NCBI GenBank assembly: GCA_964036195.1
Contig: OZ038450.1
Location: 25,201,208 to 25,265,207 of the forward strand
Reading direction: 5' to 3'
DNA: 64,000 nucleotides
Source: Sphaerolaimus hirsutus
Taxonomy: Eukaryota; Nematoda; Chromadorea; Monhysterida; Sphaerolaimidae
The notes beneath the pieces were generated by a model, which was given only the letters and a program-made list of their open reading frames with translations, searched no databases and was not told where the DNA came from. Numbering within the stretch: the stretch's first letter is position 1; each line of letters begins with the position of its first letter. Below, piece by piece: positions 1 through 64,000 of the stretch. The translations under genes were made by a program, and so were the position numbers.

Positions 1-69
1 AAACTAAAATGCTTCAAAGCTGATTAATAAGTTTTCGATATTTCGGTCGAAAACTAGTGTGCACAGGTA
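1..69. repeat. Partial end of a CACACTAGTTTT-type inverted-repeat element
   Basis: The first 69 bases match one arm of the element at about 32579-32787: both read AATGCGTTC/TTCAAAGCTGATT, then a stretch ending in GAAAACTAGTGTGCxCAGG. The other arm lies outside the window. It is a MITE-like repeat, called from the sequence match alone. Confidence 0.55.
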
Positions 70-270
70 CATTACGGCTATCATCACATTTGATTGAATG
101 TGATGTGATTTCGGCAGATCCACTGAGCTGCGCAGATGTATTTCCAGCAACTAGAGACCCCAACAATCAGTATTTATCAGTATACATCCTCAGCATAGAG
201 CATTCTTTCCTGACCGCAACAGAGTTGTTAAAAGTACTGAACTTTTTTAAAAGTAAACGTAAACGTAAAG

Positions 271-720
271 TACCGTATTACCTCGAAATACCCCCATGGG
301 GGTTTATTATTTCGCCAGCAAAATTTGAGGGGGGGTTAATTCGAGGGGGGGGGGTTTATTCGAGGGGTTTTTTTTTATTTCGTCAGAAATTTTCGTAAGG
401 ATCGTAGTAAATAGTAGGCATTTGCGTACCCAAAATAGGTAATAAATGTGTCCAAACAGGATATATTTGGACAAAAAACGTAGATATTTAGCTACACAAA
501 CTACTCTATGTGTAGCTGCAATGCAAATTAACAGTAATATACATCATGTACATTGCGTACATGACGTATTTATTATGTACATTAGTACATCATTCCGAAG
601 GGGGGGGGGTATTTCGAGGGGGGGGGGGGTTTATTATTTCCCCAGCCCATTTTGAGGGGGGGTTAATTCGAGGGGGGGGGGGGTTAATTCAAGGGGGGGA
701 TAATTCGAGGTAATACGGTA
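271..720. repeat. MITE family A copy 1 (TACCGTA ends, G-run interior)
   Basis: The segment begins TACCGTATTACCTCGAAATA and ends with the inverse, TCGAGGTAATACGGTA. The subterminal arms are made of repeated TTATTTCG/GGGGGG blocks. At least ten copies of this family lie in the window. Non-autonomous; no transposase is visible. The G-runs make copy length uncertain. Short ORFs across it are not genes. Confidence 0.75.
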
Positions 721-2475
721 TTTCTCTTTTACTCACCCCTGAGTACAGAAAACGTTAAGTATTTTTAAAATACTTTTACACTGCGTACATGAGTAAAATA
801 TTTTTTAAGAGAAAACGTAAAAACGAGATTTTTTCTGGACAAGACGTAAAAACGAGTATTTTTATCACAGAAAACGTAACAGTTAGTATTTTTCTCAGAA
901 AAAGTCAGTATTTTTTCGAATTTTTACTCTGATATACGAAAAGATTTACCTCTCCTGCTAGGTATTTCTTATGATAATGTTTTATGTTTGTCACTTTCTG
1001 TTTGGCAAAATGACATTTTCTGTCCCCTATAAAAACGTTTTCTGTACTCGCGTTCTTTCAAAAAGTACGCGAGTAAGTGAGTACCGGTATTTTTTACGCG
1101 AGTAAGTGAGTACCGGTATTTTTTTCGCGAGGAAACGTAAACACATTTACGCAGTACTCGAGTATCCGTAATTATCGAGTAAACATAAATACATTTGAAC
1201 AACTATGGTCCGCAAAGGCGTAAATTTTACGGCCTACGCACGCACATAGGTAACCACATAAGTTGACGGTTTACGGATGGCTAACTGAAACATCGTCTGT
1301 GGAAATTAAAGTACCTGTTTTTCAGTTGACGCTGAATCTCTCAACTAATTAGTTCGCAGAGCGCGAAACAATCGCGTCACGCGTCGGTCACATTGGCGGT
1401 GAGCCAACAACGACTAACAAATGCAACTTTTGTAAAAACAAAAACAATGTTTTGAATTTAAAACGTTCTACGTTTATGTTTGACCGACAGCGAATTTTTT
1501 CGTCACTTGCGAATAGTCGCACGCGTTGGGTACCTGATGGCACACTGCCAACGTGAGACATAACTCAGTGCTCGTGTAAACCGTGTGGTCAGCGGACTAT
1601 ACCTGACCCACCAGTCGTGATGGAAAAGGCACCAGGTAATATGGCACCGCACCGCACCGGCACCGGTGCCATTTTGAAAAAAATAACACCGGCACCCTGG
1701 GGCACCGGCCGGCTGCCGGTGCTAGCACCCAAAGGCACCGCACCGGCTGAAGGTTCCGAAGTATTTATCGGGTGTTTTTTTAAAGGCTGCACTTTCTGAA
1801 CTGCATATTTACATGAAACTCTACCGATTTTGATGGTAGATCATTTAAAATGATCAGAATGAAGTGGCTATCACTTTATGGAGTAATTCAAATGATTAAA
1901 ATGATAGCTCAAATAGTGATTATGCTCCAATACACATAGTCACTATTGGTGGCCCACGTGGTCAACTGCACGCGCACGCGTGACACTTTTTTCAATTGAC
2001 ACACGGAAAAATTTCGCTGTGTCAACTAGTGTGTGGGGCGCCATTGTCCACTGACTGGGATGGATGTTACTATATTTTGTCATGAACTGACAACAAATTA
2101 TAAACACAATGATGAAACAAATATAATATTTATGATTATGAAATACATAACAATTTTTGTTCCCTCTTCAGAAGGGTATGGTTGATTTCAAAATATTTTT
2201 TTTCTATAATAGACTAAAACATTTGGGTATATTTGAAAAAGCACATGCTGTGGACGAAATTTTACACCCTATGACGACTTGGCCGGTGCCTTTCCCGGTG
2301 CCTTTTACTTTGGCCCTGGTGCTAGCACCTCTGGCACCGGCCAAAAAATGTCACCGCACCGGCGACGGTGCTATTCTGAAAAAATGGCACCTGCACCGGT
2401 GCCTTTTTATCACTACCCACGACGCGCTTTCCCGTGCCAATCTCAGACGTGGGCGCGAGCGCATCGCACGGCAGC
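721..2475. other. Region upstream of the channel gene: repeats, no gene seen
   Basis: No credible exon is visible. About 1180-1600 resembles the repeat at 31690-32140 and 44846-45098 (GCCAACGTGAGACATAA, CGGACTATA). At 1620-1760 and again at 2279-2405 are GC-rich palindromic clusters of GGCACCGGTGCC with a shared ATT(C/T)TGAAAAAA segment, so these are two copies of one small repeat. About 1940-2042 carries GTCAACTAGTGTGTGG, an end of the GTTGAC-type repeats. A promoter for the channel gene may lie here, but I see no motif that fixes one. Confidence 0.5.
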
Positions 2476-5400
2476 ATGAACGGCGACGGGTCGACTGCAG
2501 CGGCGGCAAAGCGGCAGCTGCAGCGGCGGCACAGCGACGAGCCGAAGGAAAGCGGCGACGACGACAAGTTGGCCGGCACGCTGGCCAGCTTCGTCCGCTC
2601 GACCACCTTCCATGGATTCGATCAGGTTCCGCAACCCAGACCATGCAAAATGCCCTGTAAAGTGTAAAATACTTTGTAAAATGTCAAAAGTCATAAAATG
2701 TCATGTAAAATGTCAAAAGTCAAAATGTCATGAAAAATGTCGAGAGTCATCAAATGTCACGAAAAATCTAAAAAGTTGAGTACCGTACTCCCTCGAAATA
2801 CCCCCAGGGGGTTTATTTTTTCAGAGTGAGAATTTTGAGGGGGGTTAACCGAGGGGGGTATATTATTTCGCCAGAAATTTCCCCAGTAACAAATTGTCGT
2901 TTGAAGCGTACGCAGACGTCGAAAAATGCAACAAAAATCACCATTTATAAGACTCTAAAGACTTGTATAAGCGTGTAAACGTATAAACACTGTTCTCACA
3001 CAACAGAGGCATTGTTTTTAACGTGTGTTCTGCATTGACCGGATGACAAACCGCAGCCTTTGTCATTTACGTTCTCTATACACTAAATTTGGGGGGTATT
3101 TCGAAGGGGGGTTTCTAAGTTCATTGTGTCCATTTTGAGGGGGTATTTCGACGGGGGGTATTTCGACGGGGGGTATTTCGAGAGGGGGGTATTTCGAGGA
3201 AATACGGTAACTTTTTTGTTAAATTGACATTTTACAGGTAATTTTGCATTGTGTAGTAGTTGATTGAACTTACTACAAAATTCGATCAACTACTACAATT
3301 GGACATTAAGCATGACATTTTACAGGGCACCTTACTTTTGTAAAGTGATTTCGGGTGCATACTTTGCACTCCGCCTAGTATTTACAACAGAGACATACCT
3401 AAACATTCACCCCCCCCCTCCCCCCTCCCCCGCCGCAGCTGGTGCACACGGAGGGTTGGTGGGCGCGCGCCTTCTGGGTGCTCACCATGTGCACCGTGTT
3501 CGTGATCGTGTTCGTCCAGCTGAACACCCTGGTCATGTACTTCGTGCACAACCCCACGCTCACCAGCATCAGACTCGTCTATCCGGAGGTGAGTGGGTAG
3601 GGGATTATCTACTGACTGCGCGCTTTGCGCTCGGATTTACCGTATCCTGTCTGAATAATAGGTAAACACAAAAATTTATTTACTCACATATTTAAATCCA
3701 CTGGTGTATCCTAGAAANNNNNNNNNNNNNNNNNNNNNNNNNNNNNNNNNNNNNNNNNNNNNNNNNNNNNNNNNNNNNNNNNNNNNNNNNNNNNNNNNNN
3801 NNNNNNNNNNNNNNNNNNNNNNNNNNNNNNNNNNNNNNNNNNNNNNNNNNNNNNNNNNNNNNNNNNNNNNNNNNNNNNNNNNNNNNNNNNNNNNNNNNNN
3901 NNNNNNNNNNNNNNNNNGGGGGTTCGAGGGGGGGGGGTATTTCGAGGAAATACGGTACTCACATATTTAAATCTACTGGTGTATTCTAGAAAGGTAGTGC
4001 TCAAAAATCACTGTCAAAAAAAACAAAACGGAAGAAATCACATCACTTGGTGATTCATAAGTTCATAAATTATGGTAATATTCTGGGCAAAGCTTAGTAC
4101 AATTGATGGAATGACTACGGTGCCTCGTTTGACACCTAATATTTCCCTATAAAGCCGGAGTTACAGCATAACGATAAATAGAATGTGAAGCGACAAATAA
4201 ATGTCGCCGCAAATTCGAGCAATGAAAAACGCAAATTTCGCTATTTGTCGGCAGCATTTCTCGTTGAGATTGCCGACAAATAGCGAAATTTTGGTTTTTC
4301 ATTGATATCTCAAGAACTACTCGAGCTTTTTGGATAATTTTTAGACACGATGAAGCTATCGGTTAGTGCTTTCAACATGTCAATTTAGGGATGGATACAT
4401 CCAAGCGTTCTTGAGTAATCGAATTTAGTAGTATTTGGCGTTCTTGAGTATGTATTTGTCGCTTCACCTTCTATTTATCGTTATGCTGTAACTCCGGCTT
4501 AATACCTATCAGTTTTTCTTATCTTCCCTTTTATATTTTGCGATGCGATGCAATACCATAACCAGGCTAAAAAGTTTCTATCAACCTTCAATCCATAAAT
4601 TGGTGTGCATGAATCCTTATTACGCTCTCGGTCTCCAACTATAACAAACTCTATGCTTGCAGCTTGTGGAGTATTTTTGACGTCAATGTGTGCAAATGTT
4701 GCTCGATTATGTGGACTTTTCCCCTACAAGCTCATTCATGATAATGCAATGTAAATTATTCGAAAAATCGAGTCTTTTTGGGAGTTTTTTGTGCATGTGT
4801 GCACGGGCCGCGCCGATTTCTCAAGCATATTTTAGCCGCCACAAAAACTCCTCTTACAATTTTGTGCGCTGCGAAAACAAATGTAGCAGCCTCCATTGAC
4901 AAAGACAAATACAGTTTGCATGGTGCGGTCAACACAGAGCTCAGTGCGGACGGGTGCGGTATATTCGCGCGTGTACGGTATGCCCACAGCCACGTGGGGC
5001 TCGCAGCACCAAGGCCCCGACGCGGACGTCAACGCCGACTATGCCTACGACGACGAGTCCGGCGTGCTCAACGAGCCCACCGAGGTTCAGTGCGCTTGTA
5101 GTGGACGAGCGGTGCACCTTTGACACTTTTAGATACGAATGCTGATGTTTTCACATCTGCTTGTTTTGTATACTACTGTCTGAATTACGTATCTTGTGCC
5201 ATTTCCGCGCAATGTCAAGTGATAAGTAAAAAATATTTATAAAATATCTGTCAGTGCATTTTTGATGTTGTTGTGAGGTAAACTGACTTTTCAATTTCAA
5301 GTGTACTTGTCATCTCAATCCTATTCCTAACTCACAATTTTACTCATTCATCACTTTTCACTTGACAAAGTGCAGAAGTGGTCACTGGTGCATTGCTTGC

Positions 5401-8400
5401 CCATCTGTGTTGTTCTGTTTGCTGCTTGGTGAATGTATTTTTTCAATGTCAGTTGCATGTGAAAGTGGAGACAATTTGGCGATTACTTCATGCACACCAA
5501 TTCTTGGATGATTAATTGGAAAATGGGGACAATTGATTTTTTTGGAGTACAAAAACATTACAAAATTCAAAGGCAACAATTGTCTCCACTTTCACCCGGG
5601 GCCAATTTCGCGCCTGGGAAGTGAAAAGTGAATTTGCGAGTGGCAAGGAACTATATAAACAAGCGATAAGAAGCGTTGATTACGGAATGTAATATTTTTA
5701 CAATTAATTTATATTTGAAAGCTAATATGAAATTTAATAGATTAATCAACTATACAGAGCCATCTTCATTCCATTTCGAGTCAGTTCTACCATCCGCAAT
5801 TTTTCTTGTCACTCAATCAGCTGCAAAATCGGCCCAAATCCATCCAAACTTAACCCCATAGCAACCTGACCCAAACCTCACCCAACCAATCAGCATCCAC
5901 CAACCTAATTAACTCCGCCCTTCACACCTGAAACACACAGCGGGCGCACGCGCATCGCAGCGGCGCGCCGCCTTGGGGCAGTCCGGAAGGCAGCGACGGC
6001 GACGGCGACGACCAGGCCGACCTCGACGAGTTCGATGATGATGACGATGATGATTTGGATACGGATGAGGCCAGACGCCGGCGGCTGGCTAGAAAGCGAG
6101 CGCCCGTTGGTTGAGTGCATCCTGGCATGTTGCCAACGTAGTGTGACTTTTTCTCTATATTAATCTTTTTTGACTTATTTCGGTAAATTTCATCCCAAGT
6201 GCTTCTCGATAATGCAATGCTCTATTGTGCTTGTGTGTGGAATAACCGAAGTGCTTCTTTATTATAGTAAACTGTCTTTATATCCCATTCGTAAAACTAC
6301 AGTATTTACTCGAAAAATTCCCATGTGGTCAAAAAGGTGAGGCATGTTTCCATCAACTCATTTCATGCTTCACTCGCAAACATACGTGCCAATTTTGTTC
6401 AAATTTGACAGAACAAATTGATCATATGCCTACAGCTACATGATGGAATTTTTCAATGGGGGAATACTTTTCTTTTCGCTCATCAAACAGGGTGAATTAT
6501 AACAAATAATTCAAGCAAATGTGGTAAATATCTGAGAGTAGATATCTAAATAGTTATCTGATTTCGAGTGCCAGTCACCCCGTTCTTCACAGAAAGTTAC
6601 TGATAAGCCGACAGCAACACGATAAAAAACACTCAACCCCAAATTGTGCCGTATTCCCTTCAGGAAGGCGTGGCAATTCCCCCGCTGACCCTGTGCACCC
6701 TGTCTAAACTGAACAAAACATCCGTGGACGAAAAGTACCCCCACGTGAACATCACACTGGCAGAATTGAGCATAACCAGCTTTATGAGCGCCTACAGGTG
6801 GGAAATGTCAGACATTTTTACCTATCTGAAAAGAGTCTGCGCCTGTACTCGTGTAGAACCGCTACTCATCTAGACCCGGTACTCATCTATACCCCCTCCC
6901 CTCGCAGCCGCAGATGTTGTGGCATGTGCACTGAGCGACTGCACACCGCCCAATGGGTCACACACATCAATTATGCTTGTGGCAGCGGCTGGTTGGCAGT
7001 TGGCACTTTACGCAATCACCTATGTGATTACGAAGCATGCATTGCACATATCTGTGCACAGCGCAGTGATCACATAATCGCGAAACAAACATGCACTGCT
7101 CACAGTTGCGAGTCAGCCGCCGTCGCAAGCATCTTTTTATGTTTTTGCGCGGCACAGCGGTGTGCGTGCAGTCGCGTAGTGCACATAGCACGACATCTGC
7201 GGCTGCGGGGGAGGGGGTATGAATGAGTAGCTGGTCGATCCAGATGAGTGTCGGATCTAGATGAGTAGCGGGTTTAGATGAGTAGCGGGTTTAGATGAGT
7301 AGATGAGAATAAGGCTCAGAAAACTCATTACTATAAACGACAACGCCCTCAAAAGCCGCAAATCGCCCACCCAGCACGAGTCTGATGGACACGACCTACT
7401 TCAACAGGTCGGGCTTCCACGTGGGCGAATTGGAGCAGAGATTGAACGCGGCCATCGGCGGCGGGCACAGACTCAACGCGTTTTTTCACGTAATTTTTTA
7501 CGCGTTGATTTTGAGGCTGAAATTTGTAATGTCAGCGGGTTAGAGAGGCCGTTGATGTAGACGCAATTTCTTTCGAGCCTGTGCCTCTGTGCATGCTTAC
7601 CCGCTGTGCGTGTCTGGGGTATTCTAGATTTTTACCCTCCAGGGTGTTGGTTATCAGATAGCTGATCGCTTCTCTGGAGGTATAGAGAGCTGGAAAAAAA
7701 AAAATTTTTTTTTGGGGGGGGGGGGTTGGGAGTTCGCGAGAGTTCAAGGCTCAAGTTCAGGTATAGGCTTTTTTAAGATCTAGAAAAAAGGTAGAAAAAT
7801 CGCTATAAGTAGGTGAAAAATACTAAAAATGGGTATGTGAGCACATACACTACAAAAATAGCTGAAAGTAGACAATAAAACACCTGAACTAGTGATTTTG
7901 AAGGTGAAAATCTATAAAAAGGTATGAAAATTGGCGATTTTGAGTGAAAATTAGGGTCTACATGCGCACCGGGTTTACACGTACGCACAGAAGGCGTCAG
8001 TCATTTCTTTCGCTGCCGTTCTGTCTTCTCTTCAATTTTTTTCACACATTTTTCATTTGAACATTCCAACTAGCAATACACAAATATCGAATATATCACA
8101 CAGGAAACTGCATTCACGTGCCGAGGTCAATTTCTCGCGTGTTGGTTTCAAAATGCCTACATATTCGATTGTTGCCAAAAGAACGACTTTGTCAATGTGC
8201 GCCGATTTTTGACTCACTCTGGCACATGTTTCGAATTTAGAGTGACCAGGAAAAACAAACAACAGCTGCCAGGTAAGGGGTTGAATATAAGTGAAAGCTA
8301 CCTACAGCCTGATGGCAATCCCGCACCATGTAAACTGTATTTATAATGCAGTGTCAAATTTCATGTGATGTGGCCGCACACAACACACTAGTTTACTAAC

Positions 8401-11400
8401 AGAAGTAAACTTAAATTGTATGCCCATACATCAGCTTTGAACGTATTTGAGTTTACCAGAATACGTTAATTTACATCCTCGTCAACTGTAGTTTACAGAC
8501 ACCTCATTCTGGTAAACTCAAATGCGTTCAAAGCGTATTTATGAGCACCCAAAATGAGTTTACTTCTGTTAGTAAACTAGTGTGTGCAGCGCCAATATGT
8601 GAATAAAATTACCGTATTACCTCGAATTATCCCCCCCTTGAATTAACCCCCCCCCCCCTCGAAATACCCCCCTAAAATTCGGCTGAGGAAATAATAAACC
8701 CCCCCTCGAAATACCCCCCCCTAAAATTGAGTGTAAAGAGAACGTACATGACAAATACCGTAGTTTGTGATCTGTACAATGCAGAACACACGTTAAAGTG
8801 GTGATTAAGTGCATCAATCAATGCAAAATCCAAATTGCGTAAATCAGGGGGGTCGACATCATGCACACCTAGCGTCGCTGCGGACATTGGTGATGCCACA
8901 ATTCTGAATATCTCGAATAAAGACGCATTTGAGGTTAGAATTTATGTATGCCTTGCTGTTTATGCATACCTTCGTGGCGATCTTGTGAGATCTGAGTTCG
9001 TAAAACATAAATATTTGTATATATTAATGTGGTCACGGATACATCACGTTATCATGTTTGGGCAAACTTATATCCCCACTCAGGCTGCCATTGCTGGCAA
9101 ATCGGCAGCTGAAAAATTAGCGCTGAAATTGGTATGGGGAAAAACCAAAAACTCGAGGTTGAAAAGCACAAATCAAACTCCCCATCCATCGAGGAAGAAA
9201 ACGGGAAAGTTAGTAAATTTTCGATATCACGTGTGCCATTTTCCAATATGTTATTCCAAATATCCTGTTATGATATGGTATGTGACTGTTTTAACATTTA
9301 CAAATTCGCCATCGTCAAATGAATTTATTTTAAATTTGAATTTGAAAAATCTCATCGAAATGCATGCTCTTAACAGTAATTGTCTCATGGTTTTAGGGGC
9401 TATGCATGTTATAACATCCAAAAACATGATTAACATGACCTTCCACGATTTCAGCGTACCACTGGACAACGATGGTTCTCCAGAATTGGGACCAACTTCA
9501 AAACGTGTCGCTGAACAGACTACTGGGGTATCGGTTGAAAACTTGGAAGCAAAAAAGGGAGGGATAATTCACACTCAGCTAGTTGACCGAGTTCTCAATG
9601 GTGGTTCGACATCATCAGATGAACAACCCCACAACTCAAACTCTGCCAAGACAGTGGTGACTCCGGGAAATGTCAATGAAATGCCGAAAAATGAAAAAGT
9701 CCCACTTAAGGGTTTGTTTGGGTGGTTTTCCCACATATGTCGACTCCAGTCGGTAGTTTACAATACTGTTACGGTTTCACAAAAAATCTTTATCAAATAT
9801 AATAAATATTTACACACATATGCTCGTGAAATGAATAAAAATAAGCGGAAAAATCGGGAATGTAAAATTATGGAAAAACATCGTGACGTTTTGAGAACTT
9901 TAATATTATACCTCCTCTCAGATCCTGAGTCCCTGTCTGCTCTGGCGCGCAGACGTCGCCTGGCCGCCCTTACCGCTTCTAACTCCAGACTCAGCGGTAT
10001 GAATCTGAAAGGGAGACTTATGGCACATGAAAATAGGGAATACAAAGTAAACGAGATGGCTGAGATTTTGGGTGAGTTGAAACTTCTTTTCATGTTGTTA
10101 AGTGTCGTCATTGTGATTGCTTCATATATCGATTTGAGAGATGTCTGGGCTTACGTTCCTACTCTGAAAAATCTGATAAATCTGAAAAACTGGAAAAATA
10201 TGGAAAATCTTGGAAATATGAAAATACAATTACATACAGTCAGCGTACGCTTTCCGATAGATAAGAGGCGAATTATTACAAATACTCAAAATAATTTACA
10301 AATTACAGCGCCGGGTGATGAGCCCCTGAATATTGATGCTGACTGGCCAAGCCTAAGTGCTGAGATTGGTCGCTTGTACACAGTGGGCGGAGTCGAATTT
10401 AACCCAGAAACCATTTTGAATGAAGTGCACAAATGTTTTTCCAATTTCGACACCACCAACTGTGGGTCGAGGGCGGTGCTAATGATGGGAAATTTAATCC
10501 ATTACTGTTTAATGGAGCAAAGTCAAATCATGCGGTTTAGTCAAAAAGTGAGTCGACTGAACACCTTACAAACTTTGTTATCGATGTTACCTATGGGGGA
10601 AAGGGCCATTACTCTGAAATGTTTGGTTGAATATTTTAAAATGGAACAAACATCCACGGGGGTTTTCCCAATTGGAAGTCACATAAATGCTGGCACATTT
10701 GTAAGGATGTTATTAGGTCAAAAGAATACAGACCCTTCTACTATCATATCTATGCTACACATATATTATCTTCCCTTTTTCACTATGCAGTTTGAAGTTT
10801 TTGTGGCGGCGTTGGCGAGCGCAATGAAGGATGAAATGTCTGGTATTCGCACCAAGGTTGAGACAATTGAAGGAGATATCAACATGCTCATGGACGATAC
10901 CATCAATTTAGACGATAAAGTCACAGAATATGAGAAATCGGTATGTTGGGTATCACATTTTGATACGAGTTTTGCTACGGTAATGTACCATTCTTATATT
11001 ATATTTATGACATTGAAATCAGTGAACTTCAGTAAATATAGACATAGCCTTGAAACTATATGTATTGTGTTCAACAGCACAACTGTAAATTCCGACGAAA
11101 TTGGGGGTGGATATACTGAAACAGAATTGGAAAAAATTAGCTTCATCGGTGGTGTAGTATATATGCAAATACGACATCTAGAAAATAAAATGATTTTTGT
11201 TACTCAATCTTATCAAACACGTTTCACCACATACTTACAGGCTTCGTGCAAGCGCGACGGTATTATGGCGAATATTTTGGAGGTAAAAGACAGAATCTTT
11301 GCGGTTGAATCGAAAATCAGTAGCTATGCGGCGGCGGCATCTTCCAGCTGCTCAAAGGCGGCACCATCAAAGCGCAAGCAGGCAGACGCCCCGGAATCAT

Positions 11401-14400
11401 CGGAATTGGTGGCAAAAAAGGCGAAGTGTGACACGAAAAAAGAGTCTGCGCCGAAGGCAAGTCCTTCAGAAGTTTTCAATTGTTTATATCAAAGTATCTT
11501 ACGTATTGAATACGCCTTGTATTTTTCACATCGAAACATATTTACTGCGAGATTCTTCAATGTGATACATATCTGCAGTACCGACAATACTAGTAACATG
11601 GTGTATACTCCTAAGCTTTATATAAAAATACTAAGCATGATCTATCATTCTTTACAATTGTCAACACACAAATATTTTCATACTTTTCAGATTGTCAAAA
11701 TTTTGAACGGAGTACCGGTTGACTACAGGGGTCGTGACGCACATCAAGATTTGGTTGTGTCGTTATTGGACCCAACAGACCCACTCAGCCCCATGTTCCC
11801 TTGGGGGGTCAATTTGGATGGACAAATGTTCCCATGTGTCGCTCTGGCGCTCATGATGGTGAGATGGGGTTTTCTTGTGATATGGGAAGACTTGGTACAC
11901 TTAAATGCGAAAAATATGTTTAATATTAAAATATGGCGTAAACATAAGAAGCGACAAGATGTTACATTAAATATATATATTCAATTGACGCATTTCTGTT
12001 TTAATCACGCCACTCACATCATCATACAGGCCGAGGCTAAGGCGACAGGGTGTGCTGAATTAGAGAACGGTGTATTTGCGTGCAAACCGTATTTCGTAAA
12101 GCACAATGGTGGGCAATTTGATGCGAAATACTATGACTTTGTCGGACGCTTGAACCCCGCCTGGAATCGAATCTGGCTTTATGAAGTGGGACAAGGTGAA
12201 TCCAGCGCTAACACATGGTTCAACACGGCTACTGGCAATCCCTTTGAGTTGCTCTATGATAGCATTGAAGAGGCAAAGGCTACGCCTGCCTACAAAGCGC
12301 TCAAAAAAGTCCTGACAAATGCACTTTGGATAAACCCACAATTACGGTTAGTAAGCAGGCGATTTACTCATGCAATTATAATATACAGGTCAAAAGTATC
12401 CCCCAAAGACTCATGCTGTACTGTAAATATCAAACAGAAAAGTACTTGGTGCCCTAATTTTACATCGAAACATCTATTCATAACCAAAAGCTTCAAAAAT
12501 GTGTCCTTGCCAAGAAAAATGGGCATTGCTGAGGATATTGATAGATTTATATTGATAATTGATAAGTTATCTAAAGAACGATCCGCCAATGTCGCAAATC
12601 TCAAGTACTACTTACATTCACCACTCAGGCAGCTTTTGTGGCAAACAGGGAAGGATCGAATTGATGGCAAAATTGTTGACAACCCTCGATTTATTCGCGC
12701 GACGGGTTTTTACCCGAACTGTGGCTGGCGCGGCGCCCTGATCTGTGGTGTTGATAAGCTGGCAACAGAGGTGAGTATCTCGGGTATCATTTCAAAAAGT
12801 CCTGCTGGGTGTCTCATGGGAAAGATTTACAATGGCAATCTGGAAGGTGAAAGACAAATACTGAAATTAGTTGAAAATGTTCCTGTACATTATGTTACCA
12901 AATTGAGAACACATTCATTGAAATCTACTGAAAAAGTTCTTAATATTAAAAAGTACCAAAAAGTATCAAAGAGTATCAAAAAGTACAAAAAAGTACCGAA
13001 AAGTACCAAAAAGTATCAAAAACATCAAAAATCTTACAAAATATTGGAAATATATAAAATGGCCTTCCAACACTCCTCAACTATTGTTGTTCTAAATCCA
13101 TCAAAAAGTACCAATAAGGTACAGACGTTTGATCAATACCGGAAAGTGACGAAGAGTACCAAAAAATACAAAAGGGTACCAATAGATACAATAGGGTGGC
13201 AAGAAATACCTAAAACTATCGATAATTTCCAAAAAGTACCAAAGGTGCCAAAAAGTACCAAAAAGTATCAAAAGTACCAAAGAGTACCAAAAAGTACCAA
13301 AGAGTATCGAAAGTACCAAAAAGTACCAGAAAGTACCAAAAAGTACCGAAAAGTACTGAGAGTACCAAAAAGTATCAAAAAGTACCAAAAAGTACCAAAA
13401 ATTATCAAAATGCTCAAAACAGTTCTAGCATGGTTGTGCATCCAAAAATGCTGAAAAATGGTATTGGTAAAGTCTGTATTTTTAATAATATAAATCTAAC
13501 CTTGTTTCTTGTACTTGCTCTACTGAATACAACAGATGCTTGTTTTATGAAGGCGGCGCTGAGTACAACGGTGGGGCGCAACTACAAGGCACCGTTCATG
13601 AATTTATGGGGTGAAGCACTGATGGAGTTGCGTGTGAAATTGTCTGAAAAATGGGCATACAAAAAACGCAATGACAAGGGAGTATGGGTTCAGTTGAAAG
13701 AGTATGGCACATTTGATAATTTTAACAAAAGCGGACACTGGAAAATAACTGACCCAAATGGAGTAAACAAAAACGTCAACTTGATTTTGCAAAATCCGAA
13801 CAGGGTTAGTGTCCCGTTTACAAAAATTCGTTTCAGCTTTTGCTATCAGAATGTCAAAAAACCATTGTCAGAATCTACCTTCCCATCACATTTGTACTGT
13901 CATTCTGTAAATGTTTTTACAAATACTAATATTGATATACCTTTCTACACAACAAAATCTGTCCAGAATGCTCAGTTTAAAACATCTGATTTATGGACAA
14001 TGATTCTAAATCATATAATTTTTCAGACTGGCCGTGGCCGAGGTCGCGGCAGGGGAGCGCCCCGCGGCGGTCAGAATAGCGGCTCTATCCTGCCGCCCTC
14101 GTATTTCCGAGGAGGGAATTCCACCAGAAATCGTGCTTACAATCGTGGGTCGTCCTTTGGCGCCTTTAGAGGTCGTGGCAGCACTTCGGCTACCCCCCAA
14201 CAAAGTGCCTTCATGATGACAAAGTTTGACAGTGTGACTGAGCCAACCATGGAAGATGACAATTCACTCGAAGATGTAACTGAATCACTTTTTACGGAGG
14301 CTAAAAGTTCCGAAGAGGTGAAAAATGGTTGGTCAATCCCCATAAATATCTTTTTACTTAAAATTTTGAATAAACTACAAAATACCTTGCTAATTACTCT

Positions 14401-17400
14401 GCCAACTTCAAGTAACAATATTACCATATTTACATTGACTTCAAGTAAATATATGTTCGAAAATATGTTTCGCATACTGAGAAAAAACACTCCTAATGCG
14501 GCATACGTGGAACTATCTAAATACTCAATACTTTCAGGTGATGCCGATTGGAAAACTGTGAACGCACGAATAAACGAGCTGATGAATATGGTGAATCGCA
14601 AAAAACCTGGCGCGGCGGCAGACATGGAAGCTGTATGTGAGGAAGAACAAAGCGTGTTTGATGCTGCTGAAAATATGAAAACTCCGGCGCCCGATGTCAA
14701 TCTAAATGAAAGCAATGACATGTTTGATGATGGTGCTATTTTTGATGAGGACACTGAATTCGGTGAGCTAAGTTTCACTCTTGCTTCCTACTTGCTCCAA
14801 CATATCGTGCGTGTCAATACCTTGTTACACAACTACATTGTATCCAACGTAAAGATTTGGGATCTAATATCAGCCAGAAATAATTATGTGATACCTTCTC
14901 TACATAACGGTATTAGATTTAAGTATATGCTTATGGGGCGAAAAACGAAAAAACCATTTACTAAAGTTTATGTTTATGAGTATCATATCGATCTGGCTTA
15001 CTTCTCTAATCTCGTTCAAATCACTAACACGCATACAGATTCACCAGAACCGCCGGTCTGTACGAACGTCATCAACACTGCGGCACCCCCACAGGCTAGT
15101 ACCTCTGAAGAAGTGGGATGTTCCAGTACATCAGCAGGCACATGTCAACCTGAAAATGTTATTTCTCAGGTACGTATGGGCCTGAGTGAATATAGGGGGA
15201 TGCATCGCGAAGTGGCATGCTCTCTGTCTCCGGATTTTGTGGAAATGTGCGATTTAAGTGCCAAATCGCAATCTAAAGTCGCCAAATTCCTCAAGTCATC
15301 AATTTTGAGATGTGAAATGCCGGTTCAAAAATTGATGCGTGATTCTTCGCTGGGCAACACCCTGCTGGCGCCTCTCACTGTGCTGCGCCGTATCAAAATA
15401 TTGGCTCCGTTCGGCCCCCAGATGGGGTTTCGAGCGTCTGATGGAAAAAATATGTTTGGCGTCATTGATGACTTCAAACCCGCAAAAATCTCATCCATGA
15501 ATTATTTCTACACTGTCCTCATGACTGGCGACAGCACGAGTGTGGCATTGAAGTCTGAGCTGTTGCGCCGCGCTCAAATTGACAACATGAACGTTCATGT
15601 CAATTCGACAGGGACACTCTACAGTGGACAAAGACTCAACTGCATAGGAACATGCCTGAAATACAACAAAATCAAAACCGCTTTTGATGCAATATTTGTC
15701 AGGGCGATCCTGGATAGCACGGACCTTGAGCTATCCACAGCTACGGGCGTGCAGGGTGTGAATATAAGGGATAACTTTCTGATGCCAGTCAGCAACCTTT
15801 TGCGCGCTGTTGAAAATTCAGGCTCAATCAATATGCAACCACATGGGCGGCTCATTTTGAGCTTGATTGGCCCCACACTCCCAGATTACAACTACTCAGT
15901 GTGGAGTGAAGAACTTGCTGGAGAATTGTTCTATTTCTATCTTGACTTAGAACAACAAATGATTGATTTCTTAAAAGTTCGTCACAGTCAAGTAATGGTG
16001 TTGCCAGTTATGAGCTTCTGTCTGACCAAATACAAAGAAATGGGGCTCCACTCCCCTGTGGAGGCCATGACTAACATGATTGCGAGAGATGGTTTGCACA
16101 CCTCTCAAACTGGGGTCAAAGTTCTAGGATACCTCATGCTGAAAACTCTAAAAAATATGTCAGTTGATTTTTCTACTTGGAATGATTTCCATTTTTTGGT
16201 AAAGAAAATTGTTGATTTGGCACTGAATCAAACACTCCTCCTGAATACCATGTGCACAAGAAACATGTGGATTTACAGTACCTATCGGAGAAGTGTACAT
16301 ATCTATATTTATGTGAATATAAAATTTTTAGGAAAGGTGTTCAATAGATCAAGGGGGGTATACTTCAAATTTCCTATGATATCACATGTACAGTACAATG
16401 ATATCACATATCTTTCAGGTTGCGGCAACCCGAAAGCGGCGAGCAGAATTGAAAAAGAAAAAAGCCGACGATCAGCACTCAATCAAGACGTTTTTGGCAA
16501 AAGTCCAATAATTAACGGTTTGTCCCTATCTTTTTCAAATATACTGAATCGGTTACAAAATAGATTGGACAAAATATATAGTAGCAGTTTTCATGCTTTC
16601 TGGTTCATCTCTACTGTATCACACATCAATCCTCATTACTTTAAAAAATGCTTTAAAGCGTACTTTTGTACTGAAACAATATCAAATGTGGTAGATTTCG
16701 AAATAATAATTACCACACGTCAATACAATAAAACTGAGGGTACAAATTTAGTCTATGGTATCAACGGTAACACAATTGTTTACACAAATATGCAACTGCG
16801 CAGGCAATTCGTTCTTGGGCAGTTTTTTGAGCCATTTCAGCATTGCTTGGCAGAAGGGCAGCGTGATATTGACTGCATTTTGAGACAATTTGAAAACTTG
16901 AGGAATTTGACGCGCTCTCGACACATTATCTGTTTTTTTATACCATTTTACATTTGTGTTACTTACTTTGTCATGTATAGAATCACGAAAGTTTCAGGAG
17001 TCAAGCTGATATGTCACATTATAGTAAAAAAATGCGTAAACTTGAGATTACAAAGTTTATGCGTAAGATGTGATTCTACACATACCTCAAAGGTTGATCG
17101 ATATTTACATTTTCTTTGCGCGAATGTGCAGCTGCTTGCATATATTTATTGGTGCTCAAAAATGTCTACAAATTCTACAAATTTTACAATTTATGTGTAT
17201 TTAATTGTGAAACGACACCTACATGAATGTGTTGTTAGCATTGCGGAAGTAATTTTTAGCATTGCGAAGGTGATATTTATCAGGTGTAGACAAATGGCGC
17301 TAGTTTTATCTAATTCGAAAATTGTGGCGCGTGCATTTTTTGGCGCCGTTGCCCCATACTCGCTTTTCTGTACTTTCCTTTATTTGCAATCTGAGCATTA

Positions 17401-20400
17401 TTTTTTGAAATGGATGGAGATCATGCTAATTCATCTGATATACAGCAACTTCTTAAAACTCTCAAATAACGCAGTCCTGTTGAATAACCTTACGACTCCA
17501 TCTATCTCAAACAAACATGGTGGGTCAAATAAACTGGCATTTTTTAGTTGTATTTTTATCTTTATGCTTAACTTTGGGATCTCAACAGCCACAAACACTG
17601 TGGCTGGGTCAGTTGCGACTTTCTCTATCATGGAAACGATGGCCTTAACAGTACTTTATCAAAATGTACGCTGCCTTAATCGTCAATACAATGCTCTACT
17701 TGAGACCATTTTGCGATCAGGTGCTGACATACTATGCTTTAGTGAAACTCAGCATTCAGATAGATCTGAGGTTGCAAATATCGGTGGTTATCAATCAGTC
17801 CACACATTCAAAAGTGAGAAAGGCACTGGGGGTCTTTCAATATACGTAAGAAAGGGATTGTATTTCACCCTTAATAAGGTGGATTCTGAGGTACGTCAAA
17901 ATATTTTAAATATAAAAATTGGACAAACAAGGGATGTGAATGCCTCGCACGGTAAAAAGCGCTTTTCCCCAGTTCGTGACACAAAACTAAATGTGATAGT
18001 TGCATATCTAGAAAACAATTCAAAAGCAAAATCCTATGCACCAGCATTGAAATTAAATACTAAAATATTGTCTGAATTGAGCCGATGTGTGTCGAGCAGT
18101 ACTAGAAACGGAGAACATCTATTGATAGCGGGGGACTTCAATGGACATATTGGTAATGATCTCGTAGGGATCTCAGGTAATAACAGAGAGATAAATGAGA
18201 ATGGACATCTAGTACGGGAATTCATACTTGATAATAACCTGGACTTGCTCAACAAATACATGGATGGCTTATGGACATTTGAAAGGAAAAATGCACGCTC
18301 GATAATAGATCTGTGCTTAACTACAGAGAAGGATTTAATGTCTAGAGGGACTATAGATGAATGTAATGAAATAAGTGCAATACAATCAGATCACAATGCT
18401 ATGATTGTGACATTACAACTACAAGTGGACACACTGACATACACCAATCGATTCGTCAGACCAAAAAGTATCAAACAAAAAAGGGAATTTACATCGAAGA
18501 TGGAAAAATCTAACTTAAGAACCTATGATAACGCAGTATCGGAGATCAATAGGCAAAACATACAATCAATAAGGTTGAGAGATACGATGTTCCAAGAGAT
18601 CTGATTAAACAGGGGAGAAAAATAGCCAAACTTCGAAGAAAAATCAAAAGAATAAACATGGTTGGTACTACAATCGGCACAACAGAGCGAAATCTACTCT
18701 TCCAAAGTCTACGTGAAGAACGTGCTACATTATCCAGAATGAAAATGGAAATTGAAAGACAAAAGAAAGATAAAGAATTAGAAAATCTACTCAAAAGCGG
18801 TGGCTCGACACATATAAACATGATTTATAAAAAGGTCAATGAAATACGCAATGACAACAAATGTGTTCTACACACAATATATAACGGGGATGGTGATCCA
18901 GTAACATCCAAAGAAAGTATGAATACAGAATTGAAGGCAGCTTGGGATGTGGTCATGGAAAAAAACCCGGGGATGGAGATATCCAGAGTTGATCCAACGT
19001 CAGTAAGAGCTGTTATCACCTCAAGAAAACAACAAAAGAAATTAGAAGATCAGATATCATACATAGAAGTGGAATTGGCTATACACGATCTCAAAAACAA
19101 CAAATCAGGGGGTACTACTTCTGTCTATCATGAACATCTAAAACTACTTGGTGTTGAGCATGTCGACCAACTAGTAGAGTTGTACAACCAGTGGTGGAAT
19201 GGGACTGAAATCCCAGACAATGCAGCTTTATGCAAAATGATGTTGTTGCACAAAAAGGGTGACAAAGGAAATTTGAAAAACTACAGAACACTCGGAGTGT
19301 CATGTAATATTAAAAAAGTTTACATGTCATTAATAAACAAACGCCTAATGCGATGGTTAGAAGATACAAACGCTCTAACAGAGATGCAAGGAGGATTCAG
19401 ACCTGGTAGACGGACTCTTGATAATGTACAGATTTTGAAGTCATGTTATAACTATGCTGTTGTGAATGGTAATGAGTTTGTTACGTGCTTTGTAGATGCT
19501 GTTAAAGCATTCGATCGAGTTGACAGAGCCAAACTTTGGTTGAAAATGTCACATATGGGAGTGCCCAATGTGCTAATTCAAGCTATCGCAAATGTTTATA
19601 CGAAAACTAAGGCCGTAATGACCTATGCTGGGTATGAGAGTGATCAACTAGACTACCCAATAGGAGTAGCACAAGGCTGTGCGCTAAGCCCAACTCTGTA
19701 CGCAATATATATACATGATCTGGCCGAAAAATTGCTTGCAACCGGCTGTGGCTCAAAATGTGGAAGATCAGCTACAAGAATCCCAGCTCTATTCTTTGCA
19801 GATGATATAGTGCTCATGGCAGGTAAAGATAGTGATCTGGAGACACTCATCAACACGTTTAGCGTATGGGCATGGACATGGAGTGTGTCAATAAATCCAT
19901 CAAAAAGTGAAGTTCTGAGGTGGGGTACCTCTAAACGACCGAAAAAAGACTGGATTCTCAAAAGTGGAGATCCGGGTGACTCCTCTGTGACAATACTAAA
20001 GGAAACAGACAGTATACGGTATCTGGGGATACAAATAAACAGAGGTATTGATCCCTTCTCGGAGCATAAATCAAACAGGCTCATAAAAATGAGACAGCTA
20101 CGTAGTCTAGCTCTGGCGGCAGCCAAGAACTCTATATCACCATTATACCATGGCAAAATAACATGGAAAGCGTATGTGGAACCAGCCAGTATGTATGGTG
20201 TAGAAGTAACAGGTCTCACACCCTCGCAACTGAACGATATGGACAAAATATATATACAGACAATGAAAAGAATAGCAAGACTACCCAACAGTGCTAGCAG
20301 TGCTAGCCTGCTATACGACTTGGATGGGGTATTACCATCAGATAAATATGATCAGTTGACTCTGACATACAATAATTACATGTCACGAATTGATAAAAAC

Positions 20401-23400
20401 AGATGGCTATATCAAGCCTGGGAAGTAGATGCCTCACTAGCTGGGAATCCAAGATTAAAAATAGATAACACAAATCAGACATTGGTGAATTTTGCCAAAA
20501 GTAGAAAAGATTTCAATATAGATACAGGGCAATTAAGGAATCTGGATCTTAAAAATATGATATATATCAAGAGACGAGGTATGACACTAACAACGTTGAA
20601 AAGTCAATCAGCTCTAAAATATAGGCATGGAGAGAGAACAGGGGTGGAAATAAAAGGTCTTCACTATAATGAACTAAATTGGTTAGCTGCAAGATATAAT
20701 GCTCTACGAACTAGAGGCAAAAAAGGCCATAAGTTATGTAGCCTATGTTCTAACATCTATATAAAGGTGGTAGCAAACTTACACCACATTCTGCATGTAT
20801 GCCCAGGAAGTGAGCACATTAGAGATAAATGCAGGGCAACGGCATGCACAGTTCCGTGTGCATGGGAGTTAAATCCTCTAGGATCTACAGTCTGTCATGC
20901 ACATAGAAAATGTTTGGATAAACTTTTGGTATATGGGACAAGCCACCTACACGATAGATAGAATTTGGAAAATCCTGCATTTGTACCATCGTATGACATC
21001 ATAGGGATAATATAGGAAGGGCGCAACCCTTCAAGGGTAGGGCCCTGGATCCTGATAACAAAGAAATAAAAAAAAAAATAAAAAAGTGACGTTAGGGAAG
21101 GGCTTATGTGTATATACAGTTATATATGCATATAAACACATATACATATACGTAATTGTTCGATTTTTCTACGTCTGCGTATGGGGAATTTCTGAAAATT
21201 TCTGGCGAATTAATAGACCCCCCCTCGAATAAACCCCCCCCTCGAATTATCCCCCCCTCAAATTTTGCTGGCGAAATAATAAACCCCCTGGGGGTATTTC
21301 GAGGTAATACGGTAAATAGGTAGGTAAAAAAAGTTATTACCGAACTTTTGACATTGTAACTTCAAATTGTATTGTAATTGCAAATTTGTACCACATTTTA
21401 CATGTCATTTGACAATTTACATCACACTTTACAAGGAATTTCAAAAAATTTGGGTTCGGGTATCGGGTCCAAAAAGTTAGGTCCTGGTTCGGGTTTGGGT
21501 ATTGGGGTCGGGGGTCGGGTATCGGGTTCGGGTCGGTTTCCCAACCCTACCTTACAGGATGCGGAATTGCAACCCGTTGATGAGAAAATGCACACTTGAA
21601 ATACTTCAAAATAAATCACACTTCAATCACCCCCCCCCCCTCATGACAGGCCCCGTGGGGGGCATGGGCTTCGTGTACTGGTACCCCAACTCGCACCTGC
21701 TCGACACCGCCTACAACTCGTACGACGAGCACGCGGTGCACGTGTACATGTCGCCGCTGGACGCCATGTTGGAGAAGAACCCCACCGTGCTGCCCGTGGG
21801 CTACCACGCGCATATTGCGCTCAGGGCTACCAAGACTATCAGGTGGGGGGGGGGGGGGGGGGTTGACTGTTTTGGCGTTTCAAAAATGGGTGATTTTCAG
21901 AAAATATGTAAAAAAATTTAATCATATCTGTCTAAAAAAACCTGTAGTAAATATAAATAACATGTTTATATTTTTTTCAAGAATATTCTGGATGGACATA
22001 ACGCTATACAATGAATGATACCATATTTTGATGAATAAGGTCAGGTTAAAAATTTTGCAACAAAATAACCAAAAGTGGGAGCACTTTGATGTGATGAGAA
22101 TTTTTTTATGTCTGTTCATTTATTCAGATAGAATATGGTAGATTTGGCTCCGCACCTGTACGCACAAACGCCCGGCGCGCACAAACGCCTGGCACGCACA
22201 AAATGAAAGTCCGGTGCGCACAAACGCCCGGTAAGCACGTTTGTGCCTACCGGACTTTCATTTTGTGCGTGCCAGGCGTTTGTGCGCGCCGGGCGTTTGT
22301 GCGTAGGAGGCCTGGCCCGTAGATTTCATTGTAAGGTGTGAGGTCAGTATACCATAAAACATCATTAAACCTCCACACAAAAACCCCTATTGAAAATGTA
22401 GTTAAAAAGATATAAGATCATTTATATTCAAAAATATTAATCTCCTGAGATTTTTATGTGGTGCAGTAGCGAAGTCAGTCTCAAAATACACCATAAACAT
22501 TTTCCACAAATTAACTTTAGTTCATTTTCAAAAAGTGAACCACCACACAACTTAGGCAAAAAATGGACCACCTGGGGCGGGCGGCGTGCACGTCTCCCAA
22601 GCTGAAGTACTTCGACGAGTACACGTACGAGGCCTGTCAAGTCGAGTGTCTAGTTGACGCCGTGCTGGAAAGGTGCAACTGCACTGGTCGGTCGATTGAC
22701 GGGCATTTTAATTGAGATTTTTAATTGCGAACGGCAGCCAATTTCACGAGTAACTGTGGCAAATAAAAATTTCCCACTTTTCAAGTTTTTATGTATCCGC
22801 TAGAAACAACACTCAAAAATATTTTTTCTAGGGAGATTCGTAGACGTTTTTGAATTTTCGATCTTTCTCTCGGTATTTTCGGCTGAAAATGCCTATAAAT
22901 TGCAGAAACACAATTCAAAACATCTATTTGACACTACTGATCTATTCATAGCGGGCAGAACAAAAATTTGTGCAAATGTTCTGGGGAAACAGTTTGGACA
23001 GCCCCAGGGGTCTCCTAGGCTGGGGGCGGGGCTGCCCCCCATATCAGCCAGCTATCTAAATATCTATCCCGGAGGCAATTTTTTGGCTATCTATCCTCAA
23101 ATCGGCCAGCTATCTACCTATCTGGAGCGATTTTTGAGGAATTTTGCCCCAATTTTCGCCCCAAGTCGCTAGAATCCCCATTCTGGGTTCTATGCATTGG
23201 AAAAGCCTTATTGAAAAAGCTTTTTATTTTGCCAATGCGAGCCCCCCCCCCCCGAAAATTTTTCAGCCATCTATCCCTCCGGAGGAGCGATTTGCTATCT
23301 ATCCAGCCCCCGCGAGGGGCAAAATCTTGGAGACCCCTGGACAGCAGTACAACATAGGTAAATAGGTATATATTCCAAATTTCAGTAGAAAATCAAAAGT

Positions 23401-26400
23401 TCAACCATTTTTGATGAAAAATAGAATAAAAACAAAATACGAAAATTATTTCTGGAAAATTTCGAAAAATCATTTTAGAAAAATACAATCAAAAATTTAA
23501 ACAATTTCCCCATAGAATTTGCCATCATCAAGTCAGACTCAGTCAGACTGCCCATATCCCCAACGCAAAAACGTCCAAAACTCCAAAAATCCCCCCCCCA
23601 GGCGTGACCTCCCACGGCCGCATCCCCCAGGGTCGCGTGTGCTCCCCCTCAATGGCGATCGAGTGCTACAAGCAGCTGGCGCTGAACTTCACCCAAATGC
23701 TGGTGCGCTGCCGCGGCGACAACTGCGTCGAGGCGTGCGAGTACTGGAGCTATTCGAGCACGCTCACCGTGGGCAGGGTGTTTAACCCCCTGCTCGCCGA
23801 CAAGATGACCGAGTATTGGAGGCTGCCCGAGGGTGGGTGCGGGTGAGGGGAATGGTTGTTGTGAGGGGAGTGCTGGGGCACCAAGCCCAGGCTCTGTGAA
23901 ATGTTTAATGTCACGCAAAGTGTCAAAATTCATGTAAAATACCCTGGAAAAGTGGACCCTGTTTTTCAGCAACAATATGTATAACTACTCAACTCGCTCA
24001 ATCTGCTTATGTTGGAGAATATTGAGCATTATGTCAATTTTTTTAACGAAATACTACCATTAGCGTGTGAAAGAAACAAAGATTTTTATTATGCGAAACA
24101 TGCATATTCACTCAAAAGTCAAAAAAATGAATACAAAGCCCGCCCACAGGTGACCCAGCGCACGCACTAATCATTGGCGATATTTACTTCGAAGAAATAC
24201 AATACACAGAAGTCACTCAGGTTGGTACTTACCCTGTTCCATTAAACTAGTGATGGAAAAGCGCCTGGAAAAATGGTGTCATCGCGCCACCATGCGCCAG
24301 CAAAAAATGACGCCAGAGAAAGGGGCGCCATAATGCCAGCGGCGCACTTTGACCCATTAAAAGGCGCCAGCACCACGAGGTATAATTCCATCCATCCATC
24401 CATCACAATATGGTATATTACCTAGGTATAATACCCCACCCTGAACATGAAAAATTGCTCAAAATTGCAAAAAATTATACCACCCACATAAATCCCCACC
24501 ACAAATCCAACACAGGTGCCAGCCTTAACAGTGGAGACGTTCATCTCGGCGCTGGGCGGCTGCATGGGTCTGTGGACGGGCGCGAGCATAGTCACTTGGA
24601 TACACTTGGCTTACTGGTGCTGCGTGCGCAGTTGCGGCACACTCAAACAGAGGCTCAATGTGTTGGATTTGGTGGTCTGGGTGATTTTTGGGGAGGGGTG
24701 GTTTAAATAGGGTCCTTTTTTGCAAGTGGAGAAGTAAAAAGCCAATTTATAAGTGCGAAGTAAAAAGTTAAAAACTAAGTTTGAGGTGAGTTTGAGTGAG
24801 AAGTGAAATGACAAGTAAAAAGTAAAATTGATGCATCCGAAACTGGCCACCACTCGCGACCTTTTGACGGTACATTCAGTCAGTGAAAAGATTCCATCTT
24901 GCATGAACGTTTCACGGCGCCTTAAAATACCGTATTTCCTCGAAATACCCCACGGGGGTTTATTTTTTCAGAGTGATAGTTTTTAGGGAAGTTAAACGAG
25001 GGGGGTTAAACGAGGGGGTATTTCGAGGGGGTTAAAATTTCGCAGGAATTTTTGTGAACACCCAGTACTAATGTGCCTACACACACTAGTTTTCACCGTG
25101 ACTTCGTGTGAAAACTGAAATTTTTTAAAATGCGAATAAATGAACCCGGTTGAATGATTTAATTAAACTTAAATTTGAATTTAATTTCATAAAAGTTACA
25201 AATTGAAAATTTGTAAACTAAAACACATATAGCATACAATAAGAGTAGGCTGAATGTCGCCATGTGGCCATTTCAGTTTTCACACAACTCACGGTGAAAA
25301 CTAGTGTGTGTAGGGCCAATTTGTCATTTGTAACGTAAAAAATGCAACAATAAGCATCATTTATAAGAGTCTATAATAAATATGTAGATGGTATAAACCC
25401 TGTTCTAACGTAACACAGTCATTGTTTTTAACGTGCGTTCTGCATTGCTCGAATCACAAACCGCGATATTTCGAGGGGGTGGGTATTTCGAAGAAATATT
25501 TACGGTAGCACCGTCACAAAGCCCTTAACCCCCCCCCCCCCCCCACAACAGACAAAACCAGCTAACCAAACTGTGTCTGAGCCCGCGGCCGGGCACCACC
25601 CTGAACGAGTCCGGTTCGCGGGCGCCCATCGCGCAGATGGACAACGGGCTGCAGTCGCCCAACGTGGACACCGCCGCGGTCAGCGACACCGAGCGCACCA
25701 ACAACAACACCAGGCCGTACAGGACCGACACGCAGATTACTGGCACTGGTGGGTTGTGAATATCTGACTGGCAGGACTATTGCTGCGCTGGGGGCACTCT
25801 CAGACTGTGTGAACTACCATGTAAAATGTCAAACTTGGTTTGCCATTTTACAGGGCATTTTCGATGGGTTTTGACACTTTGCATAGCATGAAATTTGACA
25901 TTGTTTAGGGCATTTTCGATTAGTTTTGACACTTTACATAGCATGAAATTTGACATTTTACAGGTTCTGGGAGTGGCACCTGAGTTGCGGAAAGGTATTA
26001 AAATTTACCTCTCCGGAATACCCGGGCGTTCGGGGTATTTATATTTAGGTGAAAGATTGAAGAAATGTAAGATTGTGAACGTCACTGTAAAAAGTGTCCA
26101 AAGTATCGTAATATTGGCGCGCAGAGTGCAACTTTTTCACATTACCGTATTTCCTCGAAATACCCCCCGGGGGGTGATTGTTTCATAGTGGTCCCGAGAG
26201 GGGGGGGGGGGTTAAACGAGGGGGGGTATTTCGAGGGGGGGGGGGGTTATTATTTCACAAGAAAATTTTTGAATACCAAGTACGAAATTGTCGTCTGAAA
26301 CGTACGCAGACGTCGAAAAATGCAACAAAAACCGCCATTTATAAGGTTCTGTAGACTAATATTAGTATGTAGATGGTATGTACACTGTTCTAACGTGACA

Positions 26401-27151
26401 CCGACATTGTTTTAACGTGTGTTCTGCAGTACACAGAACACAAACTACAGTTATTGTCATGTACGTTCCCTTTACACTCAATTTGGGGGGGGTATTTCGA
26501 GGGGGGGGGGGTGATTGTTTCATAGTGGTCTCGAGAGGGGGGGGGGTCAAACGAGGGGGGGGGGGGTATTTCAAGGGGGGGGGTATTTCGAGGAAATACG
26601 GTAAATGGTAATAAATGGGACCAAATAAATACTTGGACATATCAAAGTAAATAGCTAGCGGCGATCATTGCACACATGATGTCAATACCTTATTCCAGAC
26701 GGGGGCGGGGCGGGGCGGGGCGGGGGGGGGGGTGGTTCTTCAGTCAGCTCGCTCAGACTTTGGGGTATTTCGAGGGGGGTTCATGCAAGGGGGGCATTCC
26801 GAGGGTGGTGCATTCAATTGCAAGGGTATTTCAAGGAAAAACGTTACATTTATGCTGCGACAGCAATGTCCTTTTTTACCTACACCCCAGCCAAACAACA
26901 CCAAAACAACAAAAACCACGCTCACAGGCGGCGGCGGCGAGAGCGACACGGACACGGAGTGGGACGCGGCGACGGCGGCCATGTCCGGCCTGGTGGGGCG
27001 GCGTGCCAGCTACCTGGCCATGGTGCCGCGCGGCAGCATCGAACAGCCGCCCGACGCGCAGAGGCGGCACGGCGACGGCGACGCGACAACTACAGCTACT
27101 GCAGGCAAGCCGAATAGTGTGGAGGATAGGGAACACGTGTGGAAGTTCTGA
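2476..27151 (+). CDS. DEG/ENaC-family cation channel subunit, 13 visible exons
   Basis: Members are trimeric sodium-permeable channels of the plasma membrane. Exons: 2476-2625, 3439-3588, 4938-5084 (or from 4990), 5941-6105 (or 6109), 6664-6797, 7375-7489 (or 7538), 21650-21842, 22556-22686, 23602-23832, 24150-24220, 24516-24661, 25552-25748, 26928-27151. Exon 1 has the N-terminal gating motif TTFHGFD. Exon 2 encodes TM1 (WVLTMCTVFVIVFVQL). Exon 5 has IPPLTLC, matching the post-TM1 FPAVTxC motif. Exons 8-9 hold the cysteine-rich extracellular part. Exon 11 encodes TM2 with GGCMGLWTGASIVT, including the selectivity-filter GAS. Exons 12-13 are a cytoplasmic tail ending at TGA 27149-27151. The start is the first in-frame ATG; an acceptor at 2445-2446 (CTCAG) would make this an internal exon instead. 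Joins 7 through 13 agree in phase. The 6/7 join does not unless the weaker donor at 7539 is used. The cysteine-bearing segment expected between exons 6 and 7 is not visible. Confidence 0.88.
3439..3588 (+). CDS. Channel exon 2: first transmembrane helix
   Basis: Fifty codons bounded by GCCGCAG before and GTGAGT after, both phase 0. The product runs from LVHTEGWW through a hydrophobic helix to TSIRLVYPE, the usual juxtamembrane and TM1 layout of DEG/ENaC subunits. Joined to exon 1 it continues HGFDQ directly into LVHTEG. Nearly every codon ends in G or C, as in the other exons of this gene. Confidence 0.88.
3718..3917. other. Assembly gap of 200 N in channel intron 2
   Basis: Exactly 200 unknown bases. 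A 37-base sequence (TACTCACATATTTAAATC...TAGAAA, two mismatches) lies directly left of the gap at 3681-3717 and again at 3956-3992. The gap therefore covers a family-A repeat whose right end (TCGAGGAAATACGGTA) is seen at about 3942-3957. The true size is unknown. Confidence 0.95.
4152..4501. repeat. MITE with 30-bp terminal inverted repeats
   Basis: AAGCCGGAGTTACAGCATAA at the left is mirrored by TTATGCTGTAACTCCGGCTT at the right, and the match continues inward (CGATAAATAG / CTATTTATCG). Internally GAAATTTCGCTATTTGTCGG-type arms pair again around 4230-4290. About 350 bp, non-coding, inside channel intron 2. Confidence 0.75.
4938..6109 (+). CDS. Channel exons 3 and 4: acidic then polybasic insert after TM1
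   Basis: Exon 3 (4938 or 4990 to 5084) and exon 4 (5941 to 6105 or 6109) fall between TM1 and the IPPLTLC motif. In the G/C-ending frame they encode an acidic stretch (DADVNADYAYDDE, later EFDDDDDDDLDTDE) followed by ARRRRLARKR. A second frame is also open through both exons, with phases that fit 4990 and 6109, but its codon use is unlike the rest of the gene. Exon 2 (end phase 0) could also splice directly to exon 5 (start phase 0), so the insert may be optional. Confidence 0.6.
6866..7305. repeat. Inverted-repeat element in channel intron 5
   Basis: Left arm CTACTCATCTAGACCCG and CCCCCTCCCCTCGCAGCCGC are mirrored on the right by GCGGCTGCGGGGGAGGGGG and repeated CGGGTTTAGATGAGTAG units. The centre (about 6915-7190) has its own paired GATTACGAAG/CACATAGG segments. 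No coding content. Confidence 0.65.
7539..8371. other. Intronic stretch with no gene seen
   Basis: AT-rich intron sequence between the last visible channel exon before the retroelement and the next repeat. I searched it for the missing cysteine-rich channel exon and found no stretch with the right phase, codon bias and CxxFN-like motif. Confidence 0.5.
8372..8593. repeat. Inverted-repeat element, CACACTAGTTTAC type
   Basis: Begins GGCCGCACACAACACACTAG and ends CTAGTGTGTGCAGCGCC. The arms pair through AGTTTACTAACAGAAGTAAAC / GTTTACTTCTGTTAGTAAAC. A MITE of the same group as those at 25075-25317, 28159-28401 and 34530-34671. Confidence 0.75.
8610..8800. repeat. Left half of a family-A MITE split by the retroelement
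   Basis: Starts TTACCGTATTACCTCGAATT and runs inward through AGAACGTACATGACAAATAC and TGCAGAACACACGTTAAA, which is the reverse complement of the interior of the intact copy at 26143-26603. It stops abruptly at about 8800. The rest of this copy is at 21083-21314. Confidence 0.75.
8805..16503 (+). CDS. ORF1-type protein of the retroelement, intron-containing, SGNH esterase-like domain
   Basis: Exons by splice signal and phase: 8805-8933, 9084-9208, 9455-9711, 9922-10071, 10309-10547, 10791-10940, 11241-11456, 11691-11858, 12030-12346, 12629-12770, 13553-13804, 14027-14327, 14538-14762, 15039 to about 16160, then 16419-16503. Visible parts: a predicted coiled coil (10791-10940 and 11241-11330, MKDEMSGIRTKVETIEGDI), lysine/arginine clusters like NLSs (SKRKQ and KKAK, 11370-11450), an RGG-type box (GRGRGRGRGAPRGG, 14033-14074), acidic segments, and at 15200-16160 a domain with GDS (15527-15535) and DGLH (16087-16098), the block I and block V residues of SGNH/GDSL esterases. 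Known family role: nucleic-acid binding partner of the endonuclease/RT. No start codon is seen. The middle domains are not recognised. Confidence 0.65.
8934..15038 (+). other. Series of thirteen introns, twelve stop-free and multiples of three
   Basis: Introns and lengths: 8934-9083 (150), 9209-9454 (246), 9712-9921 (210), 10072-10308 (237), 10548-10790 (243), 10941-11240 (300), 11457-11690 (234, GC-AG donor GCAAGT), 11859-12029 (171), 12347-12628 (282), 12771-13552 (782), 13805-14026 (222), 14328-14537 (210), 14763-15038 (276). All except the 782-nt one divide by three, enter and leave in the same phase, and have no stop in the exon frame, although they are as AT-rich as normal introns. Donors are mostly GTGAGT/GTTAGT/GTATGT and acceptors are (T)CAG/ACAG. 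Host-gene introns in this window are full of stops. Confidence 0.8.
12941..13412 (+). repeat. Tandem AAAGTACCAAA-type repeat in the retroelement
   Basis: A degenerate array of about 10-12 nt units (AAAAAGTACC / AAAAAGTATC), interrupted near 13035-13100 and again around 13180-13220. It lies in the one intron that is not a multiple of three, just before the point where the open frame changes (13430-13454). Confidence 0.8.
16504..17631 (+). other. Stop-free linker between ORF1 region and endonuclease
   Basis: This 1.1-kb AT-rich stretch stays open in the frame that leads into the endonuclease. One piece looks exonic: about 16803-16925, after an acceptor CTGCGCAG, encoding QFVLGQFFEPFQHCLAEGQR and a basic tail. 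The rest reads like intron. Whether ORF1 and the endonuclease are separate proteins after splicing cannot be settled from sequence. Confidence 0.45.
17632..18604 (+). CDS. APE-type endonuclease domain of the retroelement
   Basis: About 323 codons in the frame that begins upstream at 13430. The catalytic motifs of the exonuclease-endonuclease-phosphatase fold are present: QNVRCL (Asn), CFSETQ (Glu), AGDFNGHIG (Asp/Asn), SIIDLCLT (Asp) and QSDHNAMIV (terminal Ser-Asp-His). It nicks the target DNA to prime reverse transcription. ATG at 17632 is a plausible start if a spliced RNA is used. The frame ends at TGA 18602 while the next frame, already open from 18553, continues into the RT, so endonuclease and RT are separated by a one-base frameshift. 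All catalytic residues appear intact. Confidence 0.85.
18553..20961 (+). CDS. Reverse transcriptase of the non-LTR retroelement
   Basis: Open from 18553; ATG at 18658 gives 767 aa. Motifs in order (residues counted from 18658): LHKKGDKGNLKNYR (about 197), QGGFRPGRRTLDN (about 245), motif A CFVDAVKAFDRV (about 283), motif B GVAQGCALSPTLY (about 340), motif C FFADDIVLM (about 380), motif D SINPSKSE, motif E IRYLGIQI. C-terminal CSLC...H...C near residue 695 is the CCHC finger of LINE ORF2 proteins. No RNase H domain is seen. It copies element RNA at the nicked target. The catalytic FADD is intact and there is no internal stop, so the copy is recent or maintained. Confidence 0.93.
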   Translation, partial: AKHTINKVERYDVPRDLIKQGRKIAKLRRKIKRINMVGTTIGTTERNLLFQSLREERATLSRMKMEIERQKKDKELENLLKSGGSTHINMIYKKVNEIRNDNKCVLHTIYNGDGDPVTSKESMNTELKAAWDVVMEKNPGMEISRVDPTSVRAVITSRKQQKKLEDQISYIEVELAIHDLKNNKSGGTTSVYHEHLKLLGVEHVDQLVELYNQWWNGTEIPDNAALCKMMLLHKKGDKGNLKNYRTLGVSCNIKKVYMSLINKRLMRWLEDTNALTEMQGGFRPGRRTLDNVQILKSCYNYAVVNGNEFVTCFVDAVKAFDRVDRAKLWLKMSHMGVPNVLIQAIANVYTKTKAVMTYAGYESDQLDYPIGVAQGCALSPTLYAIYIHDLAEKLLATGCGSKCGRSATRIPALFFADDIVLMAGKDSDLETLINTFSVWAWTWSVSINPSKSEVLRWGTSKRPKKDWILKSGDPGDSSVTILKETDSIRYLGIQINRGIDPFSEHKSNRLIKMRQLRSLALAAAKNSISPLYHGKITWKAYVEPASMYGVEVTGLTPSQLNDMDKIYIQTMKRIARLPNSASSASLLYDLDGVLPSDKYDQLTLTYNNYMSRIDKNRWLYQAWEVDASLAGNPRLKIDNTNQTLVNFAKSRKDFNIDTGQLRNLDLKNMIYIKRRGMTLTTLKSQSALKYRHGERTGVEIKGLHYNELNWLAARYNALRTRGKKGHKLCSLCSNIYIKVVANLHHILHVCPGSEHIRDKCRATACTVPCAWELNPLGSTVCHAHRKCLDKLLVYGTSHLHDR
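20962..21085 (+). other. 3' UTR and A-rich tail of the retroelement
   Basis: A short stretch follows the RT stop, containing a small hairpin (GGGCGCAACCCTTCAAGGGTAGGGCCC, which folds on AACCCTT/AAGGGT), then GATAACAAAGAAATAAAAAA. A 3' hairpin plus A-rich tail is typical of LINE 3' ends used for target-primed reverse transcription. Confidence 0.6.
21083..21314. repeat. Right half of the family-A MITE split by the retroelement
   Basis: GTGACGTTAGGG and, later, CGATTTTTCTACGTCTGCGT match the interior of the intact family-A copy at 26143-26603, read in the same orientation as the left half at 8610-8800. It ends TCGAGGTAATACGGTA at 21314. Confidence 0.7.
21650..23832 (+). CDS. Channel exons 7-9: extracellular domain
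   Basis: Exon 7 (21650-21842, after CATGACAG) encodes a segment ending VLPVGYHAHIALRATKTIR, the palm region before the cysteine-rich part. Exon 8 (22556-22686) gives RAACTSPKLKYF and then C...C...C at ACQVECLVDAVLERCNC. Exon 9 (23602-23832) continues the disulphide region (CSPSMAIECY, CRGDNCVEACEYWSYSS). Joins 7/8 (AG|G) and 8/9 (G|GC) restore Arg and Gly codons. The cysteine order matches the thumb region of DEG/ENaC subunits. Confidence 0.85.
22157..22305. repeat. Near-perfect palindrome with about 60-bp arms
   Basis: The left arm (ACGCACAAACGCCCGGCGCG... to AAAGTCCGGT) is repeated in reverse complement on the right (ACCGGACTTTC... to GGGCGTTTGTGCGT). The spacer is about 25-30 bp and is itself partly complementary. 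GCACAAACGCC recurs within each arm. It is in channel intron 7. It could form a long hairpin or cruciform. Confidence 0.85.
22995..23345. repeat. CTATCTATC-rich inverted-repeat element
   Basis: Bounded by CCAGGGGTCTCC at the left and GGAGACCCCTGG at the right, with several CTATCTATCC and CGGCCAGCTATCTA units inside. The same words recur at 36366-36400 and 53385-53445. Confidence 0.65.
24150..24661 (+). CDS. Channel exons 10-11: pre-TM2 strand and TM2 pore
   Basis: Exon 10 (24150-24220) encodes HALIIGDIYFEEIQYTEVTQ, like the conserved INIYYExLxYExxxQ segment before TM2. Exon 11 (24516-24661) encodes VETFISALGGCMGLWTGAS, then IVTWIHLAYWCCVRSC. GLWTGAS contains the G-A-S selectivity filter of DEG/ENaC channels. 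A donor at 24662 (GTTGGA) ends phase 2 and joins exon 12 in the G/C-ending frame; the alternative GT at 24660 would not. Confidence 0.88.
24928..25507. repeat. Family-A MITE interrupted by a second MITE
   Basis: Starts TACCGTATTTCCTCGAAATA and ends TACGGTA at 25507. Between 25075 and 25317 a CACACTAGTTTTCACC-type element interrupts it: family-A sequence stops at CCCAGTACTAAT and resumes at TTTGTCATTTGTAACG, as in the uninterrupted copies. Confidence 0.75.
25075..25317. repeat. CACACTAGTTTTCACC-type MITE, nested
   Basis: Left end GCCTACACACACTAGTTTTC and right end GAAAACTAGTGTGTGTAGGG are inverse. The arms pair through CACCGTGACTTC / ACTCACGGTG. Nearly the same sequence is found at 28159-28401. 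Confidence 0.85.
25552..27151 (+). CDS. Channel exons 12-13: cytoplasmic C-terminal tail
   Basis: Exon 12 (25552-25748) encodes LTKLCLSPRPGTTLNESG and an Asn/Thr-rich stretch. Exon 13 (26928-27151, after CGCTCACAG) adds Gly-rich and acidic GGGESDTDTEWD, then a low-complexity tail ending EDREHVWKF and TGA. The frame was chosen because almost all codons end in G or C; two other frames are also open. No PDZ-type end or PY motif is seen. Confidence 0.75.
26143..26603. repeat. Intact family-A MITE (reference copy)
   Basis: TACCGTATTTCCTCGAAATA at the left and TCGAGGAAATACGGTA at the right. G-run subterminal blocks surround a unique core containing CGTACGCAGACGTCGAAAAA and AACGTGTGTTCTGCAGTACA. 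Used here as the reference for the split and nested copies. Confidence 0.85.
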
Positions 27152-28106
27152 GCGTTTTGTGAGGGGCACTATTTACTGACGCTGAACCAATGTGCCGTTT
27201 GCGATTAGTGGAATGATCTTGGTTTGAGTGGTTGAAAACAAGGCAATATGATTTTGTGAATAGAAAAATAAGCGAGTTGAGGGTTCTAAATGATTATACA
27301 TTTAGGTATACTAATATCTCAAATATCGACACATTCCATATCAGTCACGCGCTCATGCCAATTTCAGTATAATATATGGTTGGCTGCCGACTACTATTTT
27401 CGCAAATGGCAAAATAAATAAATATTTAATAGTTAAACATTTCCAACAGTACATATAATATTACATATTTTCTGTTAAACTGTAGTGACCGCATAAAAAT
27501 AGCAAAAAGCATTAACAAATGTAATCAAGTTTTTATGGCCATAGTAAACTAGTTGACGGCCAAAATTTCCGACACTGATCAATCAGATATAGGCATTTTA
27601 GTTTACTGGAATTGAGGGTGCATCAAATATTGTTTACAGATATCTGGTAAACTCAAATTGTGTTTTAAACGATTTATCAGTTTCTTAATTATCGGCCGCA
27701 AAATGTTTGTACAGCCACAATCCACCGTTTAATTTGTCACTCTGACGCATAGCGCCAACGCATCCGTCATTGAAATAAATATTTACATTTACTAATTCGA
27801 ATGGAAGCTTTCGAAATGAAAATTGTGAAAAACCTGTAAATTTTCCAGTTGAATTGCACCCCTTTCCCTGCTGTGAAATGCCTACCTATTTATTTTTGCA
27901 TTTACATTCTTAACCCAGTGCCGTGAGAGACTTTCCCACACTTCCCACTATTTTATTTTAACTAAATATTAATGTAAAATTTAACCCAAATAACCCCCCC
28001 CCCCTGCACAGGTGCATGCAACCCCGCCTGCATGGACTAACTTCTGACAGAGAGAGCATCTTAATGGATTTACGTTGGTACAATACGCCATTGTTGTCAC
28101 ATGAAA

Positions 28107-28471
28107 GTGATGTAAAAGCGCCATGGCGCTTGGCGCTATAATTCTGTGGCGCCATTGTGCCTACACACACTAGTTTTCACCGTGACTTCGTGTGAAAACT
28201 GAAATTTTTTCAAATGCAAATTAAAAATCACGGTTGTATGATTTTATTTTATTTCAATTTGAGTTTAAATAAATGATAGTTAAACTTTGAAACTTTGAAA
28301 ACTAAAACACATAAAGCATACAAAATGAGTAGGCTGGATGTCGCCATGTCGCCATTACAGTTTTCACATCAGTCACGGTGAAAACTAGTGTGTGTAGGGC
28401 CATTGGCGCGTTTGAAAAACGCCATGAGACATTTGAGCTTGTCGCCAAATTTTTGGCGCTTTTTACATCAC
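28107..28471. repeat. GTGATGTAAAAGCGCC-type element containing a nested MITE
   Basis: GTGATGTAAAAGCGCCATGG at the left is mirrored by GGCGCTTTTTACATCAC at the right, with further TGGCGC/GCGCCA words in both arms. The CACACTAGTTTTC-type MITE at 28159-28401 is inserted in its middle (GCGCCATT before, CATTGGCGC after). A weaker relative with similar words is at about 24248-24378. Confidence 0.75.
28159..28401. repeat. CACACTAGTTTTCACC-type MITE, nested
   Basis: Begins GCCTACACACACTAGTTTTC and ends CTAGTGTGTGTAGGGC. It matches the copy at 25075-25317 along almost its whole length, including CATAAAGCATACAA and GATGTCGCCATG in the core. Confidence 0.85.
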
Positions 28472-29713
28472 TAGTCACCACATGACGTGCTTAGACTTCA
28501 TTCAGTGTGTGAAATTACCTATGGTGGACTAACTTTTTCTGACAACAAATTTTATTTTTGTGCACAGTACGTGTTTCGTGAATGTCTGGTATGCATACGA
28601 AGCCACATTATTTTATAGATCTCAATTTCCAACGGTGTCTTCTGTTACCACCGAAAATTTTCTAATGCAAAATGTAACTTTTGTGGCCGTGTGCTTGTAA
28701 ATTGTTTTAAGCTGGAACTATAGCCGGAAAGTGTTTGTCAAAGTTATTTACTGTTTCCATCTGAATACCATAATTTTTGCTATACTCCCCCAGTGTTGTG
28801 TACTTTCCCTTATGCAATAGCAAAATGCATGACAGCAAACTGTTTAAAAGCATTTGTCTAATTAGCCAAGGCAAATAAATGGGTTTAAAATCTAAAAAAT
28901 TCTTGCCCAGTAGAGACTAGATATTTATTACATGGTCGATCTTTCAAACAACATTTCATCACTGTAATCAATTGTATTATACTCATATGTGATAAAATTT
29001 ATCGATGCAATTCTTGTATACACAAATGCAATGAAAAGATTATTTAAAAAATCAATCACAACTTAACATTGAAAAAAACACGACAATTATTTCAAACAAA
29101 ATTTTCAGGAAAAAAGCCAACCGCAAGTTAGATCAAAACAGAAGCCATTCAATGGAGAGAAAGCGATAAGTAGACCAAAATTGTGATGTTTTTTCAAAAG
29201 CTATTATTTTCATAAATACTGATGTATTTTCGAGAACAAAGTTACTTCAACTCTACTTATTCTTTGCGAGTCCACTAAAATACAACCTACCGCTCGCCAA
29301 AGTGCGGAACCAAAAAGGACCGGGGGCTAATTCCTCAAGTGAACAAGCAAAACGATAAGTCTTAAGTGGCAAGGCATAAGTGATAAGTGGTAAGTGAGTT
29401 CTGTTTTGATAAATGAATTGAAATACCACTTATCACCTGTAACCCACGACTAATCAATTTTCTTATCACCGATGACTTATAATTTCACTTATACTCGGCG
29501 GACCGCAAATTATGTATGTGCAGAATACTACCATAATTTCATGTAGAAAATCTTCTGATAAATTTCGTATATCATAAACAAAATATTATGTATGATGAAA
29601 AAACTGTAAATTTTTGGTTCATTATTCAGATGGATTACGGTAGATTTCCACACCAAGTGTCATATCCGCCGAGTACATCCACATTCACACACTCCATCCA
29701 CTGCCTGTACCCC

Positions 29714-32700
29714 TCACCCAACGACCGCCTGCCCCATCTGGTGCTGCATGTGGTGCTGCCGGTTGAGCTGCTTGAGGTACCTGAGCGCCCTCTTTGCAGC
29801 GGTGCACTTTGCGATGCGGTAGTTGCGGCCGAGGCCGGCCATGCGGCACCGGTGGCGCACCTCGACCCACACGCGCACCTTGCCCGACTCGATTAGGCGT
29901 TCCGCTTTGCTGCACGGTGAAATGTTTGCACCTTAGAAGTGTTTTAGGGTTACGGTTAAAATTCGGACATTTTTTTGGCAATTGCAAAGTGTTAAGTGAC
30001 GAGTAAAGTTTCAGATATCATATGAGGATCTATATCATGTGAAGTGTATCTTGTAGCTTAAGTTTCTGATTATTGAAGCTGAAGCTACTTTCACACATTT
30101 CTGAAAAAATCCTCACAAAGTCCTAACAAATTTGAACTGAAACCCAACTAATCACATAAGGAGCCACTCACAGACCTGTAAAATTCAAGGTAAAATGTAA
30201 AATATCACACAAATTGTCACAATTTATGTAAAATATCAAAGTATAAACAAGTACATCAAATTTCACATTTTCCAGGGCATTTTACATCACTTTTGACACT
30301 TGCATGACATTTAACACTTCACAGGGCATTTTACCGGTCTGTGATTACCCCAAAGAATAAACAAATAAACCACCAAGTTGAACCAACGTGAACTTGACCT
30401 TATCCGGCTCCATCTCCAACAACTCCCTGATGGGGCTCTGCGGGGGGCTGGCGCAGCACTTGTCGATGACCGACTTCATCAGCGCGTAGAACACCGCCCA
30501 CGTCCGGTCCAGACAGCAGCCAGAGTCGAGAAAGACTGCGCCCGCTAGAGACTCGAATATGTCGCCCAGTGCTTTTGGCACCTGGGATGGGATTGGTGGT
30601 TCAGAAAAGGTTTTGAATTTTTAAGTGTTTTTCCAAAATGACTTTTCTAAAATTTAGAATTTTACCACAAAAAGTTTTCGAAATTGGTCAAAAAGAGACA
30701 TTTTTTGACGTTTTTGTCACTAGTCTCTTGATAAGGTGAAGATATTCCTTGGATAAAGTCAAAATATGATGAGTAAAGCCATTGTCATCATATTTTGACT
30801 TTATACACAAACACGTCAACAAAGAAGCGCCGCTACATGACCAGCGGTTAGAAATACATGGCAGCCGAGCCTACATGGCCAGGGAGCCTATGTCCCCTCA
30901 CCCTTAATCGTTCAACCATTCAACCCACCCTCAACCCCCCACCCCCACCTCAATGTCCTCCTGGTCGGACTCGTCGCAGTCGTCCTCGTTGATCAGGTAC
31001 AGGTCCTCGTCGAAGTTGGCCGCCTCCAGCTGGTGCTGGTCCACCAGACGCACGTACTTGGCCACCATCGCAGCCAGGCCGGGGCAGAATTGAAGGAAGT
31101 GCTGAGATGGGGGGAGGGGTTTGAGGGTTTTTGGGGTGGATTTGGGAAAGTGTTGGTGATTGTGGAGTAGGTGAATGTGGTAGATGTCGAGCGACAAATT
31201 TCAGACAAAGTTTCAAATGTTAGATGGGATTTTAATCGTTTTACCTGTCGTTTTTACCTGTATTTACCTATTTTTTACACATTTTACGTAACACAAATGG
31301 ATGGAATCCATAACTTTCAGTGAAATTGGAAAGTTGAAAGATCGGGTGTGCGATTTTTTCAAGATTAAACTCCAAAGACAAGAATATACGTGACCGACCA
31401 CAATATCTACCCGAGCAACAATACATCGGGCGCAAAAAATACACGCGTAACAGTCTCAAAAAAGTCACCTTGTGAAAGTTGTGCTTGACAGCGAGACTAG
31501 CAAAGATGGTGTTGTTGACGAGGGCGGAGCGCAGGTCGGTCAGCACGCCGGGCGAGTACTGCTTCGAGTCGTCGTACAGGTGCCGCGTGATCACGTAGTC
31601 CAGCACCGCGTCGCCCAGGAACTCCAGCCGCTGCGGGAGAGGGTTGGGTTGGGTGAAGAGTGTATACATTGATGACATTACAGTTTGCATGCGCGGTTCA
31701 CATTGGCAGTGAGCCAACAGTGACTAGCGCATCGGACTATCGTAACATGACACACAATTTCTTGCCTTTAAGACGATTTATGTTCACGTTTTTTTCTCGA
31801 TTTATGTTCACGTAAGAACAACAATATAGTTACTTTACACCCTGCACGCGTGGTTCCCGCTGGAAGCGTGCCAACTACTTTTCTACCCATGCAATTTTAA
31901 TAAAAAGTTGAAAAAAGACATTTCTGTTATAGCGCATAATATGTTCACTTATTCACAACAATTAATTTTTCATCTGTTATACAAAAATCGCATGCTTTAT
32001 CATCATTGGCACGCTTCCAACGTGAGACATAAATGAGTGCGAGCGCAGAGTATCATGTCCGCCGAGTATACCATAGTCGCACGTGAGACATAATTCAGTA
32101 CGTGTGTAAACTGTGTGGCCCGCGGAGTATAGGAATTTTATACATCGGGATTTTAAAGTATCGATAGATAATTTAATAAAAATTAAAAATTTTTTTACGT
32201 AATTAAATATCATCACACCTGATAACAATCCGTGACTCTATTAGGCACATAACTCGCATGGGTAACCGCCTGCAGCAAAAAGGCCCTCTTCTCAAACCTA
32301 TACCCCAACTTTTCCTCCAGCCCATCCAATCCATACTGGTTCCACATGTGCTCGAGTCTTTGCTCGGCGTCGGGCACGTAGTGCAGCAGGGGCTCGGGCG
32401 GCACGAAGTTGGCGCCGCCGTCGGGCGGGCGCACGTGCAGCCCCAACCAATCCATGAAGCGCAGCGCGCCCGGCGGCCCGTAGGAAAGGAGATAGACGCC
32501 GATTAGGGCTTCCACCTGGGTGGTGAGAACGATCGAATGCGAATACGGTAGGGTACCGTATTTATTAGAATAATTCCCCTGCGCACACTAGTTCTCACAC
32601 GAAATTTCGAAAACTCATAAATGAGCTTCGAATGAGTTTTCCACAATGATTCATTTTTAATCTAGTTGACGGCTACCTCATTAACTGTAGTTGACGGCTA

Positions 32701-34899
32701 CCTCATTGTAGAAAACTGAAATGCGTTCTAAGCTGATTTGTGAGTTTTCGAAATTCCGTGTGAAATGAAAACTAGTGTGCGCAGGCACAATAGTTTTTTT
32801 TTCGGAGGGGGAACTACTCAAGGGGGAAATCATTATTTCATCAAAATTTTCAAGAATGTTTCGATCAAATCATCAGTGTGTGTGAATGTTTGCCTCACCC
32901 ATCTCACACGGGCGAATCACTCAAGGGGATGATTTATTCGAGTAAATACGGTATTTACCTCGAATATTGTTACAAATATAAATAGTAAAAGCTACATAGT
33001 TCTACAACGCGACACCCAGTTTAGCTTGAAACGCTATCGGCAATACACTCACGCAGTCCGCGACGGACTTGTCTGACACGCTGTGCTGGTTGAGCAGGTT
33101 GTAGCCGTGGTACGAGTACACGTCGGCAGTGGACTCGCTCGCTTTTTCTGCCGCCTCCAGCTTTTCTGCGCGGATCAAAAAAAGTTACACGGTGAAACAA
33201 TGGCATGACGGAATGGCGGAATTGCGCTGAACTGGGGCCAGCCCCGCAACGTGTAAAGTTTAGAGTCTAGTGTTAAATGTCATGTAAAATCTCATATAAA
33301 ACAAAAGTAAAGTTTTTGTTCTGAACTTTTGACACTTCGTATGACAATTGCTAAATTTGTATGACATTTGACAAATTTGTATGACAATTTACATTACATT
33401 AACACTTGACTTCATTACACTTTACAGGGCTCGGGACTGGCGCCTGGGCATTTTACATGATTTAGACATTTTACATGACATTAGACATTTTACAGGGTAT
33501 TTTACCCTGTAAAATGTCAAATGTGTGCCCACTGAAATTGACAGCCGTCCACCAGTGCACAACCACACATAAAACGAACCAATATTCAGACTCTCGATGC
33601 CCTGCTCGTGGTCGACCTTGACCACCAGCTGGTCGTCTGCGCTGGCCGCGTCCCAGCCCGTGCGCCGCCGCAGCGCCTTGCCGCTGGTCGACGCGTCGCC
33701 GCCGCTGCCGCTCGCGCTTGCAGCTGCAGTTGTCGCTGTTGGTGGGGCGTCGCCCGCCGCTGAAATGGGTGGATGGGGATATTTTTGAAGGTTGATTTTT
33801 TACGTTGGTTGATGGATTTAAACAATTTAGTTAAATTGTATTTTCAATTAATTTTTTTACCTAGTTAAAAAGGATAAAAATTCAAATCTGATTTTTAAAT
33901 GATTCAAAAGTCGGTACAGGCGAGAAACAATATGCGGGACATACTATATTGTTGGGTTGATGTCTACTGTGAATATACAATGCATGTTTGGTCAGGAAAT
34001 AGCATCACGAGTTGTGATTTCTGCTAAAAAAGACCTTTTTAAGACATCCATATATCGCTTTTTATCACACGAGTACATAGAAACAAGTAAAGTGAGATAA
34101 AGTCCATGGAAAAACAGTTCCCCCCCCCCACTGCACCTTGTTCTCGATCTAGCTGGCTGAGCTCCATGTCCATCTGCTCGTCTTCGTGCACGGCCGCCAA
34201 CGTGTCGTCGGTGTCCTCGGTGCCCGACGCCTGACAAAAAAAGTCTCAAAATAGTTTTGAAAAGAGTACCAGATACACAGTGGTAGATATTTGTACGTGC
34301 GCATGAAAGTCAGGGTTTACCTAATGACTATGGTTTGGATTTCTGTACCGGTACATGCCAATGCGAAATTCTATGGGCTATTTTACTCCCCCACCCACCT
34401 ACAAACACTGAAAAATGTCAAATGAGAAGAAAATTTGAACTTTTACACTACTTTTGACACCTTGCATGACCTTTGCCATTTTACAGATTCTGGGACTGGC
34501 CCCCGGTAAGTATTTTTTTCATGGATATCGGGCCCACACACACACTAGTTTACCAGCATGAAAAGCTTGACCATTTTGGTTAACTGTTTTGACAAATCAG
34601 TACGAAGCACGGTACAGTTGACCAAAATGGTCGAACGTTTCATGTTGGTAAACTAGTGTGTGTGTGTTCGCAATATATGCACAATGACAAAACCCGACCG
34701 CAAAACGACTCACCATTGCCATGCGCTGTTTAAACTGCGCGGCGCTGCGCTCGTTGCACTTGTAGCAGGGCGGCAGCCAGTTGTCGTTGGGCTCGAACTT
34801 AGCCGCCATCATGAACAGCGGCAGAGAGCGGTCGCGCTGCAGCTGGCCGCCGGTCGAGTCCCTGCTCACGCCCAGCCGGTACAGCTTGTAGTTGGAGAC
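29714..34899 (-). CDS. Dcr: Dicer RNase IIIa (end), RNase IIIb and dsRBD, exons 32-40
   Basis: The second acidic motif of RNase IIIa, SVADC|VEALIG, spans the exon 35/36 join. Exon 36 begins RNase IIIb; exon 37 has [19 protein letters not shown] and exon 39 [20 protein letters not shown] (Asp and Glu of the active site). Exon 40 is the dsRBD, with [20 protein letters not shown], a short tail and TGA. Both RNase centres look catalytically complete. Exon 39 must use the donor at 30387-30386 (AC|GTTGGT) to reach exon 40 in phase. Confidence 0.92.
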
Positions 34900-37800
34900 C
34901 TGGGCACGCGTTTGCCAGTTTATAGGGTATTTTACATGACAGTGGACACTTTGCATGACATTTGCCATTTTACGTGACTTTTGACACTTTGCATGACATA
35001 AGCCATTCTACATGACATTTAACACGACACTTTGCATGACAGTTGCCATTTCACATGACATGTGTCATTCTACATGACCTTTGACACGAGACTTTGCATG
35101 ACAGTTGCCATTTTACATGACAAGTGTCATTCTACATGACATTTGACACGAGAGTTTGCATGATAGTTGCCATTTTACATGACATGTGTCATTCTACATG
35201 ACATTTGACACGACACTTTGCATGACAGTTGCCATTTTACATCATTTTTGACACTTTGCATAACATTTGCCATTCCACAAGGTCTGGGCGTGGTACCTGC
35301 TTGGAGCGCATGAAGCTCAGCTTGCCCTCGTGCATGTCGCCGAACTGGTGGTACAGGTACACGGTGGTCGAGTACTTGAGGAACGAGTCGCCCACTGTCT
35401 CCAGCCGCTCCAGGTTGATCGCGTCCGACGCGTTCGAGGTGGTCAGCGCCTGCAAATTGCGACATGTTTATAACACTAAATTTAGAAAGTTTTGACATTG
35501 AAGAGAGATTTCGAAATATTTGAGAAAAAGCATCGGTCAAATAATTTTCTGTCCAAAAACCGGTTCAACTCAACATGGAGTTTTGACGAAATTAATGCGA
35601 TCTGTAAATAATTGAGATTTGTGATAATAGAATAAATTAAAATAATTAAATCATTTCCCGCGACAGTAAAGACATCATTTCGAACGGCAGTAAAATCGCC
35701 CGACGCATACCAGCATGGAAACACACCAAACACAGTAACCCAGTTTAAAATGCCACCCCCAAATAACGCCATGCCACCCAACCTGCAGAATGAGCGCAGG
35801 TGAGGGGCCCTGGGGGCAAGCACTCAGCCACTGGTCGTCATCGCTGCTGGCTGCGGTCGACTGCGCAGTTTGCTCTTGCGATGGTGCGTCGGACTGCCGC
35901 GCGGCAACAGCGCTGGCGCCACTCGCGGCACTAGAAAATGGGACACAATTGAATCGAGGACGGAAAAAAACCTAGGAGTTTTTATCATGCACTTATTTAC
36001 CAAGTGGATTCGCCGTGCACTTTCTTCTCGGCGGCCGAGCGGCCGTGTCTTCTGTGCCGTTCCGCCGTGCCCGATGCCTCGCTGATCACGCTGGGCGGCG
36101 CCAACTCGTCCAAGTTGTCGACCAACACATCCTGGAACGATTTGTCAACTGGTAGCGGTCAACTGGTGGTTGGACAAAAGTTTGATTGCAATCAACTGGA
36201 TCTTCACGCTTGAATATCATCAGTCCATCAGAAAGAACACTCAATTATCGGAATAACGCACAGATGATATTCGACATCGCTCTGAACACTGAATTCAGAC
36301 GGAAACGGTAAAGGAAACTCTTCTACATCTCACAAATTCTTGTCACGCATTACACAGAAAATCTTTCAGCTATCTATCCCAGAAATTTACTATCTATTTG
36401 AACCCTGAGGGGCAAGGACGTACGCAGGGGGGGGGCGGGGGGGGGCGGCCGCCCCCCCCCGTTCCCGGGCCGGACAGAAAAATTTGCCAGAAATGGCACT
36501 TTTCTGAGGCGAATTTGTGGGCACTTTAAAAAAATTTTTGCGCGCGAACGCGCAAATCGCCACCCCATTCTTTAATATGTATTTTCAGGTGTAAAATTGC
36601 ATTCTAAAGCATCCAACAGTGCCAAAAGTTGTCCTAGTACCATACATATAGGTATAAATAGATACCTATATAGTAGACGTTGGCGTCAACGCCAACGCCA
36701 ATACTGCCATGGCGCTGGCGCCTACAATTGGCGCCAGCGCCATGGCTTCATTCCTTTACTATAGGGCAAGATTTTAGGGGGGGGGGCGCCGCCCCCCCCG
36801 TTCGCCGGGCTCCGTATACAATCCGCCCCCCCCCGCTCAAAAATCCTGCGTACGTCCCTGCTGAGGGGTCCAAATCTACAAAACCCCTGACACCACAACC
36901 CACCTGCTGTATGAGTGTGTCGTCAATATCAGCCTGACTACCTCCACCCCCTTCTGCTTGTCCCCCCACCTGGCCGCCCTGCAGCGGCGCGTCGTCGCAC
37001 AGGCCGAATTTGAGCTGCAGCTCCGGCGGCAGCAGCGAGAACAGGTCCTCGTCCGGCTCGCGGTAGTCCAAGTCGTCGCACAGCGCCGCCGCCGACTTTT
37101 GGGGTTGCGGTTGCCCTGTGCGAGAGCCTGAGTGGGTGGGGGGGGGGGTAGTTGCTGATAGTTGCCCATTTTGTTTTTTTAATATTGCAAGTGAGAGGAA
37201 AGGAAAGGATTAGGGTTGGAAAAAAACGTTTTTTATTAACTCGACGTTTGTTTTAAAAGCTCCCAGATATGACCTTGTGTCAACATATATAGGTACATCA
37301 GACAGTGGCAATACACTGTGATGTTATATATGACTAGGGTTGGCCAATGTTTTTTTTAAACGTTTAAAAAAAAAAAAAAACGTTTTTTATTAAAAAAAAA
37401 CATGACGTCCGAAATGTTTTTTTTTTTTTAAAAACATCGGCCGAAATTTTTAGTACTAAGCACTAGGTATTTTGCAAAATTTTTGCGCGCTTGCGCGCAA
37501 AAATTTTGCAAAATACCTAGTGCTTAGTACTAAAAATGTCGGCCGATGTTTTTTAAAAAACAAACATTTTGGACGTCATGTTTTTTTTATAAAAAAACAA
37601 CGTTTTTAAATAAAAAAAACGTTAAAAAAAACATCGGCCAACCCTAGAAAGGATAGTGATAGATGTTGTATTTAAGTGATAGACGTGGTATTAAAGTGAT
37701 AAATGTAGTTGTATAATTTTGTTGTCACTCTCTCTGATCGGCACCCATTGGTTCTTCGTTTCACTGGTTATGACTCATACAGGGGCTGCAGGTTGCAGTC

Positions 37801-40800
37801 GGCGAATAACCCCTGGACAACAATCACCCCTGGACAACAGCGACACGCGCATGCGCCCGCCAAGCCGGCGCCAATGCGCGAGCGGCGGACGCAATCGCGC
37901 CCACCCGGCATGCGCGTGTCGCTGCTGTCCAGGGGTGATTGCGGCCCACTGCGCGCCCGCTAATGTCCAGGGGTGTTTGTTGTCCAGGGGTGTTTCATGT
38001 CCACGTACAGCTGCTTAGCCCTGCAGTCCCCTTTCAGGGTGAGATACGGAAGTGTGGTAACTATTTTGTAAAATTTTGTGCAGTATTCTGCATTCATTTT
38101 AATGGATTTATTAAATGGATGCATTTAAGAATTTGCATACCCGCAGGCCTCTGTTTCTTTTCATCTGCATCCTTCTGTGCCTGAGCAGCGCCTCGAGTCG
38201 CTCCAGCAACTCCAGTCGCTGCAGTCGGCTGCGCGCCGGGCGGCCGAGTCTCGGCGGGCGGCTGCGTCCAGGCGGCGATGTCCATCTCCAGTCCCTTCGT
38301 GTCCAGCTGCCTGCTGGCGCCGGTCGACAGGATTTGCAGGCCGCCTGAGTCGACATTGTCAACATCATGTTTGGGTCGATAAATCGACAAAGGTCGACAT
38401 AAAAATGCACGGACCAATGTCCATGGCGGGCGGCTCTGCGTCCGCGTCGCCCCAGCCGCGCGGCACGATGTCGCTCCGCGGCTCGGCGAAGTGCGACGAT
38501 AGGGCGTCTGTGATGAGCGATGGTATTTGCGACTTTTTGAGATTTCCAGTGTGAAAATTGGTCGACATCTAATGAAGTAGTGCTCTATTCTCGAAAAGAA
38601 TTAATTGATCGACATTTGATGAATTAAGCACCATATGGATACCAAAGCATGACTAACCCTGCGAGATGCCATTGCCAGCGGTCCCCTGTTGCCGGTAGCG
38701 CTGCATGTGGTTGCTGCGACCAGAAAGTATCGATTTTATTTACACAAACGCTCAAATAAGTGCCGCTGCAACATCAAATCAAAAGTGCACCCACCTAAAC
38801 TCGACGTCGAAAACTATATTGTCCAGATCGTCGGGCAGCTGCTCGTCGGGCTCGTCGGTCCCGTTCAGCTGCATCTCGTCGTTGTAGGCGGCCGCGCTGG
38901 CGCCCAGCAGTACGGGTTCGTCGACGCGACTGCAAAGGCACGAAGGTGCATTGGGGCACTGCAAACTGGTGACACTACAACCAGAGTCTGTAAGGTGCCC
39001 TGTAAAATTGTGTCAAAAGTCATGCATAATGTGAAAAGTCATGTAAATGGTCAAGACAAATTGTATTTTGACGTTTGTACCGCTCATTTGACATTTTTAA
39101 TGACAGCTTACATAACGTTTGACACTTTGCATGACGTTTGAAAATTGACATTTTACAGGGTCTGTGGGTGACCATTCAGGCAAAGGCAAATAAAAAAATT
39201 ACAAATAGGCTCATATTGTCCGAATCCAATGAAAGAAACTCACACTGTGCTGGGGTAGCTGCTACGTGCCGCCAGACCAGCGTTGACAGCAACGTTAGGA
39301 TCCCACATATCTGAGAAAAACATGCGGGCGTTTTGCAGTTAACCGTACATTTTCATTTAGGTGTCCGAATAAAGCGAACAAAACAAAAGCCACAGTTGAA
39401 GCGTAGAATCGTCATGCACGAGCATGAAACCTTCCGCTTACGGCGTGAAAACTATACACCACATACATATCTATCATGTTTATGCACATGTGGCAATCCC
39501 GAGCCCTGTAAAGTGTGAAGTAAAGTGTCAAATGCAACGTCAAATGTCAATTGTAATGCTAGTGTCAAATGTAAAGTTAAGTGTCAAGTGTGTATCCAAA
39601 TACTTTTTTTGTATACAAATCTTATGTTTTTGTATCCAAATATTATGTTGAAAAATCAGATTTGGATACAAAAACATAAGATTTGGATACAAAAAAAAAG
39701 AATTTGGATACACAATTGACCTTGACTTTACATTTGACACTTTACTTTAAACTTTACAGGGTTTGGGACTGCCCCCATGCAAACGCATCCCCCCAGCAAC
39801 AGACCGATAGTGAACGCGTCAGTGTCAGCGTTGGCCGCGTCGGCGGGCGCGGCTGTGCCGGGGTCGGGGGCGCCGCCCGGCCCGTACAGGTACCTGTCCG
39901 TCTTGCGTCGGTCCTCCTGTTCGCGCGCGCGGCGACTCACTTCCGCCCGCCGGTCGTGCTCCTGCGTGCGGGTGAAATGTATCCTTTGGGTGCGCGTGTG
40001 TGTGAAATCGGTATGTTTAAGGAACTGTATACCGTTGTTGCATGCACGGGGCTCAGAGCAATGACAGTCTGTACCCGAGGTGCTGATTGACATGTGAGCC
40101 TCAGCAATGCGAAGCCAAGGTCACAGGATGCTGACGAGGGTGAGGAGTGGAGGCGTTTGTAGTGTCCTGTTTATTTATTATTTGGGCACCGTCGCCGTGC
40201 GACACGTCCTCAGATGTTTTAATGACTTTATTAGTCAAAATCAATGAGAACAGGTCAAAAGACTGAACTGATTTACATACCCAAGCAGCCACTTATAAAG
40301 GTTTGGCTGAAACATAAAGTTTAGGGGTTCAGACATGAACCCAAAACCTACTCAACTGTAGAATAAATGCATGGGAATAAATGCAATGTAGTGCAACTAC
40401 AACAGTCCCCCCCAAGTTCACCCTACTGGGGGGAACTGACAGAAAACAAATCATGAAAAGTGATAAAACCAATAAAAAACAATTTCACACAAAAAAATCA
40501 ATCATATCACAGAATCATGGAATCATGGTGCCTTATCGCCCAGCCTTAGAGTTTCTCTTGCGCTTCTTCTTGCGGTGACTCTCTCCATTGAATGGCATAG
40601 TTGGCGAACCTGCTGATGTGTCCCCAGAGTGGTGCCGCTGATCAGGACAGCCCGGTATGTGGTGATTTTGTGAGCTGGTTGCAGTTGGGATGGTGGAGTG
40701 TGAGGTCTTATGTTCTGGCGCCTCATTGTGGGGTGCTGTGCCAGCTGGATGCATTGGGTTTTGACAGTTGCTGCTTGCGAAGCCATTTGCTGCTTGTCTC

Positions 40801-43800
40801 TGCTGCGAGGTCAGTCCCAACGACTGCATGCTACTGTTGTCCCTGTTGGCTGTGAGAATTGCCACCAACTTCTTCTCTTCTTGCTCCACTTGCAGTTTTG
40901 CTTCCAACACTTTGATCATCTGGCGTAATTGGTTGCATTCTTTCAATAGCCCAGTGACAGCACTGCTGGGTGTAGTGGGTTCTCCTTTGTGGTTACTGTC
41001 CTCTATCCCGACAGCCTGGGTGTGGTTGATGCAGCCAATTCCCGATCAGGGTGCACTTTTGTGGTCAGGTGGTTGAGTATGTGGACTGGAGCTGGTGTGA
41101 TTCCTGGGGCTGGGCACATTTGCTTTGGTTTGGGTCAGGGGACTCCTACCATTGCTAACAGCCTTCACAGGTGCCACTTGGTTTGCCATTGTCTCTGTGT
41201 ATTCATGTGACAGCCTCTCTGGCTCATGGTGGGCAGTGCGCACTATCTGCAGTGGTCCCCAAATTGCCACTCCTCCAATCAAGAGTGGGTGTCCTGCTGG
41301 GAGGAAATCCATGACTTTCACAATTGCTGGAAGCATGTCACTGTGCCACTGGCCATCTGGTGTTTGATGCTTGACTCTCATATCATATACATGTAAGCAA
41401 TCCTGCTCGATTCTGTGTCCCGAGGTGGAAATAGGGCCATTTGTGTATGGGCGGAATTTTGCACGTTCTTGTTCTGGGTCCACATTTGCTTTCTTCCAGA
41501 TCTTTTCCAGCGCTGAATCTTCAATGAACAAGCCAATGTTGCATCCCGTGTCAATGCGCCCAATGATTGGAACTCCCATGAACATGATTGTGGCAATTGG
41601 GTTGGGGTTTGTTTTGGGTGTTTGGGTGGTATTTTCTCTGGCACTTGCCACTACTGCCATCCAATCCTCAAGACCTGGCCATTTGTCTTCTTCGTCATCT
41701 GACTTGTAGTCGCCCCATGACTCATTGTCTTCTTCAAAGTCTTCTTTTGTACACCGACTGGCAGTTTGTTGCAATGGGATGCCAAGCTCTTTGCATTTCC
41801 GCTCCATGTTGCCCTTGGCATCATTTTCAGTTTTCCCGCGGCGTGCCAGTGATTGCTTGATTATTTCCGCCCTGTCTGGTTGGTACTCGGGGGATTCACT
41901 GTTGATATAGCACTTGTTTGGGGCATGTGGCATCGGCCCTCGGTGCATGTGGAAAGTGCACCAAGGACCTTTGTGGGATTTTGGATCGAATGCTGTTCTG
42001 ACGCCCATGGTGTCATTACTCTTTGCACTTTGCACTTTTGGCTCAGACTGCCAGCTTCCACTGTATTGGGGTTGGCTTGGCTGGTCTTTCTGCCCTTCCC
42101 TGCGCTGTTTCTTGATTTGTTCAACATTCAGGCGTGCTGCATCCATTTTGGTGATGGCCATGTCGAGGGTGCAGCATTCCTCCTGCCAGCGTTGCTCCCA
42201 CATGTACCAGCAGGAGGCTGGGACTACCAATTTTGAGACTTCTGTGAACAACTTCTTGCCAATCATGTGCTTGCGGTCACGGTCTGACATGGTCTCGCTG
42301 ACGTGGTAGAAATTTTCAGATAGTCGGGTGTGAAGCTCGGATACGGATTCCCCCGGGATGGCCTTTAGGTCATACCAGGCCGTGGCAGAGTGCAGCTGCT
42401 GCTCCAGTCGATAAATCCCAGTTAATTTGTCTATCACATAGAGGACATCATGCCTCCGATTGGGGCGGATCGCTCGGTATCTCTTCTTGGCCTCTCCTTC
42501 CAGGCATTGCATGAGTACTTTGTTCCAGAAGAATTGTTGCTGGCAATCGGGGACGCTGATTGCTTGCTGGGCTACCATGTGCAACCAATATTTGAATGGC
42601 CCAGTCTCACCATTTTTGTCTCCATCAAACTTCAGTTGTTTGCTGGCTGCTGTTGAGACATGTCCAACTCCCATTCTCTCTTTGGGTGGGGGGATTTTGC
42701 CAAACGGCTGCAAGCCATCTTCTGGGCAAGTTGCGAAGTTTTCGATGTATTCAATTACTCGTTGCAGCAGTGTTCCCTCTGAAATCATTTCCAACCGGTC
42801 CTCTGTCGTCCAATTCCATGGACTGTCACTGCGCTTTGGATCCTGTTGTTGACGGGGAGGTTGTGAGGAACTTGATGTCATGTGGTTGGCGATCATTTGG
42901 GTTATTTGTGTCATCTGCTGCTGTTGTTGGTTGAACATCTGCTGGAACATGGTCGCCATTGCGGCCAGATCAAATGTCTGCACTTTCTGTTCCGAGAATG
43001 GGGTGGGGGACACCACAGGGGAGGTTGACTGTCGTGGCTGGATTCTTGGCTGAATCAATGGGCCGTAGGCGAGGGAATCCTCATCGCTGCTGTGGGCGGT
43101 GTCTTCCCATTCTGGGTCTTCGATGGTGATTCTGTCCTCTGACACTGACTGGAAGTATTTTTCCAGCAATTTGAGGAGTCGACGGGCCAGTGTCTCTGTG
43201 CCGTCTTTGCTGGCGATTGCACCTTTTGGCCATCCTGGTTTCCGCCATTTGTTGATTGATTCGATTGCACTGACTAGTGCCGCCCTGTTGCGGGTGGCAT
43301 TCCAGTCACTGGCTTTTTGGCTGAGCTCCCGCTCCGTGAATGTCACTGGGTGCTGGAAGCAGCTCGCGTTGGCCGCAGATGGGCCCATTTTGTCTTGTCC
43401 CTCTGACATCTTTGTGTCGTGGACTCGCTCAGATGGCGCACTCGCACTCGTTCCTTTGCCTGGACAGGTGCGCTGGGCTGCGGGCCGTTGTTCAGCAACG
43501 CCGCAGGTTCGGGTTCGGGGGGTACCACCGGTGTCAATGTGAGACAGTCAGGGTGGGTGGGTTCACGTAGGCTCGAGAAGTTTCAAGCCAGTACGGTCAC
43601 CATGTTGCATGCACGGGGCTCAGAGCAATGACAGTCTGTACCCGAGGTGCTGATTGACATGTGAGCCTCAGCAATGCGAAGCCAAGGTCACAGGATGCTG
43701 ACGAGGGTGAGGAGTGGAGGCGTTTGTAGTGTCCTGTTTATTTATTATTTGGGCACCGTCGCCGTGCGACACGTCCTCAGATGTTTTAATGACTTTATTA

Positions 43801-46800
43801 GTCAAAATCAATGAGAACAGGTCAAAAGACTGAACTGATTTACATACCCAAGCAGCCACTTATAAAGGTTTGGCTGAAACATAAAGTTTAGGGGTTCAGA
43901 CATGAACCCAAAACCTACTCAACTGTAGAATAAATGCATGGGAATAAATGCAATGTAGTGCAACTACAACACCGTATTTTCTGGAATAACCCCCCCCCCC
44001 TTGCTATTTTCTGGCGACACAATAAACCACCGGGTTTTTCCCCCTGAGAAATACGGTAACCGAGAAGACCTTGGACTGCACTGAAGGCTTTGAATTACTT
44101 AAGAAAAGCTTTGTGTATGGCGACGTTTTCCATTTTCCAGGACATTTTACATGACTTTTGACACTTTGCATGATGTTTGACAGGGAACTTTACAGGGTCT
44201 GGGAGTCCTGGCACCTGTATAGCATGAAGCAAATCCGGCCCAGTCTTGTACTTCCAGCCATAGCTGAGTTGCGGCCAGCTCTCAGCAGTAGCCAGTTGCA
44301 GGCTAGCTCCTAGCGCCTCAGTCTGCACGAGCAGTCGCAGCTGGTCGGCGAGCAGCAGCGAGTTGACGCGGTACAGCGCCGACGGCACCATCACCATCAT
44401 GTGCCACACGGACGCGGGTACCGGGTGCACGCACATCAGCTCGGGCACCAGCATCTGCTTTTGGATGCCTGCCAAGTGAAGTGTGCAATGTGTAGATGGT
44501 TTATGTGTGCGTAGGAAAGCGCGTACAGCTCGACGGGCTTTACAACGTGTCACTACACATACTAGTTGACAAAAATACAAAATGTCAACTGGTACCGATC
44601 CCAATTCAAAGCCTGCAAACAGCACGTCGGCTCGTCAGTAATAATCTCTGAATTGGGATGGGAACCAGTTGACATTTGGTGTCGTTGTCAACTAGTGTTT
44701 ACTAATGACAACTGTGTCAACTAATGAAACGCACCGGATAGCCCGCCCTGCTTCTTGAGCACGGAGCGGATGGGCATGCCGCGGCGAGTCTGCGTCCTTG
44801 ACGTCAGCATGTTCAGTCTACGGCGTGAAAAATTCAGAGGTTTGCAAACGGCGTATACTCCGGTTACTTTACACCCTGCACGCGTGGTTCCCGCTGGAAG
44901 TGTGCCAACGATGGTTAACGCGTCCCAGTTTCATAAAAAAGATGACAAAATTGATTGTTGTTATAATGTTATTCATTAACACATTCACATCGATGATTTT
45001 TACGGAAATCGCATGATTTAATAATGATTGGCACGCTTCCAACACGAGACATAAATCAGTGCGAGGGCAGAGTATCACGTACGCCGAGTATATGAGATGT
45101 CGACTTCGAGTCAAAAAGTCCAAAATTGGCAAAATCGACTGGGGCCTGGAAATTTTATATAGTGGCTCCGCTCAATTTTGACAAATTTCTATTAGTTTCG
45201 AAACGTATACTGCCCCTTGTTTGAAGTGAATTTTTTTGACAGTTTTGGAAAAAAAATTACCAAAAATCGGGCAAGATGTCTGCAAGTCCACAGTTGGGCA
45301 GTGAAAGCAATATAAATAACGTAATAAAAAGGGGGAAAATTATTCAAGAAAAATCCTCCTAAGTGGCCTAAACAATACACGAGTTGCGCGAACCACACAC
45401 ACAGCATTTGGGAATTTAATATTCTCTGAATTAAAATGGTCATTAAAATACCTCTGTGTGACGTAATCCACGTCCAACAACGGCTGCGTCTGGTCGTAAA
45501 TAGTCAAGTCGTACTTTTTACTGAAATATTCATTGAAGTCTTTGTATTCCTCGTCCGGAAATGGCGAACGGGGAGAGGTCTCTTCCAAAATGTCGGCTAC
45601 GTAGTAAATAACGTGGTCTTTTTCTCGGTACCACGGAATGACCACTGCGTCTTGGAACCTGTGTAATGGCATGTAAATTTTTCAATTTTATTGAACGTTT
45701 ACTGTTGTATATGTTGTAAACGCAGTTACCGTATTACTTCGAATAAACCCCCCCCCTTGAATTTACCACCCCGCACGAATTAACCCCCCTCAAAATGGGC
45801 TGGGGAAATAATAACCCCCCTCGAAATACCCCCCCCCCCTCCGAATGATGTAGATGTATTTATTATTGCTAATTTGCATTGCAGCTACACATAGATTAGT
45901 TTGTGTAGCTATCTAGATTGTTATGTCCAAATATATCCTGTTTGGACACATTAATTACCCATTTTGGTACGCAAATGCCTACTATTTATTACGATCCTTA
46001 CGAAACTTTCTGAAGAAATAATAACCCCCTCGAATTAACCCCCCTCAACTTTTGCTGGCGAAAACAAAAACACCTCGGGGGCATTTCGAGGTAATATGGT
46101 ACTTCTAGCCAGGGTTGCTAGTGGGTAGGAAAATTATCAAATTGTGTTGAAAATTGATGTCACTTAAAGTGGAAAGTCAAGTGCCAAATGTCATGTAAAT
46201 TGTAAAAATTAGTCAGCTCAGTGATAAAATCTCTTTTAAATTTTGATTGACACTTGGCAGTACACTTTAGAGGGTGCATGAAGATGGTCGACAGAAACAT
46301 AAAAAATAACAAAGTTGGAACCCCATCTAAACACTACTATATCTACCCACCACCAAACGCACCTGTCTTTGTCAAACTTGTACTCTGTGCGCACTTCCTC
46401 CGGGGGGCGTTGTTTCAGATCGGTCTCGGTGCTGCGCAGCACGCGGTCGATCAGCTGCTTGTCCAGTGCGTACGAATAATCGCCCTCGACGCCTGAAATT
46501 CGTGTTGTTACAATTTTGGTGAGAATTTTTTTTTGGGCACTTGCGTTGCTGCGTATTCTTTTTAAGGCCCATGTGATAGTGGTCTGAAAGAATGCTTGTT
46601 TCAATTCCGCGAGTGGACATGTAATGAGAAAAGTGACAAGTAAATAAATTCCCAGATGAAACCACTTGTCACTTATACGTTTAAGTGTTACTTGACTTAC
46701 CACTTTTGTTGTCACTTGTCCACTGGCGAATTGCCACCTGGCGAATTCCCAGGCACTGTAAAAATCAAATGTCATTTTTACAATGTGCCCAAAGTCATGT

Positions 46801-49800
46801 ACAATGTAAAATGAAGTTTGCCGTGTTACAGACATTTGACACTTTACATGTTATTTTACATGATTTTTGAAACTTTACATGTTATTTTACATGATTTTTG
46901 ACACTTTGCATGATATTTCATATTTTACATGACTTTGACACTTTGCATGACATTCGATATTTTACAGTGATTGCCCCCTGGTGCCAGTTTCCGAAACGGT
47001 CATTGGTTGCTGCCAATGCGTATGCCTCTTCTATATTTATTATCCTTAAAATATACGTTTGACCGCCACACCCATTGCTTGGTGTTCCTAAAATATTTAC
47101 GTTTTTCCCTATCACCACTAGGGTTGGAAAAAAACGTTTTTTTTAACTCGATGTTTTTTTTTTAAAAAAACGTTTTTTTTTAAAAGCTCCCAGATATGAC
47201 CTAGTGTCAACATATATAGGTATATCAGACACTGGCAATACTCTGTGATGTTAAATATGACCATATAATGGCTGTGGAGCCATGGGATAGCATTATAAGT
47301 GGTGATTTGTGTCAAAAATATCCATTTTTCGTCGACATATCGTTCGTATATCGCCTTATAGTCGAATGTTCGTGACTTCAGGTAAAGTTTGGCACGGAAT
47401 GGTGATCAAACAAGGTTATAAAAGGAGGTTGTTACTTTGGGAGTGAAGTTACACACTGTGGGGGTACATGGAAGCACATTACCTCAATATTATATATTAC
47501 AGCAACATATGTCGGCTTATTCACCCATGGTAGCACATAGAAATGGATGTTTTGATACTAAAAATGCAACAAAACCAATGAAAACAACCACCAATGTCAA
47601 TTTGTGTGTGAAATTGCGCGCTTGCGCGCAAAAATTTTGCAAAATACCTAGTGCTTAGTACTAAAAATTTCGGCCGATGTTTTTTAAAAAAAAACATTTC
47701 GGACGTCATGTTTTTTTTTTAAAAAAAACGTTTAAAAAAAAACATCGGCCAACCCTAATCACCACTTGTTTTTTTACAGTAATTGTACAATATTATCGAT
47801 AGCCCATCGAACAGCGCCAAGGGCAACGTAAAAACTTATGAAACAAGACAACATCAAAGGGCATCATAAAACAATCAACCATGCATTCCAACACGCGAAT
47901 GCGTCACACAAAACTGCACAATAAACGCATTCGAGCATATTTTATTGTTTCATCATTGCTTATCTACGCGCGCATCTGGCAGCGCGCGCACACATGAAGT
48001 ATCTGTATAAATCAGGTGAAAAAATTGACCTTTGACGCAGTTTTACACTGGCAATGGACAGGGAAATTGGCAGAAATGGGGTGCTCAAAGTCAACTCAAA
48101 GCCGATAGAGGATTGATCTGAGAGGTTGACCAATCATGGATTTTGTGTCACGAAAAATCGCACTTTCGATCTCAATAGTTTCTCTTTTTAAATTGGTGAG
48201 TTCACTTGAGAAGTACTGACCTACCGAGGTATTTGTGACACCAATTACCACCAGCACCAAAAAAGTTAGCAGGGTCTCCAATGGGGGCACCCCCACAATA
48301 CTCCAGTTATCTTACCCGAAGCCCTGAGAGCTACTACCTATGTATATTTACCCTGAGCCCACTTATGTCTGCCGTTGTCTTTAGATTTTTCAATAACACA
48401 CTTAATTGAAATTTGGTAATTTTTACAAAAAGTAGCAATGTATTATTATTATACATCACAAAAAACTATGACTCATTCAAGTACACTGCGGCACACGCAG
48501 TGCTCCTGCATCCCCATCGACAACAGCGTCATCTTGGACCCGCTGATCGAGTGCGGCAGCGACCAGATCATCGTGAGCATAGACACGCGCAACCCCTGGT
48601 TCGGACGCATCTACGTCAAGGGCACGCGCGATGACACGTACGTCGAGTTCACGCAGAACCAAATAGCACGTGCCCAGTTTCCCACAGCCCAACCGCAACA
48701 CAGCAACCTGTCGCCGACGTGCGGCGCGCGCGGCGACGGCAACACCATGCAGGCGATCATCGCGCTGCAGTTCGACGGCGCGTGCGGTGTGCAGCGGCGG
48801 CGCAGCGTGCAGCCGCGCGGCGTGTTCGTCACCGCTGACATCGTCATCAGTTTCCACCCGATTTTCGTGACCAAAGTCAGTGGGTCGAAGTGAGAACAGG
48901 CGCGACGTGAAATCGACCGAAGGTTTTTGGGTTGTCCGATTCGTCGTATTAGAAATCACTGTTTATTCGTTCAAGTTCCGCAAGAAGCAAAGTTAACAGT
49001 TAAGATAAAATGGGTAAAGAGTAAAATGGCAAGTTAAGAGTAAAGTTAAAAATAAAGTTAGGGTAAAAACGTTCACTTGCCATTTATCGTTGTAATTGGC
49101 TTTTAAATTTTAACTTTGCCTCTTGCGAAACTTTCCACATATAGCACTCCCAGATACTGTAAAATGTCAAATGTCATGTTGAGTGTCAAATGTCATGAAA
49201 AATGTCAAACAACCAGTAGAAATCAGAAGAAAGTTTGACACTTTACCTGAGGTTTGACACTTTGCAGGACATTTGACATTTTACAGGGTCTGGGGGTTTG
49301 TTCGCAAATGGATACAAAACCGGTTTTCACGCTTGCCCACAGGTGGACCAAGCCTACCGAGTGCAGTGTTTCTACATGGAGGCGGACAAGACAGTCTCCG
49401 AGGACTTGCAAGTGTCCATGCTAAGCACGGAGCTGCACACGGCGCTGGTGCCCATGCCCGTCTGCGAGTACTCGATACGCGACGGCCCCCAGAGGGACGC
49501 GTCCAGTGCGGTCAAGTTTGCGCTCATCGGACAGCAGCTGTGGCACCATTGGCACTGCCAGACTGACACTGGTTGGTGTACGATTGTGTGTTGGATCGTC
49601 AAAATAGCTGTTGAAAGCGGTTGGATAAAAGAAAAAATAGACATCGAATGGTCAATTATAATCTAATAATACCAGGTGCCACTACCACAGCCTATAAAAT
49701 ACCCTGTAAAATAGTCAAATTTTACTGCAGAACTGTTAAAAGTCATGTAAATTGTCGCGTAAAATTTCAATTATTTTGATGTTTTTACTGGTCTTTTGGT

Positions 49801-52800
49801 ATTTTTCACGACATTCAACATTACTTTTGACACACTGCAAGACATTTGAAATTTTACAGGACCACCCAGTACAAGTGCACAAACACAAAACCTCCCCGCA
49901 CAGAGGACACCTTCTGCATGAGCGTGCACTCATGCGTGGTCAGCTCGATGCCGAGCAACCCGAACACAAACAGGAACAACACCTTCCAGCTGGTGGACGA
50001 GTCGGGCTGCGCGCTGGACGCTCACGCGCTAGGACAACTAGATTACCCGACAGATTTGAGCGCGGTGAAAGAGACCCATGCGTTTAGATTTAACCAAGTG
50101 CCCAGTTTGTATTTTGAGTGCCAAATTAGGATCGATGTGAAAGAGCCGGGGGGAGAGTGTGCCAGGTTTGTGTAGTTTTACGCTGGCAATGATGAGTTGC
50201 GGTTTGATGTTTGGAACAAACATGATCTGCGAATTCAGTGCGGATGGCTATTTTCAAGAACAATGTGGGCCGATGTGTAGCTATGCACTCGAAAACCCCT
50301 TCGGTGTCGATACATTTTTTGGGTGGAAAAATTAATTGGCAAAACTTTCAATCTTCACAAATAAAATGTTACTGAGACTCGTCAACATCGTGAACTTATC
50401 TTCGCGCAGACCATTGTGCAGCGCGACGGGAAGGGTGAAACGCGCGCTAACCACGGCAAAATTAGACACGCTGGACGTGCGACCGGACCGGCCTCTGTTC
50501 GTATCAGACTTGGAGCTGGCGCTGCCGCACGCAAACGCAAACCGCACACGACCGGCACGCTTGACAGTCTGTCAACAACTACAACTTGGCACCAAGCCAA
50601 AATCGCCAAGCTAATTAATTTCGTAATTGCGCTCGCAGGGTTCGCACTTAAGCCAGGAGCACTGCGTGTCGCTGGACGCGCTGCACATGCACCTGACACT
50701 GGCCGTTGTTCTAATCGCGTGCTGCTCGATCGTGGTGACCATGTTCGGCAAGTTGCTGCTGTGCACCAGGAGGGTGAGACTGAGCGTGGCCGACAGCAAC
50801 AGCGTCGTGTGCGTGCACGCCAGCGTTATGTGAAGATTTTGGATCTGACTGTTTATTTATTTTTTCCTAGCTTTCATTTTGTTATACGTCCATTTCTTTG
50901 AACATATAACGTGGGCATCATTACCCCCTGGAAACCACAACTACTGGGCAAGATCAATTTAATCTAACTATTTTGAAAAGAAATATTGTTATGATCTGAA
51001 AATTTTCGCGAAATTTTACGTTTGACACGATATTTTACAGCTTGTGATTAGACTCTTGAATTCACAGGAAAACTATGCTGTCCAGCGGGTAATGATGTCC
51101 ACGGGTTTTTTTGTCGCTACACCGCGTATATTCTAGAGATTCTAGAACCAAATCGTTGCAATATAAATAAAGTTACACTGACCCACGATCATGCGTCGCG
51201 GAAAACAAAACTAAAAATTGAAGCAAACACATGCAAAAAATCCACCAACCAGTTCTGCTCAGCGGCGCCAGCAGCACCGAGCACAAGTCCTTGGCATAGG
51301 GACTGAACTCCATGTCTTTCTTCTCCAGCTGCAACACCTCGGCGAACACGTACTGGTGGAACAAGCCGAGGTCCTGGATCTGCTTGTCGTCCAGCACGAA
51401 GGGGGTGGGCAGGGTTTGCACTGAGACGCACATCTCGCCTTGACGACTGAACAGCGGGAAGGACGGCAGCTGGGATGGGGTTGTGCATTGGGTTTTGAGT
51501 TGAGTTTGAGTTTGAGACTGGCGATTTTGAGGAATGAATCCCTTTCAGGATGTCTACTGCTCTTGCGAACGTGTGGGGTATTTATTTATACGATTTGAAC
51601 AACATAAATATGTCTGGAATATAGAATTCGAGTAACAACTTTCAGATAGAATACAAAGTTAGATCATTTTGAAAATATATCGATGTATAGCATTGAGTTG
51701 TCAGTTAATGGGTTTGTCGATGGAGTGTATCGACAAAAAAAGAGAACAAAAATAACCCACTGCCGGCAGGCGATTTCTGCTGAGCAGCGCGAGCTGTGAG
51801 TCGCACATGCGGGGGTTCTGCCAGCGTCGATTTTTCGGGTTCGCCTCTGCGGTGGCGGGCGTGACCAATTCGAACTGCAGCAGGTGCACGAAGCACTCGG
51901 TGCCGCCCACCTGCACCGGGGTCAGATTAAATGTCGATATAGTTGTGAAGAGCAATGAAAAAATCGTTAATTTTGAGGAAATGTAATTGGACATAATCTC
52001 AGAAAATCTCTAAAAATAAAATAAAATGGAATTTATCTCAAAAAACTTTATGAAAATATAAATAAAGATTAACCTTATACTACTGAGAAATCTCAGAAGA
52101 TCTTTCAAAAAGAAAATATAATGAATCCCTTTAGAAAAAATCTCTCCCGGAAAAATATGGATAAAAATCTTTTATTTTGTATATGAATTTTTCAAACATA
52201 GTTGCTAAGTTTAAAGGTATAGCTCAAGTTTACCAGAAAACAACATACCTAGGTAAATTTAAAAAAAAACACAAAAATCTCCCCACCGACCGGATAAGCA
52301 TCAATGAGCGCGGTGGCGACTTTCTTGTCGTAATACTGCTTCCGCTTGGCCGAGCCGGGCAGGCCGCGCTCGGGCACGTGCGCCTCGACGGCCGCGTCGT
52401 CGCCCAACTTGCGCAGCAGCGCCGCCAGCGACTCCTTGCCCACCGGCAGCAGGTGGTCGTTCAGCTCGCGCAGCTCGTACAGCCGCTTGCACGTCTGCAT
52501 GTTGGACGGATTGATGGATGGGTGGAAAGTATTTACATATATAACTAAATAACTATTTCAAATAGGTATTGAAAAGTACAAACCTCCAACGAAGCGTGCA
52601 TTTTAGCCAGCCGCTTCGAAGGCATCGGCAAACTCTGAAACACAATCAAATGTTTTATTACCACCATCTTTTATAGCCAACTGATGATTTTTCATAGTGA
52701 GTGAAAATTATGTATGAACATATTCTAAAATCAATCTAATCCAACAAGTTTTAATTTCCGCACTTGATAAATAAACTGAAGTGACAAATAGACTTTCAGG

Positions 52801-55800
52801 CATCGACATGCGATAATTATATGAAAAAGTACGGGATATCAAATACTCTCAACATTTGAGTATCCTATAATCTCGATATTTCGGTACCGATATTCGAAAT
52901 CATTTCAAACATTAAATATCGCCATATGTAAACGATATCTATTTGTGTATATTTTATACACAAACTCGTTTGTAAGTGGTGTTACATTCAAATGACATGT
53001 AACTTCAGTAGGACAAGACGCGACAACAATTTCCTCGAACTTTCCTTCACAACCAGCAAAACCACTGAACACCATAAAAAGGCCCTAAACGAACCACAAC
53101 CCAATGTGCCTCTCACCTTGACCTCCTGTTTCAGCGGCGAATTAATTGGCAGCAAAATGGTGGCCACATAACTTCCCGAATTGTCGCAGCCACCCGCCAG
53201 CACCTGCTGCACGTCGCAGTGCGGTACGAGCCGCGTGAATATGTCCGACGGCAGCTTGGCGCAGTAGCGGTTCACCAGGGCGATCGCGGTCGACATGAGC
53301 ACCTGGGTAATGGGGGGTGGTCGGGGCACGTGTTCGGGGGTCTCGGTAGGAATCACCCCCCCTCCCCCCCCAAAAAAATCGGCCAGATATCTATCTATCT
53401 CGACGCGCGCTCAGCTATCTATCTTTCCGGGGCAATCTATCTGTCTCTGAGCACTCTGTCTCACTCCGCCAATCAAGGACGTATTCAGGGGGGGGGGGGG
53501 GTATCCACACACATCTTTTTGAAAATTCTGAAAAACCCACCGCGACATATTTGACATCAAACAGTAGAAATGACCATCTTGTGCAAATGTAACACAGAGC
53601 AAAAAAATGATATATTTCCTTTGAAACATCATTTCGATACAGACATTAGATATGAAGAAACACTTTCGGTACCTAGTCCCCGCAAAAGAACCCCACCGCA
53701 ACCCTACCCCAATCCCTCCACTCAATGGTAACCAAAACCCTACACAAAGGCGCACGAACCCTGGGCCTCTTGGAGGGCTCGCCGGGTAACGGCGGCTCGA
53801 AGGCGGGCACCAACGCGTCCGGGTCCAGTCCATCAGCTTCGCTCTCTTCCACATCGAGGGCAGCGCCAAGGGCACCGCCTTGCTGCTGCGACGCGTAGCA
53901 CCGCCGCACCAGGATCTGGTGAGGGGACGGTTGGGAAGGGATTGTATCGTGCCCATTAATGCGTATTAGTTGACATCAGAATTCGTGTCAACTGAAATTT
54001 TGGTTGACTTGATCTCAACTGTCCTATGTGATAGAGAATAGGTAGTGAATTTCATATCATGACACTTAATTTTCATTCTTTCTGTTAAGTGTGATTCTTG
54101 AAAAAAAAATTGTGTTATCTAGTTGACATTCAGTTGACACGAATTTGCGATGTCAACTATTGTGTTTGGGCCATTAATTTGGCCACACGCAACGGGATCA
54201 ACCGAAATTTTGAAAACTCACAAATCAGCTTAGAACGCATTTGAGTTTTCCGGAATAAATAACGTTTAATCTACATCAACTGTAGTTGACGGACACCTCA
54301 TTCCGGTAAAGTCAATTGCATCCAATGAGGATTTATGGGTTTTCAAAATGTCGATGTGTGTAGAGCCATTTAGAGGCAACAGTGAGTGGACAATGATCGG
54401 TACCTTTTCGATGACAAGGAAGTCTCTGAATGTTTCTTTGATGTGTGCCAACTGGGAGCGTTCTACCAAAACGCAGAAACGGGCGTTGTCTCTGCGCGCC
54501 CGCCCCTTCGACTGCACGTAAGCCCTAAAAGTAAAAAGTAGCATATTTACATTAGAATAAAAAGCTAGGGACAGTTTCGCTACCTACTAAGTGTCATGTA
54601 AAATAAAAAATATTCAGGCAGATACGTCAAGTGGCATATACCATTTACAAAAGCTCAGTAAATTTTCAATTTATCAATTTACACAAGTTTTTGTTCAAAA
54701 TTCTCACAACAAAAAGTGAACATCGCAACGCAAAAATGGATCCACACATTTATTTATATTCTCTTCACTCCAAAAAACATCTCCATTCCCAACCCCATAC
54801 ACCTCAAAATTCTCACCCCAATTATAGGGTTCAAACGGGATTGACTTTTCGGGATCGGGATCGGGATTGGTTTTTTGAGATTTCGGGATCGGGATCGCGA
54901 TTGGCCGGGATTGGGGTCACGGGATCGGGATCGGGATTGGCATTTTCTCGGGATCGGGATTGGGGTCTTGGGATAGAGATTTTGGCCAATGTTCTGGCAT
55001 CCACAGTTGTTCATAACGGTTTCAAAACACTTTTGGACGCCAGAAAAGTGGTATAAAATGGACGCCGGGGGTTTTTCGTTCACATTTTTGCATGCAAAAA
55101 TGTCATTTTTTCACTTTTTATAATTTCACAAATTTTTCCGGGATCGGGATCCCGGACTTGGGAGTTTCTCGGGATCGGGATCGGGATTTGAAAATTTTCG
55201 GGATCGGGATCGGGACTGCAAAATCCCGGAATTTCACAGGATCCGGGATCGGGATCGGGATCCCGTTTGAACCCTACCCAATTCCCAACCTTCCCCAACC
55301 CCACCTATAATCATTGGGCGGGTCGAACCTCACAACAAGGCCGCACTGCTTCACGTCGACGCCCTCCTCCAAGACGGCGGTGGCGACGAGCAGCTGCAGC
55401 TGGCCCTTGCGGAACTTGCGCAGGACGTCCTCCTGCCGCCGGTGTAGGGCTTGTTGTTGTTCGTCTAAGGCGAGAAGGAGGTTGCCGCGCTGGGGGGGGG
55501 GGGTGACCATTGTGGTATAAGCTGCCTAACTGTGGTAAACAAAAAAAGTATAAAAAAAGTCAAAATCTGGGATCACTGTGACATACAGAATACAAAATGT
55601 GATAAGACACAGATTCATGACATGTCAAGTAAAATGAAGATGCCCGGTAAAAATTTGTATTTCCATCCTACCGGTCATTTTGCATTTCAGTTGACACTAA
55701 AAACGTCATCTTACATATTACATGATTTTAAACGCTAAGAACCCATTCGTGGGGCCACTCCAAGCCCCTGTATTTACAATATAATGTAGAATGCCAAAAT

Positions 55801-58800
55801 TTTTGTTTTACTGGACGTTTGACATTCAACATGACTTTGGACACTTTTCATACATTTGAAATTTTACAGGGTCTGAGAGTGGCACCTGGCCATTACATCC
55901 ATATTTATATAACCCAGTAATTCACACACCCAATCCCCACCTGACTATTATATCCAATCATGAAGTCGATCTTGTCCTTGAGAAACCTTAGCTTCGGATG
56001 AAGGCTGGCGAGCTGCCTGAGCAGGTCCCTGAGCGCCAAGGCGACGTAGCGCTGCTCGACGAACACAAGGCAGCTGAAGCGCGCCTGGCCGCGCGACACC
56101 TTGCCGCCCTCGGCCGGGTCGTACAGAGACAGGACGCGCACCAGCCGGCGCACTTTGTCCGGCACCTGGGGTTGATGCAGTTAGTTGGTTAAGTGAAAAA
56201 AAACAATTTAGAGAGGTAAAATGAGAAGCAAAAATTTACAAGATACGTAAAATTTCACTGAACTTTTCACTTCTCATTATAGTTCACACTTCTAACATTA
56301 CTTTGCTTATTGATTTTTACTTCTCGTTTACAATTTTTTTGTAACTTCTCAATTTGCGGAATTTGCACCTACGTTCGGTGAAAGCGGTGTAAGGGTGAAA
56401 CTGAAATGAATTTTTGGAGTGAGAACAGTCGCGCTGCAATTACCGATTTTAAAATTATCGATTCAAATGCTTCCCAATTGAAAGGATTAAGATTAAGATC
56501 GGCCATGGGTCAAGATTACGTGGGACGAAATAACGTTTATTTTAACGACCACGTTTTAAACAGGTTATGTTTAAACGTTAAAATGTCCATATACTCCTAA
56601 TCCGCATTGGGGAACCGCAAGTACTAAACAATACATAAAAATCCAAGCTCCGTCAACTCACAATCGCCATGAGTTTATCCAAATTCTTAGTTGCCGGCTG
56701 CGCGACCGTGCCCAGGGCGGTCTTGGCCGCCGTCAAGTAGGTGTTGGCGAGCGTCAAGAACAGCACCTGGTCGTCGGTGAGCGCCAGCGGCCGCATCTGC
56801 CCGATTTGCTTCAGGTGCACGTCGCACACGCGCCACGCCTGAGGGGAGTGCAGTTTGCGGCACTTGGATTTATGTAGAATTGGTACTGCATAAATATTAG
56901 ATATGAAAGAGTTTTTAGCGAAAAAACAACAACGACTTTTTTCAAAACCTTTCAAATATGGTTACGAGTCAACATATAAATATACATCTCAAATTATCAA
57001 TATATGAAAATACAAAAACACATCGCGGATTTTTATTGTTTCCATGCTAGCATTGCAAAATCGTGATTTTGATATCAAAATAGTCATAAAACCGATGAAA
57101 ACAGCCGCGAACGCTTATTTGTATTTATGTTAATCTTGAATGTTAATGTTTTTCGGTTTTTAAAAACCGGTTTCGATGCTCAATTTTTTTAAAATGATTT
57201 GAGCGTTTAAAAACCGACCAAAAAGCAACTTTCGAGGGAAAACAGAACAAAACATATTCTCAAAAATGTGACCATTTTCCAGTTTAGCTTTGGATTTTTA
57301 AGATACCAAATGAAGGAAATAAAACTGATAAACCAAACTAACAGGCCAGGGCCCCAGTTGCGTGAGAACAGCCAGCGTGCGCGACAACAGCTGCACCACG
57401 GGTTTGGTGGGGTCCACCGACAGCTCGGCGTTGTAGTTGCACTGCTTGCAGAACTCCGTCGCCGTGGTCAGCATGCTCGCGACCTGGACAATAATCACTT
57501 GGCTAATTGCCAGATATTGTGAATACGCAGTTGTCGTTGTCATTGTCGACCAACGGTCAACCGATAAATCAGTTTACAACGCGTTTTAATTGATGGGGTT
57601 AGTTGATTTCCAGTCAACTCAACAGGTTAAAAATGATATTTGTATCAGTGGACCGGGTTCACCTACCTAAATAGTTCGCATTGCACCAGTGTTGTGCCAA
57701 TAACTGAGTAATTCCACGTTGTGCGAAACAGAATCGAACCAACCGTAGCGACGGTGTGCTCCATGCGGGTCACGTCGAAGTCGTCGGCGGACACGACGAT
57801 GGTGCGCGGCTTGGCGCCGTACTTGGCCAGGGCAACCATGTCGGACGCGGTCTCGACGCGGCACTGCAGCGCCGACTCCAGCTCGCACAGCACCTGCGAG
57901 TGGGATGGCAGTGATAAAATGGGTCACTTTCAGAAAATCTAATTTCAGAAAATCTCTCGTTTTGTCTATATTTTATGACATTTTTGAAATCACAGAAAGC
58001 TCTCGAAAGTAATACAATTCAATCTCTATGGAAAATCCTGGCTCAAATATAAATATTAATTATATTGATATTTGAATATAAGTTTTGATTAACATGTGGC
58101 GTCAATTAAAGCGGCAACCGACTCACCCACTCCAACTGTGCGGGTTTCACATTTCTGCTGATAATGCTGGCGGTGAGGCCGAGCACGCGCACGCTGCCGC
58201 CCTGGCCGTCTGCCAACTGTCGCTGCTGAATGATTTGCCGAAATGGGTGCCGCGCGCCCAGAGCATGGTGGCATTCGTCGAAGACTAGCACTGCCACCTG
58301 AGATGGGTTGTCGCTGGGAACTAGGTTGCGAAAGGGAACTATTTTATTTCGATATTTTCAAAAATTTCTCTATAATATATGATTAAATCTCTCTGGAAAA
58401 TCATGGCAAAAACATAAATACAAAACATTATATTTTTCCAATGCTTATCCAGACACAGGATTTTCTATTTGACATCGAAAATTCCGAAGCATAGAAATCA
58501 ACCCTGCATGCCTTCCACACAAACCCCCGTCCACAAAAAAAACACCCACCCACCTGCTGCAAAGATAAGTATGCGTGATCTAGCAGCTGCCTGAATATCT
58601 CTGCAGTCATGACCATGACCTAGGGGCACTCCCAGACCCTGTAAATAAAATGTCAAGTGTCATGCAAAGTGTCAAAAGTCATAGAAATGCCCTGCAAAAT
58701 GGCAACTAGACAAAATGACAACTGCAGGGCATTTCCATGACTTTCTACACTTGCACGACACTTGACACTCTACAGGGTCTGGGAATGGCACCTGGTGCTG

Positions 58801-61800
58801 TCTCAGCTCGTCGAGCCAGCGCTGCTCGTCCCACAAGTCGATGTTTCGCCGCCGCCCGTGGTACTCGCCCACCTGCAGGTCCGTGTGCACGCGCAGTTGG
58901 GCCGCCTAGGTGAAGGTTTGGGTTTGAAGATTGGGGTTGAGTTTGAGAGGGATAGGCACGGGTGGTTGTGAATGTGATATCTTTTTGGGCGCCATTAAGA
59001 GAACAGCAAAATTGGGCCTCCACACGCTAGTTGACATCGCATTTCAGAGTCAACTCAGAGTCAACTAGTGTTTCAGTTGACACAATCACTCACCACTTGA
59101 CTTTTTTAAAAGAGCATACGCGTTAACCCATATTTTTGGCATTTAGCTCATGTATTTCATTGAAAAAGTCAACTGGAAAAATCCATTCTCAGAAACGAGT
59201 TGACCCTGCTTTCTACGATGCAGTTTGTGTGATTTAAAGAGTGTTATGTGATAGACCATAATTAATCTGATTTTTTGACACCTAATTATCATATATTGTG
59301 TGAAGCATAACCAAATGAAAAATTATTTGCATGTTCCATATTCAAAAAGTTTTTATTGTTTACATGTGTGAATGCTTGTTAATTAGATAGTTGTTTCATG
59401 TACTATAAATGTCTGTGAATTTTTCTGTACTAATTCTCATTCGTAATAATTTTTTTTGCAAGAATAAAAAATCTTTTTCTTTAAACGGAAATTTATTTTT
59501 CATCGCGCAACACAGAATCACATCATAATGCCAACATAACCAAATGAAAGGCAAAATAAACGCGAACACAGCAGTATTTTTTTTGAAAGAATCACATAAC
59601 ACAAAAGAAAGATATGAATTTTTCAATATTTCAAACTTCAATAATTTTAAAAAGTTTTCCTGGCAAGTTATGACAGCACTGAATGTGAAATTTGATATAC
59701 TAAAACTATTGAAGCAAGTAACACAAGAAATTTCAAAAAACGGCAGCTTTTTCAATTTTTAACACCTAAATATCTAACTCTGAAAAAAAATTGATGAGTT
59801 GACACTGACAGTTTACGAAAATATGTCAACTGATTCATTTCACCTAGAAATGGATCAGTTGACATAACGTTTAAATCTGACTCATTAACACAGAAATCTT
59901 GCCAGTATGCAGTATCTTTTTGTATAAAAAAAAACATAATTAATTAACATAAAAAATTAAATTAAATAAGGAAAATTTAATTGAAATATAAATAACAAAG
60001 TTATAAAAATAGGAAGAAAAAAATAAAAATAAAAATAATAAAATTCATAAATAAAAAGTAATTATAATATGAAATAATAATAATAAAAATTATAAAATTC
60101 AAGTAAAAATATATAAAAAATTTGTAAAAATTAAAATGAAAACAATAAAATTTATAAAAAAATAAAAATGATTGAAAAATAAAAAATAGATAAAACACCC
60201 ATGAAAATAAATATAATAAAACTTTAAGAAAAAAAAATTTTAAAAAATGGACATTAAAATATACCGTATATCCTCGAATAAGTCCCCCGGGGAGTTATTT
60301 TTTCGTCAGAGTTTTTGAGGGGGGAGTTATTCAAGGGTGGGGAGTTATTCAAGGGAGGGAGTTATTTTTTCCTCATAACTTTCAGGAAAATTTGCATGTA
60401 GATAGGTGTGTATACACTGTGTAATACACACTGTGCATCTGCTTTCGCTGCCGTATGCTAACATCCTTTGTATTTTTTGTCTCACACACTGCACTGCATT
60501 TGCATTTCGTTTTTTTTCACTTGTTCCAGTATCCTCTTTACTCATCACAGAGGGGGGAGTTATTCAAGGGTGGGGAGTTATTCAAGGGGGGGAGTTATTT
60601 TTACGTCAATGTTTTTGAGGGGGGAGTTATTCAAGGGTGGGGAGTTTTTCAAGGGGGGGGTCTTATTCGAGGATATACGGTAAGTAAAAACATTTAAACA
60701 AATAAAAACATAAAATTTAAATAAAAATAAAAATAATTTTAAAAAAATAATAATAATATAGCAAAAAATATAAGTGTAAAAAAATTTTTAAGGATGCACA
60801 TACTGCACACACAAATCAGCACTTGCAGAAATGAACAGAATCACCAAGTAGTGTCCCTTGTGATAGTAATATCTGGTGCAGCTGCCTCTGCATCAACAAA
60901 ATCAGAACATTAATATTGAAAAGCATTGTTTACTGAACACATGAAGTGTAGAAAAAAATTTGAAGTTGACAAAATGTCTATGTAGCTTATGTCAATATGC
61001 GTATGCACTCATAGTATACAAAAAACGCAATGTCAACTGACTTGGAAATTTTGAACAAAAAAAATTCTCACACTTTTTTGAACTGTTCCTTTGCAAAAAG
61101 TTCTTCTATGAAAGATGCGCATTATTTTTCTCTATGTGTACCTAAAATTTCGTATAAATAGAATGTAAATTGGATAAATAAAGTTACTTTTGGAAAGTCG
61201 GCGAGCGCTGAGTCAACTGCCGGAAATACGCACTTTTGCATACGTTTTTTGATGTTTTCATACGATTTTGGGTACTTGACATCGTACGCACAACACTTGT
61301 GTCAACTGAAATGAAAAAAAAACGTATACTAGCGTATGCCACTTTCAGCTCAGTTGACATTTTTGATCATGATTTTCACTTTTATTGAAACTTTTGAAAC
61401 AGCCAAAAAGTCAATTCAATGAACACTGTAAATGAAAATGTCAACTGCAAATGTAAACACAGATAAGTTGACATTTATGGTTGCATGTTGTCATTTATGT
61501 TGCTTATAGTTATATTTATAGATTGAAAATGTCAACTTATATAAGTTTGAGTGTGTGTGTAAGTGGTTGGCTCCACCTCATAATTGAAAAAAGGGCCCAC
61601 ACAGGCTAGTTGACATCGACACCAAATGTAAAGTCCCAAACCAAACTGATCCGCATTCAAAGCTTGCTTTCAGGATTTGAAAAGCAAGCTTTGGATTGGG
61701 ACAGGAAACAGTTGACATTTCTGTCGTTGTCAAGTAGCCTGTGTGGGGCATAGTAGTAAAGTAAACAATATATAAGTTGACATTTTATAGACTAAGCCAT

Positions 61801-63743
61801 TCTTAACTCTATTGATACTTTCAGGAGAGTGGCAGCAGGGGGCGGTGTCCGAAGTGAAATGGCTTGAATGTTTTCTGGAATTAGTGGTTTTGTTTGATAT
61901 TTCGCGATGATTTTTGAGTATTTTTGAATTTTTGGAAAGATTTGAATGTGCTTGTTTTTATAATAATTTGGAAACTTTTTGTTTTGTTGTTAATAGTTAA
62001 TAGATAGCAGATATGAATTCTTTGTTAGACACAAAAGTGCAACTTTTAAAGAATAACTAAATTTTGAATTTTTTTTACCTTGAATTTTCAAAATAAAAAT
62101 TTCAAAAAGTTGTGTCAAAAGCTGTAAATTTTTTTTGAAAATATATGCAAAAATGCAACAATTAAAGTTTTCATGTTTGCTATTTTCAATCTCCAAATTG
62201 TTCAAGTTTAAAATGAATCTCCTCTGTTTGTTTTTCTTAAAAAAATTTTGATATGTAAAGATTATCTGGTTCAAAATTTTTTTAATTTGTCAGTCAACCC
62301 AAGTATTCTGTTGTTTTAGTTGCTTAAAATACTTTGTTTTTTTTGCTGTCTTGTTACTCACTTTGCGTGATTTGTTGGCAGAATGTAATTGTAATAGTAA
62401 CTATACATGAAATCATTTGAGCTTGTGATTTTTCAATTTATTACATTAAATAAAGTAGTTAAATGAAAATGTAAATCAAAAAGAAATTAAATTTTTATTT
62501 TATACAAATTGTGTCTGGAAACAACAGTAAATTACATGAAATATAAAGCAACATTTAAAAGGCAACAATACATCACTATCACATGAAAAAATACATCACT
62601 ATCACTACTTTCATCATTAACCTTTCAAGTTATCCTATTTTGGCAAATCAAAATAAATAAATTACTGCAAATTGTGTATGTGTACGCAAGAAAACATGAA
62701 AAAATACATCACTATCACCACATTTCATCATTAACTTTTGAAGTTATCCAATTTTGGCAATTCAAAATGAAGCAATTGTGTACGCGTATGCAAGAAATTG
62801 TATAAGTATGCAAAATCTCATACGCGTACGTTTTTTTGCATTCGCGTATGCCAAAAAAACATACGCGTATGCCAAAAAAACATACGCGTATGCTTTAGTT
62901 GACTTGGCCAGTGACACAAATATCTGTACTGCCCAAATTTACTAGTTGACATTATCAATTTGTGTACGCGGTCAACTGGAGTCAACTGAAAAAAATTTCA
63001 GTTGACTCTGAGTTGACATTTTACATGCGAAAAATGCGATGTCAACTAGCGTGTGGAGGCCCAATAGAAGAAAAGTAAAAAGTTGAAGGAATTTAAGAAA
63101 CTTTTAACTTCACTCCTAAATTTACTTTTTTTCTTCATTTTTACTTTCCACTTCCAAAGCTGGCTTTTTACTTCTCAACTCGCAAATTGGCACCACGCAA
63201 CGGATTTCAAGTGCCAGGTCACCAAACCAATAGATAAATCCCCCAAAACCTGACCCCACACCCAAACCCGACCTGCTGCTCGACCAGCGCGACCTTGTCG
63301 ACCAGGAAAAAGGACCTCTTGCCGCCCTGGTCCAGCGGCAGGCGGAGCGGCGCGGCCAATTCACGAATGAGCGCGACGGCGATGAAAGTCTTGCCGGTGC
63401 CGGTGCCCAGCGGCACGATGATGTTCTCCCGCTTGGCCTTCTCGATCAGCTCCAGCTGAGGGGTGGGATGGAAGTTGGGTGGATTGATCGCGTCGAAAGT
63501 GGAATTTTTATGCAAATTGAGACTGGGGAAGTTTTTGGATAGCACTTTACAGAAAAATTTATGTAGATAATATCAAGATATATTAAAAAATGACAACATC
63601 GAGAACAAGTTGATGTTCAGATGACGTCATTTCGTCATAAACTAAACACTCATCCTAACACGAAAGAAACAAAAAAAGTCGAAAACCTGATAGGGCCGGG
63701 GTGTAAAATGGTCTTTGTCAACTACGGGTGCCTTGACGCCCAT
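29714..63743 (-). CDS. Dcr: Dicer, complete gene in 40 exons
   Basis: Dicer cuts double-stranded RNA into siRNAs and pre-miRNAs into miRNAs in the cytoplasm. Exons 1-40, written high-low on the - strand: 63743-63687, 63455-63273, 58905-58792, 58619-58554, 58297-58127, 57893-57744, 57483-57343, 56838-56662, 56165-55941, 55489-55305, 54524-54404, 53915-53760, 53302-53117, 52634-52584, 52494-52291, 51910-51761, 51469-51250, 46492-46363, 45658-45452, 44817-44735, 44468-44215, 39961-39805, 39310-39244, 38929-38795, 38713-38658, 38507-38415, 38344-38141, 37115-36970 (or to 36904), 36131-36001, 35930-35783, 35449-35297, 34899-34714, 34230-34137, 33759-33580, 33165-33053, 32515-32219, 31630-31469, 31101-30949, 30581-30388, 29909-29714. 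All 39 joins agree in phase and the total is 2031 aa (2053 with long exon 28), usual for animal Dicer. The ATG at 63741-63743 opens [19 protein letters not shown]; the stop is TGA at 29714-29716. No break or frameshift is seen. Confidence 0.94.
30185..30345. repeat. Palindromic CCTGTAAAATGTCAAA-type repeat in Dicer intron 39
   Basis: Bounded by ACTCACAGACCTGTAAAATT and TTTTACCGGTCTGTGATTA, with TGTAAAATATCA / TGACACTTGCATGACATTTA units inside. It belongs to the family described at 58620-58791. Confidence 0.65.
31690..32140. repeat. Inverted repeat in Dicer intron 36
   Basis: CACGCGTGGTTCCCGCTGGA then AGCGTGCCAAC (about 31850-31875) is mirrored by GGCACGCTTCCAACGTGAGA (about 32010-32030). The same pair is at 44878-44910 and 45030-45052. 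Both copies have ATAAATxAGTGCGAG and CCGCCGAGTATA-type ends. Confidence 0.65.
32554..32953. repeat. Family-A MITE with a nested CACACTAGTTCTCAC element
   Basis: Starts TACCGTATTTATTAGAATAA and ends GAGTAAATACGGTA at 32953. At 32579-32787 a second element with GCGCACACTAGTTCTCACAC and GAAAACTAGTGTGCGCAGGC ends is inserted. The nested element matches the fragment at the window start. Confidence 0.7.
34530..34671. repeat. Short CACACTAGTTTACC inverted-repeat element
   Basis: Left CACACACACACTAGTTTACC and right GGTAAACTAGTGTGTGTGTG are inverse and the arms pair further through AAAGCTTGACCATTTTGGT / ACCAAAATGGTCGAACG. About 140 bp, Dicer intron 32. Confidence 0.8.
34900..35296. repeat. Dicer intron 31: repeat-derived, with a 62-bp tandem array
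   Basis: The intron starts (on -) GTACCACGCCCAGACC, like the end of the palindromic family at 58620-58791. A 62-bp unit (AGTTGCCATTT, ACATGACA, TGTGTCATTC, GACACGAGACTTTGCATGAC) is repeated at 35041, 35103, 35165 and 35227. The acceptor end (ACGCGTGCCCAG) is not part of the family. Confidence 0.7.
35297..39961 (-). CDS. Dcr: Dicer linker and start of RNase IIIa, exons 22-31
   Basis: Exons 22-30 encode an Ala/Pro/Gln- and acid-rich linker ([60 protein letters not shown]) that ends GPSPALILQ. Exon 31 opens RNase IIIa with [20 protein letters not shown] then [13 protein letters not shown], the signature including catalytic Glu and Asp. Exon 28 may run on to 36904, adding 22 residues ([20 protein letters not shown]), since both donors keep phase 0. 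Confidence 0.88.
36416..36860. repeat. AGGACGTACGCAGG-ended element
   Basis: AAGGACGTACGCAGGGGGGG at the left, CCTGCGTACGTCC at the right, and internal runs of C/G. A GGCGCCAGCGCCATGG palindrome sits at 36700-36745. A partial relative, AAGGACGTATTCAGGGGGG, is at 53475. Confidence 0.6.
37209..37649. repeat. AGGGTTGG-ended palindromic element
   Basis: TAGGGTTGGCCAATGTTTTT and AAACATCGGCCAACCCTA flank arms that pair through AGTACTAAGCACTAGGTATT and TTGCGCGC. A second, composite copy is at 47120-47757 with the same core words and the same CTCCCAGATATGACCT segment. Confidence 0.75.
37805..37998. repeat. CCCCTGGACA repeats around a GC-rich palindrome
   Basis: CCCCTGGACAACA occurs twice on the left and TGTCCAGGGGTG four times on the right. 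In between, GCGACACGCGCATGCG pairs with CGGCATGCGCGTGTCGC. Lies in Dicer intron 27. No coding reading is supported. Confidence 0.65.
39497..39775. repeat. Palindromic repeat with an inner inverted repeat
   Basis: AGCCCTGTAAAGTGTGAAG and ACTTTACAGGGTTTGGGACT form the outer pair, as in the family at 58620-58791. Inside, CTTATGTTTTTGTATCCAAA pairs with TTTGGATACAAAAACATAAG. Dicer intron 22. Confidence 0.7.
40036..40404 (-). repeat. 3' LTR, 369 bp
   Basis: Aligned by eye with 43603-43971, I see no difference. It contains GAATAAATGCATGGGAATAA near the outer end and ATTTATTATTTGGGCACC. LTR identity implies a young insertion. Confidence 0.9.
40533..40946 (-). CDS. Small ORF of the LTR element, basic C-terminus
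   Basis: 137 codons between the Gag-protease stop and the 3' LTR. The N-terminal part is a predicted coiled coil ([20 protein letters not shown]), the middle is His/Gln/Pro-rich, and the end is strongly basic ([15 protein letters not shown]). Function unknown. It may be a nucleic-acid-binding or nuclear-targeting accessory, or a remnant of Gag. Not part of Dicer. Confidence 0.55.
   Translation of the reverse strand: MKECNQLRQMIKVLEAKLQVEQEEKKLVAILTANRDNSSMQSLGLTSQQRQAANGFASSNCQNPMHPAGTAPHNEAPEHKTSHSTIPTATSSQNHHIPGCPDQRHHSGDTSAGSPTMPFNGESHRKKKRKRNSKAGR
41046..43409 (-). CDS. Gag-protease polyprotein of the LTR element
   Basis: 787 aa from ATG 43407-43409 with no internal stop. The N-terminal region has a Gln-rich segment ([14 protein letters not shown], about residues 150-165) and a Gag-like helical core around residues 240-430 ([40 protein letters not shown]). 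A variant zinc finger [17 protein letters not shown] (C-x2-H-x7-H-x4-C) lies near residue 475. Near residue 620, [13 protein letters not shown] has the Asp-Thr-Gly of a retropepsin. Roles known for the family: particle formation and proteolytic maturation. The polymerase must come from another element. Confidence 0.8.
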   Translation of the reverse strand: MSEGQDKMGPSAANASCFQHPVTFTERELSQKASDWNATRNRAALVSAIESINKWRKPGWPKGAIASKDGTETLARRLLKLLEKYFQSVSEDRITIEDPEWEDTAHSSDEDSLAYGPLIQPRIQPRQSTSPVVSPTPFSEQKVQTFDLAAMATMFQQMFNQQQQQMTQITQMIANHMTSSSSQPPRQQQDPKRSDSPWNWTTEDRLEMISEGTLLQRVIEYIENFATCPEDGLQPFGKIPPPKERMGVGHVSTAASKQLKFDGDKNGETGPFKYWLHMVAQQAISVPDCQQQFFWNKVLMQCLEGEAKKRYRAIRPNRRHDVLYVIDKLTGIYRLEQQLHSATAWYDLKAIPGESVSELHTRLSENFYHVSETMSDRDRKHMIGKKLFTEVSKLVVPASCWYMWEQRWQEECCTLDMAITKMDAARLNVEQIKKQRREGQKDQPSQPQYSGSWQSEPKVQSAKSNDTMGVRTAFDPKSHKGPWCTFHMHRGPMPHAPNKCYINSESPEYQPDRAEIIKQSLARRGKTENDAKGNMERKCKELGIPLQQTASRCTKEDFEEDNESWGDYKSDDEEDKWPGLEDWMAVVASARENTTQTPKTNPNPIATIMFMGVPIIGRIDTGCNIGLFIEDSALEKIWKKANVDPEQERAKFRPYTNGPISTSGHRIEQDCLHVYDMRVKHQTPDGQWHSDMLPAIVKVMDFLPAGHPLLIGGVAIWGPLQIVRTAHHEPERLSHEYTETMANQVAPVKAVSNGRSPLTQTKANVPSPRNHTSSSPHTQPPDHKSAP
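43603..43971 (-). repeat. 5' LTR, 369 bp
   Basis: Same sequence as the copy at 40036-40404. Immediately downstream on - the interior begins TGGTGACCGTACTGG, where a primer-binding site would lie; I cannot assign the tRNA. Confidence 0.9.
44215..53915 (-). CDS. Dcr: Dicer dimerisation (DUF283), platform and PAZ domains, exons 12-21
   Basis: Exon 13 has [20 protein letters not shown], the DUF283/dsRBD-like domain, and exon 15 has [13 protein letters not shown]. Exons 16-17 are the platform ([26 protein letters not shown]). Exon 19 contains PAZ residues ([41 protein letters not shown]) and exon 20 LNMLTSRTQ. Exon 21 ([17 protein letters not shown]) leads into the region before RNase IIIa. PAZ anchors the 3' end of the substrate and sets product length. 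The intron between exons 17 and 18 holds the ZP gene. Confidence 0.9.
44846..45098. repeat. Inverted repeat with GTATACTCCG-type ends
   Basis: GTATACTCCGGTTACTTTAC at the left, CGTACGCCGAGTATATG at the right, with CCGCTGGAAGTGTGCCAAC / TTGGCACGCTTCCAACACG inside. Same family as 31690-32140. Dicer intron 19. Confidence 0.65.
45727..46101. repeat. Family-A MITE
   Basis: TACCGTATTACTTCGAATAA at the left, TCGAGGTAATATGGTA at the right, with C-run arms and a core matching the copy at 271-720 in reverse (ATCCTGTTTGGACACATTAA). Confidence 0.75.
47120..47757. repeat. AGGGTTGG-ended element, long copy
   Basis: TAGGGTTGGAAAAAAACG at the left, ATCGGCCAACCCTAAT at the right. Contains TTGCGCGCTTGCGCGCAAAA and CCTAGTGCTTAGTACTAAAA as at 37209-37649, plus about 300 bp of extra core. 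Confidence 0.7.
48501..50833 (+). CDS. Cuticlin-like ZP-domain membrane protein, 5' end not found, nested in Dicer intron 17
   Basis: Exons 48501-48875, 49343-49571, 49904-50165, 50410-50566, 50639-50833; all phases agree, giving 405 residues to TGA. Exon 1 begins the ZP domain ([20 protein letters not shown] then RIYVKG), and exon 2 continues [14 protein letters not shown]. Exon 3 has the second ZP half ([30 protein letters not shown]). Exon 4 has GRVKRALTT, a furin-type cleavage site expected after ZP domains. Exon 5 ends with a membrane helix ([17 protein letters not shown]) and a short tail. Such proteins polymerise in apical extracellular matrix or cuticle. The signal-peptide exon should lie upstream of 48500 and was not identified. 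The exon 4 donor (50567, GTCTGT) is the least certain. Confidence 0.85.
53950..54177. repeat. GTTGACA-type inverted repeat element
   Basis: GCGTATTAGTTGACATCAGA and GATGTCAACTATTGTG are paired ends, with AATTCGTGTCAACTGAA / CAGTTGACACGAATTTG inside. A MITE-like repeat adjoining another element at 54181-54367. Confidence 0.65.
54404..63743 (-). CDS. Dcr: Dicer N-terminal DExD/H helicase, exons 1-11
   Basis: Residues about 1-530. Walker A is [12 protein letters not shown] (residues 36-42) in exon 2; the Walker B box is VFDECHHA (147-150) in exon 5, followed by LGLTASI (motif III). In exon 10, [13 protein letters not shown] and RFDPPNDYR, then in exon 11 [11 protein letters not shown], are motifs V and VI. 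The site is therefore intact, unlike arthropod Dicer-1 proteins whose helicase is degenerate. This points to a Dicer able to use ATP for processive dsRNA cutting. Confidence 0.92.
54825..55277. repeat. GGGATC microsatellite framed by inverted ends
   Basis: TAGGGTTCAAACGGGATTG at the left and GGATCCCGTTTGAACCCTA at the right enclose many CGGGATCGGGAT units broken by a unique core (about 54970-55130). A related GGGTATCGGGTTCGGG stretch is at 21443-21550. Confidence 0.75.
58620..58791. repeat. Dicer intron 3 is one copy of a palindromic, introner-like repeat
   Basis: The intron is 172 bp. On the - strand it starts GTGCCATTCCCAGACCCTGT directly after CAG of exon 3 and ends TACAGGGTCTGGGAGTGCCC then CTAG before exon 4. 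These two ends are inverted repeats of each other; between them are TGTCAAGTGTCxTGC units and a second inner inverted repeat (AAATGCCCTGCAAAATGGCA / GCAGGGCATTT). Related copies inside other introns: about 2626-2780, 25809-25985, 30185-30345, 33250-33500, 34410-34510, 38990-39170, 44130-44215, 46140-46275, 46760-46975, 49155-49290, 49675-49865, 55780-55890. Confidence 0.8.
60262..60682. repeat. Family-A MITE variant nested in the 4-kb unit
   Basis: TACCGTATATCCTCGAATAA at the left and TCGAGGATATACGGTA at the right, with GGGGGGAGTTATTCAAGGG units in the arms. Confidence 0.8.
61593..61749. repeat. Short GCTAGTTGACATCG element nested in the 4-kb unit
   Basis: GGGCCCACACAGGCTAGTTG at the left, CAAGTAGCCTGTGTGGGGC at the right. 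The arms pair through AAAGCTTGCTTT-flanking words. The repeat at about 44546-44705 is similar (CATACTAGTTGACAAAAATA). Confidence 0.65.
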
Positions 63744-64000
63744 GTTGAAAACGAGATGAAATTCTGAAAACTGAAACAACTGCCGATTCGGTTAAAACGA
63801 AGCTTTCACGTCTAAAGTTCACGAAACACGCGAAAGATAAAAAGTGCAGACTGTAGAGAAGTATCCACAATGCAACCGTTGAAATATGTGAAAATTTCGA
63901 GTGCAACATCAAACTTTATTCACACTTCATCGATGCAATATCGACATGAAAAAGCTTCAGACAAATCCAAAATTTGAGCCGATAATAACCATTTTGGCAC

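Follow-up and report, generated by a model that had tools for sequence, protein, structure and literature searches.

The retroelement and its domains

The window, that is the whole stretch of 64,000 nucleotides of the Sphaerolaimus hirsutus genome analysed here, carries on its forward (+) strand, to which all coordinates below refer, one copy of a long retroelement extending from about 8830 to 21085 and ending in an A-rich tail. An APE-type endonuclease domain (EN, 17663..18403; Pfam PF03372 4.7e-8 and PF14529 5.6e-11, both above cut-off) lies upstream of a reverse transcriptase domain (RT, 19252..20037; Pfam RVT_1 6.6e-29), and these two domains together with the poly-A tail make the element an APE-type non-LTR retrotransposon (LINE). 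The segment common to two other copies, C2a and C3, has an A-run at its end, unrelated flanks, and start and end sequences that differ from each other, and is thus devoid of LTRs; the 3' end of the window copy, a AACCCTTCAAGGGTAGGGCCCTG stretch and an A-run, is common to both. No relatives of the RT were found in viral contigs, and the endonuclease stretch gave no match in the PDB at 0.01.

Like the copy C4x, the window copy is 5'-truncated, possessing neither the leader nor a start codon; its start at 8830 was set by eye from the comparison of the window frames with the spliced C2a protein. It is also broken in frame at two places. The preliminary description of this DNA had reported two long open frames, of which the first (8805-13454) and the end of the second (18604) were recovered as described, while the second frame was found to open at 13226 instead of 13430. 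Between endonuclease and RT, two open frames overlap at 18553..18604, a break present in the window copy and not in the intact copies. Upstream of the endonuclease, the exon at 15039..16162 encodes an SGNH/GDSL-esterase-like domain, with TGDSTS near 15523 and RDGLH near 16085, a GDS block and a DxxH block which we take to be the motifs of these esterases. The GDST and RDGLH motifs occur in 8/8 other copies; the best Pfam scores of the domain (0.078 and 0.15, each in one of six members) are below cut-off, and a profile search against the PDB gave no useful match to an SGNH fold. A NADAR-like fold, considered for the central ORF1 domain, was abandoned after Pfam and PDB sequence searches gave no support.

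Introns of the window copy

Thirteen introns precede the esterase-like exon, and twelve of them have lengths divisible by three (3n) and no in-frame stop: introns 1 (8934..9083, 150 nt), 2 (9209..9454, 246 nt), 3 (9712..9921, 210 nt), 4 (10072..10308, 237 nt), 5 (10548..10790, 243 nt), 6 (10941..11240, 300 nt), 7 (11457..11690, 234 nt, GC-AG, the least surely placed), 8 (11859..12029, 171 nt), 9 (12347..12628, 282 nt), 11 (13805..14026, 222 nt), 12 (14328..14537, 210 nt) and 13 (14763..15038, 276 nt). These lengths, and the absence of stops from all twelve, agree with the preliminary description, and its assertion that the pattern is not due to chance is borne out by a first-order Markov model (log10 P = -26.7). 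The twelve introns are AT-rich, with a GC content of 0.30-0.37 in 12/12. The weight of the argument rests on the missing stops and not on the lengths, because introns between exons that share one open frame are bound to be 3n. Intron 10 (12771..13552, 782 nt, boundaries set by hand) is 3n+2 in the window; it is open up to 13454 and contains a AAAAAGTACC array (13229-13410), the site at which the frame is lost. Over the thirteen introns, the exon frame contains 4 stops, all in intron 10, against 86 and 73 in the other two frames. The introns of three neighbouring host genes had been said to lack this property, which holds for the single control intron considered, one of 588 nt from a Dicer-like gene: its exon frame contains 18 stops, and the two remaining frames 9 and 7.

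One open frame in the intact copies

Copies were scored as the best 58 of 1,255 candidates by likeness to the RT of the window, and nine intact copies from the same genome were picked for their long frames. Each of these nine consists of one single frame of 4,226-4,609 codons, all introns included, or 3,974-4,401 codons counted from the ORF1 ATG. Among their surely placed introns 1-13, 111/111 are 3n and 0/8,864 codons are in-frame stops, against 648 and 672 stops in the other frames; omitting C3, a near-duplicate, leaves 98/98 introns that are 3n and 0/7,789 stops, against 572 and 587. Intron 10 is 3n in 8/8 of the intact copies that have it, out of the nine examined. The earlier reading would have been undermined had the introns of other copies contained stops and indels as freely as neutral DNA; the nine copies, open throughout, did not refute it. 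The single frame of the intact copies, the extent of the element and intron 14 (see below) are additions to that description.

The main count leaves out all 11 doubtful segments of the intron caller. In a raw count, with seven caller segments dropped and the four doubtful ones kept, 114/115 introns are 3n and 0/9,154 codons are stops, against 671 and 697 in the other frames; the sole exception, of 239 nt in C7a, is one half of a caller split. All dropped segments sit within the same open frame. Intron 7 was poorly placed by the caller in four of the nine copies (C723, C286, C7a and C16), for which it was omitted. Caller introns are unreliable in L033, where some are not 3n, and ORF1 did not align in C14 and C9x, which neither support nor contradict the pattern. 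In the truncated C4x, the caller placed five stop-bearing segments upstream of about 4,190, which we take for the flank of the truncation.

As a check on the choice of copies with long frames, all 58 scored copies, those most like the RT of the window, were considered as well: the RT frame exceeds 1,300 codons in 35/58 (and 4,000 in 9/58), the distance from endonuclease to stop being only about 1,100 codons. Chance is rejected by the Markov estimate for the window together with the 0/8,864 stops of the nine copies. Reassigned stop codons are unlikely, TAA, TAG and TGA being missing only from the ORF frame and common in the other two.

Splice sites, divergence and loss of the introns

The introns lie at junctions common to the copies. 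All 106 introns considered in eight copies start with GT, 90 have G at +5 and 100 have a CAG acceptor, and C13 is precisely devoid of introns 9 and 10. In the one pair C7a/C286, introns 1-6 show an identity of 0.65-0.72, against 0.61-0.70 for shuffled sequences. C2a and C3 are identical at 13,164 of 13,221 positions, ungapped; in this pair alone, codon changes amount to 22 nonsynonymous and 4 synonymous in the introns, 2 and 6 in the ORF1 exons, and 5 and 8 in EN-RT. C723 has an extra in-frame segment without clean splice sites, and the splice sites of those in C7b and C16 are weak; for this reason, intron gain is not claimed.

Intron 14 and the end of ORF1

Intron 14 (16163..16418, 256 nt), placed by hand from homology, follows the esterase-like exon. 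It is 3n+1 in 11/11 alignable copies, that is the nine intact copies, C4x and the window copy, the last by hand. Its unspliced frame is open, with 0 stops over eight copies against 36 and 39 in the other frames, and continues in the genome into the endonuclease-RT. In the spliced frame, the terminal ORF1 exon (16419..16511) reads VAATRKRRAELKKKKADDQHSIKTFLAKVQ and then a stop, which is located 29-31 residues past the junction in the copies; this tail combines a basic stretch with a PIP-box-like QxxIxxFL. Over the 15 residues after intron 14, mean pairwise identity among eight copies is 0.52 in the spliced frame and 0.23 in the unspliced one; the spliced alignments lean towards the spliced tail, as the references already contained it. 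Splicing of intron 14 would thus move the reading on to a basic tail, which is conserved, and a stop, closing ORF1. The preliminary description had proposed that splicing yields a compact protein; we refine this to ORF1 alone, which would be closed by a stop because the conserved 3n+1 intron switches the frame.

Leader, linker and the region before the endonuclease

The open frame is not restricted to the introns. The leader has no stop in the ORF frame, compared with 133 and 132 in the other frames (8 copies); the hypervariable linker (16512..17525), open in the unspliced frame and reaching up to a hydrophobic block (about 17530-17590) that precedes the endonuclease, has 0 against 253 and 274 (8 copies). 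The block directly before the endonuclease is under constraint at the protein level in five copies, the differences among them by codon position being 42, 6 and 85. By eye, a signal-peptide-like segment immediately precedes the endonuclease, which is odd for a nuclear enzyme. Initiation at a start codon close to the endonuclease was rejected, as no Met within the 150 residues upstream of it was found at a distance common to all nine copies. Cleavage of a 2A-like type between ORF1 and EN-RT was discarded, as NPGP is missing from 8 copies. A start by cap scanning in the leader was likewise discarded: ATGs out of frame (53 and 32, against 39 in frame) are not depleted, and the uORFs, all of them short, for the most part show no likeness to one another.

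Proposed expression of the element and alternative explanations

From the patterns of frame, splice sites and conservation observed in the examined copies, we infer the existence of two RNAs, the translation of the unspliced one and a fusion protein as the source of EN-RT. According to this proposal, which we hold to be probable, a single LINE transcript would give two mRNAs. Splicing of all introns would yield ORF1 as a compact protein, some 1,300 aa long, the removal of the 3n+1 intron 14 switching the reading into the basic tail with its PIP-box-like motif and then a stop. In the unspliced RNA, the 13 other introns being 3n and stop-free and intron 14 keeping the genomic frame, the ribosome would continue across the introns and the linker as far as the endonuclease-RT and make an ORF1-EN-RT fusion of about 4,000-4,400 residues, the same RNA doubling as the template of retrotransposition. 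If, as is general for LINEs, the proteins act in cis on their own encoding RNA, the template itself would have to be translatable; introns would persist because the template is the unspliced RNA, and selection would purge them of stops and frame-shifting indels while largely ignoring their amino-acid sequence. Several points count against the proposal: the leader is stop-free in spite of its out-of-frame ATGs and short uORFs, an openness that is unaccounted for; the fusion, with its linker and some 1,000 residues encoded by introns, would have to be tolerated or cleaved; and the segment resembling a signal peptide is odd where it stands. With moderate confidence, we extend the proposal to the view that the elements of this LINE group each have about 13 spliceosomal introns of a class selected only for translatability, free to diverge in sequence and length but purged of stops and frameshifts. 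The unspliced genomic RNA would itself be a message exceeding 4,000 codons, one 3n+1 intron acting as a switch between structural protein and enzyme.

The frame that is open throughout the intact copies could also be read as coding for one very large polyprotein, with variable spacers of low complexity and no introns at all. This is hardly credible and was rejected, given the splice consensus at common junctions, the precise absence of two segments from C13 and a conserved tail that is legible only once the 3n+1 segment is removed. If the segments are introns, the long unspliced protein might still be the main product, in the manner of exitrons, with intron residues that matter and splicing giving internally deleted variants. 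Exitrons have no stops, have sizes enriched for multiples of three and are translated when retained; they are also GC-rich and evolve like exons, with mostly synonymous substitutions (PMC4494720). Introns 1-13 resemble them in being 3n with 0 stops, intron 14 differing as 3n+1, but the window introns are AT-rich (GC 0.30-0.37 in 12/12), those of C7a and C286 are barely alignable and the changes in the pair C2a/C3 are mostly nonsynonymous, so that they were not counted as exitrons. Conversely to exitrons, as described in the source cited, the LINE introns are apparently free in amino-acid sequence, belong to a mobile element and occupy 13 junctions. Moreover, retained segments would interrupt conserved exons, and this explanation appears highly improbable.

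Other explanations accept the splicing and dispute the fusion. EN-RT could come from an alternatively spliced message in which a donor further upstream is joined to an acceptor close to the endonuclease, the open unspliced frame being a relic or a coincidence. By eye, most copies do show an AG after the hydrophobic block, with one codon phase common to them; however, these AGs are in phase 1 and the donor of intron 14 in phase 0, and splicing between the two would lose the frame. In addition, five copies conserve the protein sequence of the block that precedes the AG, and the open introns would be left unexplained, making such a message quite improbable. Alternatively, freedom from stops may shield the unspliced RNA from nonsense-mediated decay in the pioneer round of translation, the giant product being a by-product and EN-RT being made otherwise. 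The shield accounts for 3n stop-free introns without any functional fusion, and a precedent of opposite sign can be cited in its favour: in ciliates, short 3n introns are under-represented and abound in in-frame stops, which ensures the destruction of retained introns (PMC5014332). A shield alone, though, has no need of an in-frame EN-RT, and in the nine intact copies EN-RT shares that frame, uninterrupted by any stop, beyond a linker that is also kept open and without a Met at a common distance before the endonuclease; we consider it unlikely.

If the fusion proposal is true, a retroelement can retain many introns through its RNA-copying cycle by keeping them readable, and the copies hold a sequence-level record of the translation of unspliced RNA. 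The element would then represent a LINE counterpart of the splice-controlled choice between Gag and Gag-Pol. It would also put cis-preference to a natural test, since template and message would have to be one RNA. It could serve as a test bed for the export and translation of a fully unspliced RNA and for its tolerance under nonsense-mediated decay.

Comparison with known systems

A close likeness is seen in BARE1, a barley Ty1-copia LTR retrotransposon with a single ORF. Splicing of its one 104-nt intron, located towards the 3' end of the structural gene, shifts the frame to a stop a few residues on; only the structural protein is made from the spliced RNA, and the unspliced RNA gives that protein plus Pol (PMC3735527). 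In both elements, an intron that shifts the frame stands where the structural ORF ends and is followed shortly by a stop, the spliced and unspliced RNAs of the window LINE being predicted from sequence alone. Unlike BARE1 as presented there (PMC3735527), the window element is a LINE by its domains and its ends without LTRs, keeps 13 further introns 3n and stop-free, and carries a PIP-box-like motif in the tail of its ORF1. In EVD/ATCOPIA93, a short spliced shGAG RNA is likewise used for Gag and the unspliced RNA carries Gag-Pol, but this is an LTR element, its splicing is coupled to premature polyadenylation and, unlike for the window LINE, the portion of the report drawn on here describes no set of translatable introns (PMC8892269). 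Among non-LTR elements, the human L1 also has functional splice sites in its RNA, and its spliced RNAs (SpIREs) can integrate; its success relies, according to the part of the study cited, on the full-length RNA, whereas the introns of the window LINE appear selected for translatability (PMC5860796). ZfL2-1, a LINE with an SGNH-esterase ORF1, similarly has an esterase-like ORF1 domain upstream of EN and RT; its abstract mentions no introns, and the likeness lies, for the window element, in motifs, its Pfam scores being below cut-off (PMC3905857).

The copy in the window

The window harbours a decayed copy of a LINE (about 8830-21085, forward strand), with Pfam matches to an APE endonuclease (EN) and a reverse transcriptase (RT) downstream of the introns. 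The twelve introns that the preliminary description gave as divisible by three in length (3n) lie where it placed them, each devoid of stops in the exon frame, and its view that this is not due to chance is upheld by a first-order Markov model (log10 P = -26.7 for twelve stop-free introns). Over all 13 introns that it listed, the three frames hold 4 stops (all within the thirteenth, which is intron 10 here, 12771-13552) vs 86 and 73. Its two long frames are both open, 8805-13454 exactly as described and the second from 13226, not 13430, to 18604; a further frame, 18553-20961, carries the RT. Leader and start are absent from this copy and the frame is broken twice, in the AAAAAGTACC minisatellite inside intron 10 (13229-13410) and again between EN and RT, neither break being present in the nine intact copies found elsewhere in the genome. 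Introns of three neighbouring host genes had been said to lack the 3n, stop-free property; a single host intron could be defined and it agrees, with 18 in-frame stops in 588 nt between two exons recognised by eye. It belongs to a Dicer-like gene (31268-63572, reverse strand, by eye), whose RNase III exons lie at roughly 31.3-32.6 kb and whose helicase exon lies at roughly 63.2-63.6 kb.

Copies elsewhere in the genome

An RT query against the assembly of the window (348 Mb, 762 contigs) gave 1,255 candidates, and among the 58 most similar copies, which were scored, the RT frame exceeds 1,300 codons in 35 and 4,000 codons in 9. These nine were retrieved together with C14, which is closely related to the copy in the window. 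Each of the nine intact copies is one unbroken frame of 4,226-4,609 codons, with 1,085-1,107 codons from the endonuclease motif to the stop in eight of them. The frame of C14 is broken, and neither C14 nor the additional 5' part C9x could be aligned over ORF1. Another 5' part, C4x, is taken as a 5'-truncated copy: from about position 4,190 of its locus onward the introns are stop-free and 3n until the last, which is 3n+1, and five stop-bearing caller segments upstream are taken as flank.

Two copies, C2a and C3, are identical at 13,164 of 13,221 frame positions without any gap, and the sequence outside is unrelated. As the stretch common to both is only about 13.36 kb, the frame occupies 99% of it. 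Their near-identity, the unrelated flanks and the A-run ending the common stretch identify the element as a LINE that has moved recently.

Introns were placed by spliced alignment with our own dynamic programme, which recovered 13 ORF1 introns at junctions common to the copies. Phases agree among copies with single-site exceptions, at introns 3 and 12 in copy C16 and, in C2a/C3, at intron 7, which is poorly placed in four copies. All 106 surely placed introns of eight copies, last intron included, start with GT, and G occupies +5 in 90 and -1 in 79. On the acceptor side, 100 of them end in CAG and 103 have a pyrimidine at position -5. Since the caller is biased towards consensus sites, the common junction position outweighs the splice consensus as evidence. 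Introns 9 and 10 are missing exactly from copy C13 (reference copy C286), as would be expected from past copying of partly spliced RNA.

Open but unconserved introns

The preliminary description had proposed counting 3n and stop-free introns in other copies, and the outcome supports it: all 111 surely placed introns of the nine intact copies are 3n, and their 8,864 codons contain no stop in the genomic frame, whereas the other two frames have 648 and 672. Leaving out the near-duplicate C3, the figures are 98/98 introns and 0 stops in 7,789 codons (572 and 587 in the other frames); with doubtful segments included, 114 of 115 introns are 3n and 9,154 codons are stop-free. The formal log10 P of -253 on this raw count is not literal, because the copies were chosen by frame length, and 3n length is not independent evidence, being imposed by exons lying in one open frame.

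Identity over introns 1-6 between copies C7a and C286 (0.65-0.72) is close to that of shuffled sequence (0.61-0.70). In the introns of the C2a/C3 pair, a single comparison with small numbers, 22 codon changes are nonsynonymous and 4 are synonymous, compared with 2/6 in ORF1 exons, 3/1 in the linker between the intron 14 tail exon and EN, and 5/8 in EN-RT. In the introns, selection seems to act on stops and on the frame and to ignore the residues encoded.

The leader before the ORF1 ATG shows the same openness in eight copies (no stop in the ORF frame vs 133 and 132 in the others); out-of-frame ATGs are plentiful, and TACTAAC is located at, or at most 3 bases from, the ORF1 ATG in 8/8 copies. 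Leaders of intact copies (e.g. locus L009:1070-2008) also hold 1-4 NFI-like TTGGC(N4-5)GCCAA palindromes each.

The last ORF1 intron as a proposed frame switch

Intron 14, the last of ORF1 (window 16163-16418, boundaries set by hand from homology), is 3n+1 in all 11 alignable copies, namely the nine intact ones, C4x (187 nt) and the window copy, and its excision changes the frame. In these same copies the spliced tail reads [VA]xxTRKR[RQ], a basic run, Q-x-x-I-x-x-F-[LM] and a stop at most 5 residues on; the basic run and the likeness to a PIP box (PCNA-binding motif) are judged from motif pattern. Averaged over pairs of eight copies, the 15 residues that follow the junction have an identity of 0.52 when read in the spliced frame and of 0.23 when read unspliced.

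The unspliced frame of the eight copies runs without a stop from the leader across the last intron and the hypervariable linker into EN, with 0 stops in the last intron (36 and 39 in the other frames) and 0 in the linker (253 and 274). A hydrophobic block adjoining EN upstream is, judging from differences of 42, 6 and 85 by codon position in five copies, conserved as protein, an indication that it is translated. The block (window about 17530-17590 and homologues) is signal-peptide-like, e.g. KWFQLVLFMSLFTPVNA in C13. In the 150 residues that precede the endonuclease motif, no Met occurs at the same spacing from it in all nine copies.

On the simplest reading, spliced RNA would yield ORF1p, in which five parts are recognised by eye (coiled coil, central domain, RGG-rich stretch, esterase-like domain, basic PIP-like tail), and unspliced RNA would serve both as mRNA for an ORF1-EN-RT fusion and as template. 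Every intact copy examined retains introns, C13 having lost some of them, and this persistence implies that templates would be mostly unspliced; LINE proteins show cis-preference, so that the unspliced RNA would have to be translated. A weaker and less probable version, in which the open introns would only shield the template from nonsense-mediated decay, leaves the in-frame EN-RT unaccounted for.

Relation to known systems

BARE1 is reported to have a single ORF with one intron of 104 nt; splicing moves translation into another frame that soon meets a stop, so that Gag alone is made (PMC3735527). EVD produces a spliced shGAG RNA and an unspliced GAG-POL RNA (PMC8892269). The last intron of the present LINE would act as that of BARE1 does, although in an element without LTRs. 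Exitrons are described as stop-free, 3n and GC-rich with mostly synonymous changes (PMC4494720); the LINE introns share the first two of these four features but not the others. In ciliates, short 3n introns are described as depleted and stop-rich (PMC5014332), a constraint opposite to that on the LINE introns. Exact-word and phrase searches of open-licence PMC returned, among the best-ranked matches, nothing on translatable introns in LINEs.

Relatives and surroundings

L033 (G000:C1:15368000-15377900), a more distantly related LINE in this genome, contains similar inserts within a frame of at least 3,276 codons. Its intron boundaries are unreliable: the first AG past the donor makes its last intron 58 nt (3n+1), other AGs giving different lengths. 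Its tail, LPLSQYF, is looser and PIP-like, unlike that of the main family. Among the matches listed by an RVT_1 profile search are further ones of non-LTR size, their frames spanning 2,895-3,531 codons. The locus L032 (G000:C16:23412100-23422000) is an LTR retroelement with all segments (by eye zinc-knuckle, membrane-protein-like, protease and RT-RNase H) in one frame; a 4,837-codon frame of this type occurs at two loci in the genome profile search, C3:21887261 and C16:23421047.

An 833-codon Gag/protease-like frame in the window (41046-43547, reverse strand, by eye) apparently derives from an LTR element. Inverted repeats lie near both ends of the LINE copy, at 8383-8585 (80-nt arms, 88% complementary) and 22159-22305 (68 nt, 97%). 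Dispersed C-rich repeats that resemble CCCCCCCTCGAATTAACCCCC or the complementary sequence (329-367, 656-699, 8615-8721, 21202-21288, 26558-26593 and 60319-60366) also flank it on both sides. Mitochondrial codon use of the host fits invertebrate code 5, given 14 TGA codons in the cox1 frame and AGA as Ser and AAA as Lys at positions that we assume to be conserved.
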